Source of the DNA: Candidatus Frackibacter sp. WG13 | Lineage (GTDB): Bacteria > Bacillota > Halanaerobiia > Halobacteroidales > Acetohalobiaceae | Assembly: GCF_900114655.1 (NCBI RefSeq) | Contig: NZ_FOTT01000001.1 | Span: 192,973 to 256,972 of the forward strand | Reading direction: 5' to 3' | Length of the DNA: 64,000 nucleotides | In this document: positions 1 through 64,000 of the stretch, one piece after another | How positions within the stretch are numbered: position 1 is the stretch's first letter | Layout of the letters: every line of letters begins with the position of its first letter | Program-made: the position numbers and the translations under genes | Notes under the pieces: model-generated | Database searches by the model: none | What the model was told of the DNA's origin: nothing | Seen by the model: only the letters and a program-made list of their open reading frames with translations

Positions 1-79
1 TAGCTTGGTGTCGTAACTGAATACCATCTAAAGCCTTGCTTAATATAGTCGTTGTCTGACTACTTAAATAATCATTCAT
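1..79 (-). CDS. flgB: flagellar basal-body rod protein FlgB, N-terminal fragment (cut by window edge)
   Basis: Only the first 26 codons are in the window. The peptide has the ILSKALDGIQLRHQA pattern typical of the FlgB N-terminus, where a short helix precedes the rod-protein core. The start at 79 follows a strong GAGGGGG ribosome site. FlgB forms the proximal rod of the flagellar basal body. The codY-flgB order matches Bacillus, where codY directly precedes the fla/che operon, which supports both calls. The rest of the gene lies outside the window. Confidence 0.75.
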   Translation of the reverse strand, partial: MNDYLSSQTTTILSKALDGIQLRHQA

Positions 80-344
80 AACTAACCCCCCTCATCTAAA
101 TCTAGTGAGTGTATTCACATTATTTCCCAATCGACAAAACATTACTTATTCATTTACATACTTCTACCATTTTCAAATTAATTCCTTCTTAATTTATAAG
201 AAAAATAACAAAATCTCAAATTTATTTCTAAATTCTTATCTCATCTCGTCAATACTATTTCCTTGTTATTATTTTTCGACAAAACATATTAATCTCCTGC
301 CTAATTACTATTTAAGAACTAATTTTTATCATCAATAACAAATT
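80..344. other. AT-rich intergenic region between codY terminator and flgB
   Basis: About 265 bases of very AT-rich DNA with no convincing gene. The plus-strand open frame here encodes a low-complexity Phe/Ser/Tyr/Asn-rich peptide with no ribosome site. The region presumably holds the promoter of the downstream flagellar operon, but I could not pick a single good -10/-35 pair. Confidence 0.5.
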
Positions 345-385
345 AAGCTCCAACTTCTCAAAATTCACAAGAGAAGTTGGAGCTT
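345..385 (-). terminator. terminator of codY transcript
   Basis: Perfect 15-bp inverted repeat (345-359 with 371-385, arm AAGCTCCAACTTCTC) with an 11-nt loop, placed 39 bases after the codY stop. The minus-strand sequence after it is T-rich but not a pure T run. It separates codY from flgB, unlike the read-through arrangement known in Bacillus. Confidence 0.75.
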
Positions 386-423
386 CTAACGTTTAAATCT
401 AGTATTAAACTTTAGATAATCAT

Positions 424-1206
424 TTAAGGCTTTAACTTTTCTAGTTCTTCTAATAACCGACCATTTAAAACCTTAATGTATGTTCCTTTCATTCCTAAAG
501 ATCGGGATTCAATTACTCCTGCACTTTCAAACTTTCTCAATGCATTAACAATTACCGAACGAGTAATTCCTACTCGGTCAGCAACTTTACTAGCTACTAA
601 CAATCCTTCTTCTCCATCTAATTCATCAAAGATATGTTCTACAGCCTCTAATTCTGAATACGATAATGTCTCTAACGCTACATGTACAGCGGCTTTTTTA
701 CGTGCTTCTTCTTCTATTCTTTCACTTCTAGCTCGCAGAATTTCCATCCCTACTACTGTTGCTCCGTATTCAGCCAATACTAAGTCGTTAGAATCGAACT
801 CTTCATCAAACCTTGCAATAATTAATGTTCCTAATCTTTCTCCTCCACCATTAATCGGAATAATAGTAGTTAATTTTTGAGTAAACATACATTCAGCATC
901 CATTGCAAATGCACAATTACCTGATTGTTGTTCGTAATTGGCTTGTGTTTCATGAATATCTAATATCCACTGATTGTAATCTTCTGGGAATTTCCCTTCG
1001 TTAATTACTTCTTCTATCATCAAATCACACTCAAATTCATTAATCAATGCATGACCCAAAATTTTTCCTTTTCGACTGACAACGTATACGTTAGCTTTAA
1101 TAGATTTACTTAATACTTTAGCCATTTCTGCAAAATCTACTGGATGTATTGCTGATTTTTGTAGCAACTTATTAATCTTTCGTGTCTCTTCTAATAATGC
1201 CTCCAT
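424..1206 (-). CDS. codY: global transcriptional regulator CodY
   Basis: 260 aa, the normal CodY length. CodY is a cytoplasmic repressor that senses branched-chain amino acids (GAF domain, about residues 1-155) and GTP, and controls nutrient-limitation genes. The C-terminal winged helix-turn-helix is nearly identical to the family ([20 protein letters not shown], then [15 protein letters not shown]). The start ATG follows AAAGGAGG. It is the last gene after hslU-hslV, as in Bacillus. Oddity: at the position I align with the isoleucine-binding Arg61 of B. subtilis CodY this protein has Leu (CDLMIEE), and the pocket residues near CAFAM also differ, so effector specificity may differ. That alignment is from memory. 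Confidence 0.96.
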
Positions 1207-1283
1207 AGTAACTTCCTCCTTTAAACTTTTAATTAACCCTTTAAAACTTTAATCTTATAAGTTGTAAAATAGCTTGTACATTT

Positions 1284-1312
1284 ATTATAACCAATAGTAG
1301 CTATAACTACTA
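1284..1312 (-). promoter_or_regulatory. probable codY promoter -10 with adjacent palindrome
   Basis: On the minus strand a perfect -10 TATAAT lies at 1289-1284. Just upstream of it, where a -35 would sit, is the palindrome TAGTAG-N6-CTACTA (1295-1312). No good -35 hexamer is visible, so the palindrome may be an activator or repressor site. It does not resemble the CodY box AATTTTCWGAAAATT. Confidence 0.4.
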
Positions 1313-1373
1313 GTTTAAAGTAAACGATAATCAATGCGAAAAAGTTCACAATAAAATTCTTTTGCTAAATCCT

Positions 1374-2774
1374 TTAAAGAATATATTTACTTAAGTCTTT
1401 ATTTTTAACTATATCCTCTAATTTTTCTTCAACATAAATTTCGTCAATTTTAAAATAGTCTTCATCAACATCAGGTGCTTCAAAAGAAATGTCCTCAAGT
1501 AGCTTTTCTAAGACCGTATGTAGGCGCCGAGCACCAATATTCTCAGTTTCTTCATTAACTTGAAAAGATATTTTTGCTATTTCTTCAATAGCCTTAGTTG
1601 TAAATTCTATCTCTAACCCTTCAGTCCTTAGTAATGCTACATACTGTTTTGTTAGAGCATTTTCGGGTTCAGTCAAAATCTCTTTAAAGTTATCTTCTGT
1701 TAAGCTTTCTAACTCTACCCTAATCGGGAATCTCCCTTGTAATTCAGGAATCAAATCTGTAGGCTTAGAAACATGAAAAGCACCAGCAGCAATAAAGAAG
1801 ATATGATCTGTTTTAACTGGACCATATTTAGTCATAACTGTTGACCCTTCTACAATCGGCAAAATATCTCTCTGAACACCTTCACGAGAGACATCAGGAT
1901 TGGAACCAGCACCATTCCCTGCAATCTTATCAACCTCATCTAAAAAGATAATTCCTGCTTCTTCAACTCGGTCAATCGCTTCTGAAGATACTTCATCCAT
2001 ATCTATTAACTTCTGGGCTTCTTGTTGCTGCAAGATTTCCCTTGCTTCTTTGATAGTTGCTTTCCTTTCTTTCTTCTGATTAGGAAAGACTCCGCCAAAC
2101 AAGTATTGAAAATTAACTCCCATCTCTTCTACCCCAGAACCTGAAAAAATCTCTATCATTTGAGAGTTATTCTCTTCTACCTCTATTTCGACCATTCTAT
2201 CCTCTAACTTGCCTTCTCTTAAATCTTCTCTTAACTTTTCTCTTCGTTTTTTCAAACGCTGTAGATACTCTTTGTTTTCAGCATTATCTTTTTCTTCCTC
2301 TTCACTGCCAAAGCCACCAAACAATGTGCTTAAAGGATTATCCCCCTTATCTTTCTTAGGTAATGGAAGTAATTTTTCTAAAATACGATCTTCTGCTAAT
2401 TTAGCAGCTTTATCTTCTACTTCTTCCATCTTTTCTTTTTTTATCATCCTAATAGCAGTCTGAACTAAATCACGAACCATAGATTCTACATCACGACCAA
2501 CATAACCTACTTCTGTGAACTTAGTCACTTCTATCTTTATAAAAGGTGCCCTAGCTAATTTAGCTAATCTCCTTGCAATTTCGGTCTTACCAACACCTGT
2601 TGGCCCCATCATTAATATGTTCTTAGGCATAACCTCATCTTTAAGGTTATCCTTTAGTTGACGCCTTCTATATCTATTTCTTAAAGCTACTGCCACTGAC
2701 TTCTTAGCTTCATGTTGACCAACAATATATTTATCTAACTCTTGGACTATCTTCTTAGGGGTTAAATCTTTCAT
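1374..2774 (-). CDS. hslU: ATP-dependent protease ATPase subunit HslU (ClpY)
   Basis: 466 aa. AAA+ unfoldase that feeds proteins into the HslV peptidase in the cytoplasm. Visible are the N-terminal [13 protein letters not shown] motif, Walker A GPTGVGKT (57-64), Walker [11 protein letters not shown], the intermediate (I) domain between them with charged Glu/Lys-rich helices, sensor arginine [11 protein letters not shown], and the C-terminal KYIL tail that docks into HslV. Start ATG with AGGAGG. It lies 22 bases after hslV, so the two are clearly co-transcribed. Confidence 0.97.
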
Positions 2775-2796
2775 AAGCCGACCTCCTTTTACAGAC

Positions 2797-3324
2797 CTAA
2801 ACTTCCTCTACCGTAATATTATCATTAGTATAGATGCAGATATCACCAGCAATAGTTAAAGCTTCCTTAGCAATCTCAGCTGGTTCTAATTCCGAATACT
2901 TAATTAATGCTCTTGCAGCTGCTAATGCATAGGAGCCACCCGACCCAATAGCAGTCACTCCATCATCTGGTTCTATTACATCACCATTTCCAGAGATCAC
3001 CAATAGATTATCTTCATTAGCAACAATAAGTAATGCTTCTAGTTTTCTTAACATCTTATCTGTTCGCCATTCTTTAGCTAACTCTACTGCTGCTCTCTGT
3101 AAATTACCATGAAACTCTTCAATCTTAGTTTCAAATTTCTCAAAAAGAGTAAAACCATCAGCAGCCGAACCAGCAAAACCAGCTATTACCTGGTCATTAT
3201 ATAATCGCCTAACTTTTCTAGCGCCATGCTTCATTACAGTATGTTGCATAGTAACTTGCCCATCACCAGCAATCGCTACTTGATTACCTTTCTTAACAGC
3301 AACTACAGTTGTAGCTTCAAACAT
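2797..3324 (-). CDS. hslV: ATP-dependent protease peptidase subunit HslV (ClpQ)
   Basis: 175 aa, full length. Proteasome beta-like threonine peptidase. The N-terminus [13 protein letters not shown] carries the TT pair, one of which becomes the catalytic N-terminal Thr after processing. [23 protein letters not shown] and [16 protein letters not shown] are family signatures. Forms a dodecamer with HslU. No xerC/codV or trmFO gene lies between it and topA here, unlike Bacillus. Confidence 0.97.
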
Positions 3325-3457
3325 TTTATTCCCCCTCTCCCAACAGAACCTATATTAATAACTATATTACATCGAATACAAATTTATTCTCTTGATAATA
3401 TATACTATCATATCATAAAAATTTATGCAAGAACATAAAAAAACTAATCACTACCAT

Positions 3458-5560
3458 TTAATCTTCCTTGTTATCCTTTAATTCATCAGGAGTCGTTTTA
3501 AAATCACATTCTTCCGCAGCACATAAATATTCAGTTCCACGCTTTTTAGTCGTTTTTTCCATTAAAAAGGCATCGCATTCAGGACATTTATATTCTGTTG
3601 GCTTATACCAAACCATAAATTCACAATCAGGATAATTACTACATCCATAAAAAGTACGCCCTTTTTTACTTTTTCTTTGTACAATCTCCCCATCCTCACA
3701 CTTTATACAGTCAACTCCTGTTTTAATTAAATACGGTTTAGTATTTCTACAGTCTGGAAAACCAGGACATGCTAGAAACTTACCATACCTACCATGTTTA
3801 ACTACCATATTCTTACCGCATTTTTCACAAACCTCATCAGTAACTTCTTCTTCAAGTTGAACTTTTTCCATATTTTCATAAGCAGAATCTAATCTATCAG
3901 CAAAAGGATGGTAGAAGTCTTTTAATACTTTTCTCCAATCCTCTTTCCCTTCCTCTACTCTATCTAACTGCTCTTCTAAACTTGCTGTAAATTCAATATC
4001 TGTTACATCAGGGAAATGTTCACTTAAAAGTTTATTAACTATCTTCCCTAAATCCGTCGGCACAAAATGCTTACCTTCTTTATTAACATAACCACGATCT
4101 TGAATCGTACCAACCGTTGGTGCATATGTACTAGGTCTACCAATTCCTTGTTCTTCTAAGGTCTTTACTAATTTAGCCTCTGTGTATCTAGGAGGAGGTT
4201 TAGTAAAGTGTTGGTCTGGCTTTAACTTTAACAGACTAATTTCGGCTCCTTTTTCTAATTCAGGTAACTCGGTATCTTTTTTATTGTTTTTAAAACTGTC
4301 AACTGCTAAGAATCCTTTGAATAAAGTCTGCGACCCATTAGCTCTAAATAGATACTTTCCAGCTTCAATATTAATACTTAAAGTCTTATAAATTGCTGGA
4401 CTCATCTGACTAGCTACAAACTTCTCCCAAATTAACTTGTAAAGACGATATTGGTCCCGATTCAAATATTTTTTAATTTTCTTAGGAGACCTAAAGACTG
4501 AAGTAGGTCGAATTGCTTCGTGGGCATCTTGAGCACCGGACTTCGTCTTGTAATTTTTAGGTTTTTTAGGTCTATACTTAGCACCATAGTTATCTACAAT
4601 ATACTTCCTTACTGCTTGTTGTGCGTCTTTTGAAATTCTTGTAGAATCAGTTCTGATATAGGTAATAAGACCTATTGTTCCTTCTGCTCCTATATCTAAA
4701 CCTTCATATAGCTGTTGAGCAAGAAACATAGTCTTTTTAGCACTAAACCCTAAACTACTAGCAGCACGCTGTTGTAAGCTACTTGTCGTTAGAGGAGGCG
4801 ATGGGTTTCTTCGCCTCTTTCTTTCCTTTATCTTTTGAACAATAAATTTATTCTTCTTTATTTCTTCTACTGCTTTATTAGTTTCTTCTTCATTATTTAG
4901 TTTAAACTTCTTACCTTCAATTCGATATAACTTAGCTTCAAATTTTCCGTTATCACTCTCTTTTTTCTTGAAATCAGCATCTAATGTCCAATATTCTTCT
5001 GGCTCGAATGCATCAATCTCTTCCTCACGTTCACAGATTATCTTAACTGCTACTGATTGAACTCGACCAGCACTTAATCCTCTTCTTACTTTCTTCCATA
5101 ATAATGGACTTAGCTTATAACCTACTAATCTATCTAATAATCTTCTAGCTTGTTGAGCATCAACTCGGTCTTTATCTACTTTCCTTGGTTCTTTAATTGC
5201 ATTTTGAATCGCTTGCTTTGTAATCTCATTAAATTCAATCCGACAATTCTCTTCATCATCTAATTTTAAAGCGCGACTCAAATGCCAAGAAATTGCTTCT
5301 CCTTCTCGGTCAGGGTCTGTTGCTAAAAAGACTTGTTCGCTCTTTTTAGTAGCTCTCCTTAACTTCTTTAATACATCTCCTTTACCCCGAATAGTTATAT
5401 ATTTAGGCTCAAAATTTTCTTCTATATTAACTCCTAATTGACTCTTAGGAAGATCAATCACATGTCCCATAGAAGCTTCTACACTAAAATCTTTACCTAA
5501 AAATTTACTTATCGTTTTAGCCTTTGCTGGGGACTCTACAATTACTAAATTTTTAGCCAT
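3458..5560 (-). CDS. topA: DNA topoisomerase I (type IA)
   Basis: 700 aa. Relaxes negative supercoils by transient single-strand breakage. TOPRIM domain at the N-terminus with Glu9 and the acidic pair in TDPDREGEA (82 and 84). Active-site tyrosine in YIRTDSTRIS (Tyr301). The C-terminus carries three four-cysteine zinc ribbons (CEKCGKN..CPGFPDC, CIKCEDG..CSNYPDC, CPECDAF..CAAEEC). Start ATG after a GGAGGTGG site. The gene after it (Smg/DUF494) is 24 bases upstream on the same strand. Confidence 0.97.
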   Translation of the reverse strand: MAKNLVIVESPAKAKTISKFLGKDFSVEASMGHVIDLPKSQLGVNIEENFEPKYITIRGKGDVLKKLRRATKKSEQVFLATDPDREGEAISWHLSRALKLDDEENCRIEFNEITKQAIQNAIKEPRKVDKDRVDAQQARRLLDRLVGYKLSPLLWKKVRRGLSAGRVQSVAVKIICEREEEIDAFEPEEYWTLDADFKKKESDNGKFEAKLYRIEGKKFKLNNEEETNKAVEEIKKNKFIVQKIKERKRRRNPSPPLTTSSLQQRAASSLGFSAKKTMFLAQQLYEGLDIGAEGTIGLITYIRTDSTRISKDAQQAVRKYIVDNYGAKYRPKKPKNYKTKSGAQDAHEAIRPTSVFRSPKKIKKYLNRDQYRLYKLIWEKFVASQMSPAIYKTLSINIEAGKYLFRANGSQTLFKGFLAVDSFKNNKKDTELPELEKGAEISLLKLKPDQHFTKPPPRYTEAKLVKTLEEQGIGRPSTYAPTVGTIQDRGYVNKEGKHFVPTDLGKIVNKLLSEHFPDVTDIEFTASLEEQLDRVEEGKEDWRKVLKDFYHPFADRLDSAYENMEKVQLEEEVTDEVCEKCGKNMVVKHGRYGKFLACPGFPDCRNTKPYLIKTGVDCIKCEDGEIVQRKSKKGRTFYGCSNYPDCEFMVWYKPTEYKCPECDAFLMEKTTKKRGTEYLCAAEECDFKTTPDELKDNKED

Positions 5561-5584
5561 ATTTCCACCTCCAAAATCAACTAT

Positions 5585-6067
5585 TTAATTAATGTATCTT
5601 TTGTGTTCTTCGTTAATCGACTTAAACTCTGGTGAATTTTCAATAATTAATGATAACCGTGCTGGATTATTAATGACTTTTTGTAATACCCGCCATAAAT
5701 TCTTTAAACCAATTTCAGGTTCTCTAAAGTGCAACGTCTTTTCTAATATCTTCTCTAATTCTTCGTCACTAATTAAACTTAGTGTAGAAAGTCTAATTAA
5801 TACTCCTTGCACCGGTAGTGATAACTTAAACCTTTCTTTAAAATCCAACACTCGGTGTGCATCATTAAACTCCAATCTACCTTCTTCATTATCATTTTGA
5901 GGTAAATCGGAAGTAAAAATTAATTCAAAAGCCATATCTATATCATCAATTTCATACCCCTGATTAAGCAATCTTTGAATTAATTTCTTTTCATTCTCTA
6001 TTATATCTTCATTATGCATAATTCGTTTTACTAAATAGCTTACGATTTCAATTACATTTTCATTCAT
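5585..6067 (-). CDS. Smg/DUF494 family protein
   Basis: 160 aa, acidic and helical. The pattern VIEIVSYLVKRIMHNED at the N-terminus and the LRVL-type C-terminal segment (LKNLWRVLQKVI) fit the DUF494/Smg family, whose molecular role is not established. It is found beside topA and dprA in many bacteria, and that context is matched here. No catalytic residues are apparent. Confidence 0.75.
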   Translation of the reverse strand: MNENVIEIVSYLVKRIMHNEDIIENEKKLIQRLLNQGYEIDDIDMAFELIFTSDLPQNDNEEGRLEFNDAHRVLDFKERFKLSLPVQGVLIRLSTLSLISDEELEKILEKTLHFREPEIGLKNLWRVLQKVINNPARLSLIIENSPEFKSINEEHKRYIN

Positions 6068-6160
6068 CAGAAACCCAGTAATAGCTAAAATTAGCTATAC
6101 TAGTTCCTCCCTCCTATATTCAGAATAGATTTTACCCTAAAATCTAAAAGTTATTCTTAC

Positions 6161-6209
6161 TATATTATATGAGTTTATAATTCACTTGTAAAATATATTA
6201 TATGAGTTT
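6161..6209. repeat. 16-bp direct repeat in the dprA-smg gap
   Basis: TATATTATATGAGTTT occurs at 6161-6176 and again at 6194-6209, a spacing of 33 bases. The 200-base gap around it is otherwise AT-rich without a gene. Two copies about three helical turns apart could be a regulator site, but nothing else supports that. Confidence 0.4.
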
Positions 6210-6272
6210 TTTAATATATTTGCAAACTACTCCGTTCCAATTTACAATAACTGGGCTTATTAAGTTGGAATT

Positions 6273-7412
6273 TTAACAGTTATGTTTAAATCTATTACCA
6301 GATAATTGAATTACTATTCCTCTTAGTTCTAATTTCAATAGAATTGAATTTAATTTTCCAGGTGATAAATCTATTGCTTGTAAAACTTCATTAAACTCCT
6401 GAGGTTCGGAACTTAATTGATTATAGACTTCTGCTTCTTCACTTGATAAATCAGATTTCTTTTCTCTACTCTCAATTGCCTTTTCTTCGCTTTTAATAGT
6501 TTGTTCTTCTCTATTAATGCCTTTTAACCAATCTTCTAATGGTAGTTCAGTTAAAATATCATCTATATTCTGAACTAGCTTAGCACCGTTTTGAATTAAT
6601 TGATTAGTACCAAAGCTCTGTTCCTTAGTGATATCGCCAGGGATTGCAAATACTTCTCGGCCTTGTTCCAAGGCAAAATTAGCAGTAATTAGAGAACCAC
6701 TTTTCTGAGCTGCTTCTACTACAATAGTTCCTAAAGTCAAACCACTAATAATTCTATTTCGCTGTGGAAAGTTCTCCCTATTAGGAGCAGTTGCCAATGG
6801 AAATGAAGAAATAACGGCACCATTATTAATAATTTCTTTCATTAAATTATCATTCTCCGGAGGATATACAACATCAAGCCCAGAACCAAGTACTGCTATA
6901 GTCCTACCTTTACTTAATGCTCCTTGATGACTACAAGTATCTATACCACGTGCTAGACCACTAACAACAGTAAATCCTTTTTCTGCTAAAGCAGCAGCTA
7001 ACCTCTTAGCAATCGTCCTTCCATAATTAGTACACTTTCTTGAACCAACAACAGCCAAACTAATAGTATCGTCTGGTTCTATACTCCCTTTATAAAATAA
7101 TACTGGAGGAGGGTCATGAATATTCTTTAATAAGAATGGATACTCTTTATCTGTTAATGTCAAATATTTAATCCCTGTATCTTTTAAAATCTGCAACTCA
7201 TAATCTAAATCAATACTCTCTCTATCTCTTACTATCTGTTTACTACGCTTACTCCCTACTTGATTTACTCGACAGAGTTCTTTTCGCCCAGCCTCCCAGA
7301 TAGTTTTAGCATCACCAAAGTAATCTAATAAGTTCTTAATTATCCTTGGCCCTAAACCCTGCAATTTTATTAACCCTAACCAATACTTCTTATCATCTAA
7401 AGTCTTGATCAT
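6273..7412 (-). CDS. dprA: DNA-processing protein DprA (Smf)
   Basis: About 379 aa. Binds incoming single-stranded DNA and loads RecA in transformation. N-terminal helix-hairpin-helix-like segment (LQGLGPRIIKNLLDYFG), Rossmann core with GSRKCTNYGRTIAKRLA, SGLARGIDTCSHQGAL and IPGD motifs, and a C-terminal winged helix (PGKLNSILLKLELRGIV). I place the start at the ATG at 7412 rather than the GTG 12 bases upstream, because GCGGTGG sits about 9 bases before it. In related genomes dprA is next to yifB; here the arsenic island separates them. Confidence 0.94.
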   Translation of the reverse strand: MIKTLDDKKYWLGLIKLQGLGPRIIKNLLDYFGDAKTIWEAGRKELCRVNQVGSKRSKQIVRDRESIDLDYELQILKDTGIKYLTLTDKEYPFLLKNIHDPPPVLFYKGSIEPDDTISLAVVGSRKCTNYGRTIAKRLAAALAEKGFTVVSGLARGIDTCSHQGALSKGRTIAVLGSGLDVVYPPENDNLMKEIINNGAVISSFPLATAPNRENFPQRNRIISGLTLGTIVVEAAQKSGSLITANFALEQGREVFAIPGDITKEQSFGTNQLIQNGAKLVQNIDDILTELPLEDWLKGINREEQTIKSEEKAIESREKKSDLSSEEAEVYNQLSSEPQEFNEVLQAIDLSPGKLNSILLKLELRGIVIQLSGNRFKHNC

Positions 7413-7516
7413 AATTATTACCACCGCTTACATTTTTTTAAAAAAGAAGTTATATATACTTAGTTCTATAATTGTCTGAAAATTCCTCCAAAAACTTTTG
7501 CTATCTAAGTCTGCTA

Positions 7517-7560
7517 TCGCGGCAGAATACATTTTTCAAAACATCTAAGGTTCGTATCCG
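7517..7560. repeat. 44-bp inverted-repeat copy 1 (left)
   Basis: The reverse complement of these 44 bases is found at 11889-11932 with one mismatch (43/44). It starts TCGCGGCAGAATAC and ends GGTTCGTATCCG. It is GC-richer than its surroundings. The two copies point inward and bracket tatC, moeA, the moaA remnant, modC and the modB remnant. It also marks roughly the left edge of the arsenic island. Source element unknown. Confidence 0.85.
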
Positions 7561-7576
7561 TTAAAAATAAAAAAGA

Positions 7577-7607
7577 CTTCTAAATTTCTAATTATGAATT
7601 CTAGAAG
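7577..7607 (-). terminator. terminator after tatC
   Basis: Stem CTTCTA/TAGAAG (7577-7582 with 7602-7607), extended by AATT/AATT with a one-base bulge. On the minus strand it is followed by CTTTTTTATTTTT. It lies 86 bases after the tatC stop and closes the island's leftmost operon. Confidence 0.75.
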
Positions 7608-7692
7608 CCTTTAGTTTTTTATGTTTATAATAAAATTTTGTCACCACTCTATTATCATTTAAAAGTAAGTTTATTTATTCAACAAGTTAATA

Positions 7693-8385
7693 TTATTCAA
7701 TTATTTTAGCTACAATAATACTTCCTTCATAAAGTAAAATCAATGGTAAAGCCATCATAGTTTGTGAAATAATATCTGGTGGCGTCAATATAGCAGCAAA
7801 AACGAAGATACTAACTATTACGTATCTTCGATTACTAGTTAAAAATTCAGAAGTAATTAAATTTAGTTTAACTAATAAAGTTATTAATAGTGGCAACTCA
7901 AAGACTACACCAAATGGAATTAAAATACTAATAATAAAAGAAATATATTTACTTAAAGAAAACATTGCTTCTAAATTATTAGATGTAAAACCTAAAAAGA
8001 ACTTAATCCCAAAAGGAATTACTACAAAAAATCCAAAAGCTGCACCACCTACAAAGAACAAGTATGATAACGGTACTAATATCAGTAAGTATTTCATTTC
8101 GTTATTTTTAAGTCCTGGTAGAATAAATTTCCAAACTTGATAAAGAATAATTGGTAGAGCTACTAAAAAGCCTGTGAAGAAAGAAATTTTTAATTGCGTA
8201 AAAAAAGCTTCCGGAGGAGTAAGATAGACCAACTCTTTCCCAACTGGATGAGTTAAAATATCTATAATTCTTTCTGCAAATAGATAACTACCTATTGAAA
8301 AGACAATTAAAGCACTAATAGAAAGCAGTAACCTTTTTCTTAATTCAGTTAAGTGTTCAACTAATGACATCTGTATATCTGACAT
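7693..8385 (-). CDS. tatC: Sec-independent (Tat) protein translocase subunit TatC
   Basis: 230 aa, six predicted membrane helices. Receptor for twin-arginine signal peptides in the plasma membrane. The N-terminal cytoplasmic motif LVEHLTELRKRLL and the conserved YLTPPEAFFTQLK and LTPPDIISQ loops are visible. It is the last gene of the molybdenum section and sits in the same island as a Tat-signal ArrA, with tatA 3.6 kb upstream. It is probably there to export the ArrAB complex, since no other Tat gene is in this window. Confidence 0.95.
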   Translation of the reverse strand: MSDIQMSLVEHLTELRKRLLLSISALIVFSIGSYLFAERIIDILTHPVGKELVYLTPPEAFFTQLKISFFTGFLVALPIILYQVWKFILPGLKNNEMKYLLILVPLSYLFFVGGAAFGFFVVIPFGIKFFLGFTSNNLEAMFSLSKYISFIISILIPFGVVFELPLLITLLVKLNLITSEFLTSNRRYVIVSIFVFAAILTPPDIISQTMMALPLILLYEGSIIVAKIIE

Positions 8386-8428
8386 AATTATTCCTCCATC
8401 TTTAAAATATATTAGATTAAACCAAAAA

Positions 8429-9643
8429 TCAAAACCAATTATCTAATGTTAGTACTTCTACTTCACTACCCTTTGCTAAGTACTCTATATTTTGTGGAAT
8501 AACTGTTAGACTATTAGCATTAGCGAATGTATGAAGTACTCCAGAACCTTGTGTTCCTGCTTTACTCACAAAATATTCATTGTCTGTTTTAGTAAGGACC
8601 GTTCTAAGATAGTGTCTTCTTCCTTTTTTCTTTTTAACATTTTCTTTTAGTTTTGCAGTAACCCTTTTTAATTTTAAGTCTTGTTGCCCTATCAATTTTA
8701 GTAATGTCGGTCTAACAAAAATTTCAAATCCAACCATTGCCGCGGCAGGGTTACCTGGTAATCCAAAAATAAGTTTATCGTTATAAACTCCAAATGTTAC
8801 TGGTTTTCCTGGTTTCATAGCTACCTTTTTAAATAATATATCTATCCCTAATTCTTGATAAACATCTTGTATAAGATCATATTCACCAACCGAAACTCCT
8901 CCGGTAGTAATTAAAATATCAGATTCTAAACCTAATTTTATCTTTTCTTTCAATTTAGTCAAATTATCTCTACCGATTCCTAAAATTTTAAATTTACTAC
9001 CGTATGTTTTAACCTGGGCTGCTATAGAATAGGTGTTACTATTTCTAATCTTACCCGCTTTTAAATCATCATTAATATCTACCAGTTCATCACCAGTTGC
9101 TAAGATTGCTACTTCTGGCTGTCGATAGACAGTAACTTCATCATAACCTAGTGTTGCTAACATCCCAACTACCGCTGGTGTTATTTTCGTTCCAGGAGAG
9201 AAGATTAACTCTCCCTGCTCTACATCTTCACCAGCAGGACATATATCTTTACCCTTAGACACCTCTGCTAAAACTTCTATTTGATTACATTTTAAATGAG
9301 CCCTTTCTTTTCTTAAAACAGCATCAGCTCCTTTTGGAATAGGCGCCCCTGTCATTATCTTTAATGCTTCTCCTGATTTTAAATAATAATCACTAGGGTG
9401 ACCAGCAGGAACTTCACCAACTAAGTTTAATAAGTTTGAATCAACTTTCGTGCTCCCAATTGTATCTCTATATTTGACCGCATAACCATCCATTGCCGAT
9501 TTATCAAATGGAGGTATAGTATCATTAGCATATATCTCTTCTGCAATTATAAGTCCTATAGATTCTAAAATAGGTACTCTAATGCTATTATTAATTTCAA
9601 CTCTATTCAAAACTTTTTCTAACGCTATATCAATATCAATCAT
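8429..9643 (-). CDS. moeA: molybdopterin molybdenumtransferase MoeA
   Basis: About 404 aa. Inserts molybdate (or tungstate) into adenylylated molybdopterin, the last common step of cofactor synthesis. Domain pattern: PPFDKSAMDGYAV, TGAPIPKGADAV, the MogA-like region with TTGGVSVGEYD and FGLPGNPAAAMV, and the C-terminal beta barrel. I put the start at the ATG at 9643 because AAAGGAG lies 8 bases before it; the longer frame adds nine codons. The cofactor is needed by ArrA and the 717-aa oxidoreductase of this island. Confidence 0.93.
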   Translation of the reverse strand: MIDIDIALEKVLNRVEINNSIRVPILESIGLIIAEEIYANDTIPPFDKSAMDGYAVKYRDTIGSTKVDSNLLNLVGEVPAGHPSDYYLKSGEALKIMTGAPIPKGADAVLRKERAHLKCNQIEVLAEVSKGKDICPAGEDVEQGELIFSPGTKITPAVVGMLATLGYDEVTVYRQPEVAILATGDELVDINDDLKAGKIRNSNTYSIAAQVKTYGSKFKILGIGRDNLTKLKEKIKLGLESDILITTGGVSVGEYDLIQDVYQELGIDILFKKVAMKPGKPVTFGVYNDKLIFGLPGNPAAAMVGFEIFVRPTLLKLIGQQDLKLKRVTAKLKENVKKKKGRRHYLRTVLTKTDNEYFVSKAGTQGSGVLHTFANANSLTVIPQNIEYLAKGSEVEVLTLDNWF

Positions 9644-9674
9644 TATTTTTTCTCCTTTCTTTATATCCATAACT

Positions 9675-9973
9675 TTATTTTAAATTATTTTTGAAAACTT
9701 TAATATTATCTCTAGGTTGTACTTTACCCCCATGGATTACTTTAGCAAAGATTCCTTCCTTACTAAAGGTTCTCCACCAGTTAATCGTACTTTGCTAATT
9801 CCCAATTCAGTAGCAGCTTTTATTATCTTATATAATTCTTCATAACGAAGGATATCATTACAACCTTTTAATTCAACTCCAGCTTCTGGCATACAATAAA
9901 AGCATCTTAAATTACAACGATCAATAACTGACACTCTTAAATAATCAATTTCTCGTCTATAATTGTCTTGCAT
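9675..9973 (-). pseudogene. moaA N-terminus joined out of frame to the C-terminus of a MOSC-domain gene
   Basis: Codons 1 to about 73 are a good radical-SAM MoaA start (YLRVSVIDRCNLRCFYCMP with the CxxxCxxC cluster motif, then VRLTGGEPLVR). The reading frame then ends at 9737. In another frame the same DNA continues as GIFAKVIHGGKVQPRDNIKV and stops at 9675, which is the typical end of a MOSC domain. A deletion has therefore removed most of moaA, whatever lay between (moaC often does) and most of the MOSC gene. MoaA is about 320 aa, so this copy cannot make cyclic pyranopterin. An intact moaA must exist elsewhere if the molybdoenzymes work. Confidence 0.85.
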
Positions 9974-10013
9974 TAGTCAGCACCTACTCTCTATAATTAT
10001 TCTTAATTTAGAA

Positions 10014-11105
10014 TTAATTTTTAGAAATAATATGAATCTTATTTGCTGGAAGATAAACATCAATGTTATCTCCAACTGCAAGCTTGAAATTACTATCATA
10101 AGCAAAATCAACTATAAAATCAAAGCCTTTTTTACTAAAAACTTTAATAAATAATCGCACTATTGACCCTTTATTTAAAATTTTAATTATTTGGCCGGCA
10201 TATAAATTTTTATTCCTTCTCTCTAAGTCATTAGAAATAATTTGTATAAACTCTGGTCTAATAGTAATTATCACTTCTTCTCCAATTTTCAAAGAACTAT
10301 CATCAGGAATTATTATAGAAAATTTTTCATTATTTAAAACTATTTCTGAATCATATTTTGTTACTACTGACATATCAAATATATTTTTACTTTCAACAAA
10401 TCGAGCTACATTTCTTGTTTGGGGTCTATAAAAGACCTCTTCCTTAGTCCCAAATTGTTCTATTGTACCTTCATTATAAACTGCCACTTGATCAGCTAAT
10501 TCAAAAACATCTGTTAAATTATGCGTAACATAAATAATTGGAATTTCAAATTCAGCATGAATTCTTAATAAGTCTTGTCTAAGTTTCTCTCGCACTAAAG
10601 TATCCAAAGCCGAAAAAGGCTCATCTAATAATAATATATCCGGTTCAACAATTAATGCCCTAGCAATTGCTACTCTTTGTTGTTGTCCTCCAGATAACTC
10701 TTCTGGATAATGATCAGCCAAGCCTTTTAATCTTAATTCCGCCAATAATTCATTAACTTTTTCTTTAATTTCTTGTTCTGAAAAAATACTACCCTGAATA
10801 CCATAAGCTATATTTTCAAAGGCTGTCATGTGTGGAAAAAGACTATAATCTTGAAAAACATAACCGATCCTTCTTTTATTAATAGGTAAATCTTCTTTAC
10901 TATTATTTGCTAGCTTAGAAAAAAAAGTAACTTCTTGATTAGATATTTCACCTCGATCTGGTACCTTTAAACCAGCAATCAACTCTAAAGTAGTAGTTTT
11001 ACCACAGCCACTCGGCCCAAATAAGACTAAAATTTCATTATTTAATTCAAACTTTACATCTAACTCAAAATCACCTAATTTTTTATATACATTAACCTTT
11101 AACAT
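10014..11105 (-). CDS. modC: molybdate/tungstate ABC transporter ATP-binding protein
   Basis: 363 aa. ATPase of an oxyanion importer. Walker A GPSGCGKT, Q-loop VFQDYSLFPHMTAFEN, signature LSGGQQQRVAIARA, Walker B DILLLDEPFSALD and the switch histidine in IIYVTHNL are all present. The C-terminal 100 or so residues form a TOBE-type oxyanion-binding domain. It directly follows the remnant of its permease gene, so unless another permease is encoded elsewhere this ATPase has lost its partner. Mo and W systems cannot be told apart from the ATPase alone. Confidence 0.88.
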   Translation of the reverse strand: MLKVNVYKKLGDFELDVKFELNNEILVLFGPSGCGKTTTLELIAGLKVPDRGEISNQEVTFFSKLANNSKEDLPINKRRIGYVFQDYSLFPHMTAFENIAYGIQGSIFSEQEIKEKVNELLAELRLKGLADHYPEELSGGQQQRVAIARALIVEPDILLLDEPFSALDTLVREKLRQDLLRIHAEFEIPIIYVTHNLTDVFELADQVAVYNEGTIEQFGTKEEVFYRPQTRNVARFVESKNIFDMSVVTKYDSEIVLNNEKFSIIIPDDSSLKIGEEVIITIRPEFIQIISNDLERRNKNLYAGQIIKILNKGSIVRLFIKVFSKKGFDFIVDFAYDSNFKLAVGDNIDVYLPANKIHIISKN

Positions 11106-11118
11106 CTAATCACCTACT

Positions 11119-11376
11119 TTAAAATGCCTTTAACTTCAATTCACCAATAATTAATCTTAAAATAATTAAAATTATAATTACAATTAAAATTAAACCAATT
11201 ACTAATGGTAAAGCCGTCTGTAAACCTCCACTGGTAAATTGTACCCAAATTTTAATCGGTAAAGAATATGGGTGATACACTAAGATTATAGTAGCTCCAA
11301 ACTCACCAATAGCTCTAATCCAAGTTAATAAAATCCCAGCAATAATTCCTTTTTTAGCTAAAGGTAGAGTAACTTG
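11119..11376 (-). pseudogene. 3' remnant of a molybdate/tungstate ABC permease (ModB/WtpB/TupB type)
   Basis: An open frame without a start encodes the last 85 residues of a permease, including the EAA-loop end (WIRAIGEFGATIILVYHP) and the final membrane helix. A stop codon (TAG) lies directly upstream at 11377-11379, and no ribosome site or start codon is seen. The full gene is normally 220-280 aa, so more than half is missing. The binding-protein gene that usually precedes it is also absent. The break coincides with the start of a non-coding tract carrying a terminator-like hairpin and a structured element. Confidence 0.85.
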
Positions 11377-11471
11377 CTAAAAAGTAAAAAATCATTTCAA
11401 ATAAACTATTTTTCCTTTAATGTATTTCTGTAATTTCACTGGAATCTTCTTTTCTTCTTCTCTCAAAATAA

Positions 11472-11499
11472 AAATGCTCCTTAACCAAAAGGAGCATTT
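11472..11499 (-). terminator. terminator downstream of tatA region
   Basis: 11-bp stem AAATGCTCCTT/AAGGAGCATTT (11472-11482 with 11489-11499) followed on the minus strand by TTTTTATTTTG. It would stop transcription coming from the arr operon before the modB remnant. Confidence 0.75.
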
Positions 11500-11723
11500 A
11501 AGTATTACTATCTCCTTTCCAAATTAGGAGGCATAATCTTTTCACATCATACCCTATCGCATTTAAGATACCATGGGACTTATACCTTTAGGCAATCTTA
11601 ATTCAAAGATAATTAATATTAATGGTTAGAACATAAAAAGGTCATATTGAGCAAATTTCGCTACAAGCACTCCGTATTGAAACAAAACGTACAAGAACAG
11701 TTTAAGTTTGTACATTTTTCGGT

Positions 11724-11956
11724 CAACATCTTGGTGAGTAGGAGCCGAAAATATGGCCGAACCTCACTGATACTTTCGTTTTAAATACGCATGGTTAGCA
11801 TCAGTACTACCGAATCGACTGGGTCGCAGGATGTGGTGAGCTAATCTCAGGACAGGACGTCCTATAGATTAGGAAGCCTTATTTTTGGCGGATACGAACC
11901 TTAGATGTTTCGAAAAATGTATTCTGCCGCGAAAGGTGACCTTTTTGTGGTTGTAC
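11724..11956. ncRNA. candidate structured RNA or mobile-element relic, family unknown
   Basis: Several stems can be drawn by eye. A long-range pair (11724-11732 with 11828-11836) encloses hairpins GTGAG/CTCAC (11734-11738 with 11763-11767) and CGAC/GTCG (11816-11826). It is followed by a strong hairpin CTAATCT/AGATTAG with inner AGGAC/GTCCT (11841-11872). A small GC stem with a T run ends near 11946 if read on the plus strand. The 44-bp repeat forms the end of this tract. The layout recalls RNAs encoded by IS200/IS605-group elements or other compact structured RNAs, but I recognise no family and no transposase or nuclease gene adjoins it. Confidence 0.35.
11889..11932. repeat. 44-bp inverted-repeat copy 2 (right)
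   Basis: Inverted relative to the copy at 7517-7560, with 43 of 44 bases matching. This copy forms the 3' part of the structured tract, while the left copy lacks the neighbouring stems. Homologous recombination between the two could invert the 4.4-kb segment between them. Confidence 0.85.
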
Positions 11957-12015
11957 CATATTAATTAAATTTTAAATCCATTTATCCTTACCTATACATA
12001 ATATCAATTTGTTTT

Positions 12016-12189
12016 TTATTCTCCATTATCTAACTCTTTAACCTCTTCTGTTACATCTTCGGTTGCTTTTTTAAACTCTTTAATTCCTTTACCTACCGAC
12101 TGACCAATTTCAGGTAATTTGCTAGGCCCAAAGATAACTAAAGCTATTACTAAGATTAATATTAACTCTGGAACACCTAATCCAAACAT
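12016..12189 (-). CDS. tatA: Sec-independent (Tat) translocase protein TatA
   Basis: 57 aa, in the normal range for short Firmicutes TatA proteins. An N-terminal membrane helix ([18 protein letters not shown]) is followed by the hallmark [20 protein letters not shown] hinge and amphipathic helix, and an acidic tail ([12 protein letters not shown]). A GGAGGG site precedes the ATG. It is the last intact gene of the arr operon, 60 bases after the polyferredoxin gene. Forms the translocation pore with TatC for folded cofactor proteins such as ArrA. Confidence 0.93.
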
Positions 12190-12249
12190 ATCAATCCCTC
12201 CCTCTTTAAATTAAAATTATCTCACTCATGCTCCTTAATTTAATTGTTT

Positions 12250-13449
12250 TTAATTCATTAAATTCGCTTGATAAGCACAACCAAAACATTTATTCTTTTC
12301 ATCTTCAGTAGCGAAAAATTCATCACCACAACCAGAACAAACTTTTTTTACTCCCTTTTGTACACTAACTTGCTCATTATTTAAAATTGTTTTTAAGTCT
12401 CTTTGATTAGAAAGTCTAATTGCATCTAAAACACATATTTCTTGACACAACTTACAACCGGTACAGAAAGCAGGAGTAAATAATATTTCTTTTCTTTCTT
12501 CTTCCTTAATTATCTCTAAAGCAGAAGTTGGACATAATGTGACACAACTCCCACAAAAATCACAATCTGCTGCTAACTCTAAGTCCCAAAATATAGTCTG
12601 TTTTTTTGTAGAATTTATAAGTTGTTCTTCAGAAAATTCCTGCATAAAATCTAATAACATCTTTCTATTTACTGGAATTTCTTTTTCTCTAAAACTACTC
12701 TCATCTCTATTAGAATCTTCATTATTCTTATTAAAGCTCTTTTTTATCTCTGACTTTAAGACATTAAATAATTGTCTTCGATTAATGACTTCAGTATTAG
12801 CATCTTTAGTACAATCTTTGTTTGTATCTCCCTTAACATCGTCTTCATTCAAAATTGAAGATCTTAATATATGATTCGGAATCTGATTATTCTCTATTTC
12901 ATTTAACCAAATGCGCTTTTCATTATCAAATAAACTTAAAATATTATTGCTATTTTTAACAGTCTTCTTTATTAACTCTAAACCATTTAATTCACATTGA
13001 TCACATTTTCCATTCTTTAATAATAGATACCTATAATCTAATTTAAAAATACTAATTAAAATTTCTTCTGATAACCTAGCTAAACATTTAACTTTTATCT
13101 CTTTTTTTCTTTCATTTCGTTTCACTCTTACTTTCTGACAAGAGATAATAAGTTCTTGAGTAAAATCAGCAATACCTGCAGCTTCACTAATCAATTTCGA
13201 ATCAGAACCTTCTTGAATAACAAAAACCCCTACAGGACAAACATTATAACAATGACCACATTTATCACATTTTTCTTGGTCAACACTCACTTTCTGTTCT
13301 ATAGTAATAGCATCTTGAGGACAAATTTCAATACACTTTTGGCATTGACTATGGGGAGAACGAACTTTAGTACATAAATGACTTTTAACTTTTATTGCTT
13401 CAAAACTTAAATCACTAACTAAATCAAATAACTTGTTTAGATAGAACAC
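12250..13449 (-). CDS. multi-cluster 4Fe-4S ferredoxin-like protein of the arr operon
   Basis: About 399 aa. I prefer the GTG at 13449 because AGGAG lies 8 bases upstream. Two clusters are bound near the N-terminus (C-x9-CQKCIEICP with an unusual first spacing, then CDKCGHCYNVCP). Two more lie in the C-terminal third (CDFCGSCVTLCP and CTGCKLCQEIC), followed by a CxxC..CxxC zinc-ribbon-like end (CSGCGDEFF..CFGC). A middle segment has extra cysteines (GKCDQCELNG). No membrane helix or signal is seen, so it is probably cytoplasmic. It may carry electrons toward the reductase or help in assembly. No NrfD-type membrane anchor is encoded, which makes this protein more interesting as a redox partner. 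Confidence 0.7.
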   Translation of the reverse strand: MFYLNKLFDLVSDLSFEAIKVKSHLCTKVRSPHSQCQKCIEICPQDAITIEQKVSVDQEKCDKCGHCYNVCPVGVFVIQEGSDSKLISEAAGIADFTQELIISCQKVRVKRNERKKEIKVKCLARLSEEILISIFKLDYRYLLLKNGKCDQCELNGLELIKKTVKNSNNILSLFDNEKRIWLNEIENNQIPNHILRSSILNEDDVKGDTNKDCTKDANTEVINRRQLFNVLKSEIKKSFNKNNEDSNRDESSFREKEIPVNRKMLLDFMQEFSEEQLINSTKKQTIFWDLELAADCDFCGSCVTLCPTSALEIIKEEERKEILFTPAFCTGCKLCQEICVLDAIRLSNQRDLKTILNNEQVSVQKGVKKVCSGCGDEFFATEDEKNKCFGCAYQANLMN

Positions 13450-13486
13450 ATTCTTCACTCCTAGGTTAAAATCGAATTAATGATTA

Positions 13487-14161
13487 CTAATTATTCTTTA
13501 ATAAATCAACTTCATCAGTTATTCTATCTATAAACTGTTCATAATCGTTAATTATAAAGTTTTCAGTTAACTTAGCCAGAATTTTATAAAATTCAGTATT
13601 AGTATTGTTTAATATTCTATCAGTAAATTCAGATATCCATACTCGTAAATGATTTCCTAAAAAGTCTCTCTGCATTTCTAAATAGTGCAAAGTAGATGAA
13701 AAATCCGAAGAATTTATAGCTTCAATCTGATTAAAAGTTAAAAAGTACATAAATTCTAACTCCATTATGATATGATCAGGGGCGTCTTTAAAGTCGTCTG
13801 CAACCTTCAATCCAGCCTGTTTATATTTGTTTAATACATTTATTGTGGAATCCCCCATTACTTTTCGTTCTTTTTCTAAATAGATTGAACCATAAGGAGG
13901 CGCAAATAAATCAAAAGGGCCTACAAATAACTTTGAATAGTCAACCTTTAAATCTTCAATATTAGAAATCTTTTTCCCCTCATCTTGTAAAGAAACTGCA
14001 TATTCCCTTAAGTCATCAAATATAACCTCTGTTGAAGTTATTAAATTATCTAATACCTGACTTTCAAATAGATCCTCTTCTGGAAGATAAAAAAGAGTAG
14101 ATAGTAGTTTATAAGTATTCTCCCTAGCTTTCTGTAAAGATAAAACTTCTTTTAAATTCAA
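13487..14161 (-). CDS. TorD/DmsD-family molybdoenzyme chaperone
   Basis: 224 aa, all-helical. The motif DYSKLFVGPFDLFAPPYGSIY is the core of the TorD/DmsD/NarJ family, and EPxxPxDH-like DAPDHIIMELEFMYFL follows. Such proteins bind the Tat signal peptide of the catalytic subunit and hold it until cofactor insertion. The start is a TTG with GAGGAGG 8 bases upstream. It lies between arrB and the polyferredoxin gene, so the client is almost certainly ArrA. Confidence 0.88.
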   Translation of the reverse strand: MNLKEVLSLQKARENTYKLLSTLFYLPEEDLFESQVLDNLITSTEVIFDDLREYAVSLQDEGKKISNIEDLKVDYSKLFVGPFDLFAPPYGSIYLEKERKVMGDSTINVLNKYKQAGLKVADDFKDAPDHIIMELEFMYFLTFNQIEAINSSDFSSTLHYLEMQRDFLGNHLRVWISEFTDRILNNTNTEFYKILAKLTENFIINDYEQFIDRITDEVDLLKNN

Positions 14162-14228
14162 TTAAATTACCTCCTCTAGAAAGTATAGTAGGGGAGTTCC
14201 CTCCCCCTCACTATAACTAACAAATTAC

Positions 14229-14951
14229 TTATTTCTTTGCATTAAAATCTCTAATATAATATACTCTTGGCTTAGTTCCTAAGTTTTCTTTAAGTCGGAA
14301 AGAATTATACTTCTTTAATAATCTACTTACTTCACTATTTTTATCATCTAAATCACCGATTATTCTTGCATCTGCAGGACAAGCAGTTGCACAATACGGC
14401 TCTAAACCTTTCTTAACTCGATGATCACAGAGTAAACACTTTTCTACAACACCTTTTCTTCTAATACCATCATACGTCTTTCCACGATCTGTAGTATTAG
14501 CTCGAGCAGGGTTATAATATGGAGGAATTTCCCCTACTGCTTTAGCAACTTCTTTCCCAGAAGATGTTACCTTTGGTATAATTTTTTCGTTGTCCCTCCA
14601 GAATGGATGAGCTTTTGTCTTATTATAATTAATAACTCCATATGGATCTGCTTTTTGACATCTTTTACAACCAATACATTTATCAGGATCATGAAGAGTC
14701 AACCCTGTTCCGTCCTCATCTTTATGCATAGCTCCTACAGGACAGACTTCTACACAAGGTGCATTATCACAATGATTACATAAAGTTGGAATAAATTCAT
14801 AGCTTACATTTGGGAATTTACCAACGGTTTTATGAGTATAGTGTCCCCAATAGAATCCTTCCTGTACATTATTCTCATTCTTACAACTTATTACACAAGC
14901 CCCACATCCAGCGCATTTATGAAGATCGATTACCATTACATATTTAGCCAT
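14229..14951 (-). CDS. arrB: respiratory arsenate reductase iron-sulfur subunit ArrB
   Basis: 240 aa, matching the usual 230-240. DMSO-reductase-family electron-transfer subunit that carries electrons to the molybdenum subunit. Cluster motifs in order: CAGCGACVISCKNEN, CNHCDNAPCVEVCP, CIGCKRCQKADPYG and CLLCDHR..CATACPADARIIGDLDD. In the third motif the expected fourth Cys (CPYG in ArrB proteins I know) is Asp, encoded GAT, so one cluster may be [3Fe-4S] or Asp-ligated. The family-typical YWGHYTH and PTLCNHCDNAPC segments are well kept. It starts 21 bases after arrA. Confidence 0.88.
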   Translation of the reverse strand: MAKYVMVIDLHKCAGCGACVISCKNENNVQEGFYWGHYTHKTVGKFPNVSYEFIPTLCNHCDNAPCVEVCPVGAMHKDEDGTGLTLHDPDKCIGCKRCQKADPYGVINYNKTKAHPFWRDNEKIIPKVTSSGKEVAKAVGEIPPYYNPARANTTDRGKTYDGIRRKGVVEKCLLCDHRVKKGLEPYCATACPADARIIGDLDDKNSEVSRLLKKYNSFRLKENLGTKPRVYYIRDFNAKK

Positions 14952-14972
14952 TTAATTCACCTCCGTAGATAA

Positions 14973-17519
14973 TTATATTTTTTCGATTTTAATTCTAGCA
15001 ACTCCACCGTGACGAGCTGTACTTCCACTTAATCGTTCATAATCTGGTGGAAGAATTTCGTTATTATTTCCTCCACGTGGCAATTTATTCTTATAGTCTT
15101 CGCTAGCTACTTTACCGTAAGCCCAATGACCTTGTCCATAACATTTACCTACTGTTCCGGGACGAACACCTTCCCATAATTTAGCTTCACATTCAATCTC
15201 ACCTGTTGGTGAAATAAGTTTAATCTTATCTCCAGTCTTAATTCCTAATCTTCTAGCATCCTTAGGGTTTATCTTAGCTACATCATTCCATGCTTCATCA
15301 CCTGGGTCAACATCTTTTAGCTCTTGGTACCAATTACAGTTAGCCGACCGGGCTTCTCGATTAAGTCGGGATCGATGTTCAAAGAAGATGAATGGATATT
15401 CTCTTTCTTCTCCCCAACGGTATGCTTCTTCATAATGAGGAACAAAAGCTAGTTCTCCTCTGGCTTCATACTTACATGTCTCTAAGATATCATCAATATC
15501 AGTATGATGTTTCTTAGCATGCTTTCCTAAAGCTTTCTTTAAGGTCTCACTATAGAATTCAAACTTACCTGTTTTAGTACCAAAATCATCCCAATTTTGC
15601 TTAAACTTATATGGTTCTGAATTCCAAACTCCAAGCTTTCTCAACTCTTCCCAACCATTTATCTGGTCACCATTAACTTTAATCTTAGGATCCCACAAAG
15701 GTCGAGTACGAATCTTAAGAGCATATTCACTAAATTCACGTTCATTAGTTGGAGACTTTCCTGTTTCTGGGTCTTTAATTTCTTCTTTAAAGTACTTAAG
15801 TAACTTATCATAACCTTTTTCAGCCATCTTCTCAGCTATTAGCCAAGGAACTTCGGTTTCATCCATCTTTACATCCCAAAGTGGTTCAATAACTGGCTGA
15901 TTCATAGTCACATAAGCATAAGTATTAGCTTTAGACTTTACATAACCAAATTTCTCATATTTATGTTGAGCTGCCGGTAAAACAATATCAGCAAATTGAG
16001 TCATTTCCGCTGGATTAGTTGTTATATGAACAAAGAAAGGAAGTTTAGCTAATGCTTCTTCCCATCTATCAGTTCCAGAACAAGAGAAAGCAAAGTTATT
16101 CCAATAACCGATTGCTACTTTAATTTCATAAGGATCTTCATCTAATATAGCATCGGCTGCGTTATTAGTAACAACTCCTTTACCTGATTTACCTTTCTTT
16201 AATGCAGGAAATTCTTTATATCCTCTTTGGTCCATCTTATGATGTTCTAAACCTTTTTTAGCGACTTTATCAAGATACTTCTTATAACCAGGGAAGTCAT
16301 CCACTGGAATATCTGAATGTCTAATACTTCCACCTTTATTATCAACTGAACCGACTAATCCATTAAGGGCATGGGCTGCCATAGCAGTATAGCCACCTCG
16401 AACATGCATTGACGCTCCAGGAGCTAACCATGAGATAACATTCGGTCCTGCTTTAGCAAAGTCAGTAGCAACTCTTTCAATCTGTTCAGCAGGAATTCCA
16501 GAACGTTTTGCTGCCCACTGAGGTGTTTTATCTTTTAGTTCTAAATTCCACCACTTAACTACACCATTAGTATAATTCTCTTTAAAGGTAGATTCATCAA
16601 CTTCTTCCCCTGTCTTAAATCTATTCTTACCATCAACAAAATCACCAACAAATTCTCTATTCCAAAGGCCTTTCGCTAAAATAACATGTGCCATTGCTAT
16701 AGCCAAAGCTCCATCTTCACCAGGAATAACCGGTAACCATTCATCAGCTTTAGCAGCAGTTGCAGAAAGCCTCGGATCCATAACAGCCACTCCTGCTTGA
16801 TCAAGCACATCTCCCCAAGCATTAATAGAATGTGGCACCTGCCGGTTAGAAGCCAATGGATCTGCTCCCCAAAGTAATACATATTTCGTATTTTCTAAGT
16901 CATAATCTCTATAGCCCCAGTATGACTCAGTATAGTATGATCCAAACTTCTCTGCTTCTGCACAGATAGCACTATGAGAAATACCATTTGGAGAACCAAA
17001 AATTTTAGTAAACTTTCCATATAAAATATCTCTCATATAAGTATATCTACCTCGAAAAGTAACATACTTATGTGTCTCATTATTCTTTCGTAGTTCTAAC
17101 ATCTTATCAGCTATTTCTTCAATAGCTTCATCCCAAGTGATTGGTACAAATTTTGGATCTTCATTTCTACCTTTCTTAGGATTAGTCCGTTTCATTGGAA
17201 CTTTAATCCTATCCGGATCATAGACCTGTTGTAATGACATATGACCCCTAGGACATACATTTCCATTATGAGCCTTAGAATACCTATTCCCTTTAACTTT
17301 AATTGCTCTACCATCGACAACCTTTACTTCAACTGGACACCAGGTAGTACACCCCTGACAGGTAGTAGCTTTCCATTCTCCTCCATCAATTGAACCTGAC
17401 TCGTCTTCAGTTAAAGAATTCAAAACCGGATTACGTTTGCATCCAGTAGCACCTAAAGCAGCAAGTCCACCAGTAGTAGCTGCTGAAACCTTCAAAAAGC
17501 TTCTTCTAGTTAATTTCAC
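14973..17519 (-). CDS. arrA: respiratory arsenate reductase catalytic subunit ArrA (molybdopterin, Tat-exported)
   Basis: 848 aa, the usual ArrA length. Tat signal TRRSFLK at 4-10 and a hydrophobic stretch. Fe-S motif CQGCTTWC..CPRG (Cys54, 57, 61, 89). The molybdenum ligand Cys186 lies in SHSAICAEAEKFG. The arsenate-pocket residues described for Shewanella ArrA are all kept at a constant offset of 7: Arg158, Tyr159, His182, Lys191, Tyr203. C-terminal blocks such as FVPHYEEAYRWG and KLWEGVRPGTV also fit. The start is GTG after GGGGGG. The nearby selenate reductase SrdA and arsenite oxidase ArxA belong to the same wider clade, so the substrate is inferred from pocket residues and the ars neighbours. 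Confidence 0.87.
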   Translation of the reverse strand: MKLTRRSFLKVSAATTGGLAALGATGCKRNPVLNSLTEDESGSIDGGEWKATTCQGCTTWCPVEVKVVDGRAIKVKGNRYSKAHNGNVCPRGHMSLQQVYDPDRIKVPMKRTNPKKGRNEDPKFVPITWDEAIEEIADKMLELRKNNETHKYVTFRGRYTYMRDILYGKFTKIFGSPNGISHSAICAEAEKFGSYYTESYWGYRDYDLENTKYVLLWGADPLASNRQVPHSINAWGDVLDQAGVAVMDPRLSATAAKADEWLPVIPGEDGALAIAMAHVILAKGLWNREFVGDFVDGKNRFKTGEEVDESTFKENYTNGVVKWWNLELKDKTPQWAAKRSGIPAEQIERVATDFAKAGPNVISWLAPGASMHVRGGYTAMAAHALNGLVGSVDNKGGSIRHSDIPVDDFPGYKKYLDKVAKKGLEHHKMDQRGYKEFPALKKGKSGKGVVTNNAADAILDEDPYEIKVAIGYWNNFAFSCSGTDRWEEALAKLPFFVHITTNPAEMTQFADIVLPAAQHKYEKFGYVKSKANTYAYVTMNQPVIEPLWDVKMDETEVPWLIAEKMAEKGYDKLLKYFKEEIKDPETGKSPTNEREFSEYALKIRTRPLWDPKIKVNGDQINGWEELRKLGVWNSEPYKFKQNWDDFGTKTGKFEFYSETLKKALGKHAKKHHTDIDDILETCKYEARGELAFVPHYEEAYRWGEEREYPFIFFEHRSRLNREARSANCNWYQELKDVDPGDEAWNDVAKINPKDARRLGIKTGDKIKLISPTGEIECEAKLWEGVRPGTVGKCYGQGHWAYGKVASEDYKNKLPRGGNNNEILPPDYERLSGSTARHGGVARIKIEKI

Positions 17520-17537
17520 AATTGTCCCCCCTTAGTT

Positions 17538-17628
17538 ATTTTTGTCATTGTTAATAAAAAAACTTAAGAATTTAGGAAAGAATATAATATTAATCCTTAT
17601 TTTGCCCCCTCCTTATGATTTTTGTCAT
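17538..17628 (-). repeat. duplicated leader segment upstream of arrA
   Basis: ATGACAAAAAT occurs twice on the minus strand (17628-17618 and 17548-17538), each time followed by a purine-rich AAGGxGGGG stretch. Each could start a short peptide. The second, ending at the arrA GTG with overlapping TGTGA, could couple translation. It may simply be a duplication of the ribosome-site region. Confidence 0.4.
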
Positions 17629-17698
17629 TTTTATTTCTTTAACCTTATTGTATAGTAAATCACAAATAATTTTTATAAGGAGAATCATTTAACTTTGT

Positions 17699-17712
17699 AA
17701 GTGAAATCACTT
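17699..17712. promoter_or_regulatory. palindrome upstream of arrA, candidate regulator site
   Basis: AAGTGA-AA-TCACTT is a perfect 6-bp inverted repeat about 180 bases upstream of the arrA start and just before the terminator of the regulator gene. A plausible -10 (TATACAAT) lies downstream without a good -35, as expected for an activated promoter. It is the best visible candidate for binding the adjacent NarL-type regulator. Confidence 0.35.
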
Positions 17713-17726
17713 AAATAATATATATA

Positions 17727-17764
17727 AAGAGAGTTTATAAGGGAATTCCCTTACAAACTCTCTT
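17727..17764 (-). terminator. terminator of the sensor-kinase-regulator operon
   Basis: Long hairpin with arms AAAGAGAGTTT..AAGGG and CCCTT..AAACTCTCTTT (17727-17743 with 17748-17764, one mismatch region), seven bases after the regulator stop. It is followed by A/T-rich sequence and separates this operon from arrA. Confidence 0.75.
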
Positions 17765-17770
17765 TAATAA

Positions 17771-18496
17771 CTATAATATTCCTTTTTTTATAGCCAAGCG
17801 AACTATTTCAGAACGTTTATTCAACTCCAACTTTTTCATCATTCTAAATTTATGGGTTTCAACTGTCTTTACGCTAATTACTAATTTTTGGCCTATCTGT
17901 TTATTAGTATAACCTTTAGCTACTAATTCAAATACTTCTCTTTCCCTATTACTTAATAAAGAATAATTATCATCTTGATCTTGATTTTCATCTATTTCAT
18001 TTTTATTTTCTTGTTGACAAGATAAACATTTTTCTTTCTGATCTCTGTTTTTTTTATTTATTTTATTATTATCTTCTGTTGTTAAATAATTACTTAGTAA
18101 AATTTTTGTCATTGAAGGATAGATAAAGACCTCTTCTCTATAAACAGCTCTAATAGCAGACAATAATTCAACATCAGCTGCTTTCTTTAATATATAACCT
18201 GAACCACCTGCTTCTAAGGCTTCTTTAAAGTATCCTTCTTCTTCATGGACAGTTAAAATAAGCACTTTGCTTTTTAAATTACTAGCAGTAATCTTACGCG
18301 TAGCCTCCATGCCGTCAATTCCAGGCATAGATAGATCCATTAAAATTACGTCTGGTTTGAGCTTCCGAGCTTTTTTTACTGCTTCTTTCCCATTAGTAGC
18401 TTCCCCAACTACTTTAATATCTGATTCATTATCAAGAAGAGTCATGATCCCTTTTCGAACCAATGAATGATCATCACTTACTAAAACTTTAATCAT
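17771..18496 (-). CDS. NarL/FixJ-family response regulator, probable arr regulator
   Basis: About 241 aa. Receiver domain with phospho-acceptor Asp in [14 protein letters not shown], then a LuxR-type helix-turn-helix ([22 protein letters not shown]). I take the ATG at 18496, which overlaps the kinase stop and follows AGGAGGAG; the longer frame only adds the ribosome site. The linker between the domains is unusually long and polar and holds a CLSC dithiol, which is not typical and could bind metal or arsenite. It pairs with the kinase directly upstream and probably activates arrA, the next gene. Confidence 0.88.
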
Positions 18497-19973
18497 CAAA
18501 CTCCTCCTCAATTACTGATTTATTATCGACCGGTATATTAACATAAATTGTAGTTCCAATCCCTTCTCCTGTTTCAATTGTTAGTTCCCCACCTAATAGA
18601 TCAGCACGTTCTTGCATTCCAAAAAGACCTAAATGTTCTTGAGTTTGATTACTAGTTCTAAAATCCTCTAAATTAAAACCACATCCATCATCCTCTACAA
18701 TAATCAATAGATTCCCATCATTATTATTCATTATAACACTAATATTGTCAGCATCTGCATAGCGAAGAGCATTAGTCAATGCTTCTTGTACAATTCGATA
18801 AACTGTAATCTCTACTTCTTTTGGAAATTTAGTATTAATTAAACCATTAATATGCAACCCTATATCTTTACCCCAATATTCGGATGATTCCTTAATATAA
18901 TTTTCAATAGCCGCTGCTAAACCTAAATTATCTAAAATACTAGGTCGCAACTGCCGAGCTAGCAAATTAATCTCATCTAAGACTTTAGCTATCGTCTTTT
19001 TCATCATCTTTATTCTTTCATTAAATTCTTCTTGTTCATCAGTATTCTCTAAATTAGCTAAAGCTAAATTTAAACTGGTCAATGCTTGACTAGTTTCATC
19101 ATGTAATTCTCTAGCAATTCTTTTTCTTTCTTCTTCTTGAGCCATAATTACCTTATTTAATAAATACTGTCTTCTTTCCTCTTTTTTCTGTAACTGTTTC
19201 CATAATTTTTGCCGTTCAATAGCTGCTCTTTGTAACTTGACAGTCATCTGATTAAAAGCTTGGCCTAACTTCCCTAATTCATCCTCAGCCCAATCTAAAG
19301 ACACTCTATAGTCAAGCTTTCCTGACCCAACTTTTTCTGTAGCAATAACCAATTCACTTAATGGCTCATTAATTAAATTTGCTAAAAAATAAGCAATAGC
19401 AACTCCTAAAAGCGAAACCAATATTGTACTAAACCAAAGTAAATATTTTAGTTTAATTAATGCTTGATTAATATAGATTTCGCTAACTCCGAGCCTAACT
19501 ATTCCATAACGTCCCTGCCAAATAGGTACTGCTATATCATGAATAATTCCATCTTCATTTTTAAAAGTCTTACTACTATAACCTTGATTTGAATTTATCT
19601 GATTAAAACTAATTAATCCTTTAGGAATTTTACTTCCAAAACTATCTGCTACTAATTCTCCTTGCGAGTTAATAACTAAAATATAAGCTAATTCCTGATT
19701 GTTCTGCATTACATCTTTAATCAATTGGTGTAAGCCAAAAAGGTTATTAGTTAATAAGAAATCCTCACTGCGAACTGCCATATATCGAGCCAAGGAAACT
19801 CCCTGCTTCTCTAAATCATTTCTCAACACTTGCGTAAATATATCTCCTGATTCTAAAATTAATAATGATGCTAATAACAAAATTAAAATAATAGCAATCC
19901 CCATGATTTTACCTTTGACTCCTACTAAGTTAAAGAAAGACTTAAATAAATTAGAACGTATTTGATTTATCAT
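18489..19973 (-). CDS. NarX-type sensor histidine kinase
   Basis: 494 aa. Membrane helices at about 23-41 and 177-198 enclose an extracytoplasmic sensor domain. A HAMP linker follows (LINEPLSELVIATEKVGSGKLDYRV), then a HisKA_3 dimerisation helix with His291 in ARELHDETSQALTSL and an ATP-binding domain (VQEALTNALRYA, VEDDGCGFN). It overlaps the binding-protein gene by ATGA and the regulator gene by 8 bases, so the three are one unit. The sensor domain probably reads the state of the PhnD-like protein. Confidence 0.9.
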   Translation of the reverse strand: MINQIRSNLFKSFFNLVGVKGKIMGIAIILILLLASLLILESGDIFTQVLRNDLEKQGVSLARYMAVRSEDFLLTNNLFGLHQLIKDVMQNNQELAYILVINSQGELVADSFGSKIPKGLISFNQINSNQGYSSKTFKNEDGIIHDIAVPIWQGRYGIVRLGVSEIYINQALIKLKYLLWFSTILVSLLGVAIAYFLANLINEPLSELVIATEKVGSGKLDYRVSLDWAEDELGKLGQAFNQMTVKLQRAAIERQKLWKQLQKKEERRQYLLNKVIMAQEEERKRIARELHDETSQALTSLNLALANLENTDEQEEFNERIKMMKKTIAKVLDEINLLARQLRPSILDNLGLAAAIENYIKESSEYWGKDIGLHINGLINTKFPKEVEITVYRIVQEALTNALRYADADNISVIMNNNDGNLLIIVEDDGCGFNLEDFRTSNQTQEHLGLFGMQERADLLGGELTIETGEGIGTTIYVNIPVDNKSVIEEEFDD

Positions 19974-20926
19974 TCTTTTAATTCTCTCCTTAATTTTCGT
20001 ACACTATTATAATCACTATCACTAACTTTTTTATAAGCATCTAAACCCATATTCTTTAATATTTCTTTTCCATTTGGAGACTCATCTAGCGTCATGAAAA
20101 ACTCTTGTAAGTTCTGTTTGATTTCCACATCTAAACCTGGTCTAACTACAACTGGAGGTGTAGTAAATTTTGGAGATTCTTTAACTACCTTTAAATTATC
20201 TTTACCTTGTAAGTTTGTCTTTAAAAGCTGTTGGTAGACCATATGGTCCACTGCAGCTCCATCTACTATTCCTTCCGTAACAGCTTTAATTGAGTTATCA
20301 TGACTATAAGTGAATATATAAGAACTAAAATAATTTTCAGGATTCATTCCTCTTCTTTTAAGAAGTGCCATTGGATAAGTGTAACCTGTAGTAGACATCG
20401 GATCAGTAAAAGCAAATCGCTTTCCTTGTAAATCAGTAAAACTATCAATTCCACTATCCTGTCTAACTAAAATATAAGAACAATATTTTGCCACTCCATC
20501 TTTTTGGGGAGCTGCTAATAATTCTAAACCAAAAGAGTCGTGACCACTAACATAACTAAAAGTGCAAATAAATGCCATATCTATCTCTCCAGCACGTAAT
20601 AATTCATTAACTTCACTATACGTTTTTCGTTGCACTATCTCAACAGGCATATTTAATTTTTTCTCTAATAAAACCAACAATTCTTCATAATAAGTTACAC
20701 TTTCTTTAGTTGACGTAATAGAAGCAAGTGATACACGAAGAGGGTCACTTTTTTTCGTATTATTCGCTTTAACTAATTTCAAATCAGATTTTGCAATTCG
20801 CTCATTGAACGAGACAAATGGATAATCGTTTTCAGTAACTAAAAATTTGTAACCAAAAATAAGACTACCAACTATTATTAAACTTAATATTAAAATTACT
20901 GTAATGGAAATTTTATTCTGCTTCAT
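19970..20926 (-). CDS. PhnD-like periplasmic oxyanion-binding protein, probable sensor partner
   Basis: 318 aa from the ATG at 20926, which follows GGGGG by 8 bases; the longer frame adds 15 unlikely residues. A single N-terminal membrane helix (ITVILILSLIIVGSLIFGY) anchors or exports it. The body is a PhnD/TauA-type binding fold (LRVSLASITSTK, AGEIDMAFICTFSY, GKRFAFTDPMSTTGY). There is no permease or ATPase nearby, so it is a sensor component rather than an importer. In arsenite oxidation the related AioX binds arsenite and signals through AioSR. Here the ligand would be arsenate, arsenite or phosphate. Confidence 0.85.
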   Translation of the reverse strand: MKQNKISITVILILSLIIVGSLIFGYKFLVTENDYPFVSFNERIAKSDLKLVKANNTKKSDPLRVSLASITSTKESVTYYEELLVLLEKKLNMPVEIVQRKTYSEVNELLRAGEIDMAFICTFSYVSGHDSFGLELLAAPQKDGVAKYCSYILVRQDSGIDSFTDLQGKRFAFTDPMSTTGYTYPMALLKRRGMNPENYFSSYIFTYSHDNSIKAVTEGIVDGAAVDHMVYQQLLKTNLQGKDNLKVVKESPKFTTPPVVVRPGLDVEIKQNLQEFFMTLDESPNGKEILKNMGLDAYKKVSDSDYNSVRKLRRELKE

Positions 20927-20970
20927 TTTAAGATTCCCCCTATCTTCTTTATTATAACATAAGTTATACA
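20900..20970 (-). promoter_or_regulatory. probable promoter of the binding protein-kinase-regulator operon
   Basis: The minus strand shows TATAAT about 15 bases upstream of the GGGGG ribosome site (20956-20951), preceded at 18 bases by TTAACT. Match to consensus is partial at -35, so the assignment is tentative. Confidence 0.45.
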
Positions 20971-20991
20971 TAATAGTTAAATAAATTATTA

Positions 20992-21025
20992 AACCACCAA
21001 AGAAATAAAAATTTCCTCGGTGGTT
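20992..21025 (-). terminator. terminator after the MFS transporter gene
   Basis: Stem AACCACC/GGTGGTT with an inner GAAAT/ATTTC stem, followed on the minus strand by TTTAATAATTTATTT. It lies 88 bases after the transporter stop. Confidence 0.75.
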
Positions 21026-21113
21026 ATGTCAAAATTGAAACTAAGTTTGTAAGATAGTATCATTTTTATTAAAATTCTAATTCAAACTAATTATAATTAA
21101 TCTTTTATAGGTT

Positions 21114-22307
21114 CTAACCTTCATGAGAAGTCATCGTAACTTTACTAATTTCCTCTTCGTTTCTATCTAATATATAACCAGAAATTAATCCTAACAAAAC
21201 CAAAATAATAGCTGCAATATTAAATATAGTCATATAACCAAAATTATTTAGGAGAATTCCATTAACTGCAGTACCTACTCCTCCACCAGTGATCATACAA
21301 AAAGCAACTAAAGCCATAACTGTTCCTGTTCGCGGTGCTCCAATCTGTTGAGCAGTAGTTACTAAAGTTGATTGTAGGAAGACAAATCCAAGTCCAAAGC
21401 CAGCTAAACTTAAGAAGAATAACCATGGATTTGTTAAGTATCTAAATAAAAATAATGATAAACTAGCAACTAACCCACCAATTAATATAATTTTGAAACC
21501 TATCTTATCTCTAATATCTCCTGATTTTTTACCACCAATTACTGATGCAATACCAAATCCAGTTAAGATTAAACCAATAGTTAAAACTTTATAATGGAAC
21601 TGTTCATCTAAATAAGAACCTAAATAAGAAAAAGTACCAAAAACAGTATAACCTACGAAGAAGATTGATAGAAGAATCGGTTTAACTAATTTTTTATTTA
21701 AAATTGAAGTATAATAATTTATTATACCTTGTTCATTATGCTGTATTCTTTTTCTATCTTTAATCTTACGATACATCATTATTGCTACAATTAATTCCAA
21801 TATTCCATAAACAAAGAATACCCAGCGCCAACTTCCAAATTGAGCTAAAACACCACCAATTGCTGTCGCAGCTCCTTGCCCTAAAAAGATAAGTCCCATA
21901 AAAGCACCTATAGCATTCTGTTTTTCTTTCTTTTCAAAGATATCTCCTAATAAAGATAAGGCTATAGGAATAATTCCCGCAGCAAAGATGCCGTTAATTG
22001 CTCTAAATCCTACTAAAGAAAAATAGGAAAAAGCTAAACCACTTAAACTACTAAATACAGCAGTTCCAAAAGCAGTAATATTGATTATATATGATTTGCC
22101 AAATTTATCTGCTAATGGTCCATAAATTAAAGAAAACAATCCAAATGGCAGCATATAGGCAGTAATTGCTGTTGCTGCCTTAGGTATATCCAAACTAAGT
22201 TCTCCTGCAATTCCTGGTAAAATTGGAGAAACGACAGTATTATCACCTTGTACTAAAAAACCTAATAACCCTAAAATAAGCAATAATAACTTTTTATTCT
22301 TTTTCAC
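21114..22307 (-). CDS. MFS transporter (drug:H+ antiporter type)
   Basis: 397 aa with about 12 membrane helices. N-terminal half has GDNTVVSPILPGIAGEL and the loop motif GPLADKFGKS, and WRWVFFVYGILE is the usual helix-5/6 segment of Bcr/CflA- and YcaD-like exporters. Placed between the arr sensor genes and the Fe-S/cysteine desulfurase pair, so a role in export of an arsenic or thiol compound is possible. It is not an obvious ArsJ, because no glyceraldehyde-3-phosphate dehydrogenase gene accompanies it. Substrate unknown. Confidence 0.8.
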   Translation of the reverse strand: MKKNKKLLLLILGLLGFLVQGDNTVVSPILPGIAGELSLDIPKAATAITAYMLPFGLFSLIYGPLADKFGKSYIINITAFGTAVFSSLSGLAFSYFSLVGFRAINGIFAAGIIPIALSLLGDIFEKKEKQNAIGAFMGLIFLGQGAATAIGGVLAQFGSWRWVFFVYGILELIVAIMMYRKIKDRKRIQHNEQGIINYYTSILNKKLVKPILLSIFFVGYTVFGTFSYLGSYLDEQFHYKVLTIGLILTGFGIASVIGGKKSGDIRDKIGFKIILIGGLVASLSLFLFRYLTNPWLFFLSLAGFGLGFVFLQSTLVTTAQQIGAPRTGTVMALVAFCMITGGGVGTAVNGILLNNFGYMTIFNIAAIILVLLGLISGYILDRNEEEISKVTMTSHEG

Positions 22308-22404
22308 TATTATCCGCTCCTTTTTTAATTAAGTCTCTTTAATTTTAATATTTATATATGGTGAAATAATAATATTAATCTTAAAAAAAATAATGTAACC
22401 ATTT

Positions 22405-22917
22405 TTAAATATAATCTTCTAATCTCTTTTTAACTTTTTTATATTTTGCTGTAAGTAATGGACTACAATCTTCTAGTTGATATTCTCCTTTAACAAATTT
22501 AGTAGCAAAAGCTAGACAGGTTACTTCTCCACATTTGCCACAATTTAATTGTGGTAAGTTCTTATATAATTCAGGAACACTTAGATTTTCTTTCGAAGTA
22601 TAATCAGGTTCTATCTGATCTTTATTTTTATAAACACGATTAATCTCATCTTTCACCCAATCTACAAACTTAATCCCTTGGGTAGTATTACTTAGTTCAT
22701 TTAAGACAATTGCTTCTGATTCTAACAAAATAACAGCATCATCTTTTTTTAATTCTAAGCTAGGCTTTTTAGCATAATAGATACTATCTGGATAAGTAGC
22801 ATTTAAATATGGTAGTATTTCACTAATATCTGTGGAAGGACGAGTTCTAAATCTTATCTTAGTTTTATCCGCACCACATCTTCTAATCGCTTCTATTTCA
22901 ATCTTCTTTAAAAACAT
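22405..22917 (-). CDS. 4Fe-4S domain protein, unknown function
   Basis: 170 aa. N-terminal two-thirds (FLKKIEIEAIRRCGADKTKI) I do not recognise. The C-terminal third holds LNCGKCGEVTCLAFATKFVKG and a further Cys (LEDCSPL), the CxxCxxxxC-x16-C 4Fe-4S domain seen at the start of AcsC/RnfB-like proteins. No membrane helix. It lies between a cysteine desulfurase-like gene and an MFS exporter, 91 and 97 bases away, so the desulfurase could build its cluster or both could act on the same sulfur compound. Function is not inferred further. Confidence 0.6.
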   Translation of the reverse strand: MFLKKIEIEAIRRCGADKTKIRFRTRPSTDISEILPYLNATYPDSIYYAKKPSLELKKDDAVILLESEAIVLNELSNTTQGIKFVDWVKDEINRVYKNKDQIEPDYTSKENLSVPELYKNLPQLNCGKCGEVTCLAFATKFVKGEYQLEDCSPLLTAKYKKVKKRLEDYI

Positions 22918-23008
22918 CTCCTCTCCCCCTCTTTTCTACTGAAAATCTTATTAACTAAATAAACCTCAGTTTCTTTACTTTTACTTACACTCACCCCGAC
23001 ACTAACAC

Positions 23009-24151
23009 CTATTTTATTTCTTGCAAAGCCTTAATTAAGTAATCAATCTCTGCTTTAGTATTAAAATAACCAATTCCAATTCTAACAGCACCACCTAATT
23101 CAAAACTACTAATCGTTTTGTGCGCATTAGGAGCACAATGCAGACCAGACCTAACCATAATGCTATATTCACTATCTAATTTATAAGCTACCTCTGCATG
23201 ATCTAACCCTTCTAAATTAAAAGAAATAACTCCGACTCTTTTTGAGACACCTTTTTCACCATAAAGTATTAAACCTTCTATTTTCTCTAACTCAGTTAGA
23301 GCATACTCTATCAATTCTACTTCTTTTGCTCTAATCTGTTTGATTCCTGTATCTAAAATATACTCTACCCCAGCTCCTAAGCCAATTAACCCTACGGTAT
23401 TAATAGTGCCTGCCTCATAGCGATTCGGCAGCTCCTTAGGTGCATATTCAGAAGTAGAATTATTACCAGTACCTCCTGTCTTTAGTGGTTTTAAATCTAT
23501 TCCTTCACTAATATATAGTCCTCCGGTTCCTGTAGGTCCTAACAACCCTTTATGACCAGTAAAAGCTAAAAAATCAATATTCATTTCTTGTACATCGATA
23601 GGATACACTCCCGCTGTTTGAGCTGTATCTAATAAGAAATAAATTCCTGCTCCTTTGGCTATCTTACCCATTTCGATTGCAGGTAATATAGTACCTACTA
23701 CATTGGAAGCATGTAAACAAGCAATTAACTTTGTATTATCTTTAATTTCATTTTCAATTTCATCTATATCAATTTGACCACTACTATTACATTCAATCTT
23801 AGTAATCTCTATTCCTCGGTCTCTTTCTAGCTCTTTTAAAGGTCGCCAAATAGCATTATGTTCTAAGCTAGTAGTAATTACGTGGTCGCCTGCTTCTAAA
23901 AGCCCCTTTAAAGCCAAGTTAATTGCTTCCGTGACGTTATGAGTAAAGACAATTCGAGTAGGATCTGATACATTAAATAATTGAGCTAAACTCTTACGAG
24001 TACCAAAGATAGCCTGTTCTGCTTGAAAAGCTTTTTGATAAGCGCCTCTCCCAGCGCTAACGCCATTATTTTTAAAAAATTCAGACATTTTATCATAAAC
24101 AATATCCGGTTTCGGATAAGATGTCGCTGCATTATCAAAATAAACCTCCAT
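23009..24151 (-). CDS. cysteine desulfurase-like aminotransferase class V
   Basis: 380 aa. PLP enzyme of the SufS/Csd family, closest in pattern to the am_tr_V EF2568-type subgroup. N-terminus MEVYFDNAATSYPKP, PLP-contact TVNV-like THNVTEAINLALKG, catalytic Lys in AFTGHKGLLGPTG, and a Cys in RSGLHCAPNAHKT at the sulfur-accepting position. Start ATG near AAAGAGGTG. Part of the ars section between a redox protein and an Fe-S protein, and a decayed second copy lies at 27480-27780 beside arsR3. It could supply sulfide or cluster sulfur during arsenic stress; that is inference. Confidence 0.88.
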   Translation of the reverse strand: MEVYFDNAATSYPKPDIVYDKMSEFFKNNGVSAGRGAYQKAFQAEQAIFGTRKSLAQLFNVSDPTRIVFTHNVTEAINLALKGLLEAGDHVITTSLEHNAIWRPLKELERDRGIEITKIECNSSGQIDIDEIENEIKDNTKLIACLHASNVVGTILPAIEMGKIAKGAGIYFLLDTAQTAGVYPIDVQEMNIDFLAFTGHKGLLGPTGTGGLYISEGIDLKPLKTGGTGNNSTSEYAPKELPNRYEAGTINTVGLIGLGAGVEYILDTGIKQIRAKEVELIEYALTELEKIEGLILYGEKGVSKRVGVISFNLEGLDHAEVAYKLDSEYSIMVRSGLHCAPNAHKTISSFELGGAVRIGIGYFNTKAEIDYLIKALQEIK

Positions 24152-24305
24152 CTCATTTCACCTCTTTCTTAATCTTTGAATATCATCGCCTAAATAAGCC
24201 TATTACTTATAAGAGTTCATAATCCTCTATGTATTTCTTACCTCAGTTAAAATCATTCTATACTTAATCTCTAGTCTGTGTCTAATCATTTTTTAAGAAA
24301 TCACT

Positions 24306-24347
24306 AAATTTTCCTGCCTGCATCATGCTCATTACAGGCAGGAATTT
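24306..24347 (-). terminator. terminator of the arsR2-arsP-redox operon
   Basis: Strong hairpin with TTCCTGCCTG/CAGGCAGGAA arms and flanking AAATT/AATTT, ending four bases after the redox gene stop. On the minus strand the stem is followed by TTTAGTGATTTC. Confidence 0.8.
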
Positions 24348-24351
24348 AAAT

Positions 24352-24591
24352 TTACAGTTCAGCTTTAATTAATTCTTTAATCTTTGCTACTTTAGGTACT
24401 TGACCTTTAACTTTAACCTCGCCATTAATCTCTAATCCAGGTGTACTTAGTATCCCGGCTTTAGCAATCTCACTCATATCCTCTACTTTCTCTACATTAG
24501 CAGCAACATCTAGTTCAGCTAAAGCATTAATTACATTTTCTTTTAACTTCTCACAATTACGACAACCTGGTCCATAAACTTTAATCTCCAC
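24352..24591 (-). CDS. small thioredoxin-fold redox disulfide protein
   Basis: About 79 aa from the GTG at 24591, which has AAGGAGGTGAG about 8 bases upstream. Thioredoxin-like fold with the dithiol in YGPGCRNCEKLKENV and the cis-proline segment ILSTPGLEINGEVK. This fits the 'redox-active disulfide protein 2' family (about 77 aa). These are typically encoded with ArsP/DUF318-type permeases, and here the gene follows arsP by 105 bases. It may reduce or shuttle trivalent arsenic thiols. Membrane segments are absent, so it acts in the cytoplasm. Confidence 0.85.
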   Translation of the reverse strand: MEIKVYGPGCRNCEKLKENVINALAELDVAANVEKVEDMSEIAKAGILSTPGLEINGEVKVKGQVPKVAKIKELIKAEL

Positions 24592-24696
24592 CTTTAAACT
24601 CACCTCCTTTTTAACAGTGTCAGCAATCAGTGTCAATGATCAGATCCTGACACAGACAACTATCCACTTTCAACTATCAACTATTGTTAGCCTTAA

Positions 24697-25644
24697 CTAA
24701 ATCACTATATTAAACAGATAGCCTACACCAATAATCGATACTCCAACAATAGCCACAAATATCTTAATTAATTTTGGTTTAAGAACTTTACGCAAAATAA
24801 CCATTTCTGGTAAAGATAGAGCTACAGTTGCCATCATAAAACTTAAAGCTGTTCCTGTAGCTACTCCTTTATTCATCAGTGCTTCTACAATTGGAATCGT
24901 ACCTACTGCATTAGAATAGAGTGGAACTCCAAAGATAACGGCTACAATAACAGCAAATGGATTATCTGGGCCAGCATAATTAGCTAAAGCTCCTGTTGGT
25001 ACATAACCATGAATCAAACCACCAATTGCTATTCCAATCATAACGAACTTCCAAATCCTACCTACTATGTCTTTTACCTGATATTTAGCATAATCAATTC
25101 TATCTTTCCATGTCATTGTTGAAACTTCTTCATCTTCCATTTCAATTTCATAAACATAACTTTCTACATATTCTTCTAAGCCTAAATAACCGATTAATAT
25201 TCCACCTACTATTCCTACAGTTACTCCACTAATTAAGTATAGAGCTGCTATTTTAAAACCAAAGATTGAATAAAGTAATACTAATGCTATCTCATTAACG
25301 ATTGGTGAAGTAATTAAAAATGAAAATGTTACTCCTAATGGTACCCCGGATTCAACAAAACCAATAAAGATCGGTACTGTAGAACAAGAACAAAAAGGTG
25401 ATACTACCCCTAAAAAGGCAGCCATGGCATTACCTACAAATAATCGTTTCCCACTTAATAATTTCTTAACCTTCTCTGGTTGAAAGAAACTACGAATAAT
25501 AGAAATCACAAAGATCATAACGCTTAATAATAGAATAATTTTAAGTGTATCATAGATAAAGAAATGTAACGCCTCCGCTAAATGTGCCTTTGGACTTAAA
25601 TTTAACCAGTTATAGACTACTAAATCAGCAAATTCTGTTAACAT
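24697..25644 (-). CDS. arsP: ArsP-family permease (PF03773 type)
   Basis: About 315 aa. I use the ATG at 25644, since the longer frame's first codons are the AGGAGGGG ribosome site itself. About eight membrane helices. The first half holds VSPFCSCSTVPIFIGF with the conserved CxC, and PIVNEIALVLL. The second half has GVPLYSNAVGTIPIVEAL, mirroring the inverted repeat of the family. ArsP pumps trivalent organoarsenicals such as methylarsenite, while other members have unknown cargo. Located 77 bases after arsR2, and with a redox protein downstream. Confidence 0.83.
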   Translation of the reverse strand: MLTEFADLVVYNWLNLSPKAHLAEALHFFIYDTLKIILLLSVMIFVISIIRSFFQPEKVKKLLSGKRLFVGNAMAAFLGVVSPFCSCSTVPIFIGFVESGVPLGVTFSFLITSPIVNEIALVLLYSIFGFKIAALYLISGVTVGIVGGILIGYLGLEEYVESYVYEIEMEDEEVSTMTWKDRIDYAKYQVKDIVGRIWKFVMIGIAIGGLIHGYVPTGALANYAGPDNPFAVIVAVIFGVPLYSNAVGTIPIVEALMNKGVATGTALSFMMATVALSLPEMVILRKVLKPKLIKIFVAIVGVSIIGVGYLFNIVI

Positions 25645-25720
25645 AAGACCCCTCCTCATTCTTCATAATACTAATAACATCATTATATAATAAATTGCTA
25701 ATATATTAGGTGAGAATAGA

Positions 25721-26041
25721 TTATTCTTCCTCTTCTAAAGCAAGTTTCGTTTTATTAATCTGTTTCACTAATAGACTCTTCGCCGAATCTAATATCTCCC
25801 AAATTTCATCATCTTTTACTTTATATAAGACCATAACTCCATCTTTACGACTTTCAACAAGGTCTTGGTCCTTTAAAACCTTTAAATGCTGAGAAATATT
25901 AGATTGACTAAGTTCTAAGGCTTCATAAATATCACAGACACATAACTCCCCTTTCCTTAAAAGACTCAAAATTTGAACTCTTGTCGGATGAGCTAAAGCT
26001 TTGAATAGTTCACTTGTCAGTTTGCTAATTAATGTTGACAT
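25721..26041 (-). CDS. arsR: ArsR-family repressor (arsR2)
   Basis: 106 aa. Winged-helix repressor with the classical As(III) site on the DNA-binding helix: GELCVCDIYEAL (Cys34, Cys36). Recognition helix SQSNISQHLKVL. When arsenite binds, the protein leaves its operator. It is the first gene of the arsP operon. A matching palindrome overlaps its promoter at 26088-26115, of the same type as the one before arsR3. Confidence 0.94.
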   Translation of the reverse strand: MSTLISKLTSELFKALAHPTRVQILSLLRKGELCVCDIYEALELSQSNISQHLKVLKDQDLVESRKDGVMVLYKVKDDEIWEILDSAKSLLVKQINKTKLALEEEE

Positions 26042-26087
26042 TTTTTAAAACTCCTTTGCTAGTAGATTAGATTCAATTATAATAACT

Positions 26088-26138
26088 ATATTAATATATT
26101 CTAATATAAGTATAATTCACTTTATGAAATATGTCAAG
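26088..26138 (-). promoter_or_regulatory. arsR2 promoter with ArsR-type operator
   Basis: On the minus strand: -35 TTGACA (26138-26133), 17-bp spacer, -10 TATACT (26115-26110), then the inverted repeat TATATTA-N8-TAATATA (26088-26109). The half site AACTATATTA is identical to that at 28205-28214 before arsR3. The operator lies right after the -10, as expected for an arsenite-relieved repressor. Confidence 0.8.
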
Positions 26139-26182
26139 TAAATTCATCCTAAAATAAAGATTTGTTTTTAGATATTCAATTA

Positions 26183-26833
26183 TCAAATAGCATTCCACCA
26201 TAAGTAAAAACCTAATAAAAGTAAAATAACTCCACTAACTTTTTGTATTTTAACACTTAAAGATTCAAATTTCTGAATTCGTTTCAAAAATCCAGTAAAT
26301 GTACCGGCTAATAATAACGGAACACTCCTGCCTATTGAATAAAGAAACATAAAAATAGCTCCAAATAGCAGATTCCCTTTTACTGCTGTATAGGTAAGTA
26401 AAGTAGCCGTTATTGGCATAGTACAAGGAGAAGCTACTATAGCAAAAGGAATCCCTAATAAAAATGCCCCTATAAATCCTTTATAATTCCTTTCTGCACC
26501 TTTAAAACCTGGTAATTCAATAGAAATTACATCTAACAAAATAATCCCCATTAAAATTGAAATAAAGGCAGCAACATAATTTATTACTGTATAATCTGTT
26601 AATAAGCTACCTATAGCACTAGTAATTACTCCCATCACGGCCATTGTCAAAGAAAGACCCATTACAAACGATAATGATAGAAAAAAAGAATATAATTTAC
26701 TCTTTTTACTAAATCCACCTACGTAAGCAACTACTAACGCTACCGTTGGTAACGTGCACGGGCTCAACCCACTACCTATTCCTCCCAAAAAAACCAATAA
26801 ATACGAAGGGTTCTGTGATATGAGATTGTTCAT
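26183..26833 (-). CDS. ccdA: CcdA-type thiol-disulfide transmembrane electron transporter
   Basis: 216 aa, six membrane helices. Both half-repeats carry the redox cysteine and proline signature: GSGLSPCTLPTVAL and VASPCTMPITATLL. CcdA passes reducing power from cytoplasmic thioredoxin to extracytoplasmic thiol proteins. Its start overlaps the stop of a decayed membrane-anchored thioredoxin gene (TAATG), so the original partner was in the same operon and has been lost. It may now serve another periplasmic thiol protein or be dispensable. Confidence 0.88.
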   Translation of the reverse strand: MNNLISQNPSYLLVFLGGIGSGLSPCTLPTVALVVAYVGGFSKKSKLYSFFLSLSFVMGLSLTMAVMGVITSAIGSLLTDYTVINYVAAFISILMGIILLDVISIELPGFKGAERNYKGFIGAFLLGIPFAIVASPCTMPITATLLTYTAVKGNLLFGAIFMFLYSIGRSVPLLLAGTFTGFLKRIQKFESLSVKIQKVSGVILLLLGFYLWWNAI

Positions 26834-27067
26834 TAATTTCTAACCGCCTTTTTTATTAAATTAATTGCATCTTCTTCTTTAAATAATCCCTGTATAAGTA
26901 AAATATATGACCATAGGTAAATCCTGTTGATAAGCCTTTTCTATTTTATCATTTAAAGACTCTACTGCTAAAGTACTTTCATTATTTAATGATTTTTTTA
27001 TCATATAACTTCCTACTAACAAAAGAGTTATCACAAATAAAATTATAATTTTTTTATTTTTTGACAT
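26833..27067 (-). pseudogene. membrane-anchored thioredoxin-like protein, deleted internally
   Basis: The first 62 codons give an N-terminal anchor (KKIIILFVITLLLVGSY) and MVIYFTYTG, the entry to a thioredoxin active site, then stop. In another frame the DNA continues FKEEDAINLIKKAVRN up to the ccdA start, a normal thioredoxin C-terminal helix. The CxxC and about 80 residues are missing. The break is a deletion with frameshift. Confidence 0.8.
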
Positions 27068-27137
27068 TTAAACAACCTCCCATAATAAAGTTATCCGTAA
27101 TTTAAAGAAAAACATAATTTCATATACGATTGAAAAA

Positions 27138-27152
27138 CCGGCTCACGGCCGG
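27138..27152 (-). terminator. terminator after the glutaredoxin remnant
   Basis: GC stem CCGGC/GCCGG (27138-27142 with 27148-27152), followed on the minus strand by TTTTT. It closes the arsR3 transcript before the thioredoxin remnant. Confidence 0.8.
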
Positions 27153-27167
27153 CTTTATTTAAATTTT

Positions 27168-27318
27168 TCAACCTTTACCATTATAACCAACAGAAAGCAA
27201 TTCCCCATTCTTTATGATAACAGGTACTTTGGTAGCTTTATGCTTTTCTTTTATAATCCTGCATCGCTTTTTTACAATATGGACATCCTAGTTTTGTATA
27301 AATGATAATTTCATCCAA
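27168..27318 (-). pseudogene. glutaredoxin-like protein, frameshifted and shortened
   Basis: A TTG start with AGGAGGG reads DEIIIYTKLGCPYCKKAMQDY, with a clear CPYC active site, then stops after about 26 codons. A shifted frame continues KVPVIIKNGELLSVGYNG, the cis-proline and beta-strand end of a glutaredoxin, to a stop at 27168. About 15 residues seem to be lost at the junction. Confidence 0.8.
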
Positions 27319-27339
27319 AATTAATCCCTCCTAAGTAAT

Positions 27340-27504
27340 TTAACTTGTAGTTGGATGCTTCATCTTTTCTCTTTCCTGTTTTTCAACCTTGGGAGCAACT
27401 TTTTCTAAAATAAATTCTAAAGCTTCCTGAGGATCTTTATCAAGACATATTCTTTCCAATTGAAGTTGATCATCTTCGTCTAAGCCGATAAATACTTTGC
27501 CCAT
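27340..27504 (-). CDS. 54-aa acidic hypothetical protein
   Basis: Intact reading frame with AGGAGGGG seven bases before its ATG. It begins MGKVFIGLDEDDQLQLERIC and ends in a Lys/Glu-rich helix (EKQEREKMKHPTTS). One cysteine (Cys20). No family recognised. It overlaps the truncated desulfurase remnant by 25 bases in another frame: the deletion that cut the desulfurase ends right at this gene's ribosome site. It is the only undamaged gene in this 1-kb decayed tract, so it may still be expressed from the arsR3 promoter. Confidence 0.6.
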   Translation of the reverse strand: MGKVFIGLDEDDQLQLERICLDKDPQEALEFILEKVAPKVEKQEREKMKHPTTS

Positions 27505-27780
27505 ATTAATTCCCCTCCTTCTTTTAAAAAAACTTTCAGAACTAAATTCAAAGATTCTGTAACATTAGTAGTAAAAACAACACTTTCAGGATCTTCAATA
27601 TTAAAAAGTTGAACTAAAAGTTTTCTTGTTTCCTGAACAATTTTTTCAGCTTTTACTGCCTTCCGGTAGCTACCCCGACCGGGACTTACACCAATTTTTC
27701 TTTGACAATTATCCATTGCCCGATAAACTTTCTCTGGTTTTGGAAAAGAAGTAGCTGCATTAATCTAAATAAATACTCAG
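27480..27780 (-). pseudogene. cysteine desulfurase-like gene remnant (second copy)
   Basis: Codons for NAATSFPKPEKVYRAM and VSPGRGSYRKAVKAEK align with the start of the intact gene at 23009-24151. This copy lacks an ATG (CTG where it should be), has a one-base shift just before NAAT, and ends after about 90 codons at LKVFLKEGG, where a deletion joined it to the 54-aa gene's ribosome site. The PLP lysine and catalytic Cys regions are gone. Confidence 0.88.
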
Positions 27781-27807
27781 TTTTCTCCCTCCTCTCTTAC
27801 AACTTAG

Positions 27808-28152
27808 TTATTTTAATCCTTTTATATTTTTTATCTCTTTTTTTCTTTGATCTAATTCTTTTATAAGTATATCATCGAGACAAGCAAAAAAATCAACAAT
27901 ACAGGGAGCTTCTAAGTAATAATAATTTTTCAAACCTTCCTTTCTAGAAGCAATAATCCCCGCCTGTTTTAAAGTGCTTAGATGTTTTGATACAGCCGAT
28001 TGACTAACATCTAATATTTCTGTTAATTCACCTACACATCTTTCTTTTTTTTCAGCTAAAAGATCAACAATTTCCATTCTAGTTCGATGAGCTAATGCTT
28101 TAGCTATATTGGCACGAAATTCATGAATACTTTTATTACTAATTTTAAGCAC
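27808..28152 (-). CDS. ArsR/SmtB-family repressor (arsR3)
   Basis: 114 aa winged-helix repressor with recognition helix SQSAVSKHLSTL. Its cysteines differ from classical ArsR: one at ERCVGELTE (Cys39) and two near the C-terminus in PCIVDFFACLDD (Cys84, Cys91). Arsenite sites near the C-terminus are known in some ArsR proteins, so inducer binding probably differs from arsR1 and arsR2. The promoter and operator lie just upstream (28203-28237). It heads the decayed redox tract. Confidence 0.9.
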   Translation of the reverse strand: MLKISNKSIHEFRANIAKALAHRTRMEIVDLLAEKKERCVGELTEILDVSQSAVSKHLSTLKQAGIIASRKEGLKNYYYLEAPCIVDFFACLDDILIKELDQRKKEIKNIKGLK

Positions 28153-28202
28153 TCCTCTCTCGTCGTTTTTATTATCTTGATATATTAGATATTAATTACT
28201 AT

Positions 28203-28237
28203 ACAACTATATTACTATATGGTAATATAGTTGTCAA
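28203..28237 (-). promoter_or_regulatory. arsR3 promoter overlapped by a 12-bp-arm operator
   Basis: -35 TTGACA (28237-28232), 17-bp spacer, -10 TAATAT (28214-28209) on the minus strand. The perfect inverted repeat ACAACTATATTA-N8-TAATATAGTTGT (28203-28234) covers most of the promoter from -35 to beyond -10. Core half sites and spacing equal those before arsR2, so the two repressors may share sites. Confidence 0.88.
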
Positions 28238-28273
28238 GATAAAATAACATTATTTTCATTTTTTGTATAAGAA

Positions 28274-28299
28274 AAGGACCCACATTAACGTAGGTCCTT
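28274..28299 (-). terminator. terminator of the arsR1-acr3 operon
   Basis: Stem AAGGACC(C)ACATT / AACGT(A)GGTCCTT (28274-28299, one mismatch), 12 bases after the acr3 stop, followed on the minus strand by TTCTTATAC. Confidence 0.8.
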
Positions 28300-28310
28300 A
28301 ATAAATAATC

Positions 28311-29387
28311 TTATGCTTTTGATTTTTGCGGAAACCAATGTCTAGTTCGATTGGCTATAGCAACTAAACCTAGCATAACCGGTACTTCAACTAATACACC
28401 AACTACTGTTGCTAAAGCCGCTCCCGATTGCAAACCGAATATTGAAATAGCAGTAGCTACAGCCAGTTCAAAGAAGTTACTAGCCCCAATCATACTGGCC
28501 GGGGCTGCCACTGAATGCTCTAAATTCAACAACTTAGCTCCACCATAACCGATTACAAAGATAAAGAAGGTCTGAATTGTAAGCGGGATGGCAATCAATA
28601 ATATATCAAGCGGATTATTTAAGATAATATCGCCCTGGAAAGAGAATAGAATAATTAAAGTTAATAATAATCCGATAATTGTAAAGTTATCTAGACTCTT
28701 AAGATAGACATTTTCAAACCAGTCAATTCCTTTATTCTTAATCAAATACTTTCGAGACAGATAACCGGCCACTAATGGAATCACAATATAGAGTACTACA
28801 GATAAGAATACCGTATCATAAGGAACTGAAAAATTAGTTACTCCCAATAGTAACATAACCAGCGGAGCATAAGCAAAGACTAAAACTAAGTCATTGACCG
28901 CTACCTGAACTAGAGTATAACTAGCATCACCATCGGTTAAATAACTCCAAACAAAGACCATAGCAGTACATGGTGCAGCTCCTAACAAGATCGCTCCAGC
29001 TATATATTGATCTGCTAATTCTGGTGTAATAAAAGCTCCGAAGATATTCTTAAAGAATAACCAAGCAAAAAAGGCCATCGTAAAAGGTTTAATTAACCAG
29101 TTAACTGTTAAAGTCAAACCTAATCCTTTAGGCCGTTTTCCAGCTTCCAAAATACTGCTAAAATCAATCTGAACCATCATTGGATAGATCATAAACCAGA
29201 TTAAGATTGCTACCGGAATTGATACCTGGGCATACTCAAACTTGCTTAAAGTATCCGGAAAAGCAGGAAATAATTTTCCAATTAAAATTCCAGCAACTAT
29301 ACAGATAGCAACCCATAACGTTAGATACTTCTCAAAAAAGCCTAATCCTTCTGTTTCTTCTTTAACTTCTTTTTTTTCTTGACTCAT
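28311..29387 (-). CDS. acr3: arsenite efflux transporter Acr3
   Basis: 358 aa, ten membrane helices of the BASS superfamily fold. Exports As(OH)3 or arsenite from the cytoplasm. The conserved Cys/Thr motif is in GAAPCTAMVFVWSYL, and the functional Glu region in LVEVPVMLGLV. KFEYAQVSIPVAILIWFMIYPMM is the usual helix-2 segment. It ends the arsD-arsA1-arsA2 operon, so the pump is probably ATP-driven here through ArsA. Start ATG with AAGGAGG. Confidence 0.95.
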   Translation of the reverse strand: MSQEKKEVKEETEGLGFFEKYLTLWVAICIVAGILIGKLFPAFPDTLSKFEYAQVSIPVAILIWFMIYPMMVQIDFSSILEAGKRPKGLGLTLTVNWLIKPFTMAFFAWLFFKNIFGAFITPELADQYIAGAILLGAAPCTAMVFVWSYLTDGDASYTLVQVAVNDLVLVFAYAPLVMLLLGVTNFSVPYDTVFLSVVLYIVIPLVAGYLSRKYLIKNKGIDWFENVYLKSLDNFTIIGLLLTLIILFSFQGDIILNNPLDILLIAIPLTIQTFFIFVIGYGGAKLLNLEHSVAAPASMIGASNFFELAVATAISIFGLQSGAALATVVGVLVEVPVMLGLVAIANRTRHWFPQKSKA

Positions 29388-29451
29388 AATTATTCCTCCT
29401 TAACATTTAATGAAAATTTAGAACGGCGAAAATTCCCCGGCTGGTTAATGC

Positions 29452-29769
29452 TTATGACCCTTCCACTATAAATCTGATAATTCCTAAAAACCTTTTAATA
29501 TCTAACTCCAGTTTAGTATGGCTATCCATTATTTCATGATGTATATAAAGTATAATATTTGATTTAGTTAACTCTTTATAATCTGCTAAATTTTCTTTCG
29601 CTGGTCTTCCCTTAATTACTTGCGGAGGAGTCTTAGCCCCCTGAGTTGATACAGAAGTCAACTTTCCTCCACAACAGCTATTAATCTTTTGTTCTCTTAT
29701 AATCAAAGCTAAATCTTTCTTTTGTGCATAATTTTTCAGTTCAGAACTAATTATAATCTTCACTGACAT
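29452..29769 (-). CDS. small CC-motif protein, resembling the CC/Se-motif family
   Basis: 105 aa with a vicinal pair in INSCCGGKL (Cys32, Cys33) and no other cysteine. The C-terminal LELDIKRFLGIIRFIVEG is conserved in proteins I recall as 'CC/Se motif (seleno)proteins', where the first Cys may be selenocysteine. That recollection is tentative. It sits between arsA2 and acr3 with its own AAGGAGC site, so a role in trapping or handing over As(III) is reasonable: vicinal thiols bind arsenite tightly. No secretion signal is seen. Confidence 0.6.
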   Translation of the reverse strand: MSVKIIISSELKNYAQKKDLALIIREQKINSCCGGKLTSVSTQGAKTPPQVIKGRPAKENLADYKELTKSNIILYIHHEIMDSHTKLELDIKRFLGIIRFIVEGS

Positions 29770-29798
29770 TCAAGCTCCTTTTTTCAATTCAATCTTAC

Positions 29799-30692
29799 CT
29801 ATTCTTCATATAACTTTTCTCCTGCTTCGATTAAAGTTTCTAATCCTTGAATCTCCTCAGCTAAAAGCGGCATCTTAATAATCGGAGCAGAAAACTTCTC
29901 TTTCATAACTTCTAGCTGTTCGTCCTGCATCTTACTTCTTTTTTTGAAGTAAGGCGTAGTACAGTGCTCTTTTGGCAAAATCTGATTAGCAATAACTAAT
30001 TGGGTCTCTACATCAACCGTCTCTAACTCTTCCACTGCTCGGTGTGCTTCTAAAATCGGAGTGGTTTCCGGATAAACCACAAAAGCAAAAGTAGTCTGTT
30101 CTTTATCCTGTAATTTAGCAATAACTCGTTTAAACCTTTTCTGTGATTCTAAATCAGCTTCAGTACTTGTATTGATCGAGGTCTTAAACTCTAATTGTTG
30201 CTCCCAATTCATCGGTAACTCTAATAAGCGTAAAGTATGACCGGTCGGGGCAGTATCAAAGACAATTACTTCATACTTATCAGCTTCTGTATAATCAATA
30301 AATTTATTAAAGGAAGCCATCTCCTCTGTACATGGAGAATCAAGCTCTTCTTTAAGTCCCATTAACATCTCTTCTGAATAATTCTTCTCTTTAGCGTCAG
30401 CTAAGACATTCTCTTTATATTCTTCAGTTACTTCTTTGGGATCGATCTTAACTATGTCTAAATTATCAACGCCATCTACTTCCGTAACTTCACCTTTTAC
30501 TTCCTGTTCAAAAACATCTTCTAAATGTGAAGCAGGGTCAGTCGTTAAGAGCAAAGTCTTATAACCTTCTCGTGCTAAATAAACAGCAGTTACTGAAGAT
30601 AAAGATGTCTTACCTACACCTCCTTTGCCAGCAAAAAAGAGCAAACGCGTTTCTTTCTCTTGTGGTAATAGTACTTTAGCTGCTTCCTTCAT
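29799..30692 (-). CDS. arsA: arsenite-stimulated ATPase ArsA, second half-type
   Basis: 297 aa, about half the length of E. coli ArsA, which is a fused tandem of two such units. P-loop AGKGGVGKT (21-29) and signature DTAPTGHTLRLLELP are present, and one conserved Cys lies in LDSPCTEEM (Cys121). The second metal-site Cys seen in the partner (TCM) is missing. E. coli ArsA shows the same pattern, Cys113 and Cys172 in half A1 and a single Cys422 in half A2, so this gene corresponds to A2. It starts immediately after the arsA1 stop. Confidence 0.9.
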   Translation of the reverse strand: MKEAAKVLLPQEKETRLLFFAGKGGVGKTSLSSVTAVYLAREGYKTLLLTTDPASHLEDVFEQEVKGEVTEVDGVDNLDIVKIDPKEVTEEYKENVLADAKEKNYSEEMLMGLKEELDSPCTEEMASFNKFIDYTEADKYEVIVFDTAPTGHTLRLLELPMNWEQQLEFKTSINTSTEADLESQKRFKRVIAKLQDKEQTTFAFVVYPETTPILEAHRAVEELETVDVETQLVIANQILPKEHCTTPYFKKRSKMQDEQLEVMKEKFSAPIIKMPLLAEEIQGLETLIEAGEKLYEE

Positions 30693-31577
30693 TTAAGCTG
30701 CCTCCTTATAGAGCATATTAGCGACCTTTCTTAAAACCTCTATTCCTTTAATTTCCTGATCTAATAATTCCATCTTTTTAGCTGGCAAATCAAACTTTTC
30801 ATCTATCTCTGCTAGATATTTCTGCTGCATCTCTCCTCGCTTCTTAAAGAAAGGATTCTTACACTCTTCTTCTGGTAAGATTCCATTAACGATTATTGAA
30901 CTAGTAGCAATTCCGATCTCTGATAGCTCACTACTGGAACGTGCAGTTTCGCGAATGGAGCTGCCTTCAGGCTGCATTACAAAGATAAACTCTGTTCTTT
31001 CCTCATCTTTTAACAACTCAATCGCCCGGTCATACTTCTCTTTAGAATCCTGAATAGTCTGTACCGGCCCCATGCAGGTTTGACCGCTACCTTCAGCGCT
31101 TTCTTCGATATGCTTACTCCAATCAACCGGTAATTCCAATAATCTAATTGTATGGCCCGTTGGTGCTGTATCAAAGATAACCACATCGTATTGATCATCA
31201 TCCATGAAGTCAATAAACCTATCAAAAGAGGCCATCTCTTCAGTACAAGGCGAATTCAACTGTTCTTCAACTACTTCTAACATTTCTTCATTAAATATAT
31301 CACGCATCGGAGCTAGAGTCTTTTCTTTATACTCTTCTGTTGCCTCTTTAGAATCGATCTCCATCGCTGATAGATTATCAATTCCTTCAATTTCTGTTAC
31401 TTGATGACCGATCTCTTGCTCAAAAACATCTGATAAATTAGCGGCCGGATCAGTCGTTACTAAAATAGTATCTAATCCCTGATCAGCATAATAAACAGCA
31501 GTAGTCGACGCCATAGATGTCTTGCCTACTCCTCCTTTACCGGAGAAGAAGATATACTTTGTATCCTCTAAAGTCAT
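30693..31577 (-). CDS. arsA: arsenite-stimulated ATPase ArsA, first half-type
   Basis: 294 aa. P-loop SGKGGVGKT (12-20), DTAPTGHTIRLLELP. Two cysteines equivalent to E. coli Cys113 and Cys172: LNSPCTEEM (Cys111) and GQTCMGP (Cys168), with an extra Cys in EEECKNPFF. Probably forms a heterodimer with the neighbouring arsA2 product around one As(III)/Sb(III) site, then docks on Acr3. ArsD feeds arsenite to it. The start overlaps the arsD stop by one base. Confidence 0.92.
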   Translation of the reverse strand: MTLEDTKYIFFSGKGGVGKTSMASTTAVYYADQGLDTILVTTDPAANLSDVFEQEIGHQVTEIEGIDNLSAMEIDSKEATEEYKEKTLAPMRDIFNEEMLEVVEEQLNSPCTEEMASFDRFIDFMDDDQYDVVIFDTAPTGHTIRLLELPVDWSKHIEESAEGSGQTCMGPVQTIQDSKEKYDRAIELLKDEERTEFIFVMQPEGSSIRETARSSSELSEIGIATSSIIVNGILPEEECKNPFFKKRGEMQQKYLAEIDEKFDLPAKKMELLDQEIKGIEVLRKVANMLYKEAA

Positions 31578-31900
31578 TATTCTTCCTCCCTAATCTTATT
31601 GATTTCTGCTCTTAATTTTTCTAAAGTTGGATATTCTCTCATTTCAATTATTTTACCATTAACGGTAGTAATCGGTAAATCATCTGTTCCTTTATTATTT
31701 ACTGCATCCAAAATTGATTGGTTCTGCTGAAAAGCAAAAGGATTATGATTCATCGAATTTCTTTCTACTTCAACCCCTTCCTTTTCTAACTGTTTTAGTG
31801 CGTCATTAAACTGAACTAATTCATCATCTACATCCGGGCCACATACTCCTGTGGAACAACACATCGGCGGTTCATATACTTCTACTTTAATTTTACTCAT
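31577..31900 (-). CDS. arsD: arsenite metallochaperone ArsD
   Basis: 107 aa from the ATG at 31900 with AGGAGG 9 bases upstream; the longer frame adds 13 unlikely residues. The thioredoxin-like fold is preceded by the arsenite-binding triad EPPMCCSTGVCG (Cys12, Cys13, Cys18). ALKQLEKEGVEVERNSMNHNPFAF is the family's middle segment. ArsD passes As(III) to ArsA. It lies between arsR1 and arsA1, in the classical operon order. Confidence 0.95.
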   Translation of the reverse strand: MSKIKVEVYEPPMCCSTGVCGPDVDDELVQFNDALKQLEKEGVEVERNSMNHNPFAFQQNQSILDAVNNKGTDDLPITTVNGKIIEMREYPTLEKLRAEINKIREEE

Positions 31901-32005
31901 TTTAATAATTCCTCCTCGTAAAGTATTAAATTTACACATAAAATTTATAAATGTAAAAGAAGCTACATATAAAACACCTTTGATATGTTCATTAAAAAAC
32001 TATTC

Positions 32006-32329
32006 TTACTTCTCTTCTCTACATTTCTGGCTAGGTTCAGCCTGAGTATAATTTTCTTTTAATTCTCCTGATTTTTGAGCTATGGCTTTAAATAACTTGA
32101 AAATTTTTTCATTTAATGAATAGTAAATCCATTTACCATCTCGATTAGTATTCACCATTTCTGCTTCCTTTAGTATTTTTAAATGATGAGAAATTCTTGG
32201 CTGTGACATAGCCAATTCTTCTTGTAACTCACAGACACAAAGCTCACCACAAGATAAAAGTTCAATTATTCTTAATCTAGTTTCATCAGCTAATACTTTT
32301 AAAAATTTTACTAATTCTTCTTCTTTCAT
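32006..32329 (-). CDS. arsR: ArsR-family repressor of the arsDA-acr3 operon (arsR1)
   Basis: 107 aa. Classical As(III) site SCGELCVCELQEEL (Cys27, Cys31, Cys33) on the DNA-binding helix, followed by recognition helix SQPRISHHLKIL. An extra Cys lies near the C-terminus (SQKCREE). Directly upstream is a promoter with the palindrome CATATAAA-N6-TTTATAT, shared with the promoter of the orphan molybdoenzyme further upstream. It heads the efflux operon and is 106 bases from arsD. Confidence 0.94.
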   Translation of the reverse strand: MKEEELVKFLKVLADETRLRIIELLSCGELCVCELQEELAMSQPRISHHLKILKEAEMVNTNRDGKWIYYSLNEKIFKLFKAIAQKSGELKENYTQAEPSQKCREEK

Positions 32330-32346
32330 GTTAGGCTTCTTCCTTT

Positions 32347-32406
32347 CATATAAAAAAACTTTTATATAACTATTACAAATATAACATATAAATTATTCTT
32401 AGTCAA
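32347..32406 (-). promoter_or_regulatory. arsR1 promoter with CATATAAA-N6-TTTATAT operator
   Basis: Minus strand: -35 TTGACT (32406-32401), 17-bp spacer, -10 TATATT (32383-32378). The palindrome CATATAAA-N6-TTTATAT (32347-32367) lies ten bases past the -10, next to the ribosome site. The same core and spacing are found before the molybdoenzyme gene at 34641-34661. Confidence 0.85.
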
Positions 32407-32433
32407 ACAAATTTAAAATTAAGTTTTTATCAT

Positions 32434-34587
32434 TTAAATAGAATTAATTGTTACTGTTGTTTCATTTAAATATGAAACTCCACTGATCGGGTCAAGCTTA
32501 AGATTATCAACCAAACGATTAATATTTGCCCCTTGACCTTTAGCTACTCTTAAATTTTCGGAAGTATGACCAAATCCATGAGAAGCTTGTACCACTCCTG
32601 GTCTAATTTCACTAGTTACTTTGGCAGTTAAAGTTACTCTATCAATTTCGGAGCTAACTACTACCTCTTCTCCATCTCGAATTTCTCGTTCTTTTGCATC
32701 TTCTGGATTAATCAACAAAAAGTTCTTGCCTTCTCGATTCATCAAAGTTGGTAAGTTTTGAGTAGTACTATGCGTATGACATCGTAATTTACCGGTAGTA
32801 ATTAACTTCAGCTTATCATTATCAGTTTGCAATTCATAAACAGGAGCTTGATTACCACCGACCTGTAAAAATTCTTTAACTAAATCAGATTCCATATCTT
32901 CATCTAAAGTAAAATTAAACTTACCATTCAAAAGCCGCCCATAACGATAATATTTAGGTTCATCATAGTTATTAGCTAACCAAATCCCTTTTCTTTTAAG
33001 TTCTTCTAGTTGAACTCTACTACCATCGATTTGTTCTATATCTAGCCTCATCTTTAAATAAGATTCTATATCATCTTCATCAAAATTTTGGAACGAATCA
33101 TATCCTAATAATTTGCCTAACTTAACAAAAGTCCAGTATCCTGACTTGGCATTATATTGTGGTTCAACAACCTTTTGATACATAGTTAAAAGTGCTCCAT
33201 TAGAGTATTGTTTAACCACTTCGCGTCTTTCTAAATAAGTAGTATCCGGTAAAATAATACTTCCAACTGGAAATGCTTCTAGAGTATCAGTCTGATAAAT
33301 ATCATAACCTACCGCAAAATCTAAATGGCTTAGAGCCTTTCTCCATCTTTCACTATTAGCATCAGCTAATATCGGGTTAGTAAAGTAAATAAAAGCTCCT
33401 TTTATTCCCTGCCCATTATATAAAGAAGTAATCTTTTCTTCTAATAACGGCCCTGTAGGAACATGACCAGGGTTTAAAATAGCCTCAGGAATCAAACCTC
33501 TACAACCATAACTGGCCGTTAAATTGCTAAAACCTACTTCTTCATGTAATGGTTTAGCTTTAATATTATTTGTGAATTTAGGAGATTTTAATCTACCTTC
33601 TTCTCTAAAAACCATCCCCCCTGGTGCATCTACACTACCTACTAAAGCATTCAAGCAAGCAACTGCTCGGTGAGCATCTATTCCTTGTCTTTGATTATCT
33701 AATCCAGTCCATGAATCAGCCAATTGCCGCTTGCTTTTAGCAAATCGACGCGCAATAGTATAGATCGTCTCTGTGTTAACACCAGTAATTTGTGACACAT
33801 TTTCCGGATTATATTTCTTCTGCATTACTTCAGCTTTAAAACTAGTAAAGCCTCTACTATACTTATCAATAAACTCCTGATTATATAACTTTTCTTCAAT
33901 GATTACTTGAGCTAAGCTTAACGCTAATGCTCCATCAGTTCCCGGCTTGACTGACACCCATAAATCAGCATTTTTAGCGCTCTTAGTCTGTCGCGGATCA
34001 ATTACTACTAGCTTAGCACCTCTTTTTACAGCATTTTTAACATCTTTAAAGAAATAAAACCATTTATGAGCCTCCAAAGGATTAGCTCCAAATAGAAGAA
34101 TATAATCTGAATTTTTAAAATCGGGTAAAGGACGGTAATCATTATAAGTTAATTTTTTAGCTAAACGTCGATTAGCATCACAAATACTAGTATGAGCAAA
34201 TTGATTAGGAGTTCCATAAGATTTAGCTAAACCTTGGAATAACTCTTTATAAGGTGGCGTCGGTCCCCACATAAAAAGGAAAGACTCTGGACCATATTTA
34301 TCTTTAATATGATTCATTCTCTCTACTATTATTTGCAAAGCTTCATCCCATTCTATTGCTTCCCAGTTATTTTTATCAATCTTCTTTTTAGGTTTTAAAA
34401 GACGATCAGAATCATAGAGTTGTTCTAAACCCGCTAACCCTTTTGGACATAGTTGGCCTTCATTAAAAGGGTGTGATTTATTACCAGTAATTTTGATTAC
34501 TTTATTGTCTTCTATAGTAACCTCTATACCACATTTTCCTCCTTGACACATTACACAGGATGAAAAAACTTTATTTTTTTCTCTCAT
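32434..34587 (-). CDS. orphan cytoplasmic molybdopterin oxidoreductase (PsrA/PhsA-like)
   Basis: 717 aa. Bis-MGD enzyme of the DMSO-reductase family. Fe-S motif CVMCQGGKC..CPKG (Cys11, 14, 19, 47), with an unusual x4 spacing. Probable molybdenum ligand Cys136 in FAHTSICDANRRL. ILPDTTYLERR, ALVGSVDAPGG and HTHSTTQNLPTL are typical of the polysulfide/thiosulfate-reductase clade. There is no Tat or Sec signal, and no Fe-S or membrane subunit gene follows. The start ATG has AGGAGAT. It has its own promoter and an operator shared with arsR1, and the operon next to it handles arsenite. Whether it reduces arsenate, oxidises arsenite or acts on a sulfur-arsenic compound cannot be told. Confidence 0.85.
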   Translation of the reverse strand: MREKNKVFSSCVMCQGGKCGIEVTIEDNKVIKITGNKSHPFNEGQLCPKGLAGLEQLYDSDRLLKPKKKIDKNNWEAIEWDEALQIIVERMNHIKDKYGPESFLFMWGPTPPYKELFQGLAKSYGTPNQFAHTSICDANRRLAKKLTYNDYRPLPDFKNSDYILLFGANPLEAHKWFYFFKDVKNAVKRGAKLVVIDPRQTKSAKNADLWVSVKPGTDGALALSLAQVIIEEKLYNQEFIDKYSRGFTSFKAEVMQKKYNPENVSQITGVNTETIYTIARRFAKSKRQLADSWTGLDNQRQGIDAHRAVACLNALVGSVDAPGGMVFREEGRLKSPKFTNNIKAKPLHEEVGFSNLTASYGCRGLIPEAILNPGHVPTGPLLEEKITSLYNGQGIKGAFIYFTNPILADANSERWRKALSHLDFAVGYDIYQTDTLEAFPVGSIILPDTTYLERREVVKQYSNGALLTMYQKVVEPQYNAKSGYWTFVKLGKLLGYDSFQNFDEDDIESYLKMRLDIEQIDGSRVQLEELKRKGIWLANNYDEPKYYRYGRLLNGKFNFTLDEDMESDLVKEFLQVGGNQAPVYELQTDNDKLKLITTGKLRCHTHSTTQNLPTLMNREGKNFLLINPEDAKEREIRDGEEVVVSSEIDRVTLTAKVTSEIRPGVVQASHGFGHTSENLRVAKGQGANINRLVDNLKLDPISGVSYLNETTVTINSI

Positions 34588-34638
34588 ATCTTTTTATCTC
34601 CTTCTATCATTTAAAGTTTATTTCTTTCTTATCCTTTT

Positions 34639-34700
34639 AACATATAAATGAATTTTTATATGTTATTTAAAATTATAACAGACTAAATTTACTGCGTCAA
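34639..34700 (-). promoter_or_regulatory. molybdoenzyme promoter with ArsR1-type operator
   Basis: Minus strand: -35 TTGACG (34700-34695), 17-bp spacer, -10 TATAAT (34677-34672). The perfect inverted repeat AACATATAAA-N6-TTTATATGTT (34639-34664) lies seven bases past the -10, over the expected start point. Core CATATAAA-N6-TTTATAT is identical to the arsR1 site. It is the strongest regulatory match in the island. Confidence 0.88.
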
Positions 34701-34798
34701 TAATTTTTAAATCTAATAAATTTAATCGACTCTTATGTCTTAACAAAATAATATTATACTTTTTAGTATTCAGCTAAAAATTCCTTCCCTTAAAGATA

Positions 34799-36328
34799 TT
34801 AACTAACAAATAATTTCCTATCTAAATCACGATACTGAATCGCTTCTGCTATATGGTCAACCTCAATCATACTCTCGTTATCTAAATCTGCTATCGTTCT
34901 TCCTAATTTTAGAATGCGATCATAAGCCCTAGCACTTAAATTTAATCGCTCAATAGCAGATCTTAATAATTTTTGACCTTCTTTAGTCAAGTTACAATGT
35001 TCTTCTAATAATTTCCCACTCATTTCAGCATTACAATTAATCTCTTCACCTTCAAATCGCTGCTGCTGAATTTGTCGCACCTGATTAACCCGTGATCTAA
35101 TCTCAGCTGAACTCTCTCCAGTTGGTGAACTAGCAAGTACATCGGGGTCTAAACGCGGTACTTCTATATGAATATCTATCCTGTCTAATAAAGGCCCAGA
35201 AACTTTATTTAAGTACCTTTCAACTTGATAATGACTACAACTACACTTCTGACTTGCATCGCCAAAAAAACCACAAGGACACGGATTCATAGCAGCTACT
35301 AGCATTATATTGGCCGGGTAGGTTAAAGTTGTTAATGAACGTGAAATCGTAACTTCGTTTGCTTCTAAAGGCTGTCTTAAGACTTCTAATACATTACGAT
35401 TAAACTCTGGCAACTCATCTAAGAATAAGACTCCATGGTGAGATAGACTAACCTCTCCTGGCTGTGGGATCCTACCTCCTCCAATCATACCAGCATTAGA
35501 GGTAGTATGATGAGGACTTCTAAAAGGACGGCGACTAATTAAAGCTTCATCTGTAGATAATAACCCTAATATACTATGGATCTTAGTTAATTCTATAGCT
35601 TCATCTAACGATAAGTTAGGTAAGATTGTTGGAATCCGTCTTGCTAACATCGTCTTTCCTGATCCAGGAGGCCCAATCATGATTACGTTATGTCCTCCAG
35701 CGGCAGCTATTTCTAAAGCTCGTTTGGCTGCTGCTTGTCCTTTTACTTCGGCAAAATCGACTTTATAATCCGGTTCTAAATCCAGTCTATAATTAACATC
35801 TATTCTATTCTTAATCTCATTATTATTTAAAAAATCAATCGTTTCCAATAAAGAATTGACTGGAATAACTTCAATCCCTTCTACCACTGCTGCCTCTTTA
35901 GCATTAGAAGGTGGTAATATAATACCTACCTTTCCTTCTTCCTTAGCTTGAATAGCCATCGGTAAAGCTCCTTTAATGCTTCGCAATTCTCCTGTTAAAG
36001 ATAACTCGCCGACTACTACATAATCTTTTAATGATTCTTCTTCCACTATACCTTGAGCTGCTAAAATACCAATAGCAATTGGTAAGTCATATGCAGCTCC
36101 TTCCTTTTTAATATCTGCTGGTGCCAAATTTGCTGTGATTCGTTTAACCGGAAATTGAAATGCTGAATTCTTAATTGCTGCCCTTACTCTTTCTCGTGCT
36201 TCTTTGACTGCTGCATCGGGTAATCCTACTAAATTAAAAGCAGGTAATCCTTTAGCTAAATCTATTTCTACATCAACTAAATATGCTTCTATACCTAATA
36301 CTGCGCTACTTACCACTTTTGCAATCAT
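34799..36328 (-). CDS. YifB/ComM-family Mg-chelatase-like AAA ATPase
   Basis: 509 aa. N-terminal Lon-like domain (LPAFNLVGLPDAAVKEARERVR), then an AAA+ core with Walker A GPPGSGKTMLARR and Walker B LFLDELPEF. The family's C-terminal domain (LNLSARAYDRILKLGRTIADL) follows, and a CPCG-x-Cys region is also seen. ComM helps branch migration during transformation, so its normal neighbour is DprA. Here it is separated from dprA by 27 kb of arsenic genes. Confidence 0.94.
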   Translation of the reverse strand: MIAKVVSSAVLGIEAYLVDVEIDLAKGLPAFNLVGLPDAAVKEARERVRAAIKNSAFQFPVKRITANLAPADIKKEGAAYDLPIAIGILAAQGIVEEESLKDYVVVGELSLTGELRSIKGALPMAIQAKEEGKVGIILPPSNAKEAAVVEGIEVIPVNSLLETIDFLNNNEIKNRIDVNYRLDLEPDYKVDFAEVKGQAAAKRALEIAAAGGHNVIMIGPPGSGKTMLARRIPTILPNLSLDEAIELTKIHSILGLLSTDEALISRRPFRSPHHTTSNAGMIGGGRIPQPGEVSLSHHGVLFLDELPEFNRNVLEVLRQPLEANEVTISRSLTTLTYPANIMLVAAMNPCPCGFFGDASQKCSCSHYQVERYLNKVSGPLLDRIDIHIEVPRLDPDVLASSPTGESSAEIRSRVNQVRQIQQQRFEGEEINCNAEMSGKLLEEHCNLTKEGQKLLRSAIERLNLSARAYDRILKLGRTIADLDNESMIEVDHIAEAIQYRDLDRKLFVS

Positions 36329-36346
36329 TTTTTCACTCCTTTTTTA

Positions 36347-36709
36347 TTATACTAAAAATGCATTCTCCAAATGAGACAACTTATAATCTTCTACTCCTCG
36401 ATACATAATCCCAATTACATCAAATCTGAAGTCAATATTTTGGTCTTGGTTTTGACTAATATAGTAACGGGCTAACTGCTGTAGTTTCTTTTGTTTTCGA
36501 AGATTAACTTCCGCTTGGGGAGAACCGAATTTATCATTTTGCTTAGTCTTTACTTCAACAAAAATAAGATAATTATCTTTATAAGCAATAATATCGATCT
36601 CTCCAAATCGACAACGATAATTTCTTTGCACAATTTGATAGCTATTTTCTTTTAAGTATTTAGTTGCTATTTCTTCACCGTATTTACCTAATTCTTGCTT
36701 ATTGAGCAT
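36347..36709 (-). CDS. YraN family endonuclease-like protein
   Basis: 120 aa. GKYGEEIATKYLKENSYQIV and the PD-(D/E)XK-like core FGEIDIIAYKDNYLIFVEVKTK match UPF0102/YraN, a small endonuclease-fold protein of unclear role. Directly before yifB, 18 bases apart, as in many genomes. The catalytic Asp and Glu-x-Lys are present. Confidence 0.93.
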   Translation of the reverse strand: MLNKQELGKYGEEIATKYLKENSYQIVQRNYRCRFGEIDIIAYKDNYLIFVEVKTKQNDKFGSPQAEVNLRKQKKLQQLARYYISQNQDQNIDFRFDVIGIMYRGVEDYKLSHLENAFLV

Positions 36710-36780
36710 TCTTTTTTCACCTCTATATGTAATTTTATTCTAGTTTAATAATTATTTTCCTCTTATTAATTTAAAAAATA

Positions 36781-36804
36781 CTCAACTATTGTGCAATAGT
36801 TGAG
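36781..36804 (-). terminator. terminator after the Lpt permease gene
   Basis: Perfect 11-bp stem CTCAACTATTG/CAATAGTTGAG with a two-base centre (36781-36791 with 36794-36804), followed on the minus strand by TATTTTTT. It lies before yraN and ends the upstream transcript. Confidence 0.85.
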
Positions 36805-36861
36805 CATTTAATACTTCATTCTAATCTATTATCTCCAATCCATTAGACTCACTCGAATCAC

Positions 36862-38049
36862 TTACATAATACATATCAAAGTTAAAATAACTAAAAAACT
36901 AGATAATACTCTACTAGTTAAGCCATTAAAGAAAGATTTGCAGGCATCCCTCCAAACAAGTAATATTACACCTAGTAAACCAAAAATTATATTAGGTAAC
37001 CACGCTGCCAATAATGGTGGTAAGAATCCGTTACGCCCAAATGAACGAGCTAACGATAGAATTAGATAATATAAAAAGACAATCGCAATCGTTAAGACTA
37101 TATTAATTGCGCGACTGTCCTTAGTACTAAGGCTTAACGGTGTTCCCAATAAAATAAAAAGAAAAACAATTAACGGCTTAGCTAGCTTCAAATGATAATC
37201 TACCAGTAAGGAATCTACTTGTAATCCACTATTTTTAAATAAATCAATTTCTTTCTTTAGTTCTGCTCTACTCATTTCCGAGGGAGTCTTCTGTTCTCCA
37301 AAAAAGTTTTCTACACCTTTAGTTATCTCTATATCCATAACCTTAAACTGTGTCTCTAAGGTTAGATGTCCTTTTTCATCATATTTATGGATAATACCAT
37401 TCTTTAATTGCCAACTATTATTATTAATAATTCCAGTCTCAGCGGTAATTACTTTAGGATAATTCTCTGTCTTTCCATAATCAAAGATAACTATCTTCTT
37501 TAGAGTAGCTTCTTTTTCAAGATATTCTTTCACATAAAAGAGTCTATTATTAGGCCCTTTAAAGAAGACATCATCTTCAATACCAGGCATACTCTCTTTT
37601 AAAATCGATCTACGAATGATATTTTGTGCTTTATGATTTGACCAAGGTACTACTCTTTCATTTAAAAAATACGTCATTCCACTTATTAAGATGCCTAAAA
37701 TAAGTAATGGTATAATAAAACGATAAATACTAATACCACCCATTCGCAATGCTGTAAATTCGTTATCACTACTCAATCTCCCTAGCCCTACCATAGTTGC
37801 AAGTAGAATAGCAATGGGAAAAGTTTGTACTATAATTTCTGGCAACTGATAACTTAATAGCTTCAATACAACCACCCAAGAAACATTCTTAATTATAATT
37901 AAATCGGTCATTTGAAATAAAAAACTACTTAGCATAATAACTCCAATAATAGCTACGCCAGCTAGAAATGGTAATAAGATCTCTTTAATTATGTATCGGT
38001 CAACTATTTTAACTGGTAAATTATTAATCATATAATTTCTAACTGACAC
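36862..38049 (-). CDS. LptF/LptG-family lipopolysaccharide-type permease (YjgP/YjgQ)
   Basis: 395 aa with the usual six membrane helices, three at each end, around a periplasmic jellyroll domain. IVDRYIIKEILLPFLAGVAIIG at the N-terminus and RSFGRNGFLPPLLAAWLPNIIFG at the C-terminus are family signatures. It moves lipid across the cell envelope of diderms, so an outer membrane is implied. The start is uncertain: the GTG at 38049 overlaps the AGAGGTG site and the ATG at 38031 lies 15 bases past it. Confidence 0.9.
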   Translation of the reverse strand: MSVRNYMINNLPVKIVDRYIIKEILLPFLAGVAIIGVIMLSSFLFQMTDLIIIKNVSWVVVLKLLSYQLPEIIVQTFPIAILLATMVGLGRLSSDNEFTALRMGGISIYRFIIPLLILGILISGMTYFLNERVVPWSNHKAQNIIRRSILKESMPGIEDDVFFKGPNNRLFYVKEYLEKEATLKKIVIFDYGKTENYPKVITAETGIINNNSWQLKNGIIHKYDEKGHLTLETQFKVMDIEITKGVENFFGEQKTPSEMSRAELKKEIDLFKNSGLQVDSLLVDYHLKLAKPLIVFLFILLGTPLSLSTKDSRAINIVLTIAIVFLYYLILSLARSFGRNGFLPPLLAAWLPNIIFGLLGVILLVWRDACKSFFNGLTSRVLSSFLVILTLICIM

Positions 38050-38177
38050 CTCTTTTCACGATTAAAATTACATTTTAATTATGTTAACGACTACATTAAA
38101 ACTTCAACAAATCAACCTCTCTTCCTTCTTATTCTTGGAATTTAATTGTAAGATTAAACTGTTTACCTCTAACAAAA

Positions 38178-38210
38178 AAGCTATACCTGCTTTATAAGCA
38201 AATATAGCTT
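38178..38210 (-). terminator. terminator after the YlqG-like gene
   Basis: Stem AAGCTATA/TATAGCTT (38178-38185 with 38203-38210) with inner GCTTATAAAGC, followed on the minus strand by TTTTTTGTT. It starts at the stop codon of the gene at 38210. Confidence 0.82.
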
Positions 38211-38446
38211 CAAACACGAACATCTATTGAATTTTTACCTATTTCTCCATCATAATTTCTCTTTAATACTTTCAATATCACAGTATTCTTATACTTCCCT
38301 TTAACCTGTACTTTGACCCGTTCTTCCACTTTTAAATCAGTTAAGACTCTTGCTTCCAAAGCATAATTCCCAAAATTAATTACCGCCGTCTTCTCCTTAA
38401 CCTCTAATACTGTACCAGTCAAGATATCTCCAGCTTTTAACTGCAT
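38210..38446 (-). CDS. short YlqG/FliK-like protein
   Basis: 78 aa. MQLKAGDILTGTVLEVKEKTA resembles the N-terminal beta-barrel module of the B. subtilis YlqG type (FliK-like). Here only that module is present, whereas the B. subtilis protein is several hundred residues. It lies 5 bases after rnhB, the same neighbour as in Bacillus (rnhB-ylqG). It may bind a polymer or be a leftover. Function unknown. Confidence 0.55.
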   Translation of the reverse strand: MQLKAGDILTGTVLEVKEKTAVINFGNYALEARVLTDLKVEERVKVQVKGKYKNTVILKVLKRNYDGEIGKNSIDVRV

Positions 38447-38451
38447 TTAAA

Positions 38452-39399
38452 TCACCTTAACTCTTTCTTCTGTCTTAAAAAGATATTGCGCAATTCTTCT
38501 AATTCTACATCTATTAATAATTCTTCACAGTCTTTAATTGTACTAGCAACCACTTCTAATTCAACTATTGAATTGGCTTCTTCTAAACCTTCCTTGAATA
38601 GATAAAAATCTTCTCCCAAAGCTGATTCTTTAACTTTGCTAAAAGAATACCTATGTACCTCACAAGGACCATGCTCATTTAAAGCAGCAATATGTTCCAC
38701 AGTACCATAACCTTTATGTTGAGTAAAACCATACTCTGGATATTCTTTATCGTACTCTACTAGCATACGGTCTCTTGTCACTTTCGCAATAATTGAAGCA
38801 GCAGCTATCGATATGCTTCGAGCATCACCATCGATTAGCTTCCTCTGCTCAGTACTAAGACCTGGAATCTCTTCCCCGTCAACTAATAGATAGTCGACCT
38901 TTGTTTCTAAACTAATAATTGCTTCTTGCATCGCCTGAAATGTAGCATTACGAATATTAATCTCATCTATGCGTGTTGAATCAACGATTCCTACACCTAT
39001 ATCTATCGCTTCATCCTGAATAATATCAAACAACTCTTCTCGTTTTGATTCTGAAAGCTTTTTAGAGTCATCTAACCCCGGAATAAATATATCTTGCGGT
39101 AGAATCACTACTGAAGCAACTACTGGTCCAGCCAGAGGACCTCTACCAGCTTCGTCTACTCCACCGATTAATTCGTATCCTTTTGCAAATAACTTTTTTT
39201 CAAATTTCTGCATCCGTTGAAACTTTTCCTTTTCTTGCTTAGCTCGTAACTTCTTATTTCGATAACGCTTAGATAGAGTCTTAACTCCTTTTCTACCATC
39301 AGCCTCTAACTGTTCAATTAAATCATCAGTAATTCTATTCAACTCTTTCTTTTTTAATTCAGCTTTAATCTCTTTAATTGATAAATCTTCTAAATTCAT
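38452..39399 (-). CDS. rnhB: ribonuclease HII
   Basis: 315 aa, longer than the usual 200-255. Removes ribonucleotides from DNA. Core motifs GGVDEAGRGPLAGPV, LDDSKKLSESKRE and SIAAASIIAKVTRDRM contain the catalytic Asp-Glu and further Asp residues. There is an N-terminal extension of about 75 residues, as in Bacillus RnhB. A further C-terminal acidic helical extension of about 60 residues (EGLEEANSIVELEVV..EELRN) is unusual for the family. Confidence 0.92.
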   Translation of the reverse strand: MNLEDLSIKEIKAELKKKELNRITDDLIEQLEADGRKGVKTLSKRYRNKKLRAKQEKEKFQRMQKFEKKLFAKGYELIGGVDEAGRGPLAGPVVASVVILPQDIFIPGLDDSKKLSESKREELFDIIQDEAIDIGVGIVDSTRIDEINIRNATFQAMQEAIISLETKVDYLLVDGEEIPGLSTEQRKLIDGDARSISIAAASIIAKVTRDRMLVEYDKEYPEYGFTQHKGYGTVEHIAALNEHGPCEVHRYSFSKVKESALGEDFYLFKEGLEEANSIVELEVVASTIKDCEELLIDVELEELRNIFLRQKKELR

Positions 39400-39511
39400 A
39401 TTTAGTCACTCCAAAACTGATTTTCTAACTAGGGCTCTTACATAATTAATTGATACCGCCTGCAAATTTATGCCCGAAATTCAATTATAATACTCGCTTA
39501 ACTGTAGTCTG

Positions 39512-40357
39512 TTATCTATCCTCTGGCAGTTCTAAACTAACTCGACCTAATTCACCTTTTCTAAATTCCTGTAAAATTATATTACCAGTACGTTCACGAT
39601 CAACTTTACCACCAGTCATTAAACAACCACGTTTACGTCCGATATCTTCCATTAATGTTAAGGTATCGTTACTAACATAATCTAAATTAAATCTATCTTC
39701 TAAGGTATCAGGAATCATTACCTTTAAAATTTTTAGTAATTTATACGCAATCGTTTCGGCATCATAAATGTCTTCTTTGATGGCTCCCGTAGCTGCTAAT
39801 TTAAATCCTACTTCTTCATCTTCGAACTTGGGCCATAAGATTCCTGGTGTGTCTAATAATTCAAAACCATCTCTGATCTTCACCCATTGTTGACCACGAG
39901 TCACCCCAGGACGATTTCCAGTTCTAGTGCTGCCTCTTTGACTAAGTTGATTAATCAACTGTGATTTACCAACATTAGGAACACCAACAATCATCATTCT
40001 TATATCACGTTTCTTCCTTCCTTGCTCTACTAGTTTGTCTAACTTTTTAGTCATTAAATTCTGAGCTTGATTAATGATTAAGTTGACTCGTTGCCCGTTA
40101 AGGGAATTAATAGCTATAGTTGGAGCTATTTGACTTAAATGCTTAGTCCATGCTTTAGTAATCTTTCTATCAGCTAAATCCATCTTATTGAGAGCAATAA
40201 TTCGTTTTTTATCTTCTAAAATCTCATCAATATCAGGGTTTCTACTACTCATCGGAATTCTTGCATCTAATAACTCAATTACTACATCGATTAACTTTAA
40301 GCTTTCTTCTAATTTTCTTTTTGCTTTTGCCATATGACCTGGATACCAGTTAATCAT
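39512..40357 (-). CDS. rbgA: ribosome biogenesis GTPase RbgA (YlqF)
   Basis: 281 aa. Circularly permuted GTPase: the G4 motif NKMDL comes first, then G1 GVPNVGKSQLINQL and G3 DTPGILWP. N-terminal INWYPGHMAKAKR and the C-terminal ANTAR-like helical domain are also present. RbgA completes maturation of the 50S subunit. Lies between lepB and rnhB as in Bacillus. Confidence 0.95.
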   Translation of the reverse strand: MINWYPGHMAKAKRKLEESLKLIDVVIELLDARIPMSSRNPDIDEILEDKKRIIALNKMDLADRKITKAWTKHLSQIAPTIAINSLNGQRVNLIINQAQNLMTKKLDKLVEQGRKKRDIRMMIVGVPNVGKSQLINQLSQRGSTRTGNRPGVTRGQQWVKIRDGFELLDTPGILWPKFEDEEVGFKLAATGAIKEDIYDAETIAYKLLKILKVMIPDTLEDRFNLDYVSNDTLTLMEDIGRKRGCLMTGGKVDRERTGNIILQEFRKGELGRVSLELPEDR

Positions 40358-40373
40358 TTTGTCACCTGCTTTC

Positions 40374-40898
40374 TCAATTAATTAAACCGATTCTATTTAG
40401 AGGCCAAAATCTAATCCATGCCTCGCCAACAATATTCTGGCGTGGTACAAATCCCCAGAATCTACTATCCTCACTATTATTACGATTATCCCCAAGTACA
40501 AAATAATTCTTGGGCGGAACCTTCACTTTTTGATAATCGCTATACCCTTGACTTAAAGTATAATCCTCTTTGAGGGGATTACCATTAACATAGACTGTGC
40601 CATCTTCGATTCTTACCCGATCACCAGGTAGACCAATTACTCGCTTTATAAACTTCTTCCGTGGGTCGACCGGATATTTAAAGACAATAATATCTAGGCG
40701 TTCTGGATCTTCAAAGCGGTAAATGAATTTATTAACAAAGAGTCTGTCCCCAGGCTTCAATGTAGGACGCATAGACCCGGAAGGAATATAGAAAGCTTGA
40801 ATAATAAAAGTTATGATTAAGAACGATAATATTATAGCAATAATTATTGCTTCTAAATACTCTTTAAATTCTGCTTTTGACATCTCCATTACCTTCAT
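40374..40898 (-). CDS. lepB: signal peptidase I
   Basis: 174 aa. One N-terminal membrane helix (IIIAIILSFLIITFIIQAFY), then catalytic Ser in IPSGSMRPTLKPGDRL and catalytic Lys in DPRKKFIKRVIGLPGD, followed by GDNRNNSEDSR. Cleaves Sec signal peptides at the outer face. Several in-frame ATGs lie at the start (40898, 40889 and 40883), and AAAGG suits the second best. Confidence 0.95.
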   Translation of the reverse strand: MKVMEMSKAEFKEYLEAIIIAIILSFLIITFIIQAFYIPSGSMRPTLKPGDRLFVNKFIYRFEDPERLDIIVFKYPVDPRKKFIKRVIGLPGDRVRIEDGTVYVNGNPLKEDYTLSQGYSDYQKVKVPPKNYFVLGDNRNNSEDSRFWGFVPRQNIVGEAWIRFWPLNRIGLIN

Positions 40899-40923
40899 CC
40901 TTTCAAAATCTAAAATATATAAA

Positions 40924-40950
40924 AGAGGACAAGCATAACGCCAGTCCTCT
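40924..40950 (-). terminator. terminator after rplS
   Basis: Stem AGAGGAC/GTCCTCT (40924-40930 with 40944-40950), followed by TTTTATAT on the minus strand, 14 bases past the rplS stop. Confidence 0.82.
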
Positions 40951-40963
40951 CCTTTATCTCGCC

Positions 40964-41314
40964 TTAATAATTCTTCTTTTCTCTAACTCTAGCTGCTTTA
41001 CCCCTACGCTCACGAAGATAGAATAACTTAGAACGATTTACATCTCCTCGTTTAACAACTTCTATCTTAGCAATATTTGGAGAATGAAGAGGAAAGATCC
41101 TCTCTACACCGATTCCATGAGAAATTTTTCTGACAGTGAAAGTCTCTCGTACTCCTCCACCTTTTCTCTGAAGAACAATACCTTCAAATACCTGAATTCT
41201 TTCTTTACCACCTTCAACGACCTTAACATCTACCTTAACAGTATCGCCAGCTTTAAATTCAGGAATATCATCTTTCATATTTTCTTCCTCTACAGCTTTG
41301 ATTAAGTCTTGCAT
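40964..41314 (-). CDS. rplS: 50S ribosomal protein L19
   Basis: 116 aa, full length. [55 protein letters not shown] and [18 protein letters not shown] are the family signature. It lies at the interface of the two subunits. Its own promoter and an L19 leader motif are upstream, so it is probably autoregulated. Confidence 0.98.
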
Positions 41315-41328
41315 TATGTTCCCTCCTT

Positions 41329-41378
41329 CCTCTAAGACGTTCGTACCTTACCTAAAAGATAGAGGACCGTCTGTGGTC
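41329..41378 (-). ncRNA. L19 (rplS) autoregulatory leader
   Basis: The 5' UTR of rplS carries the short L19-leader pattern: GACCACAGACGGTCC, then TAGGTAAGGTACGAACGTC and a closing CCTCT/AGAGG stem. This fits the Firmicutes L19 leader family from memory. It spans nearly the whole region between the start point (about 41383) and the ribosome site. Confidence 0.72.
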
Positions 41379-41389
41379 ATACAGCCTAT

Positions 41390-41418
41390 ATTATAACATA
41401 AAAGACTAGTAATCACAA
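41390..41418 (-). promoter_or_regulatory. rplS promoter
   Basis: Minus strand: -35 TTGTGA (41418-41413), 17-bp spacer, -10 TATAAT (41395-41390). It lies after the methyltransferase stop and starts transcription just ahead of the L19 leader. Confidence 0.8.
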
Positions 41419-41432
41419 GTAAAAATTTTAAA

Positions 41433-41993
41433 TTAGTCCCACCATGTTTCTCCTACTAATCTATCTAAAATTATTGATGCAGCACTTCGTACGGAAAGAT
41501 GATTATATTCCCCTCTACCATAGACAGGTTCTAAAATATAGTCTGCACTCTCCATTACTTCTTTAGTCAAACCCCAACCGGTTCCTAATAAGACCAAGTA
41601 CGGTTCATCTTGATTATGAATCCTGTCTCTTAAATCCTGATAACTGATAGTATTATCATATTTGCGAGCATCAGTAGTAACTACTACTGGCTCAATTCCG
41701 ACCTCTTCTTCTATATCTTGAATAACCTCTCCTACGTTAGATTTAACATCTAAAATAGAGAAGGCTTCTTGCCGATCTGGATTATATTCTGCGCCAAAGT
41801 CACTAGCCCAATACTCTCTCATTCTTGCTACTAATTCTTGTTGTGAATCAAGGTGATTTACAATATAATATTTATTTAAATTATAAGTTCGACTAGCTCG
41901 TGCTATATCATGTAAATCTAAGTTAGTTACTGTAGTTGTAATCTCTTTAAAATTTTTATTATAAACTGGATTATGTACTAAGCTTAAATACAA
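41433..41993 (-). CDS. SPOUT-family RNA methyltransferase (TM1570/PF09936 type)
   Basis: 186 aa. YLSLVHNPVYNKNFKEITTTVTNLDLHDIARA at the N-terminus and the knot-forming LVLLGTGWGLTKEVME..YNHLSVRSAASIILDRL at the C-terminus match the small RNA methyltransferases normally found beside trmD. The RNA target is not known. It lies 8 bases after trmD and is co-transcribed with it. Confidence 0.88.
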   Translation of the reverse strand: MYLSLVHNPVYNKNFKEITTTVTNLDLHDIARASRTYNLNKYYIVNHLDSQQELVARMREYWASDFGAEYNPDRQEAFSILDVKSNVGEVIQDIEEEVGIEPVVVTTDARKYDNTISYQDLRDRIHNQDEPYLVLLGTGWGLTKEVMESADYILEPVYGRGEYNHLSVRSAASIILDRLVGETWWD

Positions 41994-42001
41994 ATTAGAA
42001 A

Positions 42002-42757
42002 TTAAATTTCACCTCCAAGCTCCTTTTCTTCCTTTGAATCTTTAATTTTATTCAATAACTCTTTCTCTTCACTAGTTAAATCTATATCTTCTAATAAGTC
42101 AGGGCGTCTAATAATAGTTCTTTTTAGTGCTTCTTTTTGACGCCATTCAGCTATCTTTTGATGATTCCCACTTAATAATATTGCTGGCACCTCTAACCCT
42201 CTAAATTCCCTAGGACGAGTATAATGTGGATAGTCTAAGATACCTTGATAGAATGAGTCTTCAATAGCAGATTCCTCTGTTCCTAGAACTCCTGGAACCA
42301 TCCTTGCTACAGCATCAATTAAGACTAGCGCTGGAAATTCACCTCCGGTCAAAACATAGTCTCCAATAGAGATCTCTTCATCTATTAATTCCTTCCTTAC
42401 TCTCTCATCTACCCCTTCATATCTACCACAGAGAATAACTAGGTGCTCTTCTTCAGCTAATCTTTTAGCTATATCTTGATTAAATACTTTACCTTGCGGC
42501 GACATAAAGATAGTCTTACTATCCCTACTCTTTACTGCCTCTACTGCCCTAAAGATTGGTTCGGGCTTCATTACCATGCCAGCACCACCGCCATAAGAAT
42601 AATCGTCGACATTCTTATGTTTATTCAATGCAAAGTCACGAATATCGGTAACCTTTACATCAATTAAACTTTGCTCTTGAGCTTTCTTTAGAATACTTTC
42701 ATTTAAAGGACCATTAAATATCTCTGGAAAAATACTCAATATATCAAACTTAATCAT
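42002..42757 (-). CDS. trmD: tRNA (guanine-N1-)-methyltransferase TrmD
   Basis: 251 aa. [29 protein letters not shown], and the SAM-binding knot [25 protein letters not shown]. Methylates G37 of tRNAs with CNN anticodons. Standard position between rimM and rplS. A C-terminal tail of about 20 charged residues is longer than usual. Confidence 0.97.
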
Positions 42758-42768
42758 AAATAATCACC

Positions 42769-43275
42769 TTATAATAAACCTTTAATTGGCTTAATAGTCA
42801 TCTTACCTGTTTCCAAATCTACTTTTGTAACTACCTTTTTTAAAGCTGGGATTAGATATTCATCTTGCTTTGACCTAACTACATATACATCATTGCTGCC
42901 AGTTTCTAAGATATCTTTAATCTCTCCTAAGACTCTTCCTTCAACAGTAACCACTTCTAAACCTAAGATATCATGCAAGTAATAGTGCTCTTCTGGAAGT
43001 TCAATTGCTTCCTCAGGTGCAATCTTAACTAATGCATCTTTCAATTCAATTGCAGCACCTATATCATCAAACCCAACAAACTTTAAAATTACAAACTGTT
43101 TATGATACCGCAAACTTTCAATAATTACTTCCTGTTGTTGACTATCTTTTTCTAAAACTACTCTCTCTAATAACTCAAATCTCTCTGGATAATCAGTTAA
43201 AGGCATCACCCTTACTTCGCCTTTATTGCCTTGATGTTTGGTTATTCGTCCAATAGTAATTAAATCTTCTGTCAT
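42769..43275 (-). CDS. rimM: 16S rRNA processing protein RimM
   Basis: 168 aa from the ATG at 43275 (AGAGGTG six bases upstream); the longer frame adds only three residues. ITIGRITKHQGNKGEVRV and the PRC-barrel segment ILGLEVVTVEGRVLGEI..YLIPALKKVV are typical. Assists 30S head maturation. 12 bases before trmD. Confidence 0.96.
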   Translation of the reverse strand: MTEDLITIGRITKHQGNKGEVRVMPLTDYPERFELLERVVLEKDSQQQEVIIESLRYHKQFVILKFVGFDDIGAAIELKDALVKIAPEEAIELPEEHYYLHDILGLEVVTVEGRVLGEIKDILETGSNDVYVVRSKQDEYLIPALKKVVTKVDLETGKMTIKPIKGLL

Positions 43276-43355
43276 AAAAAACACCTCTTGAATTCTAATT
43301 ACAATACATTACTTAGTTTAAACTATTCTAAAAAAATGATACTCTAATGACTAAT

Positions 43356-43381
43356 AGAGCTAGAGTTTTACCTCTAGCTCT
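43356..43381 (-). terminator. hairpin between the KH gene and rimM
   Basis: Perfect stem AGAGCTAGAG/CTCTAGCTCT (43356-43365 with 43372-43381) with a six-base loop. The following minus-strand sequence has no strong T run, so it may be only an attenuating terminator or a processing site in the rpsP operon. Confidence 0.5.
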
Positions 43382-43397
43382 CTCATTTAAGTAATTA

Positions 43398-43640
43398 TTA
43401 TTGAATAATTTCTACAATTACTCGTTTTCCTTCTTTAGTAGCTGCTGCTTTAACTACAGTTCTAATGGCTTTAGCTATTCTACCTCTCTTACCAATAACT
43501 TTCCCCATATCCTCTTCAGCTACCTGTAATTCCAGAATTACTGATTTAGCACCCTCGACTTCATTAACCTTTACTTGCTTAGGATTATCAACAATCGAAC
43601 GAGAAATTAACTCTACTAATTCTTTCAAAATATCAGACAC
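43398..43640 (-). CDS. khpA: KH-domain RNA-binding protein (KhpA/YlqC)
   Basis: 80 aa. A single KH domain with the loop VIGKRGRIAKAIRTVVKAAA. RNA-binding partner of KhpB, usually encoded between rpsP and rimM as here. It controls cell-division and other mRNAs in some Firmicutes. Confidence 0.94.
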   Translation of the reverse strand: MSDILKELVELISRSIVDNPKQVKVNEVEGAKSVILELQVAEEDMGKVIGKRGRIAKAIRTVVKAAATKEGKRVIVEIIQ

Positions 43641-43666
43641 CTCCTAAAGTAACAAACTGATGTCTA

Positions 43667-43933
43667 CTACCTCTTTAATTCATCAAATTTTTTCATGATA
43701 CCCTCTCTTTTGAACAGTGTCTTAATTGTGTCTGAAGGTTTCGCTCCATTCTGCAACCATTCCAAAGCTCTCTCCTCATCAATCTTAACTGTCTTAGGTT
43801 CAGTCGTTGGGTTATAATAGCCTAGTTCTTCAATGAATCTACCATCACGAGGCTTACGAGAATCAGCAACTACCAATCTATAAGAAGGATTCCGTTTCGC
43901 ACCCATTCTTTTTAATCTAATCTTAACTGCCAT
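43667..43933 (-). CDS. rpsP: 30S ribosomal protein S16
   Basis: 88 aa from the ATG at 43933, with AAGGAGG nine bases upstream. [20 protein letters not shown] and [24 protein letters not shown] are the S16 signature. Lies between ffh and the KH protein, the usual order. Confidence 0.98.
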
Positions 43934-43984
43934 ATTTATCACCTCCTTAAAATGATTGAATATTATTAGCTAAATAAATCTATT

Positions 43985-45337
43985 CTAAAAGAATGGAAAC
44001 TTACCACCAAGTCCGCCTCCACCTTTTTTCATGCCTTTTTGCATATCTCCAAACTGCTTCATCATCTTCTTAGTCTGTTTAAATTGTTTTAATAAACGGT
44101 TTACATCCTGGACTTTAGTACCGCTTCCTTTAGCAATTCTTCGACGACGGCTACCATTAATAATACTAGGCTCTCTTCGCTCTTCTGGAGTCATAGAATT
44201 GATGATTGCTTCAATTTGATCTAAATGGCTCTCATCCATATCCATTCCTTTTAGCTTCTTCACTTTTCCCATGCCAGGAATCATATCCATGATCTGATCT
44301 AAAGGCCCCATATTTCGAACTTGTCCCATCTGTTCTTTGAAATCCTCTAAAGTAAACTCTTCTTTACGTAGTTTCTGCTCTAATTCTTTAGCCTTATCAG
44401 CATCCATGCTCTGTTCGGCTTTCTCAATTAAACTTAACACATCACCCATACCTAAGATTCTCGAAGCCATGCGATCAGGATGGAATGGTTCTAAATCATC
44501 TAATTTCTCACCCATACCAGCAAATTTAATCGGTTTACCTGTTACCTCACGAATGGATAAAGCCGCACCACCACGAGCATCTCCATCTAATTTAGTTAAT
44601 GCAATGCCATCGACTCCTAAAGCATTGTCGAAGTTTTCAGCCACGTTAACTGCATCCTGTCCAGTCATTGCATCAACCACTAGTAAAATCTCTTGTGGCT
44701 TAACAGCTGCTTTAATATTCTTTAGTTCATCCATTAATGTCTCATCTATGTGTAGTCTACCAGCCGTATCTATGATCACAACATCACGTCCATTAGATTC
44801 AGCGTGATTAACACCTGCTTTAGCAATATCAACTGGGTCCTGTTTATCCCCCATAGAGAAGACAGGTTGATCTAGCCTTTCTCCTAAGACTTGTAACTGC
44901 TTAATAGCTGCTGGACGATAAACATCACCAGCGACTAATAATGGTCTTCTCCCTTTCTTATGAAGATGTTTCGCTAGTTTACCAACAGTCGTTGTCTTAC
45001 CTGCTCCTTGTAATCCAACTAACATAATAACTGTTGGCGGTTCAGGAGCTAAGGTTAATTTACTTTGGGTTCCTCCCATTAATTCTGTTAACTCTTCATT
45101 AACTATCTTAATAACTTGTTGTCCTGGAGTTAAACTTTCTAATACTTCATGTCCAACTGCTCTCTCTTCAATATCCTTAATAAAACTCTTTACTACTCGA
45201 AAGTTAACATCTGCTTCTAATAAAGCTAACTTGACTTCACGCAAAGCAGCCTTAACATCTTTTTCTGACAACTTACCTTTGCCGCGCAACTTATCAAATG
45301 TGCCTTGCAATTTTTCAGCTAGACCTTCAAATACCAC
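43985..45337 (-). CDS. ffh: signal recognition particle GTPase Ffh
   Basis: 450 aa. N domain, then G domain with [15 protein letters not shown] (G1), DTAGRLHID (G3) and [10 protein letters not shown] (G4), and the methionine-rich M domain ([31 protein letters not shown]) that binds signal peptides and 4.5S RNA. Targets membrane proteins with FtsY. No 4.5S RNA gene is seen in this window. Confidence 0.98.
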
Positions 45338-45358
45338 TTTCTAAGTCCCCTCCTTATA

Positions 45359-45709
45359 TTAATCACTTAGCTCACCTAAATCATCAACAATTTCTAATAG
45401 AGACTTCACTTCTTTATCATCAATCTGATTGGCTATCTTATCAACAATATTAGCTAACTTTTTAACTTTAACTTGATTCTTCTTATGTTTCTTTACTAAA
45501 CCTAACTTTGCTTCGTAATCTTCTAAAGCAGCCTCAGCTCTCTGCAAATTATCATAAACAGCCTGACGACTAATACTATATTCATCAGCAATCTCTCCTA
45601 AAGATAGATCATGATAAAAATAGAGCCTTATCATCTCTTGCTGCCTTTCAGTTAACAACTCTTCATAAAAAGCAAATAAATTTCCAATTCTAACGGCTCG
45701 TTCTAACAA
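45359..45709 (-). CDS. YlxM/UPF0122 family SRP-associated protein
   Basis: About 116 aa. Sigma-factor-4-like helix-turn-helix (YFYHDLSLGEIADEYSISRQAVYDNLQRAEA). I start it at the TTG at 45709, where AGGTGATC provides a ribosome site; the frame opens three codons earlier with GTG. Encoded between ftsY and ffh as in Bacillus. It probably stimulates SRP GTPase action. Confidence 0.9.
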   Translation of the reverse strand: MLERAVRIGNLFAFYEELLTERQQEMIRLYFYHDLSLGEIADEYSISRQAVYDNLQRAEAALEDYEAKLGLVKKHKKNQVKVKKLANIVDKIANQIDDKEVKSLLEIVDDLGELSD

Positions 45710-45807
45710 ACAGATCACCTACAATCTCTGTTAAGCAAAAATACTTTACAGCCGATAGTATAACATAGTCTCCTTCTGCTGTCAAGCAAGAATTAATCAT
45801 TATTCGA

Positions 45808-46956
45808 TTACTCATCATCAAATAATGCTTCAATAAATGCTTCTGCCTCAAAATCTTGTAAGTCCTCTACAGCTTCTCCTACTCCAATTAACTTAATTGG
45901 AATATCCAGTTCTTCTTTAATAGCTAATATAACTCCACCCTTAGCTGTACCATCTAACTTAGTCAACGCAATTCCATCTACCTTAACTGCTTTATTAAAG
46001 GTTTTAGCTTGAGTAATCGCATTCTGTCCTGTCGTCGCATCTAATACCAATAACACCTCTACTCTAGCCCCATCTGCTTCCCGACCGATAATCTTTCTAA
46101 CCTTTCTTAATTCCTGCATTAAGTTATCTTGTGTATGTAAACGTCCAGCAGTATCTACTATTAATAAATCAATACCACGAGATTTAGCTGCTTGTACAGC
46201 ATCATAAGCTACTGCTGCTGCATCAGCTCCTTCTTGATGAGAAATGATATCTACACCTACTCTGCCACCCCAAGTCTCTAACTGTTCAATAGCCGCTGCT
46301 CTAAATGTATCTCCTGCCGCTAACAAGACTTCCTGGTCGTTCATCTTAGCTCGTTGTGCTATCTTACCAATAGTCGTTGTCTTCCCAACTCCATTAACAC
46401 CAACTACCATTAAGATAGTTAATTGATGTTCATCATAGACATCATCTAAACCACCACTTAATATGTCCTGTAACTGCTCTTTGAAGACCTCTTGCAATTC
46501 AGCAGGATCTTTAATCTTCCTTTCATCTGCTTTCTGTCTTAATTCATCGACCATCTTCATTGTAGTATGTACTCCAACATCAGCTTGGATTAAGATCTCT
46601 TCTAGTTCTTCATATAATTCATCATCTATCTTGCTACGCCCTGTAAACAGGTTATTTACTTGTGAAGCAAAAACATCTCTCGTCTTGTCTAGGCCATTCT
46701 TTAAACGAGAAAAGAAACCTCCTTCTTCTTCTTCTTCTTCTTCTTCTCCTTCAACTTCTGCTTCCTCTTCAGCTTCATCAGGATTATGAGCTTCAAACTG
46801 AGAAAAAAGTCCTCCCGAAGTTGCTTCTTCCTTTTTAGCTTTTACTTCTTCTTGCTTTGCTGATTCTTTCTTTTCTTCAACTTCTTTTAAATCCTGCTCT
46901 TCTTTCTTCTTCTTTTCTTTCTTCTTTTTGCCTCTCCCAAATAACTTTCTAAACAT
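45808..46956 (-). CDS. ftsY: signal recognition particle receptor FtsY
   Basis: 382 aa. A highly charged Lys/Glu-rich A domain (about 1-80, with a run of acidic residues near 67-77) is followed by the NG domain: GVNGVGKTTTIGKIA, DTAGRLHTQDNLMQEL, TKLDGTAKGG. The start ATG follows a run of nine G's with GGAG. Docks SRP on the membrane. Confidence 0.97.
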   Translation of the reverse strand: MFRKLFGRGKKKKEKKKKEEQDLKEVEEKKESAKQEEVKAKKEEATSGGLFSQFEAHNPDEAEEEAEVEGEEEEEEEEGGFFSRLKNGLDKTRDVFASQVNNLFTGRSKIDDELYEELEEILIQADVGVHTTMKMVDELRQKADERKIKDPAELQEVFKEQLQDILSGGLDDVYDEHQLTILMVVGVNGVGKTTTIGKIAQRAKMNDQEVLLAAGDTFRAAAIEQLETWGGRVGVDIISHQEGADAAAVAYDAVQAAKSRGIDLLIVDTAGRLHTQDNLMQELRKVRKIIGREADGARVEVLLVLDATTGQNAITQAKTFNKAVKVDGIALTKLDGTAKGGVILAIKEELDIPIKLIGVGEAVEDLQDFEAEAFIEALFDDE

Positions 46957-46998
46957 AAGACTCCCCCCCCATTATTTTCTTGCAATCTTATTAATATG

Positions 46999-48132
46999 TT
47001 ACTTAATCTCTATTGGTTTACATAAATCAGTATATTCTTGAGCAATCCCAAATCTCCTCTTTCTAATTTTAGCTTCTTCCTCCGGTGTATCTACTTCATA
47101 ATACTTCTGACCTACTTCTTCGTATTCATCGGCCAAGTCCGTCACCTTATCCTGTGTTTCAATTACGGTTGCTCCTTTTACCTGACCATCTTTATCGTGA
47201 CCGATAGCAATGATTGCTCTCCCCCAAGTTCCAGGACCGGCCATAGCATCTCCCATATGCATTACACCGGTTCCACCAGGATGAGTATGGACTATAATTA
47301 CATTCTCCGGAATAGTTTCACTATAAGCCTCTCGTAATGATATTCCGCTTATATCAGTAAAACTAGACGCTAACATCCGTGAAGGAACATATCCCATTCC
47401 ACCTACAACTATTTCCCCTTTTTTGACTACATGTCCATCTTCAATTATTCCCATAGCTGCAACTTCTCTACCTTGCTCAACCTCTATTGACTTATCAACT
47501 AACTCTTGCACGAATTCTTTATCAATTGAATTTACTTCAAACCTTTCTAACTCCCACTCTTCATTAGGTATATCTGTAATTGATAGTTCGCTCTCTTCTC
47601 TTTCTAATACTTCTAACTCCTGACTAATATCCAAATAATTAAGTCTTAAGCGTGATGACTCTTTTAAGATTTCTCTTTCTTCATCCATATCTTTAGCTGC
47701 TAATCTTTTAATCTGGATCTGTTCTGATTTAGTAGCTAAATCAAAGTATTCACCTTTAGGATAGACGATACCTACACCAGCTTCTTCAAACTGTTTAACA
47801 CCTAGACTGACAACCGGCAAATTAAAGATATTAATCCCACCAGTATCCACAATTAATCCTGTCTTACCAGGGTTAGTAGTAATTAATACTGCATTATCTG
47901 GCAGTTGATTAATCGCTTCTAACAATGATTTCCCATTTATTGATGTTACCTTTCCTAATAACATTCGATAAGGAAGACCAGAAATTCCACCATTTACAAT
48001 TTCAGACATACTATCAATATATCCTTCTTGATTAACAAAACCTATAGCACCTACTGATCTACCCTGACTTAATTCAATACTCCTGTCCACTAACTTGTCT
48101 ACTATCCGTTTAGAAATTCCATTTACTGTCAT
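46999..48132 (-). CDS. tandem JAMM-like domain protein of unknown function
   Basis: 377 aa formed by two related halves (about 8-175 and 205-345). Shared patterns are [19 protein letters not shown] with [19 protein letters not shown], and [12 protein letters not shown] with [12 protein letters not shown]. Only the second half has HTHP-x9-Asp ([14 protein letters not shown]), close to the JAMM zinc-protease motif HxHP-x6-S-x2-D, with His in place of the Ser. In the first half the His residues are lost. No signal peptide. It lies between smc and ftsY. I know no function. Confidence 0.65.
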
Positions 48133-48205
48133 GTTACTCCTCCTTCAAAGACTATTATTATATTTTCCCACTCTTAAAAATATAATATACAATAAGAGTT
48201 GTTAG

Positions 48206-51200
48206 CTAACTCGCCAATTCTGATAATTTTAAAGAAACCATTTTAGACACCCCTGATTCTTGCATAGAAACTCCATAAAGAGTATCAGCTACTTTCATCG
48301 TTCCTTTGCGATGTGTAATTAAAATGAATTGGGCAATTGAAGCAAATTCCTTTAAAAATTCAGCAAAATGATCCACATTAGCCTCATCTAACGGTGCATC
48401 AATCTCATCGAGAATATAGAATGGACTAGGATTCACTTTTAAAAGTGCAAATATCAAGGCAATTGCTGTTAATGCTTTCTCTCCTCCGGACATTAACGAA
48501 AGCTTTTGTAATTTCTTGCCTGGTGGCTGAGCATTAATTTCAATCCCTGTCTCTAACAGATCATCAGGTTCATCTAATAATAGCTCAGCTTGTCCACCTC
48601 TAAATAGATCTGTAAATATATCTTCAAACTCAACCTTTATCTTTCTAAAGGCATCTTCAAACTTCTTTTGCATCGTTTCATTCATCTCTTCAATTACTTC
48701 TGTCAATGATTCTTTCGCCTCTATTAAGTCTGTATATTGTTCTTGCATAAAATCAAATCGTTCTTTAAGTGTTGCATATTCCTCAATCGCACCTAGATTT
48801 ACATGTCCTAATTTATTAATCTTCTTCTTTAATTGATCAATTCTAGTCTCTACTTCCTCATAACTATCTATTGATTCTCTCTCTTTTATTCTTTCTTCAA
48901 CTTCTACTTCGTAATTTTCTATTAACTTATCAGATATATTCTCTAACTTAACTTCTAGCTGAGCTTCTTTAACTTCATAATCATTTAACTCGGCCTGAAC
49001 TTCATTTAACTCTTTACGAATCCCTTTCGAGTCTTGTTGTAATTGATTAATTTCAGCTGATAATCCTGTCCTATCTTCCTGTAAAGTATTTAACTTTTCT
49101 TCCAATCTATCTTTCTGCTGATACATTTCTTCCTTTTGAGATACTAAATTAGTTTTTTGATCAGCTAAATTATCTTTCCTTCTAGTTAGTTTCTTAATCT
49201 CATCTTCTTTCTGATTAATACTAGTTTTAGCCTGCTGAATATTATTCTTAATTCTTTCTCCCTCTTGCTCTAAATTTAGCTTTTCTTGCTTAATTGTCGC
49301 TATTTTAACCTTTAAATCAGTAATCTCTTGATTATAATCCTCTTTTTTAATTTCAATCTCTTTAATTTTTTCATCAATCGAAGCAATAGTGCCCTCAATA
49401 CTTTGGTTTCCATTAGTTAAGAATGAAACCTCTTTTTTAACATTCTCCTCATCTCTTTTTAGACCTTCTAGTTCTTTCCTCAAAGCCTTCAAATACTTAT
49501 TTAATTGCGATTTAATAGTTTCTAATCTTGATATCTCTCTTTCTAATTGTTGATAATCTTTTCTTTTACCTGTTAAATCTAAATCTAATTTATGGATTAA
49601 ATCCTCTTCTCCCTTAATCTCTTCTTCAAGAACAACTAATCTATTTCTAACATCAATACCCTTATCTTCAATCTTATTTAACTTCAAGTCAGCTTCTTGG
49701 ACTTTTTCAGCTAACTCTTCTATCTGGCGACCACGACTTAATAGATTGGCATTATTATTATGTGAGCTACCCCCGGTCATTGAACCACCAGGATTAATAA
49801 CTTCTCCTTCTAAAGTGACTACTTTTACTCTCTGATTAGTCTTTCTAGAGATAGCAATTGCTGAATCAATATCACTAGCAATTATTATTCTTCCTAATAA
49901 GTTCTTAACCACCGGGTCAAACTTATCTTTGTATTCGATAATCTCTGCTGCTGTGCCTAAAGCTCCTGAATTATTTAGTGCTTTTGCTTCACTCTTTCTC
50001 AAATCGCGGGGAGTTACTAAGTTTAAAGGTAAGAATGTAGCTCGTCCAGCTTTATTCTTTTTAAGATAATTAATTGATTTCTTAGCATCTACCTCTTGGT
50101 CTACAACGATATTCTGCAATCTACTACCTAAAGCCACCTCAATAGCTGTTTCAAACTTTTTAGGCACTGTCAATAATTCAGCTACCACCCCATAGACCTT
50201 AGCAAACTCCGGATTATCTTTATGATACTGCAAGAGCCTCTTAACTCCTCTATAATATCCTTGGTATTTCTCTTGCATACCTTTTAACACATCTAATTTA
50301 GATTGATAATTATTCTGTTTTGCCTTTAATTGATTATACTTTTCTTGTAAACCTTGTAATTTCTCTTGCAAATTAGTTCGCTCTTCTTCCTTATCCTTAA
50401 CCTCTCTTTTCTTAGCTTTAAATTCCCGTTTAGTAGTTAGAATCTCTTCTTCAACTTCTGTTAATTCTTCTTTAAGGTTATTTAGAGTTAAATTGGTCTC
50501 TTCTTTTTTATCTTCTTTTTCTATTATTTCTTCTTTTATATCTTCAATCTGTCGTTTAATATTTTCTAACTGATTACGTTGTTTATTAATTTGATTTAAC
50601 TGTTCAATCATACTCTCTTTAGCGTCATCTTTACTGCCCTCTTTTTTCTTCAAGTCACTAATTATTGTCGCTAATTCCTCTTCTTTAGCCTGCAAATAAC
50701 TCTGCTGTTCTGTTAATTCTGTTTCAATCTTAGTTAATTTTTCTTCTTTTTTCTCTTTCTCCCCTTTTAAGTCTTCTATCTTTCCTTCTAAACCATCTAT
50801 TTCCTGCGCTAATTGTTTTAAACGATAATCAGCATTATTACGTTTTTCTTTTAAAATCTGAATTTTATTATTTATTCTCTCTATCTGACTTTCGGATTGA
50901 TACTTCTTATCTTTATTATGACTGATAGCTTCTATTATTTGGTCTAACTCCATATTTAATTTTTCTATTTTCGAATCATACTTAACTACCTGCGTCTTAA
51001 TTTGATTTGCTTTCTTATCTAATTCACTTCGTTTCTTGCCAACCTCAATCCTATTACTATCCATCTCACTATATCTATTTAAAAGCAAGTTAACTTCTAA
51101 ATTTTCTAATTCAGTATAGTACTCTTCATATTCCTCTGCCTTTTTAGCTTCTTTCTTTAAAGGGCCAACCTGTTTTTCTAACTCTCCAATAATATCAGTA

Positions 51201-51772
51201 ATTCTTTGTAAGTTATGTTCTGTTTCTTCTAATTTCTTAGTTGCTTTCTCCTTACGTTTCTTATGCTTAGTAATGCCTGCTGCTTCTTCAAATAGTTCTC
51301 TTCGTTCAGTCGATTTGCTACTTAAAATACTATCTACCTTACCTTGACCGATAATTGAATATGCTTCTTTCCCCATACCAGTACCCATAATCAACTCTTC
51401 TATATCTTTTAAACGACAGATTGAATTATTAATTAAGTAGTCACTCTCTCCTGACCGAGACACTCGTCTTCCAATCGTTACTTCATTATAATCTATAGGT
51501 AATTTCCCATCACTATTATCTAAGGTTAATTTCACCTCTGCAATTCCCAAAGGCTTCCGTTGACCACTACCCGCAAAAATAACATCTTCCATCTTACTTC
51601 CTCGTAATGACTTAGCACTCTGTTCACCTAAGACCCATCTAATAGCATCAGCAATATTACTCTTCCCGCTGCCATTAGGACCTAAAATTGCTGTAATATC
51701 TGATTCAAGTTCTAATTCTATCTCATTAGCAAACGATTTAAAACCATGCATCTCGATCTTCTTTAGATACAA
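48206..51772 (-). CDS. smc: chromosome partition protein Smc
   Basis: 1188 aa, full length. Walker A GPNGSGKSN (31-39) at the N-terminus, long coiled coils on either side of a hinge (KVYGVVAELLTVPKKFETAIEVALG..GEVINPGGSMTGGSS), then signature LMSGGEKALTAIAL and Walker B PFYILDEIDAPLD. Condenses and segregates DNA. Its partners ScpA and ScpB are encoded at 60434-61784. Confidence 0.98.
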   Translation of the reverse strand: MYLKKIEMHGFKSFANEIELELESDITAILGPNGSGKSNIADAIRWVLGEQSAKSLRGSKMEDVIFAGSGQRKPLGIAEVKLTLDNSDGKLPIDYNEVTIGRRVSRSGESDYLINNSICRLKDIEELIMGTGMGKEAYSIIGQGKVDSILSSKSTERRELFEEAAGITKHKKRKEKATKKLEETEHNLQRITDIIGELEKQVGPLKKEAKKAEEYEEYYTELENLEVNLLLNRYSEMDSNRIEVGKKRSELDKKANQIKTQVVKYDSKIEKLNMELDQIIEAISHNKDKKYQSESQIERINNKIQILKEKRNNADYRLKQLAQEIDGLEGKIEDLKGEKEKKEEKLTKIETELTEQQSYLQAKEEELATIISDLKKKEGSKDDAKESMIEQLNQINKQRNQLENIKRQIEDIKEEIIEKEDKKEETNLTLNNLKEELTEVEEEILTTKREFKAKKREVKDKEEERTNLQEKLQGLQEKYNQLKAKQNNYQSKLDVLKGMQEKYQGYYRGVKRLLQYHKDNPEFAKVYGVVAELLTVPKKFETAIEVALGSRLQNIVVDQEVDAKKSINYLKKNKAGRATFLPLNLVTPRDLRKSEAKALNNSGALGTAAEIIEYKDKFDPVVKNLLGRIIIASDIDSAIAISRKTNQRVKVVTLEGEVINPGGSMTGGSSHNNNANLLSRGRQIEELAEKVQEADLKLNKIEDKGIDVRNRLVVLEEEIKGEEDLIHKLDLDLTGKRKDYQQLEREISRLETIKSQLNKYLKALRKELEGLKRDEENVKKEVSFLTNGNQSIEGTIASIDEKIKEIEIKKEDYNQEITDLKVKIATIKQEKLNLEQEGERIKNNIQQAKTSINQKEDEIKKLTRRKDNLADQKTNLVSQKEEMYQQKDRLEEKLNTLQEDRTGLSAEINQLQQDSKGIRKELNEVQAELNDYEVKEAQLEVKLENISDKLIENYEVEVEERIKERESIDSYEEVETRIDQLKKKINKLGHVNLGAIEEYATLKERFDFMQEQYTDLIEAKESLTEVIEEMNETMQKKFEDAFRKIKVEFEDIFTDLFRGGQAELLLDEPDDLLETGIEINAQPPGKKLQKLSLMSGGEKALTAIALIFALLKVNPSPFYILDEIDAPLDEANVDHFAEFLKEFASIAQFILITHRKGTMKVADTLYGVSMQESGVSKMVSLKLSELAS

Positions 51773-51876
51773 TTATAGCCCTCCTTACCAAACTAAACCC
51801 TTGTTCTAAATAGCACTAAGTATTATTTTATCATAAATTAAAGAAAAAAGAAATAGCTACAAATCAACAAAACAAA

Positions 51877-51901
51877 ACCTACTCAATAGGTCTGAGTAGG
51901 T
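51877..51901 (-). terminator. terminator after spoVS
   Basis: Stem ACCTACTCA/TGAGTAGGT (51877-51885 with 51893-51901) followed on the minus strand by TTTGTTTTGTTG, 26 bases past the spoVS stop. Confidence 0.85.
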
Positions 51902-51926
51902 CAACTAAATACTAATCTATTAAATT

Positions 51927-52187
51927 TTATCTTGGTTCTACATAGAATTTAATGGCAGTTCTTTCTTCACCATTAATCTCTACTTCTGAAAATGCTGGGA
52001 CAGAAACTAAATCTATCCCACTAGGTGCCATAAACCCTCGTGCAATCGCAATCGCTTTAACTGCCTGGTTGACTGCTCCTGCGCCTATTGCCTGTAATTC
52101 AGCCTTATCTTCAGCTCTTAATACCGCTGCTAAAGCACCAGCAACTGACTTTGGTTTTGAATTAGATGCTATCTTTAGTACTTCCAT
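51927..52187 (-). CDS. spoVS: stage V sporulation protein S (SpoVS)
   Basis: 86 aa, the exact family length. LKIASNSKPKSVAGALAAVLR and AVNQAVKAIAIARGFMAPSGIDL are almost invariant. An Alba-like, probably nucleic acid-binding protein that affects coat and cell-division timing in sporulating Firmicutes and also occurs in non-sporulators. Its own terminator follows. Confidence 0.97.
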   Translation of the reverse strand: MEVLKIASNSKPKSVAGALAAVLRAEDKAELQAIGAGAVNQAVKAIAIARGFMAPSGIDLVSVPAFSEVEINGEERTAIKFYVEPR

Positions 52188-52302
52188 CTTTCTCCTCCTT
52201 TTGTTTTCAAATTTGATTTCATCTTCTTTACTACTATGTATAGTTCATCTGATACTTATATTATTCATTAAAAGTAAAAAAAAGCCTTCTTTTTACAAAG
52301 AT

Positions 52303-53217
52303 TTAAATTAATACTTCTAACCCTAAACTTATAGCATGAATAATAATAACTAAGATTAAACCTTTTTCATACTTGCTAATCTGAGCTATATCGTCGTAAT
52401 CAGTTATTAAAACAATAGTTATCAATATCATCCCTATAACAAATGAAACCAAGAAGATTGAATCAATATAAAGATAACCTATTAAAGCGAGTATAGAACT
52501 TAAACTAAAATAAATTAATGCTGGCCAACTAAGAGCCTTAGTCCCATAATTATCTTTAACCCAAACTACTGTTGTAACCTTAGGAGGTGTTGCCTCTTTA
52601 TCAGCAGAAACATCTGGTACATGATGGTGCATTAAAAGGGCAATCGCAAATAAACTATGAATGATAGCTGACCATAAAACAATTAAATTTATCTCTTCAG
52701 TCAAAAGATAATAGGTGGCCACTGTAGCCATTACTAAACCAGGCCAGGCGGCTAACCACTCACCTAAGAACGGTCGGTAAGCAAATAAGAATGGAGACTT
52801 AGTATAAGTATAAGCAGACCAGACTCCAACCACCAAAAAAAGCAAAACAATTAATCCTTTATAATATATTAAAAGGCCACTAAAGATTACAGCTAAGAAT
52901 AATCCTTTATCTCCAAAGTCTAGCAACTCCTTAGGTGCTAACAAACTATTAGTCAAGACCCCAGAACCACCTGATAGAATCCCAGGACTATTCAGATCAG
53001 TCCCTGAATCCCAATCATACCAATCGTTATACGCATGAGAGACTACCCCATGTAAAAGCAACGGAATTAAAGCAATCAAAGTAGCAATCCCAAAGTTATA
53101 TAATGTAATTTCAATCTTTGCTAAAGCCATTAAAATACCGATAATCACACTACTACCTGCCCAGGATAAAGTAGGTTGCCACCTGAATACCTGCCAAAAA
53201 ATCCTTAACTTCTGCAT
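52303..53217 (-). CDS. UbiA-family prenyltransferase
   Basis: 304 aa, about eight membrane helices. The first Asp-rich motif is HAYNDWYDWDSGTD and the second HHHVPDVSADKEA, so both Mg-diphosphate sites are present. It resembles MenA-type 1,4-dihydroxy-2-naphthoate prenyltransferases. If menaquinone is made it could carry electrons to the anaerobic reductases. No other menaquinone gene is in the window, so the acceptor is uncertain. Confidence 0.78.
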   Translation of the reverse strand: MQKLRIFWQVFRWQPTLSWAGSSVIIGILMALAKIEITLYNFGIATLIALIPLLLHGVVSHAYNDWYDWDSGTDLNSPGILSGGSGVLTNSLLAPKELLDFGDKGLFLAVIFSGLLIYYKGLIVLLFLVVGVWSAYTYTKSPFLFAYRPFLGEWLAAWPGLVMATVATYYLLTEEINLIVLWSAIIHSLFAIALLMHHHVPDVSADKEATPPKVTTVVWVKDNYGTKALSWPALIYFSLSSILALIGYLYIDSIFLVSFVIGMILITIVLITDYDDIAQISKYEKGLILVIIIHAISLGLEVLI

Positions 53218-53307
53218 CTTATATTACCTCCTTGCTAGTAGTATTAGCCTATTAGCAAGAAAATAATAATTTGATTTAATAATACCTTTACGACAGATAG
53301 ACCATTC

Positions 53308-54333
53308 TTATACCATTCTTACATCATTATTAATACTTATTTCTCGCAACTGCAAATTATTATCTATTTTAACCTTTATCTCTACTTCATATTTTTCTTG
53401 GAGTAATTTTAGATTACTATTCTTCTGCCCTCTTACTGTAGAGCTAAAACGCGGATTAACTTTTAAAATTAACTCGTCACTTTCAATCTCATCTCCTAAA
53501 AAATCAATAATGCTCTCCAAAACTAATCTAGATTCAACCAGCTGACGAAAAGCAGGGTGAAACGGTCCAGCAATAACTGCTTCTTTATTCACTCCATCTG
53601 ATGGCTGTAAGCCTAAACTAATTACTGGGGTCTGATGTTGACGAAATAACTTTAACTCTTCTTTACATATCTCTACTGCTTCCTCTAAGCTTAAAGGGGT
53701 GAATTTATCTTTCTTATATAATTTACTTAAATATGTATCCTTAATTACTAATGTAGGATAGATTCTAACTAAATCAGGACCCAATTCGACTGTCTTTTGG
53801 GCACTATAAAGCATACTTTCCCAGTCTGATTCCGGTAGACCAGGCATTAACTGAATTCCTAATTTAAACTGATTCTTTCGAATTAATTTACTAGCTCTAA
53901 TTACATCTTCAACTGTATGGCCACGATAAGCAGCCTCTAATACTTTCGGCACTAAAGATTGGACCCCTAGCTCTATAACTTCTACATTATATTTACTTAA
54001 GTTATCTAAAATTGTTTGGTCAATATAATCCGGTCTAGTCGATAGGCGCAGATTATCTACTACACCTTCTTCACAATATTTATAAGCTACTGATAATAAT
54101 TCACTCTGTCTTTTAATATCCAAGCCAGTAAAACTACCGCCATAGAAAGCAACCTCTATCTTACTATTATTATGATCCATGGTGTTTAAGTATTCTTTAA
54201 TTATCTGCTCAGCCTTCTTAGGAGTCATCATCTCTTGTAAACCCGTAATCTCTCGTTGATTACAAAAGACACAATCATGCGGACAGCCGGCATGGGGAAC
54301 AAAGATAGGAATAATATAATGTCTTTTACTCAT
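53308..54333 (-). CDS. radical SAM protein, Elp3/MiaB-like
   Basis: 341 aa. Cluster motif PHAGCPHDCVFCNQ and SAM-binding LSTRPDYIDQ, VEIELGVQS-like ELGVQSLVPKVLEAAYRGHT. This fits the YhcC/Elp3 family often encoded near rnc or smc in Clostridia. No acetyltransferase domain follows, so it is not a full Elp3. Substrate unknown. Confidence 0.85.
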   Translation of the reverse strand: MSKRHYIIPIFVPHAGCPHDCVFCNQREITGLQEMMTPKKAEQIIKEYLNTMDHNNSKIEVAFYGGSFTGLDIKRQSELLSVAYKYCEEGVVDNLRLSTRPDYIDQTILDNLSKYNVEVIELGVQSLVPKVLEAAYRGHTVEDVIRASKLIRKNQFKLGIQLMPGLPESDWESMLYSAQKTVELGPDLVRIYPTLVIKDTYLSKLYKKDKFTPLSLEEAVEICKEELKLFRQHQTPVISLGLQPSDGVNKEAVIAGPFHPAFRQLVESRLVLESIIDFLGDEIESDELILKVNPRFSSTVRGQKNSNLKLLQEKYEVEIKVKIDNNLQLREISINNDVRMV

Positions 54334-54344
54334 TACTACTTCAC

Positions 54345-55088
54345 CTACTTGCTTTCATTGTCTGCAACTTCCTTCTCTATCTCCTTTAATTCTCTAACCT
54401 CATCTTTATTCAGATGTCTATAACGCCCTTCAGGAACTCCTTCTAAATCTAAAGGACCAAAATTAGTTCGTTTTAACTCTTGAACCGGATGACCTACAGA
54501 CTTCCACATTCTTTTAACTTGATGCTTTCTACCTTCATGAATTGTAAGTGATACAATCGCCCTATCACCTAAATCAGCTACTACTTTGGCCTCTGCTGGT
54601 GCAGTCCAACCATCCTTTAATTTAATTCCTCTCTCTAAAGCCTCAATCGTATTTGGATTAGGAGTCCCTTCTACTGTAGCCATATAGGTTTTTGCTACTT
54701 CATGGCTCGGATGAGTTAAAGCATAAGTTAAATCACCATCATTAGTTAATAATAAAAGTCCCTTTGTATCCCTATCCAATCTTCCTACTGGATGAACAGT
54801 CTGTTTTACATCTGTTATAAGTTCCATAACCGTCGCTCGATTTCGTGGGTCATTTACAGTAGTTATAAACCCTTGTGGCTTATTTAAAAGAAGATAGACT
54901 AATCTTTCCTTTTCAATCTCCTTTCCATCGACTACAATCGTATCTTTTTGTGGGTTAACCTTAGTTCCTAGCTCAGTAACTACTTTGCCATTAACCTTAA
55001 CTCTACCATTAGCAATAATCTCTTCACTCTTTCTACGAGACGCAACCCCTGCCCTAGCCATTACTTTCTGTAATCTTTCTTTTGCCAT
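54345..55088 (-). CDS. rluB: 23S rRNA pseudouridine synthase RluB-type
   Basis: About 247 aa from the ATG at 55088 (GAGGTGG seven bases upstream). N-terminal S4 domain (LQKVMARAGVASRRKSEEII) and catalytic Asp in VGRLDRDTKGLLLLTNDG. Family RsuA/RluB/RluE. In Bacillus it follows dacB-spmA-spmB; here the norCB genes and a siroheme protein occupy the gap to dacF. Confidence 0.93.
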   Translation of the reverse strand: MAKERLQKVMARAGVASRRKSEEIIANGRVKVNGKVVTELGTKVNPQKDTIVVDGKEIEKERLVYLLLNKPQGFITTVNDPRNRATVMELITDVKQTVHPVGRLDRDTKGLLLLTNDGDLTYALTHPSHEVAKTYMATVEGTPNPNTIEALERGIKLKDGWTAPAEAKVVADLGDRAIVSLTIHEGRKHQVKRMWKSVGHPVQELKRTNFGPLDLEGVPEGRYRHLNKDEVRELKEIEKEVADNESK

Positions 55089-55245
55089 TACTACCACCTC
55101 AATTATAATTGTTATCTAAAGTTCTTGCATAATCAATTGATTATACTCTAAAGCCATTATTACCTTCTTCTCTACTTTAATTCCTTAATTCTATCTAAAC
55201 TCCTTTTTAAGATTAGATTTAATAACTCTAATAAAGCATTTTGTA

Positions 55246-56670
55246 TTATGGAATGCTTTTTTTAAACAATAGATTACTTATTAAATCCCAACCAATAATT
55301 ATTGCTCCACCAGCAAAAATTAAGCCTCCTAATGTTCTTCCTATCATATAAGGAACTAATAATTCTCTAACTTTTGTAAATTCAATCCCTACATATCTAA
55401 GTAAATATGATTGTATAACTCCTGCTACAAAGAGTGAAATACCCATTAAAGCTAAGCCACTATTTAGTAACCAAAATGCGATATTCCCTTTCTTCATACT
55501 TAAATTTTTAGTTCTTTGCCATTGAGGTAAGATAAAATAGAATAATGTTAGAGTCAAAAAGCCATATGTCCCAAATAAAGCTAGATGTCCATGAAGTGAA
55601 ACCATCTCTGTGCCATGTGTATATTGGTTGATACTAGGCCAGGTCATAATAAATCCTAAAATACCTGCTCCAACTAAGTTCCACAAGACCGTTGCCCATA
55701 AATATTTAAAAGTTAGGTCATTAGTTGTCTTCATATTCTGTCGCTTGACACTCTTAAACGCCGTATAAACCAAGAAAAAGACAGGAACTATCTGTAAAGC
55801 ACCAAATATCATTCCTATATATAGCCACCAATGAGGAGCTCCAATCCAAAAATAATGATGCCCCACTCCTAAGAAACCAGTTAAAATTACTAAAAAAACT
55901 TCTACATAATACCAACGCTCTACCGTTTTTCGTTCAACTCCAGTCATCATTAATAAGATTGATGCAATCACGGAAGCAATTATTAATTCTAATGTGCTTT
56001 CTACCCAAATGTGTACTGTCCAGAATTTAAAAAATTCATCCATAGCTATATTTTTGTATGTTAACATACTAGGGATATACATAATAATAGAAAAAAAGAC
56101 TCCTACAACTAGTCCAATCATAGTAGGGTGCCATTCAGTAATCTTTCGTTTTAATAATGTTAATAAGATATTTATAAAGAATATAATTAAAGATAAGGCT
56201 ATCAATATCTTAAATGGTAATAATGCTTCTAAATACTCACGCCCAGTAGTAAAACCTAAAGATAGACTACCATAAATTAATAATAAGGTTACTATCGTTA
56301 ACCAGAATTGTATATTAGCTATCTTAATATTTGTGTCATACCCAACTTCTTCTGGTATTATATAATACACTCCACCAATTATCCCTAATAAAGGCCAAAA
56401 AACACTTAGATTAATATGAAATGCTCTACCAGAATTGAAGGGAATAGGCGCCGGCAAATCAGGGATAATAAATTCAATTGACGCTCCAGAAGCTAAGAAG
56501 ACTTGGAAGGTAAACATTAAGATAGCAGCAATTAAGAACTTGAAACTCACTCTCTGTGATTCATATTCAATAGTCTTTATCTTAGATTGTTCACTTTCAC
56601 TTCTTTTTTTATTATTATTTGTAGACCAAAAGGGAACTATCTGTTTAACTATATCAAAGAATCTGCCCAT
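55246..56670 (-). CDS. norB: nitric oxide reductase large subunit NorB
   Basis: 474 aa, 12 or more membrane helices. Heme-copper superfamily. GRAFHINLSVFWPLLGIIGGVYYIIPEE, HIWVESTLELI (Glu near the non-heme iron), GVGHHYFWIG and TWPSINQYTHGTEMVSLHGHLA are NorB signatures with the heme and non-heme iron histidines. Reduces NO to N2O with electrons from NorC. The short form with a separate NorC indicates the cytochrome-dependent type. It is unexpected in a strictly anaerobic fermenter, and the likely role is NO detoxification. Confidence 0.92.
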   Translation of the reverse strand: MGRFFDIVKQIVPFWSTNNNKKRSESEQSKIKTIEYESQRVSFKFLIAAILMFTFQVFLASGASIEFIIPDLPAPIPFNSGRAFHINLSVFWPLLGIIGGVYYIIPEEVGYDTNIKIANIQFWLTIVTLLLIYGSLSLGFTTGREYLEALLPFKILIALSLIIFFINILLTLLKRKITEWHPTMIGLVVGVFFSIIMYIPSMLTYKNIAMDEFFKFWTVHIWVESTLELIIASVIASILLMMTGVERKTVERWYYVEVFLVILTGFLGVGHHYFWIGAPHWWLYIGMIFGALQIVPVFFLVYTAFKSVKRQNMKTTNDLTFKYLWATVLWNLVGAGILGFIMTWPSINQYTHGTEMVSLHGHLALFGTYGFLTLTLFYFILPQWQRTKNLSMKKGNIAFWLLNSGLALMGISLFVAGVIQSYLLRYVGIEFTKVRELLVPYMIGRTLGGLIFAGGAIIIGWDLISNLLFKKSIP

Positions 56671-56685
56671 ACTCTATCACCTTCT

Positions 56686-57099
56686 TTACTTTAAATTATA
56701 ATCTCTTAATTTAGGTTCCAATAAAGTTTTAGGTGGCCAACCATTAGTATCAATCTTATTCACAAAACGTAAAAAAGCAATCATATCTTTAGTCTCACCT
56801 TCTGAAAGCCCAGGATGTCTTTTAGTTCTATTCGGCGGCATCGCTGGTCTTTTTTTAAAGAACTTTTTAATCCATTCTGCATTTCGATTACTCATCGTTT
56901 TGGTTAGATCAGAAGCTAAATAAGCGCCATTCCCAAAGATCGTATGACAATCAACACACCCATTTTTATGCCAAACTTTCTTTCCTGCTAAATACCTCTT
57001 GTTTAAATCTGGAGTCTTAAGATTATTAACCGTTACATATGTAATATAACTGAACGAAACTAAAGTAACTACTACTAAAAATGTAATTAAATATTTCAT
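56686..57099 (-). CDS. norC: nitric oxide reductase cytochrome c subunit NorC
   Basis: About 137 aa from the ATG at 57099 (AGGTGAG). Single N-terminal membrane anchor (MKYLITFLVVVTLVSFSYIT) and heme c site CVDCHTIFGNGAYLASDL, with the axial Met in RPAMPPNR. Gives electrons to NorB, whose gene starts 15 bases after its stop. A c-type cytochrome needs a maturation system, not seen here; the CcdA gene of the island might supply reductant. Confidence 0.93.
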   Translation of the reverse strand: MKYLITFLVVVTLVSFSYITYVTVNNLKTPDLNKRYLAGKKVWHKNGCVDCHTIFGNGAYLASDLTKTMSNRNAEWIKKFFKKRPAMPPNRTKRHPGLSEGETKDMIAFLRFVNKIDTNGWPPKTLLEPKLRDYNLK

Positions 57100-57187
57100 T
57101 ATACTCACCTACTTCTTAATTGAATAATACTATTGCTTATCTTATCCTGCTTTTAAAATTTAAATTCATTTTCTAGAAGATTCAAAA

Positions 57188-57216
57188 TTGATTTTTTCGA
57201 TTAAATAGAATAAAAT
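57188..57216 (+). promoter_or_regulatory. promoter of the siroheme Fe-S protein gene
   Basis: TTGATT (57188-57193), 17-bp spacer, TAAAAT (57211-57216), about 25 bases before the ATG. It is divergent from the norCB operon, and the two transcripts would start close together. Confidence 0.55.
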
Positions 57217-57240
57217 ATAATTAAGAGAGGTGATTTGCAA

Positions 57241-57936
57241 ATGAAGAAACTATTATCGCAATTTAAAAAGAAATTTAGTAATTATATGATTAAACGAATG
57301 ATTAAGCGGTCAGGCTTTGATAGCGATAAAATGTTTAACATAGAATTATGTCGAGGTGCAAAGAGATGTTCCCGTAATGTAATAGATGTAACTGAAGTTA
57401 ATAAATTAATCCAAAATACCTTAAAAGAAAGTAGGATTGCACCGAGATTACATAAAAAGTTAGTTGATGAAGAATACATTCTACCACATCATATGTTTAA
57501 ATTAGCCATTTCAGGCTGTGTCAATGGCTGTTCTAAACCACAAATTAAAGATTTTGCAATTGTTGGTCAATTAAAACCTAAAATCCAAGAAGATCTCTGT
57601 ATTGGTTGCCAAAGATGTCTTAGTACCTGTCAAGAAGATGCCATTATGCTTAATGATGAAGAACCGGATATAGATTTTGATAGATGTATCTTCTGTGGTG
57701 ACTGTGTAAAAGCCTGTCCTACAGAAGCTCTTACTATAAAAAAAGTTGGGTATCAAATCCAGGTTGGGGGACATTTAGGGAGACATCCTCATTTAGCTAA
57801 TATAGTAACTGATTTAAGTGACTTAGAAGAATTAATGAAAATCCTTAATAAAGCCATAAAAGTCTTCGTTGAGGAGGGAGAGGGGCAAGAAAGATTAGGG
57901 GTCACTTTAAATAGGTTAGAGATGGACCTTGATTAG
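57241..57936 (+). CDS. small sulfite/nitrite reductase-like siroheme protein with two 4Fe-4S clusters
   Basis: 231 aa, the only clear plus-strand gene. GAGAGGTGA precedes the ATG. Siroheme-cluster motif C-x5-C (LCRGAKRCSRN) and C-x3-C (GCVNGCSKPQIKDFAIVG) are intact, and two ferredoxin motifs follow (CIGCQRCLSTCQ, CIFCGDCVKACP). This is half the size of AsrC or DsrA and has no N-terminal half, similar to the stand-alone Dsr-like proteins of anaerobes. It faces norCB, so reduction of nitrite or NO-derived species, or of sulfite, is possible. It overlaps the dacF 3' end by 35 bases on the opposite strand. Confidence 0.82.
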   Translation: MKKLLSQFKKKFSNYMIKRMIKRSGFDSDKMFNIELCRGAKRCSRNVIDVTEVNKLIQNTLKESRIAPRLHKKLVDEEYILPHHMFKLAISGCVNGCSKPQIKDFAIVGQLKPKIQEDLCIGCQRCLSTCQEDAIMLNDEEPDIDFDRCIFCGDCVKACPTEALTIKKVGYQIQVGGHLGRHPHLANIVTDLSDLEELMKILNKAIKVFVEEGEGQERLGVTLNRLEMDLD

Positions 57937-59074
57937 TTAACCATTGCCATAATTTATTAAATTTATTTTTAGTTGTTAGCTTTTCCTTAGCTAACAAAGG
58001 AATAGTTCCTTTTAGTTCATCATCAACATAAAAGGTAACTTTTCCAATCTGTTCTTTTTTAGCAATAGGTAATTTTAAGTTATCTTTTATAATAATCTCT
58101 TTTCTAACCTTAATCTCTTTACCCTCAGAAGCTACAGTTGCAAATTCTTGTGAAGCAACCATTTCTAATCTTTGGTTTTCCAATGCTTCCAACCGAGCAG
58201 AATATATTACCTCATCTTTTGCTGCTAACTGGATTCGATTAAAGTTATCGAATCCATAATTTAATAATTTTATTGAATCATGCCACATCTGTCCACTCTT
58301 TAAGACGACTGAAATCACTTGTCTCCCCTCCCGTGTCATTGAGGAGACCAAACATCTACCAGCGGCATCTGTATATCCAGTCTTTACTCCATCTACCTCA
58401 TCAAACCTTCGTAGTAAACGATTGGTATTTAATAAAGAACGCCCATATTCATGTGAACCCCATGAAATAGTCTTCCGAGTAGTATCCACTATTTTAGCAA
58501 AAGTTTTATTTTGTAGTGCATAACGTGCTATCATCGCCAGATCATAAGCTGTAGTTAGATGCCCTTTTTGTGGCAGCCCATTAGGATTTTGGAACGAAGT
58601 ATCTAACGCCCCAATCTCTCTTGCTTTCCGATTCATCATCTGTGCAAACTCTTCTACACTCCCACCGATATGTTCTGCAATCGCTACCGCTGCATCATTA
58701 CCGGAATTTAATAATAATCCATATAACAATTCTTCTAAGGTTAATACCTCACCTTCAGCTAGCCAAATAGACGATCCTCCCTCATAAGCTGCTCTCCTAC
58801 TTACTTTTACTTTATCATCTAAGTTTCCATTTTCAATAGCCAAAATTGCAGTCATAATTTTAGTAGTACTAGCTGGTGATCGTTTTACATGTGGATTCTT
58901 AGCATATAGTATCTCACCAGTTTCAGCATCAATTAAGATAGCTGCTCTTGCTGTAACACTCGGCTTTGCTATGGCAATACCATTAGTATTAATTAATATC
59001 ACTAACATTATTAATAGTGCTATTAAACTATGTTTTCGTGAAAAAGTAACCTTATTACTTTTGAAGCAACTCAT
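57902..59074 (-). CDS. dacF: D-alanyl-D-alanine carboxypeptidase DacF-type
   Basis: 390 aa, S11 peptidase. N-terminal signal peptide, then SxxK in KRSPASTTKIMTAILA, SxN in LNSGNDAAVAIAEH and KTG in VDGVKTGYTDAAGRCL, followed by the C-terminal beta domain. Trims peptidoglycan stem peptides, in sporulation or vegetative wall. Last gene of a row with gerW-like and scpAB, as in Bacillus. Its 3' end overlaps the convergent siroheme gene by 35 bases. Confidence 0.93.
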   Translation of the reverse strand: MSCFKSNKVTFSRKHSLIALLIMLVILINTNGIAIAKPSVTARAAILIDAETGEILYAKNPHVKRSPASTTKIMTAILAIENGNLDDKVKVSRRAAYEGGSSIWLAEGEVLTLEELLYGLLLNSGNDAAVAIAEHIGGSVEEFAQMMNRKAREIGALDTSFQNPNGLPQKGHLTTAYDLAMIARYALQNKTFAKIVDTTRKTISWGSHEYGRSLLNTNRLLRRFDEVDGVKTGYTDAAGRCLVSSMTREGRQVISVVLKSGQMWHDSIKLLNYGFDNFNRIQLAAKDEVIYSARLEALENQRLEMVASQEFATVASEGKEIKVRKEIIIKDNLKLPIAKKEQIGKVTFYVDDELKGTIPLLAKEKLTTKNKFNKLWQWLTNQGPSLTYLK

Positions 59075-59132
59075 ACTCCCTTCCCCTCCATTTAAAACTA
59101 ATATATATAAGTATCTTCCATTTATATATTAT

Positions 59133-59552
59133 TTAACTATTATCATTTTTAGAATTATTTTTTACCATTGATTTTATTTCTTTCATTAATTCAGGTGCTA
59201 CATTAATAAGCCGTTCAACTACCGCATTATCGGTTACTGGTAATAATCGTACCTGTTCTTCAGAAACTACTAAGAACGCTACTGGCTGTAACATTACACC
59301 AGCTCCACTACCTCCACCAAAAGGTTTCTTATTGCTACCATTACCATTCTTACCTCCATCTTGTTGTTGATTCGAAGTATCAGTATACTCAGCACCACCA
59401 GCAGCAAAACCAAAACTCACCTTAGAAATAGGAACAATTACACTCCCATCTGCTGTCTCCACTGGGTCACCTACAATCGTATTTACATCTACCATGCCTT
59501 TAATATTTTCCATAGCTGTATTCATTAGTGCTTCAATTGGATGGTCTGCCAT
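59133..59552 (-). CDS. ytfJ: GerW/YtfJ-family spore protein
   Basis: 139 aa. HPIEALMNTAMENIKGMVDVNTIVGDP, ISKVSFGFAAGGAEY and a Gly-rich segment before VMLQPVAFLVV are typical of the GerW/YtfJ family, which in Bacillus is needed for spore germination with lysozyme. It overlaps the end of the DUF2953 gene by 28 bases and precedes dacF. Confidence 0.92.
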   Translation of the reverse strand: MADHPIEALMNTAMENIKGMVDVNTIVGDPVETADGSVIVPISKVSFGFAAGGAEYTDTSNQQQDGGKNGNGSNKKPFGGGSGAGVMLQPVAFLVVSEEQVRLLPVTDNAVVERLINVAPELMKEIKSMVKNNSKNDNS

Positions 59553-60301
59553 CGCTTTGAAAACCTCCTTTTATATCTTTTAAAGATTATCTTTACACCT
59601 TTAGTAATAATGTTGCCTAATTTCAAACTAAATATACTTGTAAAATCAACCTCTAATTTATCAACTTGATTAAAATTAGGACAAACTTGTAGATTAGGCT
59701 GTACCATCTTCTTAGTATTCTGACTTAAAAAAGAATATATACTCCCCTTTATTGACCATAACACTCCTGTTAATATTCCTGTTACAGCAGGGTCTTTTAC
59801 GCCAAAGTTGGTCTTCCAGACAAGCTTTTTACATTCTCCTTTAATACTTAAGATTAGAGTACCAATAATTCTTAATAAAATTGGATTTCGTAAAGTTAAT
59901 TCATCTAAGCGATGTAGTTCATCTTTAAAAGTATCTAATCCTCTCTCTATAGCTTCAAATTGATCAACAAAGCCTTTCATGAATTTAATCTGTTTTGTCA
60001 AATTTTCCCAATCAATTTTGTGAATTGCTAAGGGCTTTTCTTTTTCTACCTCCATTTTGGGTGAACCAGTTGCTTCAATTTCTGCTCTGAATTTTAATAA
60101 AGGCCGTGCAAATAACTGTTTTAATTCTATATAAGGAATATGTAATTTATAAGTTATTAAACCAAAAAAGACTTCCATCCAAATCTTTAATTGATCTTTA
60201 TTATCTTCTCGTTGGTACTCTATAAATACATTAATAGGTATCAAATAGATTATTAATGGTACCATTAATAATGGTAATATAATCAAACTCATCTTCTCCA
60301 C
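59525..60301 (-). CDS. DUF2953 family membrane protein
   Basis: 258 aa. An N-terminal membrane helix (LIILPLLMVPLIIYLIPINVFIEY), then a soluble domain ending WKTNFGVKDPAVTGILTGVLWSIKGSIYSFLSQ and LKLGNIITKGVKIIFKRYK. DUF2953 proteins occur in spore formers beside ytfJ and scpB, matching the position here. Function unknown, probably sporulation-linked. Confidence 0.85.
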   Translation of the reverse strand: MEKMSLIILPLLMVPLIIYLIPINVFIEYQREDNKDQLKIWMEVFFGLITYKLHIPYIELKQLFARPLLKFRAEIEATGSPKMEVEKEKPLAIHKIDWENLTKQIKFMKGFVDQFEAIERGLDTFKDELHRLDELTLRNPILLRIIGTLILSIKGECKKLVWKTNFGVKDPAVTGILTGVLWSIKGSIYSFLSQNTKKMVQPNLQVCPNFNQVDKLEVDFTSIFSLKLGNIITKGVKIIFKRYKRRFSKRWQTIQLKH

Positions 60302-60395
60302 CTTTTGATTTCCTTTCTTTTAGTACATTGGTTATTTTTCCCCTTAAAAAGATTAATATACATTCAGATGAAATTTTTGTATAGTTAAAAGAAAA

Positions 60396-60425
60396 AAGAG
60401 CTACAGTCTAATCACTGTAGCTCTT
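60396..60425 (-). terminator. terminator after scpB
   Basis: Stem AAGAGCTACAGT/ACTGTAGCTCTT (60396-60407 with 60414-60425), then TTTTTTCTTTT on the minus strand, nine bases past the scpB stop. Confidence 0.88.
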
Positions 60426-60433
60426 AAATACTA

Positions 60434-61021
60434 TTACTCTTCACTTTTTAACTCTTCTAACTCCTCGTCTTCCAATTCTTCTTCTAATAAAGTTTCCTCA
60501 TTTAATTCTGAAAAGTCTTGTGGAGATGGCAATTCACTTAAATCATTCAACCCAAAGTATTCAAGAAATTTATCACTAGTTCCATAAATGATTGGATTGC
60601 CAATAGTCTCTTTACGACCTAATTCAATTACTAAACCGCGTTTCTGTAGAGTCTTTAACGGCTTTTCTACATTAACTCCTCTAATATCCTGAACTTCAGC
60701 TCTGGTTACTGGCTGCTTGTAAGCAACGATTGTTAAAGTTTCTAGGGAAGCCTGAGTTAACCGATTATTTATTTCTGGCTTATGTAATTCTTTGATGTAT
60801 TCTTCATATTCTGGTTTAGTCCTAATTTGATATCCGCCATTAACATCTAATAATTGGACACCCCGATTAGGGTTATCGTAATCATCTCTTATTTCTTTAA
60901 TAATCTCTTTAATCTTACGTGCACCTAGTTCCGTCACTTCTTTTATTTCTTTAATATGTAAAGGTTCCGAGGTTGTAAAAAGTAAAGCCTCAATAAGAGC
61001 TTTTTGACTTTTAACCATCAT
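60434..61021 (-). CDS. scpB: segregation and condensation protein ScpB
   Basis: About 195 aa; the start is likely the ATG at 61021 or 61018, with AAAGGG upstream, inside the end of scpA. Winged-helix kleisin-interacting protein: ALIEALLFTTSEPL, TLTIVAYKQPVTRAEVQDIRGVN and TIGNPIIYGTSDKFLEYFGL. An acidic C-terminal tail (EETLLEEELEDEELEEL) is present. Works with Smc and ScpA. Confidence 0.95.
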   Translation of the reverse strand: MMVKSQKALIEALLFTTSEPLHIKEIKEVTELGARKIKEIIKEIRDDYDNPNRGVQLLDVNGGYQIRTKPEYEEYIKELHKPEINNRLTQASLETLTIVAYKQPVTRAEVQDIRGVNVEKPLKTLQKRGLVIELGRKETIGNPIIYGTSDKFLEYFGLNDLSELPSPQDFSELNEETLLEEELEDEELEELKSEE

Positions 61022-61784
61022 TATCAACCCTTTCCTTTAACAGATAAAGATCAATTTGTCCAAAAACACCATTCTGTCTAACTCCTATTTTATGTAATTT
61101 AATCAATTCTAAAATTGCCATAAAGGTAACTACAATCTCTAATTTAGTAGAATCATTAACGAATAATTCGTCAAATTTAACTTCCTTTTCTTCTTCAACT
61201 TTAGCTGTTAGTTCTACTATTTTATCTTTAATGCTTATATCTTCTCTATTAACATGAGATAACTTATCCTCTGATTCTTCTTCATCATCTTCTTTTTCTT
61301 CTGTCTTTGTTTTTAATATTTTTTCAAAAGTATCGACAAATTGATTAAGTGATATATTCTCTAATGGATTAACTTCTATTTCATCAGACTCGATTTCAGC
61401 TAAGATTGATTCCATATTTCTAGTATATCTCTTTCTCTGTGTCTCTTCATAGTCTCTTAAGCTATCCGCCAATTCTTTATACTTTTTATACTCTAGTAAC
61501 CTGTTAATTAACTGTTGTCTTGGATCAATTTCTTCCTCATCCTCATCTTCGTTATCATCCGGCAACAACATCTTTGATTTCATCTCAATTAGATTAGCAG
61601 CCATGATTAAAAATTCACTTGCAATTTCTAAATTCAACTCTTGCATAGCTGCTATATAATTTAGATACTGCTCTGTAATTTCAGAGATAGAGATATCATA
61701 TATCTCTACCTCATCTTTCTTAATCAGATGTAACAAAAGGGGAATCGGTCCCTCAAAAGCATCTATCTTTATTTCATAACTCAT
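61011..61784 (-). CDS. scpA: segregation and condensation protein ScpA (kleisin)
   Basis: 257 aa. FEGPIPLLLHLIKKDEVEIYDISISEITEQYLNYI at the N-terminus is the family signature, followed by LNLEIASEFLIMAANLIEMKSKMLLP. The C-terminus has a winged helix (VVTFMAILELIKLHKIGVRQ). Bridges the Smc heads. It overlaps scpB and lies 13 bases after trpS. Confidence 0.96.
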   Translation of the reverse strand: MSYEIKIDAFEGPIPLLLHLIKKDEVEIYDISISEITEQYLNYIAAMQELNLEIASEFLIMAANLIEMKSKMLLPDDNEDEDEEEIDPRQQLINRLLEYKKYKELADSLRDYEETQRKRYTRNMESILAEIESDEIEVNPLENISLNQFVDTFEKILKTKTEEKEDDEEESEDKLSHVNREDISIKDKIVELTAKVEEEKEVKFDELFVNDSTKLEIVVTFMAILELIKLHKIGVRQNGVFGQIDLYLLKERVDNDG

Positions 61785-61797
61785 GCTTTCACCTCGA

Positions 61798-62787
61798 TCA
61801 CAGATTCATTGCGTTTCTTACTTCCTCCATTGTTTCTTGGGCTAACTTTCTAGCCTTTTTAGCACCCGCATTTAAAATATCATCAATCTGTTCAGGATTT
61901 GCCTTTAATTCTTCTCGTTTAGCTCGAATCTTAGCTAATTCATTAGTTAAAACATCTTTTAAATTCCTTTTACAGTCCATACATCCAATCCCTGCCTCAC
62001 GACAGCCTGTTGCTAATTCTTCTACTTCTGTTGTATTAAATATATTATGATAATCATAAACAGAGCAAACATCTGGATTACCAGGGTCCTTTAATCGGAT
62101 ACGTTGTGGATCGGTTACCATCTCTCTTACTTTATCTTCTATCTCTTCTTCACTATCACCTAAAAAGATAGCGTTACCATAACTCTTACTCATCTTACGT
62201 CCATCAGTTCCTAATAATTTAGGCACTTTAGTTAATTTAGGTTCTGGTTCTGGAAGTATTTCATCATCTTCACCATAAAGGTAATTAAATCTTCGCGCAA
62301 TTTCACGTGTTAGTTCTAAGTGTGGTAATTGATCTTTACCCACTGGTACAGTATCACCTTTATATAATAAAATATCTGCTGCTTGTAAGACTGGATAACC
62401 TAATAAACCATAAGGAACAGAATTACCCAAGTTTAATTCCTCAATCTGTTCCTTATAAGTTGGAACCCGCTCTAGACGACCAACTGAAGTAATCATTGAA
62501 AATAACAGATGTAATTCGGCATGTTCTTTAACATCAGACTGAACAAAAATAACACTCTCTTCTGGATCAATACCAGCACTAATCCAGTCTATCACTAGCT
62601 CTCGCGTGTTATCTTTTATATCATCAGTTTGATCATACTTAGTAGTTAAAGCATGCCAATCTGCTACTTCAAAATAACAATCATACTCCTTCTGTAGTTC
62701 TACCCAATTTTCTAATACTCCTACTAAATGACCTACATGCAACTTGCCAGTAGGTCGCATTCCACTTAATATTCTTCCTTTTGCCAT
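61798..62787 (-). CDS. trpS: tryptophanyl-tRNA synthetase
   Basis: 329 aa, full length. Class I motif HVGH in PTGKLHVGHLVGVL and KMSKS in LLGTDGRKMSKSYGNAI. GNSVPYGLLGYPVLQAADILLY is diagnostic of TrpRS. The gene is 15 bases from the M50 peptidase gene and has no T-box leader of its own. Confidence 0.97.
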   Translation of the reverse strand: MAKGRILSGMRPTGKLHVGHLVGVLENWVELQKEYDCYFEVADWHALTTKYDQTDDIKDNTRELVIDWISAGIDPEESVIFVQSDVKEHAELHLLFSMITSVGRLERVPTYKEQIEELNLGNSVPYGLLGYPVLQAADILLYKGDTVPVGKDQLPHLELTREIARRFNYLYGEDDEILPEPEPKLTKVPKLLGTDGRKMSKSYGNAIFLGDSEEEIEDKVREMVTDPQRIRLKDPGNPDVCSVYDYHNIFNTTEVEELATGCREAGIGCMDCKRNLKDVLTNELAKIRAKREELKANPEQIDDILNAGAKKARKLAQETMEEVRNAMNL

Positions 62788-62802
62788 AATTGATTCCTCC
62801 CT

Positions 62803-63393
62803 TTACAAAAGTAGTCTATAAAAAATAATCCAAACTGGTCCTATAATTTTACCTAATAAGCCTGTAAAGACAAAGAATAACAAAATAAAAGGACCATAAG
62901 CCTCAATTTCATGCAAAATCTTATCAAATTTTCTTGGTAGTAACCCTTTTAAAATTTTCGAACCATCTAATGGTGGCAACGGAATTAAATTAAATATAGC
63001 TAAACCTAAGTTAATTCCAACTCCTAATTTTAGAAAAATAGCCACTACTGTCGGTAAATTAAATGCAAAATTCTTAAATAGAACAGCAAATATAACTGCT
63101 AGAAATATATTAGCTAATGGACCTGCTAGCCCTACAAACATCATCCCTTGGCGAGAGTTAGAAAAATACCTCGGATTAATCTGCACCGGCTTAGCCCAAC
63201 CAAACCTTTGGGTGATTAATAAAACTAAAGTCCCCATCAAACTTAAATGAGCCAATGGATTCAAAGTTAATCTTCCCGTCATTCCTGGTGTTGGGTCTCC
63301 CAATAAGTCTGCCATCTTGCCATGAGCATACTCATGAAGCGATATAGATAATAATACTAATGGAATCAAAAGTATAAAACGAGCTATCTGCAT
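62803..63393 (-). CDS. site-2 protease family (M50) membrane metallopeptidase
   Basis: 196 aa, five or six membrane helices. Zinc motif LSLHEYAHGKMADLLGD and the distal Asp in LIPLPPLDGSKIL. Similar to YwhC/YdcA-type small rhomboid-like S2P homologues without a PDZ domain. Substrate unknown. The next gene upstream abuts it by one base. Confidence 0.92.
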   Translation of the reverse strand: MQIARFILLIPLVLLSISLHEYAHGKMADLLGDPTPGMTGRLTLNPLAHLSLMGTLVLLITQRFGWAKPVQINPRYFSNSRQGMMFVGLAGPLANIFLAVIFAVLFKNFAFNLPTVVAIFLKLGVGINLGLAIFNLIPLPPLDGSKILKGLLPRKFDKILHEIEAYGPFILLFFVFTGLLGKIIGPVWIIFYRLLL

Positions 63394-64000
63394 CTATTCA
63401 CTACACTCCTTCTTTAATTCTTTTAAACAATCTTTAAGATACTTATATTCATCTTCATAACTATTAAAATTCCCATTTAGTTTTGCCTTCTTAACTTTTT
63501 GCAATGCCTTTTTGAAATAAGGCCCAGGCTTATATCCTAAATCAATAATATCTTTGCCTGTTACTTCTAATTCTATCCTTCTCAAATTTAAAAAATAATC
63601 TTGAATCCAGTCTTTAACTTCATCCTCATCAGTTAATAATACTAAATATAATATTTCTTCAGTACTTAATGGTTCTAAATGATAATATACTTTACTAGGT
63701 TTTATATCTGAACTAGATAACAAGTTCAAAATATCTTTGGCTTCATTCTTAGCAAAAATCACTTTATCAATTAAGGCCTTAGAAAACTTCAATCTTAATA
63801 ATAAATGCTTAATGACGTGCTCAGATAAAGACTTAGTTAAAATTATTAGATATAACTGCCAAATTTTTATTGTTACATCCTCAGTTATTTCTAAATGCTC
63901 AAGCCAATCATTTATCCAAGGAATTTCTAAGGCTAAACGATATTCTTCTTCCCCCCAGGTTAATTTAGGATGAAAATACGCCAATAATCCAAACTTATCT
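63394..64000 (-). CDS. CCA tRNA nucleotidyltransferase/poly(A) polymerase family, C-terminal part (cut by window edge)
   Basis: The frame is open to the window end and encodes at least the last 200 residues. LSSSDIKPSKVYYHLEPLSTEEILYLVLL and LEVTGKDIIDLGYKPGPYFKKALQKV match the RNA-binding tail of CCA-adding enzymes of the polymerase-beta superfamily. The catalytic head would lie beyond 64000, so the family member (CCA or poly(A)) cannot be fixed. Confidence 0.78.
   Translation of the reverse strand, partial: DKFGLLAYFHPKLTWGEEEYRLALEIPWINDWLEHLEITEDVTIKIWQLYLIILTKSLSEHVIKHLLLRLKFSKALIDKVIFAKNEAKDILNLLSSSDIKPSKVYYHLEPLSTEEILYLVLLTDEDEVKDWIQDYFLNLRRIELEVTGKDIIDLGYKPGPYFKKALQKVKKAKLNGNFNSYEDEYKYLKDCLKELKKECSE

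Follow-up and report, generated by a model that had tools for sequence, protein, structure and literature searches.

A Solitary Cytosolic Molybdoenzyme Predicted to Share an ArsR Operator with an Arsenite Efflux Operon in Candidatus Frackibacter

In the 64,000-nucleotide stretch of Candidatus Frackibacter sp. WG13 that was analysed here (the window), the gene for a 717-aa oxidoreductase carries at its promoter the operator-like palindrome of the neighbouring arsenite efflux operon, and, to judge from these sites, derepression of the enzyme by As(III) via the repressor ArsR1 is very likely. The gene would thereby be the first member of an ArsR1 regulon. It is also likely, at slightly lower confidence, that the product is a cytosolic molybdenum or tungsten enzyme fed by a soluble carrier. 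The reading as a whole, in which the enzyme is a cytosolic reductase within the ArsR1 regulon, derepressed by As(III) and fed by ferredoxin, with arsenic(V) slightly favoured as its substrate, has in our judgement an even chance of being right.

The ars Operon and Its Repressor

The window codes for ArsD, two ArsA proteins, Acr3 and several ArsR proteins. On the minus strand, arsR1 (32006–32329; NF033788, 108 bits; HTH_5) encodes an ArsR/SmtB repressor with the As(III)-sensing CxC motif ELCVCEL and the recognition helix SQPRISHHL. On the same strand are arsD (31577–31900; NF033727, 117 bits, above the cut-off), a first copy of arsA (30693–31577; TIGR00345, 281 bits), a second copy (29799–30692; TIGR00345, 238 bits) and acr3, which encodes the arsenite efflux transporter (28311–29387; TIGR00832, 412 bits, above the cut-off). 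The arsD reading frame opens at 31939, and a comparison with the sister gene makes 31900 the likely start. The molybdoenzyme gene (32434–34587, minus strand) lies directly upstream of arsR1 in the same direction, and its transcription could read through into the ars operon.

Between arsA and acr3 lies a gene for a 105-aa protein with a CC/Se motif (29452–29769; NF041239, 35.7 of 40 bits); no CC/Se-motif gene was seen in the arsA–acr3 gap of the sister genome. A second cluster, at 22405–26041, combines another ArsR of the CxC type (25721–26041) with an ArsP_1 permease (24697–25659), a Thioredoxin_3 protein, a class-V aminotransferase resembling cysteine desulfurases and an Fe-S protein. The palindrome CATATAAA is absent upstream of this second ArsR gene.

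The Operator at Two Promoters

An earlier note on this DNA had attributed to both arsR1 and the molybdoenzyme gene a promoter with a TTGAC-type −35 box, a 17-bp spacer and a near-consensus −10 box, followed 7–10 nt later by an identical core. Both promoters were found on the minus strand, TTGACT-N17-TATATT at 32378–32406 for arsR1 and TTGACG-N17-TATAAT at 34672–34700 for the molybdoenzyme, each with the TG of an extended −10 box in addition. The core is exact at both, and the distance, measured along the coding strand from the −10 box to the start of the operator, is 9 nt at each, a phasing that is identical in all four promoters (arsR1 and molybdoenzyme, in two genomes).

In the arsR1 promoter, where the operator spans 32345–32370, the core CATATAAA-N6-TTTATAT matches exactly at 32347–32367 (plus strand). 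In the molybdoenzyme promoter, where the operator AACATATAAA-N6-TTTATATGTT spans 34639–34664, it matches at 34641–34661 on both strands and is therefore a perfect palindrome. Between arsR1 and arsD there is a third operator-like site (31964–31989), with a single mismatch in its core at 31966–31986; it is kept in the sister genus. A perfect CATATAAAATCAATTTTATATG palindrome was also seen (L067, position 12567) in G275, a member of the family without the 717-aa enzyme.

One explanation of the likeness between the two promoters would be accident, or the leftover of a promoter duplication, the enzyme itself being constitutive or otherwise controlled. The genome is AT-rich, and matches with up to three mismatches to the operator pattern, of which 24 were observed in the AT-rich window against 20.9 expected, occur at chance level; it is therefore exactness that matters. 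Exact matches are found at just two places in the 2.77-Mb genome, namely the arsR1 and molybdoenzyme promoters, where Markov models trained on the window predict 0.13 (first order) or 0.07 (third order). Since this pattern was itself taken from these two sites, a fairer test is a 26-bp matrix for which only the sites at arsR1 and arsD in two genomes were used, with the molybdoenzyme site left out. When the window and further stretches of the same genome were scanned (124,623 positions), the molybdoenzyme site scored 24.6 bits versus about 14.15 bits for the best other non-ars position, a gap of 10 bits. Other near-matches of the palindrome in the genome (C14, C25 and C42) had no arsenic context in those inspected. 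Outside their boxes, moreover, the arsR1 and molybdoenzyme promoters are unlike, and this speaks against recent copying.

Conservation in the Sister Genus

The sister genus (G363), from the same family, encodes an orthologue of the 717-aa enzyme that is 87% identical and adjoins arsD. The two genomes carry different genes beyond the enzyme, which is therefore the edge of the shared block. In the promoter of the orthologue, both boxes and the palindrome arms are kept, whereas the centre and flanks have diverged, and this retention of the promoter–operator block amid differing flanks speaks for regulation by ArsR1. All three palindromes (arsR1, arsD and molybdoenzyme) are kept with changed centres, and the exact operator matches in this second genome lie only at the arsR1 remnant and at the molybdoenzyme.

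The word remnant points to a difficulty. In the sister genus, arsR1 has been lost through an internal deletion that leaves a short remnant, with the promoter and both flanking palindromes kept (L009, 1237–1491), which weighs against the regulatory reading and is what an accidental likeness would allow. The same genome encodes elsewhere an ArsR that is 66% identical and has the same SQPRISHHL helix, and this second protein could act in trans on the kept palindromes. Given that the exact sites are unique in two genomes and that the arms persist while their surroundings change, we consider an accidental or leftover likeness very unlikely.

The operator that the earlier note had proposed as common to arsR1 and the molybdoenzyme gene is thus upheld by a genome-unique exact pair, identical phasing, the matrix test and conservation in the sister genus; this operator evidence and the ELCVCEL sensor of ArsR1 also argue for the arsenic induction of the enzyme that the note had put forward. 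In the mechanism that we favour, for whose regulatory step the sequence evidence is strong, ArsR1 would occupy the 10-6-10 palindrome, which at the ars operon and at the molybdoenzyme gene alike lies over the point where transcription likely starts; As(III) bound at its CxC site would make it leave the operator, and the enzyme and the pump would be made together.

A Molybdoenzyme without Leader or Partner

The assignment of the 717-aa protein as a Mo/W-bisPGD oxidoreductase is based on Pfam, the open frame, AlphaFold2 and Foldseek. Its three MopB domains, in the order Molybdop_Fe4S4, Molybdopterin and Molydop_binding (all above the Pfam cut-off), make it a member of the DMSO reductase (MopB) superfamily, and the fold agrees: the AlphaFold2 model (pLDDT 87.4, pTM 0.91) has as its top Foldseek match the polysulfide reductase of T. 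thermophilus (2vpw, TM 0.82), which is also the top PDB sequence match, and as its second match ArrA (6cz7). The Fe-S ligands are C11, C14, C19 and C47, and alignment predicts C136 as the Mo ligand. The CxxC-x4-C motif to which attention had been drawn is present, but other superfamily members show the same spacing and it is not diagnostic of a new class. A histidine four residues before the metal cysteine, considered as an arsenate signature, proved uninformative, since it also occurs in PhsA and in several uncharacterised enzymes.

The stop-to-stop frame is 719 aa long, which leaves no room for a Tat leader and makes one impossible; the earlier note had given the enzyme as lacking a Tat signal. 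It had been equally right about subunits for electron transfer or anchoring: no partner subunit gene and no ferredoxin-type gene adjoins the molybdoenzyme gene. The sequence itself places the enzyme in the cytoplasm. It would work without a dedicated partner, and a soluble carrier, in all probability ferredoxin, would supply electrons to its one Fe-S cluster.

The gene is under purifying selection that is weaker than that on arsA and arrA: by comparison with the sister-genus orthologue, its dN/dS is 0.17 (dS 0.45), versus 0.03 for arsA and 0.06 for arrA.

Relatives and Distribution

In a tree of 48 rows that included references for Fdh, Nap, Dms, Psr, Phs and Arr, a clade (100/99) unites the enzyme and its sister orthologue with two Tat-type enzymes of another Bacillota family. 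This clade lies, on its own branch in the best tree, inside the Psr/Phs-Arr-Srd superclade (96/98), a grouping of Cys-ligated enzymes that act on sulfur, arsenic and selenium compounds (PMC7331816); its members here are reductases of arsenate, polysulfide, thiosulfate or selenium oxyanions, each of them having Cys as metal ligand. A protein of Mesobacillus selenatarsenatis (L069) was set aside as SrdA because the gene order makes the neighbouring 1048-aa gene the likelier candidate.

Kinship with formate dehydrogenase, which the earlier note had named as an outcome that would go against it, was rejected (AU p = 4.4e-48 for grouping with FdhF; score below the TIGR01591 cut-off). An identity as ArrA was rejected as well (AU p = 9.5e-5 for grouping with ArrA; NF041714, 174 of 1600 bits). 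Grouping with Psr/Phs was not rejected (AU p = 0.16); the PhsA profile gave 366 of 694 bits, below its cut-off. Together with the two Tat-type enzymes, the 717-aa enzyme is best placed on a small separate branch beside the polysulfide and thiosulfate reductases.

High-identity matches were found in 2 of the 59 genomes of the class, the other matches there being about 32–33% identical. In a sample of the phylum, 4 of 398 genomes gave a match at E ≤ 1e-100, two of these being the Tat-type enzymes just mentioned. A contig-wide search gave nothing above 33–34% identity among the matches listed, and the best rows from a plasmid collection were below 30%. Across these searches, high identity to the enzyme was thus seen in two genomes. 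The sister orthologue stands beside arsD; in the flanks of the two Tat-type relatives (L010 and L011), as far as examined, no ars genes were noticed.

These relatives, 41% identical over the full length and the closest found apart from the sister orthologue, differ from the 717-aa enzyme in having an SRKSFLIG leader and a CxxC-x3-C spacing. Their operon includes TorD, TatA/TatC, a DmsB-like ferredoxin subunit and a Sulf_transp gene (YeeE/YedE-type), a context that speaks for sulfur or selenium as their substrate. That a sulfur transporter stands next to the nearest relatives, and that these have Tat-like leaders, weakens the claim of an arsenic enzyme.

Arsenic as Substrate or as Signal

Another possibility is indeed that arsenic is the signal and not the substrate, and that a cytosolic polysulfide or thiosulfate (or selenium-oxyanion) reductase was recruited to the ars regulon because arsenic stress demands more reduced sulfur or the removal of polysulfide. 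The top sequence and structure match to the T. thermophilus enzyme, the AU result for Psr/Phs and the operon of the 41% relatives all agree with this, and we regard it as a serious contender, though one with clearly less than an even chance. However, the 717-aa enzyme has an ars operator and neither leader nor partner, such that the role of the relatives may not transfer to it, and neither genome has a sulfur gene next to it. PsrA and PhsA themselves (T. thermophilus 2vpw; Salmonella PhsA) have the same fold, the Cys metal-ligand region and the N-terminal Fe-S cluster, at an identity of about 28%, but they are exported and work with ferredoxin and membrane subunits; the leader and the B and C subunits typical of them are absent here.

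In the reading that we prefer, the most probable activity of the enzyme is the reduction of an oxyanion or a sulfur compound relevant in arsenic stress. Arsenic(V), as arsenate or thioarsenate, is a modest favourite over polysulfide or another chalcogen, held at a little under even confidence; the As(III) formed from it would be handed to ArsD, ArsA and Acr3. An As(V) reductase in the cytosol is what would ordinarily supply Acr3. Against an arsenate role, the RGRY block that precedes the metal-ligand region in ArrA reads WGPTPP in the alignment of the 717-aa enzyme. ArrA belongs to the same superclade but is an exported, two-subunit enzyme, whereas the 717-aa enzyme has neither Tat leader nor ArrB partner.

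The earlier note had also pointed to the lack of an arsC gene in the island. This extends to the whole genome, where no Grx-type ArsC (PF03960) was found and where the sole PF01451/TIGR02691 match, below the ArsC cut-off for the pI258 type and in a housekeeping context, is the only LMWPc protein, a phosphatase of the housekeeping type. Nevertheless, the argument drawn from it is weakened because in three relatives that bear acr3 but lack the enzyme, no pI258-type ArsC exceeds the cut-off either. In the five family genomes, acr3 is present in all, a pI258-type ArsC above the cut-off in none and the 717-aa enzyme in two (the PF03960 search was confined to the window's own genome among the five); the enzyme is therefore not required for efflux. 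The missing ArsC was accordingly rejected as proof of substitution: it permits an ArsC-like role for the enzyme and does not demand one. The specific proposal that an As(III)/ArsR-switched Mo enzyme takes the place of ArsC, using ferredoxin electrons to reduce intracellular arsenate or thioarsenate, is tentative, and we put it clearly below an even chance.

A third possibility is the reverse reaction, the cytoplasmic oxidation of As(III) or thioarsenite as detoxification, with electrons passing to a soluble carrier. It is suggested by a Soe-like cytoplasmic molybdoenzyme of Thioalkalivibrio, described as lacking a Tat signal and induced by As(III), for which co-oxidation of As(III) or thioarsenate oxidation has been proposed (PMC6620896). 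As portrayed in that source, the Soe-like enzyme differs from the present one in being a heterodimer with a membrane anchor from an oxidising sulfur bacterium, and its description there does not place it in an ars operon (PMC6620896). Against this possibility, the island of the 717-aa enzyme contains an arrAB-like operon for arsenate reduction (14229–17519, on the same contig, about 15 kb away), and the enzyme has no close kinship to AioA. A low-potential carrier makes the oxidation of As(III) unfavourable, and Acr3 does not export As(V). An oxidative role seems to us highly improbable.

The arr genes form part of a respiratory arsenate reductase-like operon at 12250–20971, which encodes an ArrA-like protein of 848 aa (NF041714, 1197 bits over the full length, below the cut-off of 1600), an ArrB-like protein, a TorD-like chaperone, a polyferredoxin, a PhnD-like protein, a histidine kinase and a response regulator; ArrA-like proteins are also present in two relatives. 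Genes for Mo cofactor and molybdate transport (moeA-like and modC-like) occur near it (window 8429–11105), and inspection of the sister contig (L165, 1–5683) revealed moaA-, moaC-, modA- and modB-like genes near the arr-like operon there.

Precedents and Significance

That an ArsR controls a molybdoenzyme along with a detoxification operon has already been reported: in Shewanella ANA-3, one ArsR serves both ars detoxification and arr (Murphy and Saltikov 2009, as cited in PMC6683785). The target in that account is the exported respiratory ArrAB, whereas here it would be a solitary cytosolic enzyme in another lineage. What appears to be new is the presence of such an enzyme, from an undescribed branch, inside a predicted ArsR regulon, and no published description of an ArsR-linked solitary cytosolic enzyme of this kind was found in the openly licensed literature.

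In the literature surveyed, the molybdoenzymes of arsenic are exported and respiratory, and cytosolic arsenate reduction is credited to the thiol-dependent ArsC. The operator tie to the arsenite pump makes molybdenum-based arsenic detoxification in anaerobes directly testable and gives a regulatory handle on the function of a new branch of the superfamily. If the proposal is true, a Mo enzyme would do in these anaerobes what thiol-dependent ArsC does elsewhere.
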